A DNA stretch of 35,547 nt from a virus. Location: positions 1 through 35,547 of IMG/VR virus record IMGVR_UViG_3300030331_005786; one strand, 5' to 3'. This document shows positions 1-35,547 of this stretch, piece by piece; the stretch's first letter is position 1; the number at the start of each line of letters is the position of its first letter. The position numbers were made by a program, and so were the translations under genes. Under the pieces are notes generated by a model. That model made no database searches. It saw only the letters and a program-made list of their open reading frames with translations, and was not told the DNA's origin.

Positions 1-164
1 ATTTTCATATCCACAGGTACTTTATTATCTCTTTGAAATTTCCAACCTTCTCCTTCTAATATTTCAATTAATCTATCCTCTTTATCCTGATGCCATACTA
101 AATCAAGTTCATCAACATTAGATGAAAATTCTCTTATATTATTTTGATCTGAGTAGGGTTTCAT
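1..164 (-). CDS. Conserved phage protein, truncated at window edge
   Basis: An open frame of about 54 codons runs from an ATG at 162-164 off the left edge of the window, so only the N-terminus is present. The peptide begins MKPYSDQNNIREFSSNVDEL and continues with DLVWHQDKEDR and EILEGEGWKFQRDN. From memory this looks like a small conserved protein of marine T4-like phages whose core is an acidic segment followed by WHxDxEDR. Its function is unknown to me. The start codon overlaps the TGA stop of the upstream gene (ATGA), which indicates translational coupling. The reading is clear, but no function can be assigned. Confidence 0.75.
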   Translation of the reverse strand, partial: MKPYSDQNNIREFSSNVDELDLVWHQDKEDRLIEILEGEGWKFQRDNKVPVDMK

Positions 165-457
165 TTTTCTAAATAAGGATGAAATAATATATCTACTACT
201 TTAGCGTCTTTTTTAATTGATTCTCCATCTATTTCAACTTCAGCTGGGTATACTTGTACATCTTCCCCATACCAATATTTTATTCTATAACCACCAGTTT
301 CTAGTAGTTCTACTAATAAACCTCTTTTATAATCTTTTTCTTCAGCCTGTAGAATGACTTCTTTACCTCTAGGTAAAATTAAAGCAGCCCCAGGGACTTT
401 AGAATCATCTTCTTTTTTTTGTTCTATTATATATTTTTTTAAATCAAATTTATCCAT
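161..457 (-). CDS. Hypothetical protein with capsid-targeting-like N-terminus
   Basis: Encodes about 98 residues starting MDKFDLKKYIIEQKK from the ATG at 455-457. An upstream in-frame TTG at 461-463 is possible but lies inside the preceding gene. The ATG shares one base with that gene's stop (TAATG), which favours the ATG. The N-terminus is a short amphipathic segment containing IIE, like the first residues of several other proteins in this block. The rest (VPGAALILPRGKEVILQAEE, then GGYRIKYWYGEDVQVYPAEVE) looks like a small all-beta domain and ends FHPYLEK. I do not recognise a family. It may be a packaged virion protein, by analogy with its neighbours. Confidence 0.75.
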   Translation of the reverse strand: MDKFDLKKYIIEQKKEDDSKVPGAALILPRGKEVILQAEEKDYKRGLLVELLETGGYRIKYWYGEDVQVYPAEVEIDGESIKKDAKVVDILFHPYLEK

Positions 458-2061
458 TACCAAAATGTATTCATATTAGCTCCTAAACCTAATTGTTTAG
501 CATATTTAGGTAAGTTACAAGACCAATATCCTGCAGTTGTTCTATCTTTTTTATTTTTACAATTATGTCTATCAGCAAAAGCATTTCTTGCTTTTTTATC
601 TTTAATTTTTACTTTAAGGCTTTGACCTCCACCTGCTGCTCCAAAACTTACTTTTTTAACTTTTTTGGTTTTTGGATCTCTAACATAAACATAAAATTTC
701 TTAGAACCCCCCCTTTTAGGTTTATTTAAAGATACTTCTTTACCTCTAAATTCTGCTTCTTTTACAGCAACAAATTGTTTACCTTTTTTACTACCTCTTA
801 CTTTTTTAGCTACAGTAGCTTTACGCTCTGCTTTAGTCATTGCTTGTGCTTTTTTTCTAGGTAAACATCTTGTAGTAGCTTTACCTTTTTTCATTGTACC
901 ACACTTACCAGTTATATTACCTGATGTGTTAATTCTTACCCAATCTTCTTTACCAAACCAATCTTTTAATGACTCAGCTATTTTATCTATATCTAAGGTT
1001 TTATATCCTGATCCATAAGGTGCAGCTTTACCATCATGATTAGGAGCTACATTTTCATTTTTATATGATTTTTTTCTTTTACCACCTGCTCCCTTAATTT
1101 GTCCTTTACAAACTTTTACTGCTCTGCCTGATAAGTAAGCTGAGGATTTTTCACCTGCTCTTTTTCTTGCTGCAATATAATTTCTACCTCTTTTACAAAG
1201 CTTAGATTTTTTCTTTTTTTCATTTATTTCATCTTCAAAAAGAGGAGTATTAGCTTTTATTACTTGGTTAACTGCAGCTTTAATTTGCTTTTTACCCCAA
1301 TTTTTAGCCTTTTTATATTGTTTTTTAATATAACCAATAACTTCTTCAAGTTGTTCTTCAGTTAATGCCTCAAATGGTAATTCTTCTTCTTCCATATAAC
1401 CATTTGCTACTAACCAATCTCTAACAAAAGCTTCATCATCTTTCATTAATTGTATTTGTAACATTCTAAATGTTCTAGGACCAAAATCTAATTCAATTTG
1501 ATCTCTATTTTTATTTAAAAAATCACCTGTGTCAATATTTTCATTTATTCTATTCATATCTCTATCTGACACCCAATAAGCTGTACTTCCACCAGGTGTT
1601 GCTCCTCCTGATGATGCCATTTTTACATATTTTTCAGCTTCTTCCTTTGAAAATATTCTTGGTTCTTCGTAATCTGATTCTTTACTTTTAACTAAACCTT
1701 TACCTTGTCCTCTACCTTTATTGTAAGTAACATAATATTCTTGTTCTTCATTTAACATAGGAATATCTAGTGGTACTCTTTTACCTTCAAACATACCAAA
1801 ACTACCAACATGAGTTTCAGTTAAAAAATATTTATCTGCTTCACTTACATCTAATCTACCACGAGAATATAATGATCTGGCTTCAGTATATAATTTCATA
1901 TATTCTTTAGAACCAATACGATAAATATTTTCACTTAACGGTATTTGATTGTCTATATGATACTTTAACCCTTCTGATATAGGAGTATGTATAAATTTAC
2001 TTTCTTTGAGTATTAACGTTTTACTCTTATCATCACATGTATTACATCCACATCCACACAT
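457..2061 (-). CDS. Multi-domain basic virion protein (DUF5872-like region)
   Basis: A 534-residue mosaic. Residues 2-9 form a Cys cluster (CGCGCNTC). Residues 29-105 form a segment I associate with marine T4-like phages (GLKYHIDNQIPLSENIYRIG). Residues 280-335 form a Cys-pair basic domain (LCKRGRNYIAARKR, then RAVKVCKGQ) that recurs at 751-800 of the 1071-residue protein. Residues 362-432 resemble DUF5872 (DWVRINTSGNITGKCGT, RCLPRKKAQAMTKAERKA). Residues 452-525 form a C-terminal Cys-pair domain (ADRHNCKNKKDRTTAGYWSC). Long stretches are Lys/Arg-rich, so DNA contact is plausible. Sites such as INE281 and IAE363 lie close to domain boundaries. The likely role is an internal head or other virion protein; no enzyme activity is visible. 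Confidence 0.85.
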   Translation of the reverse strand: MCGCGCNTCDDKSKTLILKESKFIHTPISEGLKYHIDNQIPLSENIYRIGSKEYMKLYTEARSLYSRGRLDVSEADKYFLTETHVGSFGMFEGKRVPLDIPMLNEEQEYYVTYNKGRGQGKGLVKSKESDYEEPRIFSKEEAEKYVKMASSGGATPGGSTAYWVSDRDMNRINENIDTGDFLNKNRDQIELDFGPRTFRMLQIQLMKDDEAFVRDWLVANGYMEEEELPFEALTEEQLEEVIGYIKKQYKKAKNWGKKQIKAAVNQVIKANTPLFEDEINEKKKKSKLCKRGRNYIAARKRAGEKSSAYLSGRAVKVCKGQIKGAGGKRKKSYKNENVAPNHDGKAAPYGSGYKTLDIDKIAESLKDWFGKEDWVRINTSGNITGKCGTMKKGKATTRCLPRKKAQAMTKAERKATVAKKVRGSKKGKQFVAVKEAEFRGKEVSLNKPKRGGSKKFYVYVRDPKTKKVKKVSFGAAGGGQSLKVKIKDKKARNAFADRHNCKNKKDRTTAGYWSCNLPKYAKQLGLGANMNTFW

Positions 2062-2063
2062 AG

Positions 2064-3170
2064 TTACTTAATTATCATATTAGGGTGAGGATTATTCCAT
2101 TGGTACCCACTAATTGGATTTTTTACTATTGTTCCAAATAAACCTGCATCAATAGAATCCTCTAAATTATCAACATCTACTAATACATAGTCACCTGTTT
2201 TAGAATTCATAAATAGGAATGCTCCTACATTTGTTTTCTGAGCATATGCTTCAGCATTTAGTTTTGTTAATTTAATTTTCATTTCAGCTAAATCTTGAAA
2301 ATCAGCAGGACCATTAAAATATTTTTTAGCTAATCCTTTATTAAAAAATACTCCATCTAAAGCTTTTTGAACATCTTTAATTACATCCTGTGATTTTGCT
2401 CCATTTTTTATTGCTTGATTATAAATATTCTTAAGAGAAATATTTATTACCTTATTTTGAGGATCATTTAAAAATTCTTCTAGTTCTTCTCCTTCTAAAT
2501 ATTTTTCTCCTAAAAATGATAAATAATCAAAATCACTTCCTCTACCTGCTTGTTGACCTAATCTACCACCAGTTCCTTTTACTTCTAAATTTTTACCATC
2601 ATAATTTAAATCACCCCCTCCACCTCTATTGTCAATATCATTAAAAGCTAAAGATAAAAATAATTCACCTTTACCAATAGAAGAACCTCCAGCATCTGCT
2701 CCTGGTTCAATATCAATTAAATCCTTTACTAATTTACTTGATAATCCTGTAACTTTTGAGAAATTACCCCTATCTGGAGTATTTCTAAATGATTTAGGAG
2801 TGTAGTTAATAAATTCTTCTGCTTCTGAATCTGCTATTTTATCAATTATATAATCAATTGCTTTATCTCCAACTTTAAAAGAATCTTGTGTATATCCTTT
2901 ATTATTAAGTTTACCTGTTATATCTCCTTTAAATCCTCTATTAGTAATAGATTTAGTGTAAGCTCTTAATTCATCATCAGATAAATCACTTGAATTAATT
3001 ATATCAATTAATTTTTTCTTTAAATCTTCATCCTCATCTTCTTTAATAAGATTTTTTACCATTTCAAATAAAATTTCTTTATCCTTAGGATCATTAATAT
3101 CAGGATATCCTTTAGAAAATTTATATGCTATATTATTTAAATATTTAGTAATTGAATCCATTTTAATCAT
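2064..3170 (-). CDS. PD-(D/E)xK nuclease-like protein
   Basis: Up to 368 residues. The central region carries the pattern of a restriction-endonuclease fold: Glu169 in GKGELFLSLAF, Asp187 in GGGGDLNYDG and the E-x-K pair Glu196/Lys198 in NLEVKGTGGRLGQ. The N-terminal 150 residues are helical and acidic (KEDEDEDLKKK). The C-terminal part continues the fold (AYAQKTNVGAFLFMNSKTGD). The longer ATG start at 3168-3170 overlaps the upstream stop. A second in-frame ATG at 3159-3161 gives MDSITKYLNNIAYKF, which aligns better with the shared N-terminal peptides of this block and may be the true start. It probably cuts DNA. Whether it acts on host or competitor DNA, or is packaged in virions, cannot be read from sequence. 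Confidence 0.8.
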   Translation of the reverse strand: MIKMDSITKYLNNIAYKFSKGYPDINDPKDKEILFEMVKNLIKEDEDEDLKKKLIDIINSSDLSDDELRAYTKSITNRGFKGDITGKLNNKGYTQDSFKVGDKAIDYIIDKIADSEAEEFINYTPKSFRNTPDRGNFSKVTGLSSKLVKDLIDIEPGADAGGSSIGKGELFLSLAFNDIDNRGGGGDLNYDGKNLEVKGTGGRLGQQAGRGSDFDYLSFLGEKYLEGEELEEFLNDPQNKVINISLKNIYNQAIKNGAKSQDVIKDVQKALDGVFFNKGLAKKYFNGPADFQDLAEMKIKLTKLNAEAYAQKTNVGAFLFMNSKTGDYVLVDVDNLEDSIDAGLFGTIVKNPISGYQWNNPHPNMIIK

Positions 3171-3723
3171 CTTTATAAAGATCTGGGTCTATAGGTTCTG
3201 GGTTCAATGCAGCTTCAGAATTTCTTTCTTGCCATTCATATGATATACTATCTTTATTAATTGGACCTCCTGCTGCCCAGGTATTACAAGCTCTTGCTGA
3301 ATGGCATTTAAAATGGTGCATCCAACAATATCCTAAAACACCTTCTTTAACTAAATTAGCTATTTTACTATTACCTTTAAAAGCTATATCAATGTCTTTT
3401 CTAGCATCAGGTTCTTCTACGGGTTCAGAAGTTAATCCTGGTATGCAATCTAACATTCTAGGTGAAATATCAAATGCTACACAATTAGCACACCTAGATT
3501 TAAATGCTGCTTCAAATGTTGTATTCCATTTTTCAGCAACTTTTTCCCAATAATCTCCTGGTTCTTCAACATTTAAAGGGCCATAATTAATATAATCTGA
3601 TCTTATTGCTCTATCTCTATTAGCTGTGTTTAGGGCTACATTTTGAGTAGGAGCAGGGCAAGGCATTAATGCTTCAAATAGTTTTCCTTCTTTTAAATAT
3701 TTTTTTAAATTAAAGTTTATCAT
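3163..3723 (-). CDS. Cys-rich protein, possible metal or Fe-S binding
   Basis: 186 residues. It begins MINFNLKKYLKEGKLFEALM, a clear case of the amphipathic leader found in this block, with LKE12 and LFE17 as candidate protease sites before a Pro/Cys segment. Cysteines lie at 22, 78, 81, 93, 133, 140 and 146. The order CANC (78-81), Cys93, then GYC (131-133) recalls high-potential iron-sulfur proteins. However, the gap between Cys93 and Cys133 is much longer than usual, and two further Cys follow in FKCHSARACNTWAAGGP. I recall the last motif as conserved in marine T4-like phages. Metal binding is a reasonable inference; the cofactor is undetermined. Confidence 0.8.
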   Translation of the reverse strand: MINFNLKKYLKEGKLFEALMPCPAPTQNVALNTANRDRAIRSDYINYGPLNVEEPGDYWEKVAEKWNTTFEAAFKSRCANCVAFDISPRMLDCIPGLTSEPVEEPDARKDIDIAFKGNSKIANLVKEGVLGYCWMHHFKCHSARACNTWAAGGPINKDSISYEWQERNSEAALNPEPIDPDLYKDD

Positions 3724-3735
3724 TTTACTATAATT

Positions 3736-4197
3736 TTAAGTTTCAGTATCTACGGTATCTTCAACATCTACATCAACATTATCTTCTACATCAACATCAA
3801 CTTCTGTATCTTCTCCAGCTTCAGCTCCATCCCCAGGAGCTCCATATCTTAAAATTCTAGCTATATGTTGAACACAATTTTCTTCTTCTGGTAGATTAAG
3901 TAAATAATATTTTTTACCTTCTACTTGTGCAACCCAACTTCTTTGCATCCAAATAAGATAAAAATTTTCATTATTTCTTAAATTAATTCTAAATGTAGTA
4001 GGACGAGGTGCAACCCAATCAATTGAAGCTAAAAATGAATCAAATTCATGAGTTAATAAATCTATAATAACTGCTTTTAACTCAGGAAATTTAGTTAATT
4101 CATCATACTCGATGGCAGCTGCATCTGATTCTTTTTTATCAGAGTATACTTGTTTTACAAGTAGTCTAATTCTTTCTTTAAAATCAGCTTTATTCAT
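3736..4197 (-). CDS. Conserved hypothetical protein with acidic repeat tail
   Basis: 153 residues beginning MNKADFKERIRLLVKQVYSD. Residues 1-120 look like a compact folded domain with a Trp-rich strand region (FYLIWMQRSWVAQVEGKKYY). The last 30 residues are an extremely acidic Asp/Val repeat (VDVDVEDNVDVDVED). A similar D/V tract occurs in the 257-residue protein at 5889-6662 (DVDIDDKE region), suggesting a common role such as binding basic partners or a scaffold. It sits between the Cys-rich protein and a multi-domain protein in the same block. No catalytic motif is visible and I cannot assign a function. Confidence 0.8.
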   Translation of the reverse strand: MNKADFKERIRLLVKQVYSDKKESDAAAIEYDELTKFPELKAVIIDLLTHEFDSFLASIDWVAPRPTTFRINLRNNENFYLIWMQRSWVAQVEGKKYYLLNLPEEENCVQHIARILRYGAPGDGAEAGEDTEVDVDVEDNVDVDVEDTVDTET

Positions 4198-4205
4198 ATC
4201 TTATT

Positions 4206-5696
4206 TTAAATAGCAGAAGTTTTCAAAAATTCTTTATCCCTATCATTTATAACTTTATCCATAGTTGCTTGTATAGTACTTGGGGCATCATTTAAATTAC
4301 CAACAAATCCTGGTTTTCTAATTGATACTAATGTTATGTCTCCATCACTATCCACTGTATATGATCCACCTTCATAAGCACGATCATTTATATCTATATC
4401 AAAAGAACCTTCTTCTAATCCTCTTGATATCTTTACATTATCTTCAGGTTGTTCTAATTTAATTGCTGCTACGACTTTTCTTGCAGCTTTTTCAGTGTCT
4501 TCTATTGTTGCGGGACCGCTTGCTTCTTTAAGCTTTTTTTTTTTACCTACTCCAAATTCTTTCTTGAAATAGCCTTTAGGTAAACCTTCTTTAATTCCTT
4601 CACCAAATGCAGCTTTAATTGAACCACATACTCTAGCAGCTCCCTTTTTACCGTATTTAGGTTCATTATCATCAAGGCATTGATCAAATGGATATGATTT
4701 TTCATTTACAGATCTCATTTGTTTAATAGTTTCTTTAATATTTTTTAATGATACACTACCTATACCTCTTTTTCTTCTTTTAGTATCACCAGATGGCTCC
4801 ATTTCTTTATTACCTTTTCTATCAAATCCTCCTACTTCATTAAGATTAGTATCTATTAAATTATCAAGTAATTTAACAAATGCAGTTTTTTGTTTAGAAT
4901 TTAAAACTCCTTGATCAATTTGATTTCTAAGTGATCTTAATAAAGCCATTTCACCTTGATTTAAACTATGACCTTCTTCTAATTTTGTAGGTTTATCATC
5001 AGATAAATCTCTTAAAAACTGTAGTACTTTTGCAAATTTTTGATTTTTAGAATAATCTACTTGTTCTTTATCTTGTATAGTATCATAAATAGATAACATT
5101 GTTTTTGCAAGATCACTAGCATTCTGAACACTATTAGCTAATTTTTGAATTATATTTTGAGGTAAATCTATCTCTTCTAATGCTAATACATCACCATCAA
5201 TTACATCTTGATAATCTTGCATTATAGCACCTAAATATAACTTAGCATCAGCTGTAGACATAGCGTAAATTAAATTTTCTAAAGTTGTTGAAACACCTAA
5301 GGCATCAATTAATTTACTAGCCATAGTTTGAACTTCAGGGTCTCTAGTTTCATTTACTTTTAAATCTTTTTTAATTGTTACCTTATGCATTTTTCCACTT
5401 CCTTCAGGAAATTCAAATTCTTTTTTTCCTGCATCTCTAGCTTTATCTGCTGCTACTATAAATGCATTTGCTTCTTTCATAGGAACCATTAAGGCATCTT
5501 TAATTAATTCAGTCAATCTGTCATTTTTCATAGATTCTGCTTGTTTTTTAGCTATATTAGTTGCACGCCCATACATTACAGCTTCAGCATCTTTACCATA
5601 TTTGTCAACAAGTGCACGCTTGTTTTTTTTCATTTTCATTATGATATCTTCTCTTTTATTGAGTTCTGCTTTAGTAAGCTTTTTTTCGTTGAGCAT
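4206..5696 (-). CDS. Multi-domain virion protein, possible polyprotein
   Basis: 496 residues built of apparently independent modules. Residues 5-116 contain LVDKYGKDAEAVMYGRATNIAKKQ, then a strand pair (KEFEFPEGSGKMHKVTI), a combination I recall from small phage proteins. Residues 117-287 are mostly helical. Residues 333-370 form a Cys-pair module (YPFDQCLDDN, then AARVCGSIKAAFG). Residues 392-496 form an alpha/beta C-terminal domain. Tripeptides matching or close to (I/L)-x-E lie at or near the module edges: LNE4, VNE116, LEE241, LNE287, IKE322, VNE332, IKE370 and LKE391. Cleavage there would release several small proteins. The start ATG is one base beyond the stop of the Hc1-like gene. No enzyme motif is seen. 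Confidence 0.85.
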   Translation of the reverse strand: MLNEKKLTKAELNKREDIIMKMKKNKRALVDKYGKDAEAVMYGRATNIAKKQAESMKNDRLTELIKDALMVPMKEANAFIVAADKARDAGKKEFEFPEGSGKMHKVTIKKDLKVNETRDPEVQTMASKLIDALGVSTTLENLIYAMSTADAKLYLGAIMQDYQDVIDGDVLALEEIDLPQNIIQKLANSVQNASDLAKTMLSIYDTIQDKEQVDYSKNQKFAKVLQFLRDLSDDKPTKLEEGHSLNQGEMALLRSLRNQIDQGVLNSKQKTAFVKLLDNLIDTNLNEVGGFDRKGNKEMEPSGDTKRRKRGIGSVSLKNIKETIKQMRSVNEKSYPFDQCLDDNEPKYGKKGAARVCGSIKAAFGEGIKEGLPKGYFKKEFGVGKKKKLKEASGPATIEDTEKAARKVVAAIKLEQPEDNVKISRGLEEGSFDIDINDRAYEGGSYTVDSDGDITLVSIRKPGFVGNLNDAPSTIQATMDKVINDRDKEFLKTSAI

Positions 5697-5697
5697 A

Positions 5698-5868
5698 TTA
5701 TTTATTTTTATCCTCAGCTACAGATGCTTTTCTATATTCTGAGATAAGTTTTTTAATGTTACCAAGTGCTTTTCTTGCACGACCATGAGCTGCTTTAGAG
5801 GTACCGGCATGTTCTGCTTTAAATGTCTCATAAAGCGCATCAATTTTATCAAAAATTTCTTGCGTCAT
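5698..5868 (-). CDS. Hc1-like histone H1-like DNA-binding protein
   Basis: A 56-residue gene. The ATG is at 5866-5868 and the TAA at 5698-5700. The protein starts MTQEIFDKIDALYETF and its core is SKAAHGRARKALGNIKKL followed by ISEYRKASVAED. This matches the layout of chlamydial/Bacteroidota Hc1-type histone-like proteins: an N-terminal helix, a small-residue patch with (A/G)xRxRK, then L-x-x-(L/I)-x-x-x-x-R-x-x-(S/V). Such proteins bind and compact DNA. It sits directly before the 496-residue protein, with one base between stop and start, and has a variant of the putative late promoter just upstream. A packaged or late-expressed DNA condenser fits the context. The family call is by eye; the gene itself is convincing. 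Confidence 0.8.
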   Translation of the reverse strand: MTQEIFDKIDALYETFKAEHAGTSKAAHGRARKALGNIKKLISEYRKASVAEDKNK

Positions 5869-5875
5869 TACTTTT

Positions 5876-5890
5876 ATTTAATTATAAATT
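5876..5890 (-). promoter_or_regulatory. Variant of putative late promoter element
   Basis: The coding strand reads ATAATTTATAATTAAA just upstream of the Hc1-like start. It shares the TTTATAAT core with the exact elements at 6674, 7685, 12319, 17484 and 30492 but differs on both flanks. It overlaps the stop codon of the preceding gene. This is the weaker of the two variants. Confidence 0.4.
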
Positions 5891-6662
5891 ATACTTTTAC
5901 TACGTGTTTTCTTGTAAAATAAGTGATTGTATTACCAATTTGAGCTAATAATTTTTCATCACCTAATTTTTCAGCTTGTTGTTGGGCTTTAGTTAAAAGA
6001 CCTTGAACGGCTTCTACTTCTGTTGACTCACCAGGAACTGATGTTCTAACACGGATATCTGATTCTGTTTCTTTATCATCAATATCAACATCTTTTTCAA
6101 TATCAATATCAACGTTTTCATCATCAGTAACTTCTACATCTTCTTGCTCAGCTACACCATCACCAGCATAAGTATCTACTTTAGTTCTTATTCTTTTTGG
6201 TTTACCTGCTACTCTACCTCTAAATGTACTTTCATCCATGTCTTTCATTTCTTCGTCCATGTCTTTTTTCATTTCTTCGTCCATGTCCTTTTTCATTTCT
6301 TCATCCACATTAACATAGTAATCAGAAGTACTTTGTCCTACTTTTCTAGGATCTTTTAATGTAACTGACTTGCTTCTAGTAGGGTTATTTTTTTCATTCC
6401 AAGCAACAGCATCCATTTCATCTAAATCTTTTTTATCTTTCATTTCTTCTAAAACTTTTTCTTTAATTTTAGATTTTAATTCAGATAATTTCATTTTAGA
6501 TGATTTTTTCTTCATATCACCTTTCATTTCTTCGTCCATGTCCTTTTTCATTTCTTCGTCCATGTCTTTTTTATACTCTTCTTTAACTTCCTCATCTTTT
6601 TTAGCTTCAGCTAAAAGTGGGTTGTTTTTTAAGTAATTTCTGTAGTTAAATTCGTTTGCCAT
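5889..6662 (-). CDS. Highly charged repeat protein, candidate internal head protein
   Basis: 257 residues, starting MANEFNYRNYLKNNPLLAEA, another capsid-targeting-like leader. It is dominated by charged low-complexity sequence. An 8-residue unit DMDEEMKK is repeated in two clusters, near residues 28-48 and 120-143. The region between them is Lys/Glu helical (SELKSKIKEKVLEEMKDKK), and an Asp/Val tract (DVDIDDKE) follows the second cluster. The last 60 residues look folded (VEAVQGLLTKAQQQAEKLG, then ITYFTRKHVVKV). An exact copy of the putative late promoter lies 11 bases ahead of the ATG. Charge, repeats and leader are typical of internal or scaffold-type head proteins. No known domain is recognised. 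Confidence 0.8.
   Translation of the reverse strand: MANEFNYRNYLKNNPLLAEAKKDEEVKEEYKKDMDEEMKKDMDEEMKGDMKKKSSKMKLSELKSKIKEKVLEEMKDKKDLDEMDAVAWNEKNNPTRSKSVTLKDPRKVGQSTSDYYVNVDEEMKKDMDEEMKKDMDEEMKDMDESTFRGRVAGKPKRIRTKVDTYAGDGVAEQEDVEVTDDENVDIDIEKDVDIDDKETESDIRVRTSVPGESTEVEAVQGLLTKAQQQAEKLGDEKLLAQIGNTITYFTRKHVVKV
6231..6308 (-). repeat. 24-base coding tandem repeat, cluster A
   Basis: About three imperfect copies of a 24-base unit encode DMDEEMKK inside the 257-residue protein. Copies differ by single substitutions or a lost codon pair (the cluster ends MKDMDES). The unit is in frame, so copy-number change would lengthen or shorten the protein without a frameshift. Confidence 0.8.
6522..6572 (-). 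repeat. 24-base coding tandem repeat, cluster B
   Basis: Two further copies of the same DMDEEMKK-encoding 24-base unit lie near the N-terminus of the same protein, about 220 bases from cluster A. The bases are nearly identical to cluster A, which suggests recent internal duplication. Confidence 0.75.
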
Positions 6663-6673
6663 TTTAGTGTTTA

Positions 6674-6688
6674 TTTTATTATAAATAT
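6674..6688 (-). promoter_or_regulatory. Putative late promoter element
   Basis: An exact copy of ATATTTATAATAAAA on the coding strand, 11 bases before the ATG of the 257-residue protein. The same 15-mer stands before four other genes in this window. The TATAAT core and the late sigma factor encoded at 34060-34869 make a late promoter the simplest reading. Confidence 0.6.
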
Positions 6689-6708
6689 ATAAAAATTTAT
6701 TATTGTTA

Positions 6709-7668
6709 TTATTTTTTTAAGTAGTTGAATATTTTTTCTTTTAGTTCCATTAAATTTGGACCTGCTGGTTTGTTTCTTGGTTTTCCATCTGGTGTATAAC
6801 CACAAGTACCTTCATTCATATCATAATTTTTAATTTGTTTATTAACTTGAGATAAACGAGCTTCTAGTTTATTTAATTCATCCCCATATTGGTCAGCAAC
6901 AGGACCACCTTCTGCTTCTATATCGGGATCATTTTCCATTTCTCTATATAAATTAGATATTCTTCTTTCTAAATCTCCTTTTTCGTCTCTTAAATCTAAA
7001 ATTTGATCAAAACTTAGTTTAGGAACTGATTTCATTTTTTCTTTTCTTGTTTTAGCTGCTCTTGTTTTTACTAAAACAGGATCATTTAAATCTGCTTCCA
7101 TTACTCTATCTCCTAATACACCTCTATTTCTAAGAGTTTCTAGGTCTTTTATATAAGCATTAGTGTCAACAATATATTTACCTAAATCTTCTTCTTTTTC
7201 AGTGTCCTTATTTTTAGTAATACTTAACAGTGTAAATTTAGGATTTCTAAAATCATCATAATTACTATTATAATGTTGGGTTTGGTAAATAAAATACTCA
7301 TCTTCTAAACCTTTTGTTTCATGATATTGCATATGAACAAAAGTAGTATTCATACCAGATTGTTCAGTCCAGTCAGCATGTTTTTTTAATCTATCTTTTA
7401 ATGCTTTATCATTCCTAGAAGCCATACCATTGGGAAACATATCTTCTACTTCTTTTTGTTGAAACATATCACCTGGTTTTTCTTTTTTAGGATATGTTCC
7501 TTCTTGACCATAATCAGTAAATTCTTTTAAATAGGGTTGTTCACCATCTTTATTATATGAAGTAAAAGTAGAACTACGCATAGCATCAGTTTCTTTTTGA
7601 GCATTACTTTTAAATTCTTTAATATACTGTTCTTTAAAGTATTTTGTTAACGAAAAGTTATCAGCCAT
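6709..7668 (-). CDS. Hypothetical virion-type protein with coiled coil
   Basis: 319 residues. The leader MADNFSLTKYFKEQYIKEF matches the capsid-targeting-like pattern, with IKE18 as a candidate cut site. Residues 90-180 appear to be a folded domain (TTFVHMQYHETKGLEDEYFI, then FTLLSITKNKDTEKEE). Residues 215-280 are a predicted coiled coil (DLERRISNLYREMEN, then LNKLEARLSQVNKQI). The C-terminus has a short motif, MNEGTCGYTPDGKPRNKP. An exact promoter element lies 16 bases upstream. I do not recognise the family. The leader and promoter link it to the rest of the accessory block. Confidence 0.8.
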   Translation of the reverse strand: MADNFSLTKYFKEQYIKEFKSNAQKETDAMRSSTFTSYNKDGEQPYLKEFTDYGQEGTYPKKEKPGDMFQQKEVEDMFPNGMASRNDKALKDRLKKHADWTEQSGMNTTFVHMQYHETKGLEDEYFIYQTQHYNSNYDDFRNPKFTLLSITKNKDTEKEEDLGKYIVDTNAYIKDLETLRNRGVLGDRVMEADLNDPVLVKTRAAKTRKEKMKSVPKLSFDQILDLRDEKGDLERRISNLYREMENDPDIEAEGGPVADQYGDELNKLEARLSQVNKQIKNYDMNEGTCGYTPDGKPRNKPAGPNLMELKEKIFNYLKK

Positions 7669-7684
7669 GGTAAATTAATATTAA

Positions 7685-7699
7685 TTTTATTATAAATAT
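7685..7699 (-). promoter_or_regulatory. Putative late promoter element
   Basis: An exact copy of ATATTTATAATAAAA on the coding strand, 16 bases before the ATG of the 319-residue protein. It lies in a 58-base gap that is entirely A/T-rich and contains no other recognisable signal. Confidence 0.6.
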
Positions 7700-7726
7700 A
7701 TAAAAACTATATAAAATATGCGGGTT

Positions 7727-8302
7727 TTATTTTTTTAAATTCTCTAGATATTCTATAGTTTTTTCTAAACTTTCTAATACTCTTTTTTTATTATATCCTC
7801 CAACCCATTTTTCAACATCACCTTGTTCTGTTACATAGGATTCATTAGATGTTGTTAATTGATCTTTAACAAAATCTTTAAAATCCTGAATAAAAGCATC
7901 TAAATCTGTATTATGGATGTTTTTTTCATATATTTCCCATGCTCCTACTTTTTTTAAATCAGATACAAAATATAAAAAACATTCATAACATTTTTTATGT
8001 ATTTTATAATAACTAGGATCAAATTTATGTTTCATTTGTTTATTACAATTAGGACAAAATAAGGGGGTTTTAATTAATTTTTTTATTTCATCATACTTTG
8101 TAATATTTTGTTTAATTCCATTTTTGATAGTCCATTTACGACCATTTTCTTCCCAAATATCTCCCTCTTTATAAAATGTATCTTTTTTAGTATAACCTAT
8201 TCCTTCAACAGTTCTATCACCTGTTTTTCCTTGTACTAAATTTCTAACACGTTGTACATCTTTTTTGGAAAATTCTTTTCTTAAAACATTATCTTGACTC
8301 AT
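7727..8302 (-). CDS. Zinc-ribbon protein
   Basis: 191 residues. Residues 83-108 hold a four-cysteine zinc ribbon, CPNC (83-86) and CYEC (105-108), separated by a basic, aromatic loop (KHKFDPSYYKIHKK). The N-terminal 75 residues include a beta-like stretch (FYKEGDIWEENGRKWTIKNG) and the C-terminal 60 are helical (VLESLEKTIEYLENLKK). The start ATG overlaps the stop of the 1071-residue gene's upstream frame in ATGA fashion (8299-8302), so the two are translationally coupled. Zinc binding is a safe inference. Nucleic-acid binding is possible but not shown; I recall similar zinc-ribbon proteins in marine T4-like phages. Confidence 0.8.
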   Translation of the reverse strand: MSQDNVLRKEFSKKDVQRVRNLVQGKTGDRTVEGIGYTKKDTFYKEGDIWEENGRKWTIKNGIKQNITKYDEIKKLIKTPLFCPNCNKQMKHKFDPSYYKIHKKCYECFLYFVSDLKKVGAWEIYEKNIHNTDLDAFIQDFKDFVKDQLTTSNESYVTEQGDVEKWVGGYNKKRVLESLEKTIEYLENLKK

Positions 8303-11300
8303 AAACCTAATTCTTTTAATTTACTTATTGTTGAAGCAGTATCCGTATGTAATATACCAATTCCACCAGCTTTTATCCATTGATCTATATTTGATTCTCT
8401 ATCATCAATTAATATACTATCTGGATCTGCATAATTTTGTTTATTTATAGCTTGTGCTAATATTAGTTTAGTTGATGGTAAATTCCTTTTTCTCCAAGTT
8501 CTTTTACCTATCCTTGAATAATTAGCTCTTGAAGGAGAAGATAATAATAAAGGATCATATTTTTTTATATAATTCCATAATTGTTTTCCATCTTCCATCC
8601 AATCCATACCTACCCAAAATCTTACTCCAATACCATCTACTAATTCCCAAAATTTTTCTTTTCCAAATTTTCTTTCATATTCTGTTGGAGATATACCATC
8701 TGCAAATCTTCTAAATCTTTTATCAAAATCAACTAATACCCCATCCATGTCAGAGTAAATTTTATAAGTTTTTTGTTCAGTTATATTTTTTTTGGATTTT
8801 CTAATTAAACTCCATTTGGGTAATTTTTTACCCTTATATTCTCCATCCATCTCAAAATTTCTAACTGAGTATTTTTTGCCATCTTTATCTTCTAAAGATA
8901 GTTTATATCTATTTACTCCTTCTCTACTATTTTTTATTACTTTTAATTGTAATGATTTTTCTAATTTTTTCCCACTTAAAGGAAATCCTTTAGGAGCTCT
9001 TAATACATCACCTGGTAGTATTTGACCATCATAATTAGATAAATCTATACCTATTTCTTTTATTATATCAGGTTTTCTTCCTTGTGCTGATCTTTTCTTA
9101 CCCTTTTTAGGTCGAAAATCTTTTTTTTGTTTTCCGTCTGTACCACTCATTTGTCCCTTACATACTTTTACGGCTCTTGCTGTTAAAAATGGATTATGTT
9201 TTTCACCCTCTCTTTTTCTTTTAGCTATATAATTATAACCTCTTTTACATAATTTTTCATTTATTAATTGATCTATATATTCAGTAATATCTCTATAACT
9301 TGTACCTGAGGGAAATGATCCCATTTTTTTTAATGCTGCTGCTTTAGTTTTAAAAGGTCCAAATTCTTGTCTTATACCTGGTGAAAATGGATTATCTTGC
9401 ATAAAATAAAATTTACCATCTTTTTTATATACAGCTCTATATCTATACCCAGATCCTTTACCATAACCTCCTTTTTTTTCATTTATCTTCTTTTTTTTTA
9501 AACGTTGTGTTTTTCTTTTAGAAGCTTCTTTACGTTGTTTAATATAATTAAATGCAGATTGTAGTTTCTTTTTCTTTTTAGGATCTTTAGTTCTTCCTAA
9601 TGCTGCTCTTATTCTTTGATGAATTAAATTGATTACTTGAGATTGACGAGCATGAGATTTATTTTTAAATGAAGATTTATTTAATGTATTTACTACATCT
9701 TGTCTTGTAGAAAATTTTACTTTTACTGTATCAGAAGGATCTTCATCAGTGTATAATCTTCTTCCTGATCCTTTAGGTTTTTTACCTGTTCCTTTTTTAG
9801 GGTCTGCTTCAGATATAATACCAAATGTAATGCAAGGATTTTGCCCACACCCACAATTTATTTTTTCTTCAATTTTATCTTTTACATTTATAACTCCTAC
9901 CATATCGCTTCCTAAATGAGGATCACAATGATAATCATATACCCCAGGTTTATTAAATTTAACAGTAAAAACCCATCCTTTACCTACTTCATTTTTAAAA
10001 CTTCCTGGGTTGTTTTTATTTCTAGGATGGGATTTATCTCCATTTACATTATGATATCCTTCTTCATTAATAAATTTTACAATATCTCCCTTATTTATAG
10101 TAAGATCTTTAGGTATAAATTCTAAACCTTTAGCTATTACTTCATGTACTGTATTGTTTTTATCTTCATTGACATTAGTTGTTGTTTTTAATGTTTTTGA
10201 TAATTGTAATGCTTTATAATATTTTTGATTTTTATCTCCTAATTGAACTCCCTTTTTATCCTTATCTTTATCCATTTTCTTTAATCTAGATAGTTCTTTA
10301 TTGATTAATGATAATGGAATTTTTTTACCTTTAGGTATTTTTAATCTTTTTCTAACTGTTCCTTGTTTTAAACTGCCTGCTTTTTTTCCTTTAGCAGCCA
10401 TTTTTTCATATGTATCTCCTTCTTTTAATTCTTCTTCTAAACCCATTGCTAATTCTCTAGCATAAGCATTTATACCAAAAGGATCTGGTTTTTGTTTTTT
10501 AATTTTTATTGGAATTAAAGATCCTCCTTCTTCAATATCATTATCTAAAGAATCTGTCCAATTTCTAAATGTCATTGTTCCTACTAAATTAGCTTCTTGT
10601 TCAATTTTATCTAAATTTTTATCTTTTGTAGTATCTGTTGTTTGTATATTACCTAATCTACCTTCTAAAAATTGAGTATGATGAACCATTTCATGGGCAT
10701 ATGACCTAACTATGTCTTTGGGATGTCTACCTTCTGTATATAAAACTATAGTTTGAGTGTTTGGGTCATAATAAGCAGTTTTACCAAGGAAATTTTTAGC
10801 ATTTTCTGAATCACCATCTACAATTTTTAAGGTAGGTAATGGTTCTATATTTCTACCTTTTTTTAACATATAATTAGTTAAATCACTAATCATTTGTATA
10901 TAATCTATATTTTGAGTATATGTAGCATTTTCTTTTAATGTAGGAGAAACTATATCGAATACTTTACCTTTATCTTCTTTTGATAATTTTTTAGGTAAAA
11001 ATGGAGTAAAATATAATTTTCCTTTTTTAGCTGCTTCTCTAGCATTTCTGCCCCTCATACCTTCATCCTGAGTAGTAATAATTTTTAAATCTAAATTATC
11101 ATATTTTTTAGGATTAGTTTTTAATGTTTTTGCCCTATCAACTATATCTTTATCATCATCATCAGCACCTTCTCTTCTACCAATTACCCAATAAACAATA
11201 TCTTGAGGGTTATTTTTAGCAAAACTATAAATATCACCAATAGGCATTTTTGATGGTTGAATCCTAACTTTAGGTGGTAAATAATCTTGATAAATTTCCC

Positions 11301-11514
11301 ATATTAAAAGAGCTTCAGCTTGCGAAATACCATTCCTTTCACCCCCTCCTACTAGTATAATTAATTCATCAATTTCGGGATATTGCTTTAAAGCTTCTTC
11401 AACTACTTCAAAATGTCCTCCTATTGGAGGTTTAAAACCACCGCCATAAAGAGCAACTATCTTTTTATCTTCTTCTAATAATCCTTCTAATAAAGATCTT
11501 GTTAAATGATTCAT
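8299..11514 (-). CDS. Multi-enzyme polyprotein-like fusion (NTase, zincin, cupredoxin, HAD)
   Basis: 1071 residues. In order: leader MNHLTRSLLEGLLEED; cytidylyltransferase-like domain about 18-175 (GGFKPPIGGH at 25-34, MRGRNAREA at 153-161); HExxH zincin-like domain about 196-330 (His274, Glu275, His278; Glu307 as possible third ligand); linker 366-450; cupredoxin 455-544 with type 1 copper ligands His488, Cys530, His533, Met538; CGCGQNPC at 554-561; basic helical domain 585-676; small domain 688-732; LCKRG Cys-pair domain 754-800; basic domain 821-905; HAD 5'(3')-nucleotidase 914-1071 (DMDGVLVDF at 922-930, IDDRE at 1036-1040). Candidate (I/L)-x-E sites lie at most junctions: 195, 365, 569, 679, 753, 820 and 913. 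There is no frameshift or stop. Individual domain calls are strong. The biological reason for the fusion is inferred. Confidence 0.9.
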   Translation of the reverse strand: MNHLTRSLLEGLLEEDKKIVALYGGGFKPPIGGHFEVVEEALKQYPEIDELIILVGGGERNGISQAEALLIWEIYQDYLPPKVRIQPSKMPIGDIYSFAKNNPQDIVYWVIGRREGADDDDKDIVDRAKTLKTNPKKYDNLDLKIITTQDEGMRGRNAREAAKKGKLYFTPFLPKKLSKEDKGKVFDIVSPTLKENATYTQNIDYIQMISDLTNYMLKKGRNIEPLPTLKIVDGDSENAKNFLGKTAYYDPNTQTIVLYTEGRHPKDIVRSYAHEMVHHTQFLEGRLGNIQTTDTTKDKNLDKIEQEANLVGTMTFRNWTDSLDNDIEEGGSLIPIKIKKQKPDPFGINAYARELAMGLEEELKEGDTYEKMAAKGKKAGSLKQGTVRKRLKIPKGKKIPLSLINKELSRLKKMDKDKDKKGVQLGDKNQKYYKALQLSKTLKTTTNVNEDKNNTVHEVIAKGLEFIPKDLTINKGDIVKFINEEGYHNVNGDKSHPRNKNNPGSFKNEVGKGWVFTVKFNKPGVYDYHCDPHLGSDMVGVINVKDKIEEKINCGCGQNPCITFGIISEADPKKGTGKKPKGSGRRLYTDEDPSDTVKVKFSTRQDVVNTLNKSSFKNKSHARQSQVINLIHQRIRAALGRTKDPKKKKKLQSAFNYIKQRKEASKRKTQRLKKKKINEKKGGYGKGSGYRYRAVYKKDGKFYFMQDNPFSPGIRQEFGPFKTKAAALKKMGSFPSGTSYRDITEYIDQLINEKLCKRGYNYIAKRKREGEKHNPFLTARAVKVCKGQMSGTDGKQKKDFRPKKGKKRSAQGRKPDIIKEIGIDLSNYDGQILPGDVLRAPKGFPLSGKKLEKSLQLKVIKNSREGVNRYKLSLEDKDGKKYSVRNFEMDGEYKGKKLPKWSLIRKSKKNITEQKTYKIYSDMDGVLVDFDKRFRRFADGISPTEYERKFGKEKFWELVDGIGVRFWVGMDWMEDGKQLWNYIKKYDPLLLSSPSRANYSRIGKRTWRKRNLPSTKLILAQAINKQNYADPDSILIDDRESNIDQWIKAGGIGILHTDTASTISKLKELGL

Positions 11515-12314
11515 TTATTTAAAAATTGTTTTATTTTTGATTGAGCTTCTTCAGCTGATACTGAATTATCTATTATATTTTTTACTCCATTATCAGCTAG
11601 TAAATTTTTTATTTGTGCATTTATTTTAGCTTTTCTTTCATCTGATCTAGCTTGGGCTTTAGCATCTTTTGGTTTTGTGCCTTGGGGTTTAAAAGGATCT
11701 AAATATTTTTTTATTATTGACTCTAAGTCTTCTAATTTTTCATCTTTTAATAAATTTGAAACAGACACAAAATTATCACCAAATGCATTTTTATATTCAT
11801 TATAATTTTGGGTAACATCATTCCATGTGCGCATTACAATAGCGGGCGCTAAACTTCTATCTTTACCCCCAGATTTATCAAATCTATCCTGATTTTGTTT
11901 TAATGAGCGTTCTAAATCTGTATAAACATATAACATAAATACTTCGTATCCTGCTTTTTCTAGTTCATCTTTTAATTTAAGAGTAGCTTTACTTGATGCT
12001 GCAGTTCCGTCTAATATAAATGACTCTCTGTTAGATATTGCTCTTGGTAAATCTTCATCTTTTAGTTTTGATGTTGCTTGTCTCATTAATTTAGCAGCTT
12101 TACTTCTTTCTTCAGGTGTAGCATTTTTTAAATCTAAACTAACTCCTGATTTTTTTAATAAAGGGACAAAATCTAAATCTAAATTGTAAGTAGTTAAACC
12201 TGATAGGTCTAATCCTCTTAAAATAAATCCTTTACCTGCTCCAGGTGCTCCTGCTAATATAATTGCTTTGGGATTACCAATAGCTTCACTTAATATTCTA
12301 ACTAAACTTATCAT
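11511..12314 (-). CDS. P-loop kinase, zeta-toxin/AAA-like
   Basis: 267 residues. A Walker A motif GAPGAGKG lies at 22-29, directly after a short leader (MISLVRILSE). Then come NLDLDFVPLL, a helical lid, an FILDGTAASSK segment acting as Walker B-like strand, and VFMLYVYTDLERSLKQNQDR, typical of the arginine-containing lid of small-molecule kinases. The overall layout resembles zeta-toxin and related phage kinases that phosphorylate a nucleotide, sugar or RNA end; the substrate is unknown. The C-terminal 60 residues are Lys-rich and helical. The stop overlaps the next start (TGA/ATG at 11511-11514). A promoter element lies only 4 bases before the ATG. Confidence 0.8.
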   Translation of the reverse strand: MISLVRILSEAIGNPKAIILAGAPGAGKGFILRGLDLSGLTTYNLDLDFVPLLKKSGVSLDLKNATPEERSKAAKLMRQATSKLKDEDLPRAISNRESFILDGTAASSKATLKLKDELEKAGYEVFMLYVYTDLERSLKQNQDRFDKSGGKDRSLAPAIVMRTWNDVTQNYNEYKNAFGDNFVSVSNLLKDEKLEDLESIIKKYLDPFKPQGTKPKDAKAQARSDERKAKINAQIKNLLADNGVKNIIDNSVSAEEAQSKIKQFLNK

Positions 12315-12318
12315 TTAT

Positions 12319-12333
12319 TTTTATTATAAATAT
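12319..12333 (-). promoter_or_regulatory. Putative late promoter element
   Basis: An exact copy of ATATTTATAATAAAA on the coding strand, only 4 bases before the kinase ATG. If TATAAT is the -10 element, the message would start almost at the ATG, giving a nearly leaderless transcript. Its outer end touches the stop codon of the upstream nuclease gene. Confidence 0.5.
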
Positions 12334-13103
12334 TATAAGTTTCTTTTTACTGTAGTTTTAAATTCTGTAAATGTTGGTGAATGTTTAGGGTTTTCTAAAT
12401 CAAATAATTTTTTAACAGTATTAAAAATATCAATATTTTCTTCTTGTGTTCTTTTTGACTCATACATTTCCCATCCTTTACCTTGTATTTTATCTTGTGA
12501 TTTTTTTCTTTTCGAAGATTTTAACCATAATACACCATAACGATCTGCTTTTTTACCATAACATTCTTTATACATTTTACCATAAACAGCCGTTTGTAAA
12601 TCATAAGTAGTTTGAAGATGATTTGAAGTTTTAAAATCAATAATCCATAATTCATTATTAATTTCACAAACCATATCACAAGTACCTGCTACTTTTAATT
12701 CATCTGAAAATAAATGTACTTCAGTTTCAATTAATATAGGTTTATATTCTTCCCAAAAATCTACAAATTTTAAAAACATTTGCCAAATATCAGGATTATA
12801 CATTGGAGTACCATTTTGAAGAAAATTTAATTCTTTTCCATTTAAATAATCTTCAATCATTTCATGTACTTGTGTACCTTCTTCTCCTGCTTTTTTAACA
12901 ATCCAGTCAGCAGAATATCCTACTTTTTTAAGCCAATCTTGAAAATGTTTTCCTTTAGGATAATAACTTAAAACATAAGTTACAGAAGGATAATATTTAC
13001 CATTTCTTCTATAATATCTAGCATCAGGTAAAGTTATTTGTTTTGCATCTTCACTAATTTCTAAAATCCTATTATAAGATTTTTTTATATTTCTTTTTTT
13101 CAT
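12333..13103 (-). CDS. RecB/Cas4-like PD-(D/E)xK exonuclease
   Basis: 256 residues with the full motif set of the PDDEXK_1 (RecB C-terminal/Cas4-type) family: GTQVHE with His80 at 76-81, Glu126 in LIETEVHL, Asp143 in GTCDMV, Asp156-x-Lys158 in WIIDFKTS, and the trailing YDLQTAVYGKMY with Gln170. Such enzymes are metal-dependent DNA exonucleases. I see no Fe-S cysteine quartet. The gene overlaps the primase stop by 4 bases, so it is coupled to primase, consistent with a role in replication, recombination or host DNA breakdown. The N-terminus contains RILEISED, two (I/L)-x-E sites, but the leader similarity is weaker than in the genes downstream. Confidence 0.88.
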   Translation of the reverse strand: MKKRNIKKSYNRILEISEDAKQITLPDARYYRRNGKYYPSVTYVLSYYPKGKHFQDWLKKVGYSADWIVKKAGEEGTQVHEMIEDYLNGKELNFLQNGTPMYNPDIWQMFLKFVDFWEEYKPILIETEVHLFSDELKVAGTCDMVCEINNELWIIDFKTSNHLQTTYDLQTAVYGKMYKECYGKKADRYGVLWLKSSKRKKSQDKIQGKGWEMYESKRTQEENIDIFNTVKKLFDLENPKHSPTFTEFKTTVKRNL

Positions 13104-14032
13104 ACTAATTGTAGTTTTCTTTCCATTAATTGATAAGAGGTTAAAGGGAATGTATTTTGAATTAAATTTGTAAAATTATTAAACCCCATTTCACTTGGAT
13201 CTTTATTATCAAGGTCTATTAAATAAACTTCTTTTCCTTCATTCATGAACTCTTCTGCAAATTTAAGAGTTTGTTTCATAGCATCGGTATCTAGTGCTAT
13301 ATATATTTTTTCAATAGTAGATGTTACTATTTTTTTCATTAATTCAGATTGTATATTTTTACCTAATAAGGGTATAGCATTACGTTTTATAGCTATAGCA
13401 TCAAACATACCTTCACAAATAACTAAAGGTAAAGACCAATTTATTAAATGTTCATTTGGTATTATATTTCTTGATGCTTCTGGGTTTTTATATTTTATAT
13501 ATGGATCTTTTTCAAATGATCTTCCAGTATAATAATTTAATTTACCTCTTTTATCATATGAAGGTATAATAATCATTTTAGCATATTTACCATACTCACA
13601 ATATCCTATATTATATTTTTCAATATCTTCAATAGTTATATCTCTATTTTTTAAATATGCCCATGCTTGCCTTCCTATTATATTTTTACTATTATTAACT
13701 ATAGGAATAAATTCCTTTGGTAATTTTAAATTATATTTAACTATTTCTACGTCTTTAACTTGATAACCAGTCTTTACTAATGATTTTAATTCTGAAAAAT
13801 GTTCAGGTAGTGCTTTTACTTTTTTAAATAGTGTATTTAAATATTTTCCTTTTTCATTACAAACCCAACAATGCCAGGGATGATGTCCTTTTTTATTATC
13901 TGTAAAATTAATTTCTAATTTAGGTTTATGATGATTACATAAAGGACAATGAAATGCTCTATTACCACGAGCAGTCATTTTTCCCTCGCCTAATACTCTA
14001 CTTACTAAGCTTACTAGTAGTTCATTTATCAT
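13100..14032 (-). CDS. 61: DNA primase, gp61/DnaG type
   Basis: About 310 residues from the ATG at 14030-14032 (MINELLVSLVSRVLG). A TTG at 14045-14047 would add five residues and is less likely. The N-terminal zinc-binding domain has CPLCNHHKPKLEI (Cys29, Cys32) and CWVCNEKG (Cys55, Cys58). The TOPRIM core has the catalytic Glu207 in LVICEGMFDAIAI and Asp248-x-Asp250 in IALDTDA, followed by KDPSEMG. This is the DnaG-type primase architecture used by T4-like phages to make lagging-strand primers with a partner helicase, which is not in this window. It sits between a GIY-YIG-type nuclease and a RecB-like nuclease. Confidence 0.9.
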   Translation of the reverse strand: MINELLVSLVSRVLGEGKMTARGNRAFHCPLCNHHKPKLEINFTDNKKGHHPWHCWVCNEKGKYLNTLFKKVKALPEHFSELKSLVKTGYQVKDVEIVKYNLKLPKEFIPIVNNSKNIIGRQAWAYLKNRDITIEDIEKYNIGYCEYGKYAKMIIIPSYDKRGKLNYYTGRSFEKDPYIKYKNPEASRNIIPNEHLINWSLPLVICEGMFDAIAIKRNAIPLLGKNIQSELMKKIVTSTIEKIYIALDTDAMKQTLKFAEEFMNEGKEVYLIDLDNKDPSEMGFNNFTNLIQNTFPLTSYQLMERKLQLV

Positions 14033-14050
14033 ATAGGAAATATACAATTA

Positions 14051-14551
14051 TTATTTTGCATCTCCAAAGTCACGTGTAAAAAACTTACCTAAAATATTAT
14101 CATTAATGTGGGCACTGTATTTATTTTCTAAAACTTCATTTAGAAATAAATGTTTGGTTTCAAAATAAGTAAGTAATTTTTTATTAGGAACAAATTCTAA
14201 TATACGTTTTTCCCAATTTTTTCCATTACTATCTTTTTTAGATAAATCTAATATTTCTTTTTGTGAACCATAATAGTTCTTCCAGTCAGATTCAATTATT
14301 ATTTTTTGTTTTTGAGGAGTACGTCCTTTAAGACCTTGTTTTATTCTTTCTTCTTTTAAAGCTTGTAAGGCTTTTTTACCTAATTTTTTATTTCTTTCAA
14401 AATAAAGAACTTTTTTACCTATATATCTTACATCAGTAGGTATATACCTAACTTCATAGATAAACCCATAAGTTCCTTTTGGCATATCCTCTATTGATGT
14501 TATAACCCTTCCCTGGTACATCCAGGTAGCGGTTGTTGGCATATTTTTCAT
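14051..14551 (-). CDS. GIY-YIG-type endonuclease
   Basis: 166 residues. The N-terminal half has YGFIYEVRYIPTDVRYIGKK: Ile31-Tyr32 and Tyr43-Ile44-Gly45 separated by ten residues, the spacing of the GIY-YIG motif (first element degenerate, GFIY). Arg53 and Glu131 (FETKHLFLNE) could complete the active site. SDWKNYYGS at 88-96 is a motif I associate with phage members of this group. There is no C-terminal DNA-binding repeat like those of homing enzymes, and the gene is in a conserved-looking replication block, so a processing role is as likely as homing. An upstream in-frame second Met (residue 4) is an alternative start. Confidence 0.75.
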   Translation of the reverse strand: MKNMPTTATWMYQGRVITSIEDMPKGTYGFIYEVRYIPTDVRYIGKKVLYFERNKKLGKKALQALKEERIKQGLKGRTPQKQKIIIESDWKNYYGSQKEILDLSKKDSNGKNWEKRILEFVPNKKLLTYFETKHLFLNEVLENKYSAHINDNILGKFFTRDFGDAK

Positions 14552-14571
14552 TTAAAATGTTATTAAAACCA

Positions 14572-15738
14572 TTATAAAGAATCAAATGATACTTGAATTT
14601 CTAAGTCTGAATCCATAGGTACTTTAGTAGGTACTGATAATTTACCTATGGCTAGTAAGTTTTGATTATTGTCATATAAACCAACAGTAGTAATATAGGG
14701 ACTAAAATATGATCCTGTTGCAAAGTCTTTATAAACATAATTAGTTCCAAGTAAGGGTGCAGTTGATTGACTGCCTGAGAGTAAAGATGGATTTAATGAA
14801 TAACCAAATTCGTTATCTCTTATAACACATTTATATTGATATTCGTTTAATGTAACAGATGAAGAAAATCCTACAGTAAGATTTTCTAAATCATTAGTTC
14901 CATTGTATCCATCTTGTCCTTCTAAAACAGACTTTCCTACAATAGCAAGATCTGCTACTGATGATGCATAATCATTAGATGAACTTATAGGAGTAATAAT
15001 TATATTCCCATGTTCATATATTACATTACCACAATATTGATTATTTTGTACTGGAGAAGTTGAAGAATAATTTAAATTTCCATTTCCATCATCAATAGCT
15101 GTAAATATGTTTCCACCTCCTCCTGGTTTGTATACTATGTTTACACTTTGAGGTTCAATGTTATTACCCCATAATTTTGAAGGGATTGAAATTAGTGATA
15201 TAAAATTATTATTAGGATTACCAGATACATCAATGTCTTCTCCTAATAGTGCTGTTCTAGTTTGAGTAATAGTACTTGATAAATAATTATAATATTGTGG
15301 ACTTTTTATTGCTCCAATAGGTAAATTATTAGATCCACTAAGACCAATATCTATTTGATTATAATCAGCAAATATATTATTTTGAGGACCTTCTAAACCA
15401 TATAATAAACTTGAAGTAGTTGCTAAACTTCCAGATTGACTCTCATAAAAATTAGAATAATAAAGTTGCATTACACTTGAATATACAGAATTTGTATTTA
15501 ATTTATTTACAAGTCCTGTAAAGTTTTGAGATCCAGAAACTGTTGAAGAAAAACCACTCCATATTGAATTTTGTGTAGTTTCAAATATTAATTTATTAGC
15601 TGGGGGTTGAGTACCAAAGTAAACTTCAATTCCTACATTGGATGCTGTCATAGCATTTCCTGTAAATCTAAATCCTTTATTAGCAGAAAAAGGAGTTATT
15701 ACAATATCCTTTGTAGTAAATTGTTTGTAAGCTGACAT
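14572..15738 (-). CDS. Tail/fibre structural protein, paralogue A
   Basis: 388 residues, rich in Ser, Gly, Asn and Thr with no charged helices, typical of beta-structured tail or fibre proteins. The C-terminal 90 residues (NEFGYSLNPSLLSGSQ, then YITTVGLYDNNQNLLAIGKL) align with the C-terminus of the next gene upstream, so the two are paralogues. Both end in a strand-rich tail (LEIQVSFDSL here). The start is MSAYKQFTTKDIVITPFSAN. The gene lies downstream of the giant tail protein in the same transcription unit. It is the last structural gene before the DNA-metabolism block. Precise location in the virion is unknown. Confidence 0.82.
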   Translation of the reverse strand: MSAYKQFTTKDIVITPFSANKGFRFTGNAMTASNVGIEVYFGTQPPANKLIFETTQNSIWSGFSSTVSGSQNFTGLVNKLNTNSVYSSVMQLYYSNFYESQSGSLATTSSLLYGLEGPQNNIFADYNQIDIGLSGSNNLPIGAIKSPQYYNYLSSTITQTRTALLGEDIDVSGNPNNNFISLISIPSKLWGNNIEPQSVNIVYKPGGGGNIFTAIDDGNGNLNYSSTSPVQNNQYCGNVIYEHGNIIITPISSSNDYASSVADLAIVGKSVLEGQDGYNGTNDLENLTVGFSSSVTLNEYQYKCVIRDNEFGYSLNPSLLSGSQSTAPLLGTNYVYKDFATGSYFSPYITTVGLYDNNQNLLAIGKLSVPTKVPMDSDLEIQVSFDSL

Positions 15739-15743
15739 ACATT

Positions 15744-16799
15744 CTAGTAATCTAATTTAACTCTAACAAGTAATTCTTTTGTAAAGTCTTTGATTAATGG
15801 TCTACTTAGTTTAGCAACAGCACACAACTCATTTGCATCATTATATAATCCAACTGTTGTTATAAAAGTTTGTGGATTATTTTGCATTGTAGGCCATAGT
15901 AAAGCTCCTGTAGATCCTGTTACAAATGATGGATTTGAAGAATAATTAAAATCACTGTTTTGAGCTCTTACAAAATAAAAATCAGAAGCTAAAGTTTCTT
16001 GGGAATTTAATCTGAAAGGTTTACCAGCTTGAAAAATACTTCCTGAAAGAGCATTATATAATTTTTGTGGATTTTTATCATTAGTATTAGAACTTCTTCC
16101 AATTCCCATATCAACTCCACCACCTGCAGCTTTTCCATCCAAAGCAGGACCATTTAATAATATTAAACCTACATCTGGTAAGAATAAACCATAAGATCCT
16201 GATTCTGCTGAAAATCCTGATGCTTTTACTCCTGTAAAAACAGTTCCCTGAGAACCTGATACTATATTATAAACTCTTCCAGCATTTCCAAATACATTTC
16301 CAGTATTTATTTTACTATCATCAGTTAATGTTAACATATCTAAACCATTAGCTCCACTTTTAGATATGTTTAATTCCATAGTACCTAATGCTAATGATTC
16401 TTTGTATCTAGCTCTTTCAATAGATAAAGCATAAAAATATGATCCTGTAAAGTCCCCAAATATGAAAGGATCTGTATCATCTCCTAATGCAATATTTTGA
16501 TATTGACCATATATAGTTGAAGATGGTGATTTACCATCTACTAAGGCATTATAAAGTAAACTACCACTTCCTACTTCATCGGCATATGCTATATCAAATT
16601 GAACAGCAGCTGCTGTTTCTGTTGATGCTGTTTGATACATATGAAGGAAAAATTGTCCTGTAGTTGTATTTGCCTGAACAGATGATGTATAAATTTCAGT
16701 TAATCTTGGAGCATTATTACTCCATACAGTTCCAGTTACGGAATCTATACTATTAATTATATCACCTGATCCAAATTGTGTAAAAGCTCCATTAGCCAT
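15744..16799 (-). CDS. Tail/fibre structural protein, paralogue B
   Basis: 351 residues, beginning MANGAFTQFGSGDIINSIDS. Ser/Gly/Thr-rich beta-type composition. The C-terminal part (SDFNYSSNPSFVTGSTG, then FITTVGLYNDANELCAVAKL and SRPLIKDF) matches paralogue A, which lies five bases downstream. Residues 70-150 (ALGDDTDPFIFGDFTGSYFY and following) are a separate domain. I recall the ITTVGLY(D/N)D motif as frequent in marine T4-like phage structural proteins. It is likely a tail or baseplate appendage subunit. No enzymatic or receptor-binding motif can be named. Confidence 0.82.
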   Translation of the reverse strand: MANGAFTQFGSGDIINSIDSVTGTVWSNNAPRLTEIYTSSVQANTTTGQFFLHMYQTASTETAAAVQFDIAYADEVGSGSLLYNALVDGKSPSSTIYGQYQNIALGDDTDPFIFGDFTGSYFYALSIERARYKESLALGTMELNISKSGANGLDMLTLTDDSKINTGNVFGNAGRVYNIVSGSQGTVFTGVKASGFSAESGSYGLFLPDVGLILLNGPALDGKAAGGGVDMGIGRSSNTNDKNPQKLYNALSGSIFQAGKPFRLNSQETLASDFYFVRAQNSDFNYSSNPSFVTGSTGALLWPTMQNNPQTFITTVGLYNDANELCAVAKLSRPLIKDFTKELLVRVKLDY

Positions 16800-16817
16800 A
16801 TTTTATTATTTTTTATA

Positions 16818-17471
16818 TTATTGCATTCCTGCTGATTTTCTTAATTCAAAAGGTACCTGTAATCTTGCTCCTGTATCTCTACCTACAATTGTTAGAGTAG
16901 CAAATAATACAGTAGCTGTTCCAAATATATTAATAGATGTAGCATTTAATGTAAAATTAGTACCTGTTACAGTTTTAGAAACATTAGTACCTAAAGTTTG
17001 TTGAGTATTTAATTCATTACTAGAATTAGCTCCTCCTCCTATAATATTAGCTAAAGTAATATTTGACATTGTTACAGTATAACCTCCTGATTCAGGAGCA
17101 GTTCCTGAAAATGTTGTTGTTTGAGGAGTAATAGCTGGAACTGTAGACTCACCTGTTACTAATTGAATTACGTTAGTTCCAATTGTTAAGGTAGGCATTA
17201 CAGCTGTTGATCTAGGTAAAGTAACTAATTTATACTTCATTGTTTGAAGTTCATTAGGAAAAGCTTCCAAAACAGGCATATTTTCAATTGCCTCTCCATA
17301 AAAAGCTGATCCCGAAGGGTGATCAGGATTATATAAAGAATAATCTACTTCATCATCTGATAAAGCAAATTGTGTAATATTAAAAGCATTACCTCCTTGA
17401 GCTAATAATTCTCTTCCTTTTTTAGTTAAAATAGCATCTACTGTTACTACTTGATTATTTAAATATCCCAT
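16818..17471 (-). CDS. Conserved T4-like virion structural protein
   Basis: 217 residues. The N-terminal 90 residues (MGYLNNQVVTVDAILTKKGR, then FNITQFALSDDEVDYSLYNP and FYGEAIENMPVLEA) form a block I recognise as strongly conserved among marine T4-like phages, without an assigned T4 number. The remainder is Thr/Ser/Gly-rich beta sequence ending VGRDTGARLQVPFELRKSAG. It sits between the giant tail protein and the paralogous fibre-like genes. An exact promoter element lies 12 bases upstream, so the last three tail genes can be expressed from their own start. A tail or baseplate component is likely. Confidence 0.83.
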   Translation of the reverse strand: MGYLNNQVVTVDAILTKKGRELLAQGGNAFNITQFALSDDEVDYSLYNPDHPSGSAFYGEAIENMPVLEAFPNELQTMKYKLVTLPRSTAVMPTLTIGTNVIQLVTGESTVPAITPQTTTFSGTAPESGGYTVTMSNITLANIIGGGANSSNELNTQQTLGTNVSKTVTGTNFTLNATSINIFGTATVLFATLTIVGRDTGARLQVPFELRKSAGMQ

Positions 17472-17483
17472 TTTATATTAGTA

Positions 17484-17498
17484 TTTTATTATAAATAT
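17484..17498 (-). promoter_or_regulatory. Putative late promoter element
   Basis: An exact copy of ATATTTATAATAAAA on the coding strand, 12 bases before the ATG of the 217-residue structural protein, in the 68-base gap after the giant tail gene. The gap shows no hairpin that would act as a terminator for the upstream transcript. Confidence 0.6.
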
Positions 17499-17539
17499 AT
17501 GTTTTTTTATTTTCTATTCCAAATAATATTAATCAATTA

Positions 17540-20500
17540 TTATACTTCCTCATTTTTATCTGGATTATCAAACACATTTTCCGATTGTAATTTATTAATT
17601 ATTTTCTGAACATTTGCTTGTTGGGTTGAAGTTAAATCATTTGGTATTAAATATCCATCACCTGATGGGGTTGTAATACCTCGTGATCCTGAAGGGGGAG
17701 ATAAGTCAAGTACTACTCTAGAATCATCTTCAGTTCTTCTTCTAATAGTTGCTGCTAATATACTTCCTGATGGTATTGGTTTAACTAGAGCTACAGGATC
17801 TGGATCTACTAATAATCTATTCCATACAAACCCAGCATCAAACGCTAATGCTTGTGTTTGATCTTCACCATCTGTAATGAATAATTTTCTTTGAAAGTTA
17901 AATCCACTACCTCCATACTTTCTTGGCATTACTAATGATCCAGTACCACCCGCTGTTATCCCAGCGTAATCATCTACTCCACTCATATTTGTACCAAATA
18001 TCCAATTAGCTGATGTTGTAGTTTGAGGAGTTCTAAAATTACTTCTTTGAACTGTAACTGTTACCGTAGTTGGTCTACTTTCACCATCTAAATTAGTTAC
18101 AAAATTAGTTTGTTGTACATTTGCAATAAATGAGCCACTACCACATCCATCAAGAGTTGCATTACCAGCACCTGCATTCATTAAGTAAAAGCAAGATTTA
18201 TTCTGCATAGCTATATCTAGTCTTCTTGTATATTCATCAATTTGGGTAGCATATCCATTAAATTCTGGGGCTGATGAAGTTATTAAACCTGGTATATCAA
18301 AATTAAAAGTACTACCTCCTCCAGGAATACCAAATGCTTCAGTCATTAATGCAGGAGGAGCTATTTCATATTCAATTACTCTAAAATCTTGAGTTATAGT
18401 TTCAAAATTTTCATTAATATCATTAATATCTTGAGTAGCTGCATTTTGTGAAGGAAATCTGTATGATACTCTTATTTCATCACCTACTTTAATTTCAAAT
18501 GATTTATCGTTTTGTTCATATTCTGATAATAATGATTGTGAAAAATTAAATCTATAATAATTATCTAAATTTTCTTTATCTTGTATAACAGGTAATGTTG
18601 TATCACCTACACTTGGGGACGAATTAGCTGTTTTTAATCCATTAGTTTGAGGAACAAAAGCTATTGAACCAAAATTTGAACCAGTTCCTAGTGATGTTAT
18701 AGTACTGGCAAATCCTACAGTTGTTTGTAATGCTGGATAAGTAACACCAGGCACACCATTTTCAGTTGCAAAATTAGCATTAACTGAAGCATCACCTCTT
18801 CTAGTATTAATATTTAAAGTATTAAATAGAGCGTATAAAGGACCTATTAATGAAAAATTTGATGTAAATGAACCATTACTTAATATTGCTCTAGGTGTAA
18901 CGCTACTTTGATTAGGACCTAGCAAGGTTAATATTCCTAATCCTTTACTTCTAGCGTAATCAGAACTTCCTGTTGTAAAAATATTTATTGCTGATGCTGA
19001 TGTCATTTGTTTTAATTCTAAATCACTTTGAAGTGGAACATTAGGTATTTGATCATCATTCATAACACCACCACCTTTAGATGAACCAATTTGGAATTGT
19101 TGGAATTGATTTGACCTCAAAGCCCAAGTAGGTCTAAACCATGAATGAGAAATAGTGGTATTAATATTAGTAAATTGATTTGAAAAATATGCCTGAAAAT
19201 CATTAGCTGGTGCAAATATGTTATGTGACCCATTAGCTAAAGTAGCATAGTTAAGAGTTAAATTAAATGCTCTAAATGTTTTAGTTTGTGAATTAAAAAA
19301 TACACTTGCTCTTCTATTTTTTTCAAAAGTAGATGATACAGGTATTAAATTTTCATTACTACCATTTAATAAAGAAGATGTAATTATTGGTGATTGTTCA
19401 TTTAATATATCATTAAATGGTATTTGAATTAATTGATCTAATATAAATGTAGTAGTGTTAAATACAGATGGTGATGAAAACGATTGTTTAAAATGTGCTA
19501 TATTAATAGGATTTTTATCTATAACAGCAGTTTTACCATATGAAACATCACCTCCCCAACTTCCAGTTTCACCATTTACATATCTAACTTTATGAATAGC
19601 TAATAACTCGGGTAAATTTGCTAAACTTGTAAATCCTTGGGTTGGTGATAAACCAGTTGCAACACTTGCTGATGGTATACCTGTGTAAAAATTATAATCT
19701 GCACTTTCTAATAAAGATCCATTATATCTTGGATTAATTACTGAGAGTGCTGTGTAATTACTATCTGGAACTTCAGCAAATTCTAATAATGGGGTGGTTG
19801 TACCTCTATTAGCTGGCTCCCATCCTAATTGAGATGCTGATACTAATAAAGGATAGTCTGAAGGTATTCCTTGAATTTTGGTTGATCCTGAGGTTACAGG
19901 ATCAAAATCCATATCAAACAAATATGAATTTTTTCTACTACTACTTACATTATTAATTAAAGGATTATAAAATGAATTTTGAAATAATTGACTTTGTGAA
20001 GGTATAATAGTAAAACCATCATTAGGTTGTAAATGTTTTCCACCTAAACCACCTACTATTGAAATAGAATGTAATTCAAAAGTAGCAGATTGAGGTTGAG
20101 AAGAGGCTAAAAAGAAAGCTGAAAAACCTCCATTATCAAACCCAGATCCTGGGCCTGATGTAAAAGGTTGTATTACACCAGGAGCAGATCCAAAATTTGT
20201 AGCAGTAAATGTAATTTCAAATTGTCTTAATGAAGCAACACGTTCTGAACCTGATAGAGCTGTAGCACTAGCTATAAATCCAGTAGAATCTGCTCCTTGC
20301 AATGCTGGACCAACTTGTGGAAGATTTGTTAAAGCTGTAACAGAACCACTAACAGTATATGCAATACCTGGGACTAAATTTTCAAATGCTCCAACTATAA
20401 AATAAGTTCCAGTTGACACTGCAGCATCAGTAGTAATTGTTATACCTGCTGTAGATACACTAGAAAGGGTTAGCCCTGTAGAAGTAAGACCTGTACTTAC

Positions 20501-23500
20501 TTTACTAGTTACTGCATTATTTAAATCAAAACTAGGTGTTGGGAGTGTATCAGGTGTTTGATCATTTCCATCAGCAAATATTCTATAAGGGTTATATTGA
20601 GCAGGAAGAGGATCTATACTACTACCACTATACTCACCATTATAAAATTCATCTTGTGTGTTTTTTATTTTATTTTCTCCTGTAAAATTATCTACGTAAA
20701 ACCATGCTTGTTGAGAAGATGATAATGGTGGTGTTGGATTTGAAAATCCTGGGTTTCCAATAATACCCCCACCTGAAGTTGGTCCAGTATTTGTTAAATT
20801 ATAAGCATTAAAAGATGATGTAATGAATTGTACACTATCAGTACCACTTGTATCTCTTACCCATACTTGATATCTTTCTTCAGGCATTAATGTTAATACT
20901 GGTGAAGTAAAATCAACATCACTACTTACTGTACCATCAAATTCCTTTTCAAAAAGAATTCCTCTTTTTGATCCAGATATAGTTAAAATATGAGTATCAC
21001 TATCAATACTTGATGCCTTAAATCTATATTGAACATCTAATGGTCTTAATACTGTAAAAAACTGGGATGCAGTTAATGCTGAAGATGCTTCATTTGGTAT
21101 TTGTGGTCCTTGAAAGAAATCTCCATTTGTTTGAAAATAACCTTCATCTGCTCCAAAATCATCATAAAAATTAGTAATATTTCTTCCTTCAGTAGTAAAA
21201 GTTAAACTTCTACCCATATTTATCTTACTACCTGTTGTTCCTCTTAAAATATTATATTTATTAACACTTCCACCAGCACTACCTGTTAATGACTGCATTC
21301 CTATACTTGAAGTAATTAATAAATTTTTCTTAACTATTCTATTATTATATCCTTTAACATTACTTCCTTCATCTTCATTTATAGGTGTAGTAGCAATTAC
21401 AGTATTGATGTTAATACCAATCTCTGTATTTGTTTTATTTCGTTCTAATAGATGTTGTTTTACGATAATTCCCGTACTTAAACTTGTACGAGCAGGTACA
21501 TAATTTTTTATTGCTTTAAATAATGATGATTCATAAAACTTAATTAATCTATTATAATCATATTCTTTTTCAATTATTTTTGGATCCTGATATTTAGTAA
21601 ATAAAGGTGTAATAACTGGATAGCCCTGATATTTTTTAAAATAATCTTCAGCTATACGAGTTAATTCAGGATATCTATCTCCACTTTCAGAAATATTTCT
21701 TGGATCTGCTATTGCATCAGAAACAACTCCATGACCAAAAGTACTTATAATATCATCATTTATTTCATTTTGAAATGAAAATCCAACTTCTAATGAGTTA
21801 ATGTCTTCAGTATAACTTGAACTTTGTTCAAATTCTTGTTGTATACTTCTAAAAGGTGATAACGTTGTTCCAAATTCATTACCATCAATTACTTGAATTT
21901 TATTTTTTATTCTATTTCTAATACCTGCAGAGGGTTGATCCATATAATTTAAACTATTATTTGGAACAACATAAGATGATGTAACTGTTAATTCTGGAGT
22001 GTCATTAAATCTAAAGTTTAAAAAATAAGGATTAAAAAATGGTGAAGTAGTAGTTGGGGATGGTTTATTAAAAAATGAACTTGTATATAACCCAGGATTA
22101 CCTACACCTATTCCATAAGATCCTGTATAGTTTACAACTGCAGGATGTACTGATCCAACAGTAGAACTTCCACTTACAAGATTACTATCAAGTGGTCCTG
22201 TTGGTTGTAATCCACCAAATGAAAATTGTCTAAGATTAGTAACATAAGTAGCATCAAAATAAGATGCAGATCCATTTGGTTCTGTAAATTCTAATTCATT
22301 ACCTAAAGGTACTCTATAGCTTAGTAAATCATAAGAACTTCCTGGTCCCGTATTTGAATCAGAATGACCTTGAATAGACTCAGGATTCATTACTAAATCA
22401 TTAAATGATGAAGCAGATAATGCTCTTCTATAATATCTAAATTCTTGAAAAGAACCAGACATAGTATCTCCTAAATCAAAACCAGGAATTGTTTTTGAAT
22501 TTGCTTTTCCTACAGTATTGTTAGCAGTATAAACTGCATTAGGAAATATATTTCCAGGAAGGAATACTTGAGAACCATGATAATTATGAATTTGCTTAGT
22601 ACTCCCAGGATTAGGATCTAAGAAAAATCTATTCCAAGCTTCATTCATTGAAGCTGAAGCTACTCCTGCTGACATTGTTAAACTAGAGGAAGCTAACCAT
22701 CCTACTTCATTACCATCATAACCATTATATATATTTTGACCAACTCTTAATTCAAATTCATTAATTGTATTATTTTGACCTGATGCTGATATATGTGTTT
22801 TTCTTTGTATTTGTACTGTCCACCATTCTTTATTATAAAAAGGTAAGTAAATAGGATCTGTAATATATACATTTGCAAAATTAGTACCACCTATATTTCT
22901 AGCTTCTTGTGCACCCTGAGTAAGTGATCCTGATATAACAAAGGACATACTTGCATAAGTATTAAAATGAGGAGTACTTGCACCATCAAATGAACCTGAT
23001 TGCGATCCTGATTGGTGAAGAAATATTCCAAAATCTCCATTATTATCTTCATCATCAAAAGTAGGATCTGCTCCTCTTTTTAATAAAAGTGACTCTGAAA
23101 AATTTGTTATTGCTGTTGCTTCTCTTGCAGTTTTAAATCTAAATTGTATGCAGTCTGGGAGTTCTACTCCAGTAGATCCTGCTGAAGGGGCAGAAGCATT
23201 TGCTGCAAGGGGCAACCAGGGAAACATTGCATTAGCATTTACAGTAGGATATCTTCCAGTATTAGGTATACTGGCTGTTGCAGGTGTTGCAAAAGTATTA
23301 AATGCTGTAGAATAACGATTCATCCATAAATCGTAATCATTTTCATCATCTTTATTTTTACCTCCAAATTCACTTATGCGAAGCATTGTATTTGGAACCC
23401 CCCATATATTAATTAATTGTCTTAATCCTGTTACAGTTCCTTTTCTTTTTACTAAAGAAACCATATTATGAAAGATTCTTTTATATATTTCTTGAGCAGC

Positions 23501-25237
23501 ATTTTCTATAGGATATGGAAAAGAAGGATCAGCTAGAGCAATAACATATCCTAAAGTTGATTGTTGTTGGTCATAATAGTTTATAACTGATCCTGAAGCT
23601 ATATCTACATATCTACTAATAAATTCTAAACCAGAACCTGCTGCTGGGTATGTGTCAATTGTATTTAAATTAAATCCTATTGAATTAAAATTATTACCTC
23701 CAACCTCAAATCCTAATGATTCTATAACCTCATCTGCTAATCCTAAAGGTAAAACAGATCCAGTTAAAGAAGAATTTGTATTACGAATTTGTTCAACAGC
23801 TTCAGTGTAAAGATAAGCTTCATCGAAAGTTTGACCAACCATACTTATAAACTTAATATATTGGTTGTTATTGCTATTGTCAGTTATAAATGGAGGTATT
23901 AAATAATATAAATAATCCTGATTATCGTTATCATATCTTGAAGCAGAATAGATTTGATTTTTTCCTGTATTATAATAAGCACTTGATTCGTTAGTACTAC
24001 CAAACCAATTTAATGCCTCTGAACTTGTAACAGAAAAATTTTCATAAGGATATGTTTCTGTATATTTAGGCCAAGATTCTGACCCCGTTACATAATATAA
24101 AAAATATTCATAACTATCAAATTTACTAATTATGTTATTTATATTATTACTAATATTATTATAACTAGAAGAATAATCTCTAGATCCTGTAGTTCCTCCT
24201 GTAATAGTTTCTAAACTAGCTATTTCAGCTGATTGGCTTTCAATTGAAGCTAATTTATCTTTAAAATTTCTTAATCTTTGTTCTGCTGATGAATATTTTA
24301 CAAATTGATCCCATTCTCCATAATTTTTTCTTATTATTACTCCTTTTTGGTCTTGTAAAGAATTAAATTGATAAAATGAAGCTGAAGAATTTGTATTAAC
24401 TAAATCTTTTAAATTTTTATAATTTGTTGAATTATTAACCCTATCTTTAATAGGTATATTATAATTAGGTCCTTTAAGTGATAATAAATTATCAATAAAT
24501 TCTAAATTAGGTTGGAAATCTATACTAAATACTTGTGTTTCTCCTACTTTTGTAATAATTTGTAATTCTTGATCTATTTGAAATTCTGAGGGTAAAGGTG
24601 AATATAATTTTATTAATATAGTAGTTCCATTAGTGGATCCAGTTTGTGGTACTTCTAATTGACTATTTACTGCTATAAAATTTCTATTATTTCCAAATGA
24701 AATATAAAATTCATCTGCATTGTCTCTATCATTTATTTTCTCAAAAAATTGTTGATAATAGCTTTCAATTTGAGAATTTGATAAAAAATTATTTGCAATT
24801 CTTAATTCTGTTCTATCTCCAGAAACATCTTTTAAAAAATAGGGATGACCATCAAATGTATCAGTTTGTACTTCATTAAGTTCAGATCCTAATTCAAAAT
24901 CTATAAAATTATATAAAGCATAATAATTACCTGATGAATATCCTTGATTAAATACATCTTCAATAGGATTTAATTGAAATTGGTTATATATAGAATCAGA
25001 ACTTGTAATTGCTCCATCTGGAGGTAAATAAGAACCATCAGCTTGATAATCTAAATTTTCATATAATATAGTTTTAGCATAATTATATATATAAAATTGA
25101 GTTTTGCTTTTTGTTGTAGAAAATGAACCTGTTAATTCTATTGAAGGTACAATAGCATCTAAACTTAATTCAAATCCTTCTTGGATAAAAACTTCAGCGT
25201 TTATCTGATTAATTGATGCAGAAACTGGTGTTGCCAT
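17540..25237 (-). CDS. Giant baseplate/tail protein with LamG-like region
   Basis: 2565 residues, by far the largest gene here. The N-terminal 600 residues contain a Tyr/Asn-rich part and a segment about 500-640 (YKRIFHNMVSLVKRKGTVTG, then LRQLINIWGVPNTMLRISEFGG) that I associate with tail/baseplate proteins of Bacteroidota phages. About 690-945 is a concanavalin/LamG-like region ending GSFQEFRYYRRALSASSFND, the usual closing strand of such folds. The rest is long Ser/Gly/Thr-rich beta sequence with several Ig-like or jelly-roll-like stretches. It follows gp6 and could fill the roles of T4 gp7/gp10 or act as a fibre. The LamG-like region may bind sugars. There is no signal peptide and no internal stop. 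Confidence 0.85.
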   Translation of the reverse strand: MATPVSASINQINAEVFIQEGFELSLDAIVPSIELTGSFSTTKSKTQFYIYNYAKTILYENLDYQADGSYLPPDGAITSSDSIYNQFQLNPIEDVFNQGYSSGNYYALYNFIDFELGSELNEVQTDTFDGHPYFLKDVSGDRTELRIANNFLSNSQIESYYQQFFEKINDRDNADEFYISFGNNRNFIAVNSQLEVPQTGSTNGTTILIKLYSPLPSEFQIDQELQIITKVGETQVFSIDFQPNLEFIDNLLSLKGPNYNIPIKDRVNNSTNYKNLKDLVNTNSSASFYQFNSLQDQKGVIIRKNYGEWDQFVKYSSAEQRLRNFKDKLASIESQSAEIASLETITGGTTGSRDYSSSYNNISNNINNIISKFDSYEYFLYYVTGSESWPKYTETYPYENFSVTSSEALNWFGSTNESSAYYNTGKNQIYSASRYDNDNQDYLYYLIPPFITDNSNNNQYIKFISMVGQTFDEAYLYTEAVEQIRNTNSSLTGSVLPLGLADEVIESLGFEVGGNNFNSIGFNLNTIDTYPAAGSGLEFISRYVDIASGSVINYYDQQQSTLGYVIALADPSFPYPIENAAQEIYKRIFHNMVSLVKRKGTVTGLRQLINIWGVPNTMLRISEFGGKNKDDENDYDLWMNRYSTAFNTFATPATASIPNTGRYPTVNANAMFPWLPLAANASAPSAGSTGVELPDCIQFRFKTAREATAITNFSESLLLKRGADPTFDDEDNNGDFGIFLHQSGSQSGSFDGASTPHFNTYASMSFVISGSLTQGAQEARNIGGTNFANVYITDPIYLPFYNKEWWTVQIQRKTHISASGQNNTINEFELRVGQNIYNGYDGNEVGWLASSSLTMSAGVASASMNEAWNRFFLDPNPGSTKQIHNYHGSQVFLPGNIFPNAVYTANNTVGKANSKTIPGFDLGDTMSGSFQEFRYYRRALSASSFNDLVMNPESIQGHSDSNTGPGSSYDLLSYRVPLGNELEFTEPNGSASYFDATYVTNLRQFSFGGLQPTGPLDSNLVSGSSTVGSVHPAVVNYTGSYGIGVGNPGLYTSSFFNKPSPTTTSPFFNPYFLNFRFNDTPELTVTSSYVVPNNSLNYMDQPSAGIRNRIKNKIQVIDGNEFGTTLSPFRSIQQEFEQSSSYTEDINSLEVGFSFQNEINDDIISTFGHGVVSDAIADPRNISESGDRYPELTRIAEDYFKKYQGYPVITPLFTKYQDPKIIEKEYDYNRLIKFYESSLFKAIKNYVPARTSLSTGIIVKQHLLERNKTNTEIGININTVIATTPINEDEGSNVKGYNNRIVKKNLLITSSIGMQSLTGSAGGSVNKYNILRGTTGSKINMGRSLTFTTEGRNITNFYDDFGADEGYFQTNGDFFQGPQIPNEASSALTASQFFTVLRPLDVQYRFKASSIDSDTHILTISGSKRGILFEKEFDGTVSSDVDFTSPVLTLMPEERYQVWVRDTSGTDSVQFITSSFNAYNLTNTGPTSGGGIIGNPGFSNPTPPLSSSQQAWFYVDNFTGENKIKNTQDEFYNGEYSGSSIDPLPAQYNPYRIFADGNDQTPDTLPTPSFDLNNAVTSKVSTGLTSTGLTLSSVSTAGITITTDAAVSTGTYFIVGAFENLVPGIAYTVSGSVTALTNLPQVGPALQGADSTGFIASATALSGSERVASLRQFEITFTATNFGSAPGVIQPFTSGPGSGFDNGGFSAFFLASSQPQSATFELHSISIVGGLGGKHLQPNDGFTIIPSQSQLFQNSFYNPLINNVSSSRKNSYLFDMDFDPVTSGSTKIQGIPSDYPLLVSASQLGWEPANRGTTTPLLEFAEVPDSNYTALSVINPRYNGSLLESADYNFYTGIPSASVATGLSPTQGFTSLANLPELLAIHKVRYVNGETGSWGGDVSYGKTAVIDKNPINIAHFKQSFSSPSVFNTTTFILDQLIQIPFNDILNEQSPIITSSLLNGSNENLIPVSSTFEKNRRASVFFNSQTKTFRAFNLTLNYATLANGSHNIFAPANDFQAYFSNQFTNINTTISHSWFRPTWALRSNQFQQFQIGSSKGGGVMNDDQIPNVPLQSDLELKQMTSASAINIFTTGSSDYARSKGLGILTLLGPNQSSVTPRAILSNGSFTSNFSLIGPLYALFNTLNINTRRGDASVNANFATENGVPGVTYPALQTTVGFASTITSLGTGSNFGSIAFVPQTNGLKTANSSPSVGDTTLPVIQDKENLDNYYRFNFSQSLLSEYEQNDKSFEIKVGDEIRVSYRFPSQNAATQDINDINENFETITQDFRVIEYEIAPPALMTEAFGIPGGGSTFNFDIPGLITSSAPEFNGYATQIDEYTRRLDIAMQNKSCFYLMNAGAGNATLDGCGSGSFIANVQQTNFVTNLDGESRPTTVTVTVQRSNFRTPQTTTSANWIFGTNMSGVDDYAGITAGGTGSLVMPRKYGGSGFNFQRKLFITDGEDQTQALAFDAGFVWNRLLVDPDPVALVKPIPSGSILAATIRRRTEDDSRVVLDLSPPSGSRGITTPSGDGYLIPNDLTSTQQANVQKIINKLQSENVFDNPDKNEEV

Positions 25238-25250
25238 ATTTTAATTTAAT

Positions 25251-25679
25251 TTATCCTCTTACTGTTACTTCATCTGATGTTGCTTCAGGAAGATTTTGAT
25301 CTCTTCCCGTACCTGAAAATGTTGCCTCATTAGGATCTATTGCATCTTCTAAATTAGTAGCTTCCTGTATTAGATTTAGATTTTGTCTTCTTAACTCAGC
25401 AATTTCATCTAATAATGCTTGTATTTCATCACTAATAGTAGCAAAATCAGCATACTCACCACTAGTTCTTGCAAGATATTGATGAGATTCTATTTCTCCA
25501 AGTTTAGGTATAATATAGAAAAATTTATCATAAAGATACCAAAAATCATCTAAATCAGCTAAATCTCTATCAAAGAATGAAGGATCAGGAATATTAACTA
25601 ATTGAGTAAATTCTTTATTTACTGTTTGGTTAAATTTTTCTTTATTATATCTTTGTGCTTTTAATGTTATCTTCTCCAT
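25251..25679 (-). CDS. Small coiled-coil baseplate-region protein
   Basis: 142 residues. The first 70 (MEKITLKAQRYNKEKFNQTV, then DPSFFDRDLADLDDFWYLYD) are acidic and aromatic. About 80-110 is a short coiled coil (ISDEIQALLDEIAELRRQNL). The tail is Gly/Thr/Asp-rich. The ATG shares the last base with the stop region of the 486-residue gene upstream (25679), so it is tightly coupled. It lies between two large structural genes, so it is likely a small baseplate or fibre-attachment component. No family recognised. Confidence 0.78.
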   Translation of the reverse strand: MEKITLKAQRYNKEKFNQTVNKEFTQLVNIPDPSFFDRDLADLDDFWYLYDKFFYIIPKLGEIESHQYLARTSGEYADFATISDEIQALLDEIAELRRQNLNLIQEATNLEDAIDPNEATFSGTGRDQNLPEATSDEVTVRG

Positions 25680-27139
25680 TATCCATTTATTACTTTAAAC
25701 ATTATGTCTTCATCAAATACCTTTGTAGTACCATCTACAGTAGTTTTTAATAAAATTGTATAATATCTTTCTGGTTCTAATCCCCCCATATAAATATCAA
25801 AATAGCTAGAAGTAGTATCAGCACTTACCTGGGTAAAAGTGTTATCAAATTCAATTACATATTCATTTGTTTCAGAATCTTTAATAGCGTAATATGAAGT
25901 TTGTGGTAAATAAAAATTTGTTAAATACCCAGATTGAGTTTGAAATACCTTTTTAGGATATTGAGGAACAGCTGCTATTCTAAATCTTTGTATACTTTCA
26001 GAAAAATATACTCCATCATTATTATATGATGATATAAATGCTTCAGGTTGAGCTAATGTTGCCATTTCTGAAGAAGTAAAATAAAAGAAATCATCAAATT
26101 TAAAATCTATTTGTGGGGGATATATAGTATTAGTATCTACAGAATAAAATTTAAATGTAGATGCCTGAGATTCAGAAGGAATAAATTCAACTGATGAAGT
26201 TTGTTTAATAATAAATCCTTCATTTGGTATATCACCTCCACTAACTCCTTTAGATTGACTTATCCAAATATCAACAGTATTTGTTACATCAACATTTAGA
26301 TCTATACTATCAGCATAGGTAAATGTTTGGATTTGTACAATATCTTTTAATGTAGCTGACCCTGTAAACCATGTTCCTCCTCCAGTTCCTCCATAAACAC
26401 TACTATAAGATGCCGTTGTTCTAGCTGTATAAGGTGTTAGATCTTGATGCCATTCTTTATCAGCTGTTGAACCAGTCCAAGAACAACCATTTTTAGTAAC
26501 AGGAGAATTTCCAAATCTTCCTGTTCCCATATCCCAACTTTGTGATATTGGATATACTTTTAAAAAAGATGTTGAATTTAAGTTAGTTACTACAGCAGCA
26601 TAATTTCTTAAATTAGAATTCCAATCTCTTGGAATAAAATTTCCTGCAGTTAAAGTAAATGATGCTGTTGTTAAATTTTGAGCTGTTGTAAGTAATCCTC
26701 CTAATTCTATTACATCCCCTGGTTTATAACCTTTACCATCAATTACACGACTATTTTGTACATTTGCTGCTGTAATGGTATTACCTCCTACTGTTAATTG
26801 AATTTTTCCTCCAATACCGTTTCCTGTTGAAGCTGTGATAGGATATATATTTGTTGAAATAGAATTATCTAAGTTTGATGGATTATCTGTTATTACCCCA
26901 AATAAGTTTCCATGTAGTTTATTTATATAATTTTCATCACCCCCAGAACTAGATACATAAGCATCAAAAGCAGTATTTAATGAAGTTTGTGAAAATTTTA
27001 TTAAATATCTACTAGTTTGAGCATTACTATCTAATAAGTAAGTAGATGCTTCTAATATTTCATCTAATCCTGTATTCATATCAGGATCTTGAGTATATAA
27101 TGTAGCGTCTTTTTCAGGAAAAATTTTATAAATTGCCAT
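25679..27139 (-). CDS. Baseplate/tail structural protein, DNRLRE-like
   Basis: 486 residues. It begins MAIYKIFPEKDATLYTQDPD, then TSRYLIKFSQTSLN. This resembles the DNRLRE type of domain (an N-terminal 'proxy' strand with DATLY, then RxLIKF). Middle parts have WDMGTGRFGNSP and GCSWTGSTADKEWH. The C-terminal 130 residues (FSESIQRFRIAAVPQYPKKV, then MGGLEPERYYTILLKTTVDG) look like an Ig- or FN3-like domain. No catalytic residues are evident. Position between gp6 and the giant tail protein suggests a baseplate wedge or appendage role, possibly in place of T4 gp8-gp10. The family call is tentative. Confidence 0.8.
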   Translation of the reverse strand: MAIYKIFPEKDATLYTQDPDMNTGLDEILEASTYLLDSNAQTSRYLIKFSQTSLNTAFDAYVSSSGGDENYINKLHGNLFGVITDNPSNLDNSISTNIYPITASTGNGIGGKIQLTVGGNTITAANVQNSRVIDGKGYKPGDVIELGGLLTTAQNLTTASFTLTAGNFIPRDWNSNLRNYAAVVTNLNSTSFLKVYPISQSWDMGTGRFGNSPVTKNGCSWTGSTADKEWHQDLTPYTARTTASYSSVYGGTGGGTWFTGSATLKDIVQIQTFTYADSIDLNVDVTNTVDIWISQSKGVSGGDIPNEGFIIKQTSSVEFIPSESQASTFKFYSVDTNTIYPPQIDFKFDDFFYFTSSEMATLAQPEAFISSYNNDGVYFSESIQRFRIAAVPQYPKKVFQTQSGYLTNFYLPQTSYYAIKDSETNEYVIEFDNTFTQVSADTTSSYFDIYMGGLEPERYYTILLKTTVDGTTKVFDEDIMFKVING

Positions 27140-27143
27140 TTAA

Positions 27144-27854
27144 TTATATATTAAAATTTGTTATGTCATTAGTTGAAGGTACAACATTATCAGGAACTAT
27201 ACTTTCATCAATAGATGTTGGAATTCCTCCTTTTCCAGGTTGTTGATTTAACCCACCCCCTATAACTTCCTCAATTTCATTATTAGGATCTGCTAATACT
27301 TCTAAATAAGTTCTATCAGGTGTGTATTGTTGTAATGTCATTGTTTCTAAAGTTCCAGCGTCTTCATCTCCAATATTAGTATCTATGAATTTAGCCTTTG
27401 TTGGATATCTTAAAACTTTATATTGTCCTCCATCTAAAAATGAAGATTTTGTACCATTTGATGCTGCTGTTCTATTTGGACCACCAGTGCCTCCTTGTTT
27501 TGTTCCAGCTTCTGGATTTTCTACATCTAGTGCTGTTACTTTAAGTGATTGGTTTAAAGGATTATTCATAGTAGCTCTTACTTCACCTTCTTTTGTTGTA
27601 AAATAGGGATTTTCTGAATTATAAATTTGTACAAATCCAGATGCAGGATCACTAGTTGAACCTCCATCTATTAAAGTACCATTTTCAGATTGATCTTCTC
27701 TGTTTTCAAGATATTCTACTTTAAGTGGTGATGGTACTGGTGGAATAGGTCCTGGGTTATTACCAAGATATGATGCTGGGGTACCAAGACCTGTTGCTAA
27801 ACCTTCATCTCCTCTTCTATCAAATGATTTTTTATATCTTTCTAGTAAATCCAT
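27144..27854 (-). CDS. Pro/Gly-rich structural protein
   Basis: 236 residues. The N-terminus is charged (MDLLERYKKSFDRRGDEG) and is followed by Gly/Pro-rich stretches (GNNPGPIPPVPSPLKVEYLE). A folded middle (KVLRYPTKAKFIDTNIGDED, then MTLQQYTPDRTYLEVL) and a disordered tail follow. It has few aromatic residues and no known domain. It starts eleven bases after the gp6 gene's upstream neighbour boundary in the same operon. By position it is likely a baseplate wedge accessory protein. I cannot assign a T4 counterpart. Confidence 0.78.
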   Translation of the reverse strand: MDLLERYKKSFDRRGDEGLATGLGTPASYLGNNPGPIPPVPSPLKVEYLENREDQSENGTLIDGGSTSDPASGFVQIYNSENPYFTTKEGEVRATMNNPLNQSLKVTALDVENPEAGTKQGGTGGPNRTAASNGTKSSFLDGGQYKVLRYPTKAKFIDTNIGDEDAGTLETMTLQQYTPDRTYLEVLADPNNEIEEVIGGGLNQQPGKGGIPTSIDESIVPDNVVPSTNDITNFNI

Positions 27855-27865
27855 ATTTTTTTATT

Positions 27866-29725
27866 TTATAGTGGTACTACTCTTCCAACAATATCAGCTT
27901 GTGGAAATTTTAATTCAAACACCATAGGATCAACTGAAGGATAAATAATACCATTATTTGTAGCTGCTATTAAGTCATAAGAAAAATCACTATATCCTTT
28001 ACTTGCTCCAGCTATATTTTTTATACTAACATTAGTTACTGTTTGTACTCCTTCTACTTTATCCAGAAGTATACTTATATCTTTTAATAAGATAGGTTGA
28101 TTAATATTCCAATTATCTATACTAAAATAATCTGTTAATTCATTTATGCATCGTAAAATTACATCATTGTTATTAAAATTAGGTAATACTATAATATCAA
28201 ATTCACACGTTATGTTTATAATATATGCGTCCTTTATTTTAATAGAATCATTTATCATTCTATATTCTGATAGATATGTTTTTAAATTTTGTTTTAAAGT
28301 TGAAGAAGCTGTTCTTAATTTTTTATCTGAGTCAAAAGATAGTACATACATATCTAAAATTGTAGGTAATTCACCTATTGCATATTCTGCTACTTTCGTA
28401 GGTTGAATAAATGCTTTTGCAATAGTACCTATATTAGCAGGCATGCTTAAAGCTCTAATTAAATAATCTTGTTGAGTAACTGTTCTTAATTGGTTTTGAA
28501 AAGTACCTAAAGCATTTTGTCTTGTTTCTTCTATAGTATCTCCTCCTTGCCCACCATCAGCTGCTAGTGTATTATTTACAGCCACAGAAGCAAAAATCTG
28601 ATTTGCTAAAGTACTATTTGTAATATTTGGATTTGTAAATACTATATCTGTAGGTGAGAAATTAGTTAATGTTCCAGATGCTACATTTGCTTCTAATCCT
28701 CCTCCAGTTAAATATCTTATATTTAAAGTTGTATTTGCAGGAGCTATACCATAAGTATCAGTAAACATAAAATTTAATGGAGAGTATGCTGTTGATAATT
28801 TATCTTTTGAAAATGGTAAACCAGTTCCTACATTATCAGGATTAGGTACAATATTTTCATCATTATCACTTACAGTTCCTGCTCCAAATCCTAATTGTAA
28901 TGTTGTTGAATTTAAAAATCTTGTTGTAAATCTTCTTTGAACTTGTTTTAAATTTAATAAATTAGGAGCATCATCTTGTACTGCATTTGGGTCCGTGTAA
29001 CTTGCGTTTATTTTTGTAGTAAATACTGTATCTTGAGCTAAATTAAGTACTTCATAGTATTCATTACCATTACTATCAAATACGTCTAATACACTTATAA
29101 TATTATTAGCAGTAATATCAAATACTGGGAATTTTGAAGGAGAACCAAACACTGCTTGTGTAGAATTAATAGTCCCTGATATAGCTTTTCTTGTTTTTTT
29201 CAATAAAAATCTATCTGGGTCTGTTCCACTTAATGAAAAAATTGAAATCTCAGTTGGATCTAAAGATGAAGAAATTGAAAAATCACAAACATCTTCTGTT
29301 ATAAATTTAATGTTAGAATTTTCATTCGAAGTTATTTGAAAATCTTCTGGTATTTTTAATGCGTAATCAAAATCTGGGACTAATTCTGTTCCTACTAATT
29401 TTGAAGGTACTTGTTGGAAAAATGAAATTTCTACAGTAGCTGCTGTTGTTACTTTAGGTCTATAACCTAACATATAGGATAAATCAAATAGATTTTTTTC
29501 TTGTCTTGCATATTGTATAAAAGTTTCTTGAATTTGATTATCTAGATAAAAAGATAAAACATCTCCAACATATGCTGCCATTTCTATGAATAACATTCCT
29601 GTAGAATCAGAAGAAAAGTCATTGAAAGTATTAGGAAAATATGTTTTAGAATAATCTATAAGAGAATTCCTAAATGTATTAAAATCTCTATTAGTATATG
29701 TTATATTTCTGTTTAAAGTTGCCAT
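27866..29725 (-). CDS. 6: Baseplate wedge protein gp6-like (baseplate J family)
   Basis: 619 residues. The N-terminus is a recognisable T4 gp6 signature: MATLNRNITYTNRDFNTFRN, then SLIDYSKTYFPNTFNDFSSD, GMLFIEMAAYVGDVLSFYLD and LFDLSYMLGYRPK. The C-terminal half has the baseplate-J-type core (GGQGGDTIEETRQNALGTFQ, then TVTQQDYLIRALSMPANIGT). In T4, gp6 dimers form the ring that holds baseplate wedges together. The length is close to T4 gp6 (about 660). It starts at the last base of the gp25 gene's stop context, the gene order typical of T4-like phages. High confidence. Confidence 0.93.
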   Translation of the reverse strand: MATLNRNITYTNRDFNTFRNSLIDYSKTYFPNTFNDFSSDSTGMLFIEMAAYVGDVLSFYLDNQIQETFIQYARQEKNLFDLSYMLGYRPKVTTAATVEISFFQQVPSKLVGTELVPDFDYALKIPEDFQITSNENSNIKFITEDVCDFSISSSLDPTEISIFSLSGTDPDRFLLKKTRKAISGTINSTQAVFGSPSKFPVFDITANNIISVLDVFDSNGNEYYEVLNLAQDTVFTTKINASYTDPNAVQDDAPNLLNLKQVQRRFTTRFLNSTTLQLGFGAGTVSDNDENIVPNPDNVGTGLPFSKDKLSTAYSPLNFMFTDTYGIAPANTTLNIRYLTGGGLEANVASGTLTNFSPTDIVFTNPNITNSTLANQIFASVAVNNTLAADGGQGGDTIEETRQNALGTFQNQLRTVTQQDYLIRALSMPANIGTIAKAFIQPTKVAEYAIGELPTILDMYVLSFDSDKKLRTASSTLKQNLKTYLSEYRMINDSIKIKDAYIINITCEFDIIVLPNFNNNDVILRCINELTDYFSIDNWNINQPILLKDISILLDKVEGVQTVTNVSIKNIAGASKGYSDFSYDLIAATNNGIIYPSVDPMVFELKFPQADIVGRVVPL

Positions 29726-30132
29726 TATTGTAATGCTATATTAATTGAATCTTCTTCTCCTAAGTTAACTACTGAATAATCTAACTCAAAATTTATAGTA
29801 TTTAAATCTGGTTGATTATCAAAATTTATTTTTTTTACTTCTATTGAGGGAAAATTATTTGTAATATTATCTCTAATTCTATCTTCAAGTGCAGAAGTAG
29901 TTCCATCATTAATACCTTCCCAAATTAATGCTCTTAAGTCTGCTCCAAAATTAGGTCTAAATACTCTTTCTCCTTTATTTGTTAATAAAAAATTAATTAA
30001 ATTAGTTTTAACTACTTCTCTAGTAGTAAAAGTAGGATTAAATACTGCTCTTCCTGATAAAGGGAAACTAAAACCTAAAGCGGCACTACCACTATTAACA
30101 GTTGGAAAAACATTATTTATTATCCTAGCCAT
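29725..30132 (-). CDS. 25: Baseplate wedge protein gp25-like
   Basis: 135 residues, close to T4 gp25 (132). The fold signature is clear: FTTREVVKTNLINFLLTNKG, then GERVFRPNFGADLRALIWE (Gly54, Arg56, Pro60, Phe62, Gly63), then LEDRIRDNITNNFPSIEV. In contractile machines this lysozyme-like protein joins the sheath to the wedge. It sits directly before the gp6-like gene, as in T4-like genomes, and overlaps it by one base (TAATG type). The start follows the 117-residue gene without a gap. Confidence 0.92.
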   Translation of the reverse strand: MARIINNVFPTVNSGSAALGFSFPLSGRAVFNPTFTTREVVKTNLINFLLTNKGERVFRPNFGADLRALIWEGINDGTTSALEDRIRDNITNNFPSIEVKKINFDNQPDLNTINFELDYSVVNLGEEDSINIALQ

Positions 30133-30485
30133 TATTTACTATTCATTAAGTTCATTATTTGATCCATACCTACACTTCCTTCAGGTAATGCACCATTTAC
30201 TGTATCCATTCCTGGGTTAGGTCTAAAAGTTTGAATATTATTTGTATTAAAAGAAGCTGCTGTTTCTCCTAGAATATTTTTATATGCATCTCTTTTTTCT
30301 TGAGAGGACATTACTGGTGAAGTAGGAGAAGGAGTTGGTTTAGATGGATTATAGGATTCCATTACAGGAGATGTTGTAACCATCTTTGGTGATTTAACTG
30401 CTTCTAAAAGGATATCTTTTAATTCTTCTTGTATTACTTCTCTTACAGTTTCTTTTAATATCTTTTTTAATTCTGTTAATTTCAT
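30132..30485 (-). CDS. Small protein with amphipathic leader and Pro-rich linker
   Basis: 117 residues. Residues 1-31 are a long amphipathic helix (MKLTELKKILKETVREVIQE, then ELKDILLEAVKSP) that ends in LLE and resembles the capsid-targeting-like leaders of the accessory block. A Pro/Ser/Thr-rich linker follows (SYNPSKPTPSPTSPVMSSQE), then a short C-terminal segment. An exact promoter element lies six bases upstream, so a transcription unit with gp25 and gp6 starts here. Function unknown. It is the only protein in the tail block with this type of N-terminus. Confidence 0.75.
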   Translation of the reverse strand: MKLTELKKILKETVREVIQEELKDILLEAVKSPKMVTTSPVMESYNPSKPTPSPTSPVMSSQEKRDAYKNILGETAASFNTNNIQTFRPNPGMDTVNGALPEGSVGMDQIMNLMNSK

Positions 30486-30491
30486 TTCTAT

Positions 30492-30506
30492 TTTTATTAT
30501 AAATAT
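30492..30506 (-). promoter_or_regulatory. Putative late promoter element
   Basis: An exact copy of ATATTTATAATAAAA on the coding strand, six bases before the ATG of the 117-residue gene and ahead of gp25 and gp6. Its presence before an obvious late (baseplate) unit is the best support for the late-promoter reading. Confidence 0.62.
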
Positions 30507-30533
30507 TAATATCTTATGTTTTTATATCAATTA

Positions 30534-32435
30534 TCACCCAGTAGGTATTGTTAAACCATTTCTACCAAATTCAAAATACCACTTATCAGATGGTGTTAAA
30601 CCATTATTTACATTATTTTGATTAAATGCACTAGAATTAGGATTAGCTCCCCCAGGTGACCAAAAAGGTAATTCTGATGCTGTTTGAGCATTTGCGTTAT
30701 ACCAATTTATTCCTAATACACTTTTAAGTTTTAAGAAAATTTGAGTTTTTGAATATGCTTTTATTTGTTCAAATGTTAAACCATTAGGGGTTTCTGTAAA
30801 ATCAGGTCCAACAACATTTTGAAATAAATAATTTTCAGCTAAAAATATTTCAGATTGATATATATCATTTAATTCTTGTGATGTAATTGCTTCATTAGCA
30901 TTTCCACTTATTGGAATTTCATTAATAATAGGTTGATTATAACCTTGATTTTTAGATTTAAAATAATCTTTTAAAGGATCATTAAAATTATAAGGTCTAC
31001 CTGCTAAAAATTTATAATTTGCAATTTCAAAAATGGCTTGAAACAATGGTTTTCTTTTAGCCATTTCAGGTCTTAAACTAACAAACTCACTTCCAATAGT
31101 AGCATCACTAAATTGAGTTTCTGCTGTTAAAGCTAATCTTTCAGAGAAAGGAAAAAGTCTACCTGTTAGATCATCTGTAAAAAAAGCACCATCATCATCC
31201 CATCTTTTTGATGTTGGATTATAATTACCCCCTAATTCATTAGCATTTTTTAATAAATTATTAGCGGCTGTTCTTATTAGTGAAATTTCACCTTGTATTT
31301 GTTGTTCTGTTCCATCAAAATCAGCTAAGAATAAAGTTTTAATAGTTGAATCTAATATTCTATCACCTTGTTGCCATTCAAATCCTTCATTTGCTACAGC
31401 TTGTTCTAAAATAGTTCTTGAATTATCAAATGCCTCTTGAACTAGTGTATCATAATAAAAAGCAGTTGGACCTTTATTTTGGGATAATTCCCAAGCTAAT
31501 TCATATAATTCATCCGCTTCTTCTCTACTAGCTCCATAAATTGCCATTAATATAGCAATTTGTCCTTCTTTAAAAATAGCTTTAAGTGGGTCTTCTTGTG
31601 GTGGGGGTGGAGGGAAGATTAAATCTTTAGTATCAATTAACCACTTCACTTCATCAACTAAAACAGTATTTGACGATGAAAAAGATTCATTACCTAAAAT
31701 TTCTTCTACAGAAACATTTGGATTATAAAATTCCCCATCTATAACAGATTCTTTATTTTGAGCTATTACTTGTTTTTTATTAAATGAAAAATCTGAAGGT
31801 AAGAATTCTAATCTTAAATAATAATCACCATATAATAATCCTGGTGGGGTAGTTAATATTTCTTCTAATTGTTCATTAGTTAATACTCCTACAAAATTTG
31901 TAGTATCTGCTGTTAATGAATCTAAATCATCTTGATTAATATTAGGATCTTGTTGTAAACAATTATCTAATGCTACACTAAATTCATTTAATTTAGTAAT
32001 TACTTCTCCAACATCACTACTAATGATATCTAGTGCTTCTGGAATAGTATCTATAGAAGCATCTTCTTTATCTATTAACGTTCCTAAATTATCCAATGCA
32101 TCAGAAAAATTATTAATTATATTTACAGGAATACCTATACCTGGAGGAACTGATGTAGGAATTGGAAGTTGTTTTATAATTGTTACTCCTGCTTTTAAAG
32201 CTGTTACTGCTATTTCAGCACCTTGGGCTACTTTATTTAATGTTGCTATTTTTTGTTCTATTTGTTGTAAAGCACCATTTATTTCATTTTTTTGGTTAAT
32301 TAATGATCTTAATTCTTCAGTAGAAGGACAGGCATCCTTAAATCTATCTATTAATACATCTAATGTTTTATTAAATTGAAATGTAGTTCTAGTTACACTT
32401 TGTACTATTTTTGATATAAATCCTGATAGAGCCAT
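30534..32435 (-). CDS. Baseplate-region structural protein with helical N-terminus
   Basis: 633 residues. Residues 1-180 are helical: coiled coil about 38-72 (EELRSLINQKNEINGALQQI), then a hydrophobic stretch (VAQGAEIAVTALKAGVTIIK) with a Pro/Gly-rich loop (PTSVPPGIGIPVNII), then more helices. Residues 200-290 contain a strand-rich part (LLYGDYYLRLEFLPSDFSFN). The remainder is mixed alpha/beta and ends WYFEFGRNGLTIPTG. No known enzyme motif. The stop/start overlap with the gp5-like gene (32435) implies tight coupling, and gp25/gp6 follow. It may be a hub or tail-tip component. I do not recognise the family. Confidence 0.8.
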   Translation of the reverse strand: MALSGFISKIVQSVTRTTFQFNKTLDVLIDRFKDACPSTEELRSLINQKNEINGALQQIEQKIATLNKVAQGAEIAVTALKAGVTIIKQLPIPTSVPPGIGIPVNIINNFSDALDNLGTLIDKEDASIDTIPEALDIISSDVGEVITKLNEFSVALDNCLQQDPNINQDDLDSLTADTTNFVGVLTNEQLEEILTTPPGLLYGDYYLRLEFLPSDFSFNKKQVIAQNKESVIDGEFYNPNVSVEEILGNESFSSSNTVLVDEVKWLIDTKDLIFPPPPPQEDPLKAIFKEGQIAILMAIYGASREEADELYELAWELSQNKGPTAFYYDTLVQEAFDNSRTILEQAVANEGFEWQQGDRILDSTIKTLFLADFDGTEQQIQGEISLIRTAANNLLKNANELGGNYNPTSKRWDDDGAFFTDDLTGRLFPFSERLALTAETQFSDATIGSEFVSLRPEMAKRKPLFQAIFEIANYKFLAGRPYNFNDPLKDYFKSKNQGYNQPIINEIPISGNANEAITSQELNDIYQSEIFLAENYLFQNVVGPDFTETPNGLTFEQIKAYSKTQIFLKLKSVLGINWYNANAQTASELPFWSPGGANPNSSAFNQNNVNNGLTPSDKWYFEFGRNGLTIPTG

Positions 32436-33676
32436 TATAAAGTTCTTGTTGTTTTAGATTTATAAAATTCAATTGAAGTTAACATAGTTTGAGCTTGTAA
32501 CCCTACTTTTGTTGCAGTTTGAGCAACAGCTACATTAGGTACAAAAGGAATAGGTGTACCTACGGTACCTAAAGCTGATGATAATGAAATAACATTAGTT
32601 AATAATTTTTGAAAATCTTTTAAAAATTTGTCACCTAATATTAATGGTTCAGTTTTACTTTCATTTTTATCTCCTAACATTATTTGTTTTTTTGCTTGTA
32701 TAACAAAATTAGAAGGAGTATCAAAGTTAAAACCTTTTTTTGCACCAAATGAAATTGTTCGTTCAGAACTAAGTAAGATGTGATCACTTTTTGCATTAAA
32801 TAATAAACGACCTGAATCTACAATAACTTGAGAACCATTATATTCATTAGGTATAGTTGGGGTTTGTGATGAATCTGAGTATGATTTATAATCAGTACTA
32901 GATGCTTCTATAGGGATAGTTTGATTAGATGTTAAATATATTGATGATTTATCTGTATTTATATTTTCTACTTGAGGTACCCATGGATCATCACTTGTTT
33001 CTGTTTGACCATTTTTTATAATAATAAGAGGTTCACCATTAACCCCACTATTAGACCAAGGATTTGGGGGTGTACTATTATTAACAGTGCTACCAAATCT
33101 TATAGTATTACCCCATCTTCCTTCAATTAAAATATCACCTTCATAAGGTTGTAAATTTCTAATTCCTACTCTTTCCTGAAATGTTAATCCTAAATTTATA
33201 TCACTAATAGGTACATCAGATTGTATTTCAATACCAGCTTCAGTACTTTCATATTTTTGAGCATTTGATGGGTCGTTTGCTAGAGGGTTTGGGAGTGCAT
33301 TATGGTGAATACTATTCCAAATATTAACTGTTTGAAAATAATAAAACTCTTTTCCACTACTTAAGTTTTGTGTTGAAGTTGGGTTTGGTAACGTTATTAT
33401 ATAAACAATTTCATTTACTAATGGTAAAAATTTAATATTAGAATATAAAGGTTTTGCAAAGCTTAAAGATTCTAATGATTGGTTTCCAGGATTAGTTAAT
33501 TCTTCAAATAATATTCCTCCCATACCAGCATATTCTCCATATTGTTTCCAATTTAATGGATAATCATCTCCATTTAAGGAAACAAATTTTACTCTCACTG
33601 GAATTATGTCTGGAGATTGTTGTGGTGTAGATGGTTTTGGTCCTAATGAACTTAAACCTGTTGGAATTTTAACCAT
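32435..33676 (-). CDS. Baseplate hub/needle protein, gp5-like
   Basis: 413 residues. The N-terminal half has an OB-fold-like segment (IIPVRVKFVSLNGDDYPLNW) and LVNEIVYIITLPNP. The middle has EGDILIEGRWGNTIRFGST, a motif I associate with gp5/VgrG-like hub proteins of marine T4-like phages. The C-terminal part has repeating short strands (LLFNAKSDHILLSSERTISF, then GAKKGFNFDTPSNFVIQAKK), compatible with a beta-helical needle. I see no lysozyme domain, which T4 gp5 carries. Position just upstream of the 633-residue gene and gp25 supports a hub role. The exact T4 equivalence is moderately certain. Confidence 0.75.
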   Translation of the reverse strand: MVKIPTGLSSLGPKPSTPQQSPDIIPVRVKFVSLNGDDYPLNWKQYGEYAGMGGILFEELTNPGNQSLESLSFAKPLYSNIKFLPLVNEIVYIITLPNPTSTQNLSSGKEFYYFQTVNIWNSIHHNALPNPLANDPSNAQKYESTEAGIEIQSDVPISDINLGLTFQERVGIRNLQPYEGDILIEGRWGNTIRFGSTVNNSTPPNPWSNSGVNGEPLIIIKNGQTETSDDPWVPQVENINTDKSSIYLTSNQTIPIEASSTDYKSYSDSSQTPTIPNEYNGSQVIVDSGRLLFNAKSDHILLSSERTISFGAKKGFNFDTPSNFVIQAKKQIMLGDKNESKTEPLILGDKFLKDFQKLLTNVISLSSALGTVGTPIPFVPNVAVAQTATKVGLQAQTMLTSIEFYKSKTTRTL

Positions 33677-34025
33677 TATTTTTATTTTCTTTATTTGCTC
33701 TTTCTAATTTATCCATTTCTGCTAATAATTCAGCTTTTTCTTCTTCTGTTATACCAAATTCTCCTTCATCATTAGTATTATTAACAGCTCTTTGAATAAT
33801 AGTAGCCATTTTAATTAATTGTTCATCATTTTTTACCCCTATTTCTAAATACTCTTTTATTAAAGGTACTATTAAAGTAGCATCTCCAATTTCTTGAATT
33901 AAGGGTTTTAATTCACTTATTAATGATGAAATTTGTTCTTTTTTCTTTGTTTGGTTTTCATATATCTCATGAAGAATATCAGAGAATTTTTTGTCACCAA
34001 ATATTATTGAATCTAATTGTCCCAT
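33669..34025 (-). CDS. Small helical protein in baseplate operon
   Basis: 118 residues, almost entirely helical: MGQLDSIIFGDKKFSDILHE, then KKKEQISSLISELKPLIQEI, and an acidic Glu/Lys-rich C-terminus (EEEKAELLAEMDKLERANKE). Similar small helical genes sit next to the hub gene in other T4-like phages as far as I recall. It overlaps the gp5-like gene by eight bases. A variant promoter element lies just upstream of its start. It may be an assembly helper or hub component; no domain is recognised. Confidence 0.78.
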   Translation of the reverse strand: MGQLDSIIFGDKKFSDILHEIYENQTKKKEQISSLISELKPLIQEIGDATLIVPLIKEYLEIGVKNDEQLIKMATIIQRAVNNTNDEGEFGITEEEKAELLAEMDKLERANKENKNNG

Positions 34026-34030
34026 AATTT

Positions 34031-34044
34031 TTGGTTATAAATAT
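34031..34044 (-). promoter_or_regulatory. Variant of putative late promoter element
   Basis: The coding strand reads ATATTTATAACCAA a few bases before the ATG of the 118-residue protein. It keeps ATATTTATAA of the exact element but has CC in place of TA. It lies at the head of the whole baseplate operon, where a late promoter would be expected. Confidence 0.45.
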
Positions 34045-34059
34045 TAATTTTTTTTGTTT

Positions 34060-34869
34060 TTAAGATGGAAAGTAACCTTTCTCGTAGTATACTATATATT
34101 TTTCCTTGAATATTTTATGTAATTTATTAGCTATTTTTGTAATTTTTGGAGTTTTAACATCAATCATTTCTCTTATATAAATGTAAAGTGCTTTTTTATT
34201 AAAAACATCTATAGCATCTCTTTTTCTAAATAACTCTAAAATACAATCAGCTATTTGAGCATCATATTCTTTTGGAAAATAACTGTAAATATTATTAGTA
34301 ATATATTTTACATATAAATCAATAAAAATAGATAGTCTATCTCCTTCTTTATATCCCTGACTATATAATTCGTCCCCAAAGTTACTATCTGATTCTATAA
34401 ATTTTTGTGATGATTGTTCTAATTTAGGATTTAGAATAAAAAAAGTATCATCACCAACATCTAAATTTTGATGTTTAGTTATGTCTCCCATGTCAACAGA
34501 ATCTATTCTTTTTTTATAATTTTTTTGATTATATATTATTAACCATCTTTTTACAATAGTACCAAAGTAAGAATAGGCTTTAGCTCCTTTTAAGGGATCA
34601 AATAAATGTATTTTATCTAAAAGGAAGACCATAATTTCATGCTGTAAATCTTCTAAATTTTCTACATTATCTGTGTAGTAAAATTTAAAAGTATGAATTA
34701 TGTTTTCTGTTAGTTTATAAAAAGGGTAATGAATTTCTTTTTGATATATTAAACTTTTGAATTTTTTATCATTACTTTCATTATATTTAACTATAGCATT
34801 TTCAGTTTCTTGAGTAAAATAATTTCTCTTTTGTCTTTTTTTCTTAGCAGCTTTTATTATATTATCCAT
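34060..34869 (-). CDS. 55: Late-transcription sigma factor, gp55-like
   Basis: 269 residues, longer than T4 gp55 (185). The diagnostic sigma region-2-like core is at about 68-122: NVENLEDLQHEIMVFLLDKI, then FDPLKGAKAYSYFGTIVKRW, LIIYNQKNYKKR. The DPLKGAKAYSYFGTIVKRWLI motif is what I use to recognise gp55-like late sigma factors of T4-like phages. Known family role: it replaces host sigma on RNA polymerase and opens late promoters with the sliding clamp. The N-terminus is strongly basic (KAAKKKRQKRNYF), and there is an additional C-terminal helical region of about 100 residues. It is probably the reader of the repeated element described in this window. Confidence 0.88.
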   Translation of the reverse strand: MDNIIKAAKKKRQKRNYFTQETENAIVKYNESNDKKFKSLIYQKEIHYPFYKLTENIIHTFKFYYTDNVENLEDLQHEIMVFLLDKIHLFDPLKGAKAYSYFGTIVKRWLIIYNQKNYKKRIDSVDMGDITKHQNLDVGDDTFFILNPKLEQSSQKFIESDSNFGDELYSQGYKEGDRLSIFIDLYVKYITNNIYSYFPKEYDAQIADCILELFRKRDAIDVFNKKALYIYIREMIDVKTPKITKIANKLHKIFKEKYIVYYEKGYFPS

Positions 34870-34878
34870 TTATCACAG

Positions 34879-35157
34879 TTATATTTCTTTAATTTTGAAT
34901 TCATTTAATAATTCTTGTAAAGTCATAACTGTTTTAAAAAAGAAACCTATTTCATCATCGCTTTTAAATCTTCCTTGTGCATCTAGTTTTTTTAACTTTG
35001 CATCTGATAATTCTATTGCCTTTGATATTTTATTAAGATATTTCATATATTCTACTAGTATATCTTCTTGTTGTTCGTTTTTCTTCATTAGATTAAAAGT
35101 AGTAAAACCTAATACTACTACTAATGCTGATAAAACTGATATTAATATTATTTCCAT
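34879..35157 (-). CDS. Small membrane-anchored coiled-coil protein
   Basis: 92 residues. Residues 2-22 are one hydrophobic membrane segment (EIILISVLSALVVVLGFTTF), followed by LMKKNEQQEDILVEYMKYLN and a conserved-looking C-terminal part (SDAKLKKLDAQGRFKSDDEI, then GFFFKTVMTLQELLNEFKI). I recall this C-terminal motif (LKxxDxxGxFxSDDEIGxFF) as common in marine T4-like phages next to gene 55. It likely sits in the host inner membrane with the C-terminus in the cytoplasm. Function unknown. Confidence 0.82.
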   Translation of the reverse strand: MEIILISVLSALVVVLGFTTFNLMKKNEQQEDILVEYMKYLNKISKAIELSDAKLKKLDAQGRFKSDDEIGFFFKTVMTLQELLNEFKIKEI

Positions 35158-35158
35158 A

Positions 35159-35547
35159 TTATAAATTATCTAACATATTTTTTAGTCCTGGGCTTGAAAT
35201 ATTACCTAGTGCTTTTGATTTTGTTGTTTTTTTATTTTTTAATGTAAAATTTTCTTTTCCTTCGTTTTTATTTTGTTTAAATTTAGGTAACCACTCTTTT
35301 TCAAATTCAATTCTAGCAGCCATCATATCAGCTTGGTGTAAAATAAAAGGTAAAGAAGTTCTTGGTTTTTGTTCAGGCATAAATCCTTTTAAATACTTAT
35401 CATTAGCAGAATCATATAAACCATCGTGAGTTTGTATAGCTACCATTTCATTAAAGCTATATCTTATATTATGAGATTGAAGTAAATATAAAGTTCTATC
35501 TGGAACAGAAGCAAATGGTACTTTATTATTAAACATATAATCTTCAC
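35159..35547 (-). CDS. HD-domain hydrolase, N-terminus outside window
   Basis: The frame is open to the right edge: codons before the first in-window ATG (35534-35536) read E-D-Y with no stop, so this is most likely the C-terminal part of a longer protein. The visible part has VPDRTLYLLQSHNIRYSFNE, then VAIQTHDGLYD and LPFILHQADMMAARIEFEKE. HQAD corresponds to the last metal-site Asp of HD phosphohydrolases, and THDG to a conserved His region. Such phage enzymes act on nucleotides or related phosphoesters. The C-terminal 40 residues are Lys-rich and disordered. The family is probable; the substrate is unknown. Confidence 0.75.
   Translation of the reverse strand, partial: EDYMFNNKVPFASVPDRTLYLLQSHNIRYSFNEMVAIQTHDGLYDSANDKYLKGFMPEQKPRTSLPFILHQADMMAARIEFEKEWLPKFKQNKNEGKENFTLKNKKTTKSKALGNISSPGLKNMLDNL

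Follow-up and report, generated by a model that had tools for sequence, protein, structure and literature searches.

The locus lies in a window of 35,547 nt, the whole stretch of DNA that was analysed (IMG/VR record IMGVR_UViG_3300030331_005786), which is a fragment ending short of the head operon. It carries an uninterrupted open reading frame (ORF) of 1071 amino acids on the minus strand, running from 11514 to 8299. The first-pass annotation had described a single frame of this length across 8299-11514; the frame is real, while its strand required correction, the plus strand being full of stops throughout the interval. The predicted modules of the ORF and the neighbouring genes are listed in Table 1.

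Table 1. Predicted features of the candidate cargo locus and its surroundings.
Feature	Coordinates	Strand	Basis
Candidate cargo polyprotein ORF, 1071 aa	8299..11514	-	ORF, homologues
Leader MNHLTRSLLE, residues 1-10, capsid-targeting-like, ends LLE10	11485..11514	-	similar leaders in homologues
NT, residues 11-195, NMN/pantetheine-phosphate adenylyltransferase fold, ends SPTLKE195	10930..11484	-	Foldseek, diverged copies
MP, residues 196-365, zincin-like HExxH metalloprotease, ends LKE365	10420..10929	-	weak DUF6782, conserved HExxH
bas1, residues 366-450, basic, pI 10.2, ends VNE450	10165..10419	-	sequence, relatives
CU, residues 451-569, plastocyanin-like type-1 copper domain and Cys-rich tail, ends ISE569	9808..10164	-	PF00127, PDB
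bas2, residues 570-679, basic, pI 10.9, ends INE679	9478..9807	-	sequence, relatives
m3, residues 680-745, small, basic, predicted beta-strand-rich, ends ITE745	9280..9477	-	relatives, AlphaFold model
Spacer YIDQLINE, residues 746-753	9256..9279	-	resembles leader of stand-alone CKRG genes
CKRG, residues 754-820, basic, pI 10.5, ends IKE820	9055..9255	-	sequence, relatives
m5, residues 821-913, basic, predicted beta-strand-rich, ends ITE913	8776..9054	-	relatives, AlphaFold model
HAD, residues 914-1071, 5'-3' deoxyribonucleotidase-like	8302..8775	-	PHROG
Zeta-toxin-like kinase, leader MISLVRILSE	11511..12314	-	PF06414 5e-18
ORF, CTS-like leader MADNFSLTKYFKE	6709..7668	-	leader
ORF, CTS-like leader MANEFNYRNYLKNNPLLAE	5889..6662	-	leader
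ORF, CTS-like leader MINFNLKKYLKE	3163..3723	-	leader
Second polyprotein-like ORF, 534 aa, also with a CKRG module	457..2061	-	relatives
ORF, CTS-like leader MVMDKFDLKKYIIE	161..463	-	leader

The earlier description of at least four unrelated folds in one chain is borne out, with the nucleotidyltransferase, HExxH, cupredoxin and HAD modules matched by Foldseek, Pfam, PDB, PHROG or conservation; several unrelated domains in one phage chain are also the mark of polyvalent-type proteins. NT matches NadD/PPAT in Foldseek (E 2.6e-5), gives only weak phmmer matches to solved structures (E 0.44), and in the window protein has the HxGH motif without its first histidine; its end keeps [ILV]xE in diverged copies. 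In MP, the two histidines and the glutamate of the conserved HExxH, together with a downstream glutamate, are invariant across 21 copies, and the match to MPTase-PolyVal (E 0.32) falls below the cut-off of that family. Sequence searches identify CU as a cupredoxin (PF00127, 3e-13; PDB plastocyanins, 1e-12). HAD matches PHROG 2643 (HAD/5'-3' deoxyribonucleotidase, 1e-23), had no phmmer match among solved structures, and in many relatives is encoded apart, behind a leader of its own.

All nine tripeptides proposed as protease sites between domains (LLE10, LKE195, LKE365, VNE450, ISE569, INE679, INE753, IKE820 and ITE913) occur at their claimed residues. The caution that roughly ten more [IL]xE lie elsewhere is accurate, the count being exactly ten (14, 15, 50, 73, 329, 361, 484, 550, 745 and 1068). 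Among these, ITE745, unlisted by the first-pass annotation, is one of the best-supported junctions, and four (50, 73, 484 and 1068) lie clearly within folds; none of the four was seen as an exchange point in the closest comparison, that of the window protein with its near-identical sister L002. The protein contains 18 [IL]xE, against 9.4±2.7 in shuffled sequences (p=0.003), and P3 also appears to tolerate valine, as in VNE450. The expectation that sites favour linkers over folds likewise held in the AlphaFold model, where 12 of the 18 [IL]xE lie at pLDDT<50, compared with 15 of 45 other glutamates (Fisher p=0.024).

In related IMG/VR contigs the segments between sites are variously deleted, reordered or encoded as genes of their own, and the exchange points coincide exactly with [I/L/V]xE. 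Two cassettes are missing from the sister L002, the excisions falling precisely on VNE450/ISE569, which removes CU, and on ITE745/ITE913. Breakpoints were defined as HSP ends and starts in cargo genes at identity >=60%. [IL]xE was found at 107 of 564 ends (null 27±5) and 191 of 815 starts (null 44±6), with peaks falling exactly on the glutamate. The controls [IL]xD (21 vs 31) and [IL]xQ (4 vs 15) showed no excess at HSP ends, and [IL]xK showed a weak excess at most (50 vs 46 at ends, 91 vs 67 at starts). Of 88 clean cassette indels, 20 had a site on each flank, against a null mean of 0.3 and maximum of 3 in 2000 trials; with gaps placed strictly, most of the 88 did not have this pair of sites.

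A held-out test on bas1, bas2 and CKRG covered 74 distinct upstream contexts, drawn from relatives that are non-independent samples with duplicates collapsed by context only. [ILVMF]xE stood immediately upstream of the module in 64 of them, where chance predicts 2-3%; for internal contexts the exact ending was found in 56 of 65. In the ten contexts missing the exact site, four had one displaced by 1-3 residues and several others ended in an extra Lys or Arg. Sites thus persist as cassette boundaries while flanking sequence is replaced, as anticipated for homologues. The junction logo (P3 L/I/V; P2 N/K/T; P1' G/K/A/N/S) agrees with the L/I-x-E specificity of T4 gp21 (PMC9026906). The codons at P3 and P2 vary among junctions, so the constraint acts on the protein.

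The pattern, as read from the sequences, extends beyond the 1071-aa ORF to the neighbouring gene block. The ORF itself opens with a putative targeting leader of the T4 type, an N-terminal stretch within the 10-20-residue range that closes with L/I-x-E. Stand-alone module copies likewise carry leaders closing with this site, immediately ahead of the module. Neighbouring genes have a common capsid-targeting-like leader, M-x-NFDLRKYLxE; it heads a variety of genes, 37 of them within the cargo region compared with 2 upstream. In some related polyproteins (L020, L021 and L030) the leader is absent and NT comes first, and the cargo-block ORFs 7727-8302 and 2064-3170 of the window are without a leader site. 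An N-terminal [IL]xE at residues 8-20 alone was rejected as a cargo marker (0.45 in cargo vs 0.40 upstream); only the fuller FDLRKYLxE leader appears to discriminate cargo genes. The zeta-toxin-like kinase is probably further head cargo.

A gp21-type protease is present in relatives and absent from the window, a fragment that ends before the head operon. In the sister contig G001, whose polyprotein is 91% identical, a gp21-type Peptidase_S77 gene at L090:9943-10548 adjoins terminase, portal, scaffold and gp23 in the head operon, and in gp23 the expected end of the propeptide coincides with VTE59. Nine of 13 further large cassette-bearing contigs carry gp23, and S77 accompanies it in 9/9 of those, so that in these relatives S77 and gp23 occur together in one phage, as in T4. 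The modules are parted by sites that would suit the virus's own protease, which is identified by its family and from relatives alone. The source phage is probably a T4-like phage of marine Bacteroidota, the sole basis for the host being that the closest isolate is a Flavobacterium phage.

Conservation of the cassette boundaries and the S77 genes of relatives support the original proposal of a virion polyprotein with protease sites between domains, and we consider it very likely that the ORF encodes a head-cargo polyprotein matured by the prohead protease. The N-terminal leader would carry the chain into the prohead core, where active gp21-type S77 would cleave after [I/L/V]-x-E at E10, E195, E365, E450, E569, E679, E745, E753, E820 and E913. 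Cleavage would yield about nine main products, predicted at 7-21 kDa and mostly basic (pI >9 in six). These would remain with the packaged DNA, their size permitting exit through the portal at infection. Since all modules end in the same short site, gain, loss and reordering of cassettes would leave processing intact.

An uncut multidomain ("polyvalent") protein, whose [ILV]xE mark flexible linkers that tolerate recombination or short shared DNA that promotes it, is an improbable alternative. Whole transfer of multidomain phage proteins is known for the N4 virion RNAP (PMC5512222), and the junctions fall mostly in low-confidence, probably flexible regions of the AlphaFold model. Recombination tolerance nevertheless leaves unexplained why the tripeptide is fixed, having Glu in P1 and I/L/V in P3, with Asp and Gln showing no excess, and the same tripeptide ends stand-alone gene leaders; a DNA-level signal is disfavoured because junction codons differ, leaving only a few shared bases. 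Chance placement of a common tripeptide, which the first-pass annotation had not excluded, might draw on the ten extra sites, some of them within folds, but is rejected by the held-out and breakpoint tests and retains hardly any credibility.

It is slightly less probable than an uncut chain that MP cuts the polyprotein in cis or trans with its own HExxH metalloprotease, instead of the prohead protease, as has been proposed for phage P1 DdrB. Most homologues have MP with HExxH intact, and Iyer et al. suggest that proteins with domains of this kind process themselves (PMC5512222). Against this, the motif is the known specificity of gp21 (PMC9026906), leaders of genes without MP end in the same site, a VTE stands where the gp23 propeptide is expected to end, and S77 was found in every further cassette-bearing contig tested with gp23. 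Very unlikely, too, is a polyprotein that travels whole and is not processed until it has been injected into the host cell. Such processing has been proposed generally for plasmid polyvalent proteins (PMC5512222), but the site matches a protease acting in the prohead, and the narrow portal would have to admit a 120-kDa multidomain chain.

The proposed prohead-protease maturation resembles that of T4 IPI, IPII, IPIII and Alt (PMC9026906, PMC5694885, PMC9958956), which share a short N-terminal targeting leader and the L/I-x-E cut by S77 gp21. The T4 CTS has 10 residues, an Asp at position 10 prevents IPIII from being processed, and IPI-IPIII are basic, 8-20 kDa and poorly conserved even within T4-like phages (PMC9026906); the products predicted here are likewise small, basic, variable among relatives and assigned a late head-cargo role. 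T4 has one gene and one leader per internal protein, whereas here many modules are fused with internal sites between them; the C terminus of T4 Alt is also trimmed. Pfam and PHROG matches include no family of T4 IPI-IPIII or Alt. In phiKZ and SPN3US (gp175/gp245; PMC5694885, PMC9026906), several inner-head proteins are cut after x-x-Glu by gp21 homologues and propeptides have multiple sites, but these cuts remove propeptides at A/S-x-E, with no description of a single chain releasing several functional modules.

Polyvalent proteins (Iyer et al. 2017, PMC5512222) also combine 2-15 disparate domains per chain in mosaic architectures, including a zincin-like domain; they are thought to enter the host with DNA, and the authors liken them to viral polyproteins. 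That paper proposes release via embedded peptidases, and the sections consulted describe no inter-domain site motif, whereas here a prohead-protease motif stands at the boundaries. Flavobacterium phage immuto gp88-gp76 (NC_055915) shares both the leader MENFDLKKFLVE and the order of its genes, which runs exonuclease, NT+MP protein, dNT, cargo genes, terminase, portal, S77, gp23; it differs in having dNT as a separate gene and fewer fused modules. In this phage, whose host is Flavobacterium sp. LMO8, predicted sites are LTE13 and LKE25 in gp77, LVE12 and LKE24 in gp76, LSE19 and LKE58 in gp84, and the VSE of QAKQIVSE in the capsid protein gp66. An open-access literature search for phage polyprotein, and for polyprotein with capsid maturation protease, returned no match, which speaks only to the absence of the phrase there.

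Proteins packaged in the head belong to the earliest phage proteins that a host encounters and, as T4 IPI illustrates, can be anti-restriction factors; their lack of conservation makes them difficult to find. Should cassettes indeed end in prohead-protease sites, sequence alone would suffice to read, module by module, what uncultured T4-like phages carry as cargo, with a testable prediction for every cut, and a bacterial virus would illustrate clearly how a protease site can act as connector for domain shuffling. It is likely, with somewhat less assurance than for this ORF, that a widespread group of marine T4-like phages builds injected proteins as polyproteins of exchangeable cassettes, the prohead-protease tripeptide serving as universal connector so that modules fused in many different orders would still be released as separate proteins in the head. 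One cassette module, almost absent from the isolates searched, was found in at least 569 virus stretches.

The probable cargo polyprotein lies on a 35.5-kb IMG/VR virus fragment (GC ~28%) that also carries T4-like baseplate, primase and exonuclease genes. The protein contains 18 [IL]xE tripeptides, where shuffled versions average 9.4 ± 2.7 (p = 0.003). Every tripeptide listed by the first-pass annotation, which proposed a head polyprotein cut after (I/L)-x-E, was located at its residue, and ten additional sites exist. The NT module conserves PP and GH, with the window copy lacking the first His of HxGH. The His, Cys, His and Met ligands of the copper module are readable in the sequence, an apparently complete type-1 site inside probable phage head cargo, with no second copy found in the first 78 loci.

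Modules of the proposed polyprotein and associated window features
Feature	Position	Strand	Assignment
Probable cargo polyprotein ORF	window 11514 to 8299	minus	one open frame, 1071 residues
NT	residues 11-195		nucleotidyltransferase, NadD/PPAT fold (Foldseek)
MP	residues 196-365		zincin-like; H, E, H and a downstream E invariant in 21 copies
CU	residues 451-569; window 9808-10164	minus	plastocyanin-like copper domain (PF00127, 3e-13; PDB, 1e-12)
bas1, bas2, m3, CKRG, m5	residues 366-450, 570-679, 680-745, 754-820, 821-913		small basic modules, pI 9.9-10.9; no known family matched
Spacer	residues 746-753		YIDQLINE, preceding KLCKRG
HAD	residues 914-1071		5'-3' deoxyribonucleotidase-like HAD
ORF with Cys-rich motif	window 457-2061	minus	starts MCGCGCNTC
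P-loop kinase	window 11511-12314	minus	zeta-toxin-like; leader ends ILSE10
Tail-region protein	window 17540-25237	minus	2565 aa; probably structural

Scanning IMG/VR yielded 78 loci, and when the chain was split at the proposed sites and the pieces sought one by one, their order and number varied between loci: NT-MP-bas1-bas2-m3-HAD in L002, NT-bas2-m3-CKRG-m5-MP-HAD in L008, NT-bas2-CKRG-m5-bas1-MP plus a separate HAD gene in L016, and NT, unrelated sequence, then bas2-m3-m5-bas1-MP in L029. The closest relative, L002 (91% identity in the best segment), lacks two blocks of the window protein. The first gap is exactly 451-569 (TTTNVNE/DKNN...FGIISE/ADPKKG in the window, TTTNVNE/ADPKKG in L002) and the second exactly 746-913 (YRDITE/YIDQ...KNITE/QKTYK against YRDITE/QKTYK). 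A recurrent linker of ~25-30 residues (ENIDPKAQAKHKGKAAPFGSAYEPVNE / NENVAPNHDGKAAPYGSGYK), often with a site at its end, joins unrelated cassettes in L048, L051, L057, L060 and others.

Breakpoints, defined as ends of BLAST matches of at least 60% identity with sequence continuing in both partners, peak exactly on the [IL]xE site in cargo genes. There the site coincides with 107 of 564 distinct match ends, where random placement gives 27 ± 5, and with 191 of 815 distinct starts, where it gives 44 ± 6. The [IL]xD and [IL]xQ controls display no excess in these genes; for [IL]xK, any excess is weak and limited to starts. Clean cassette indels carry a site on both flanks in 20 of 88 cases (expected 0.3; maximum 3 in 2000 trials), a count from strict gap placement that overlooks cases one residue off. 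At junctions with two-sided support, L, V or I occupies P3 in ~80%; N, K or T predominate at P2, and G, K, A or N at P1'. The tripeptide's codons differ (P3 TTA, CTT, ATA, ATT, GTA or GTT; P2 many), which argues for selection on the protein rather than on a DNA signal.

Three fresh single-module scans provided held-out loci, with bas2 in at least 569 stretches, bas1 in 128 and CKRG in 23; already-used sequence was removed and every distinct upstream neighbour examined. The three residues immediately upstream fit [ILVMF]xE in 27/28 contexts for bas1, 32/41 for bas2 and 5/5 for CKRG (chance 2-3%), comprising 56/65 internal occurrences and 8/9 near the N terminus, with several exceptions having added basic residues between site and module. 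In an AlphaFold model (29 aligned sequences, mean pLDDT 63), confident cores correspond to NT, MP, bas2 and HAD, and the low-confidence segments between them hold 12/18 [IL]xE compared with 15/45 other Glu (p = 0.024); the cassette tests carry more weight than this predicted placement.

HAD, CKRG and bas2 are found as stand-alone genes too, preceded by a leader of ~12-20 residues with the same end motif (MIYNMSKISLTELIEDIITE/KLCQRG, MNTLLENRLEGLIRE/KLCKKG, MIKLVDLLKEITE/GDPKVG). The spacer resembles a vestige of one of these leaders, suggesting that the fused cassettes descended from separate cargo genes. The leader M-x-NFDLRKYLxE is common to many block genes with differing bodies (37 in the cargo region vs 2 upstream), and gp76 of the cultured relative Flavobacterium phage immuto has one of this type (MENFDLKKFLVE). 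A plain [IL]xE count near N termini does not discriminate, and the L020, L021 and L030 polyproteins start straight at the nucleotidyltransferase, so the leader may be dispensable in some cases. The Cys-rich motif CGCGxNxC is present both at the start of the 457-2061 ORF and in the copper-module tail (INCGCGQNPC), and in both places a predicted cut site comes after it.

The first-pass annotation had named absence of a gp21-type protease as counting against its reading; the window, which stops short of the head genes, lacks Peptidase_S77 (PF03420), but the sister contig G001 encodes it (E 2.5e-31). In G001 the cargo block is followed by terminase, portal, three smaller genes, S77, scaffold and gp23, with terminase, portal and scaffold identified by position and sequence resemblance to immuto. 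The G001 gp23 carries VTE59, close to the point where T4 gp23 loses 65 residues (PMC5694885, PMC9958956). Among 13 further large cassette-bearing contigs, gp23 occurs in 9, and S77 in 9/9 of those. T4 gp21 cuts after L/I-x-E, and replacing Glu with Asp inhibits IPIII leader processing (PMC9026906), in line with the lack of [IL]xD excess. On contig G021, a gp23 match (150626-152065) has one in-frame TAA, possibly an assembly error, a recoded gene or a broken one; cassette-bearing G024 (268739 b) contains a pair of S77 genes as well as a pair of gp23 loci and may be a chimera or twice-joined genome.

We infer polyprotein cleavage, packaging and injection alike. Most likely, the leader would carry the chain into the prohead core, where the S77 protease would cut at ten sites to release nine proteins of 7-21 kDa along with the 10-residue leader and a short spacer. 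T4 IPI is noted to be small enough to pass the ~30 Å portal while folded (PMC9026906), which offers a rationale for cleavage. Among the products, the basic ones would associate with DNA, and the nucleotidyltransferase-like, metalloprotease-like, copper and deoxyribonucleotidase proteins and the adjoining zeta-like kinase would act upon the host just after infection.

The proposed way of working resembles that of T4 internal proteins, the difference being the polyprotein. The chain also resembles the polyvalent proteins of Iyer et al. (PMC5512222), for which they already made the polyprotein analogy and proposed embedded peptidases as release agents; the MPTase match of the window polyprotein is below threshold. 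Searches of an open-access library turned up no paper that describes cassette boundaries formed by prohead-protease sites. The adjoining kinase, with its own leader, is probably another injected enzyme.
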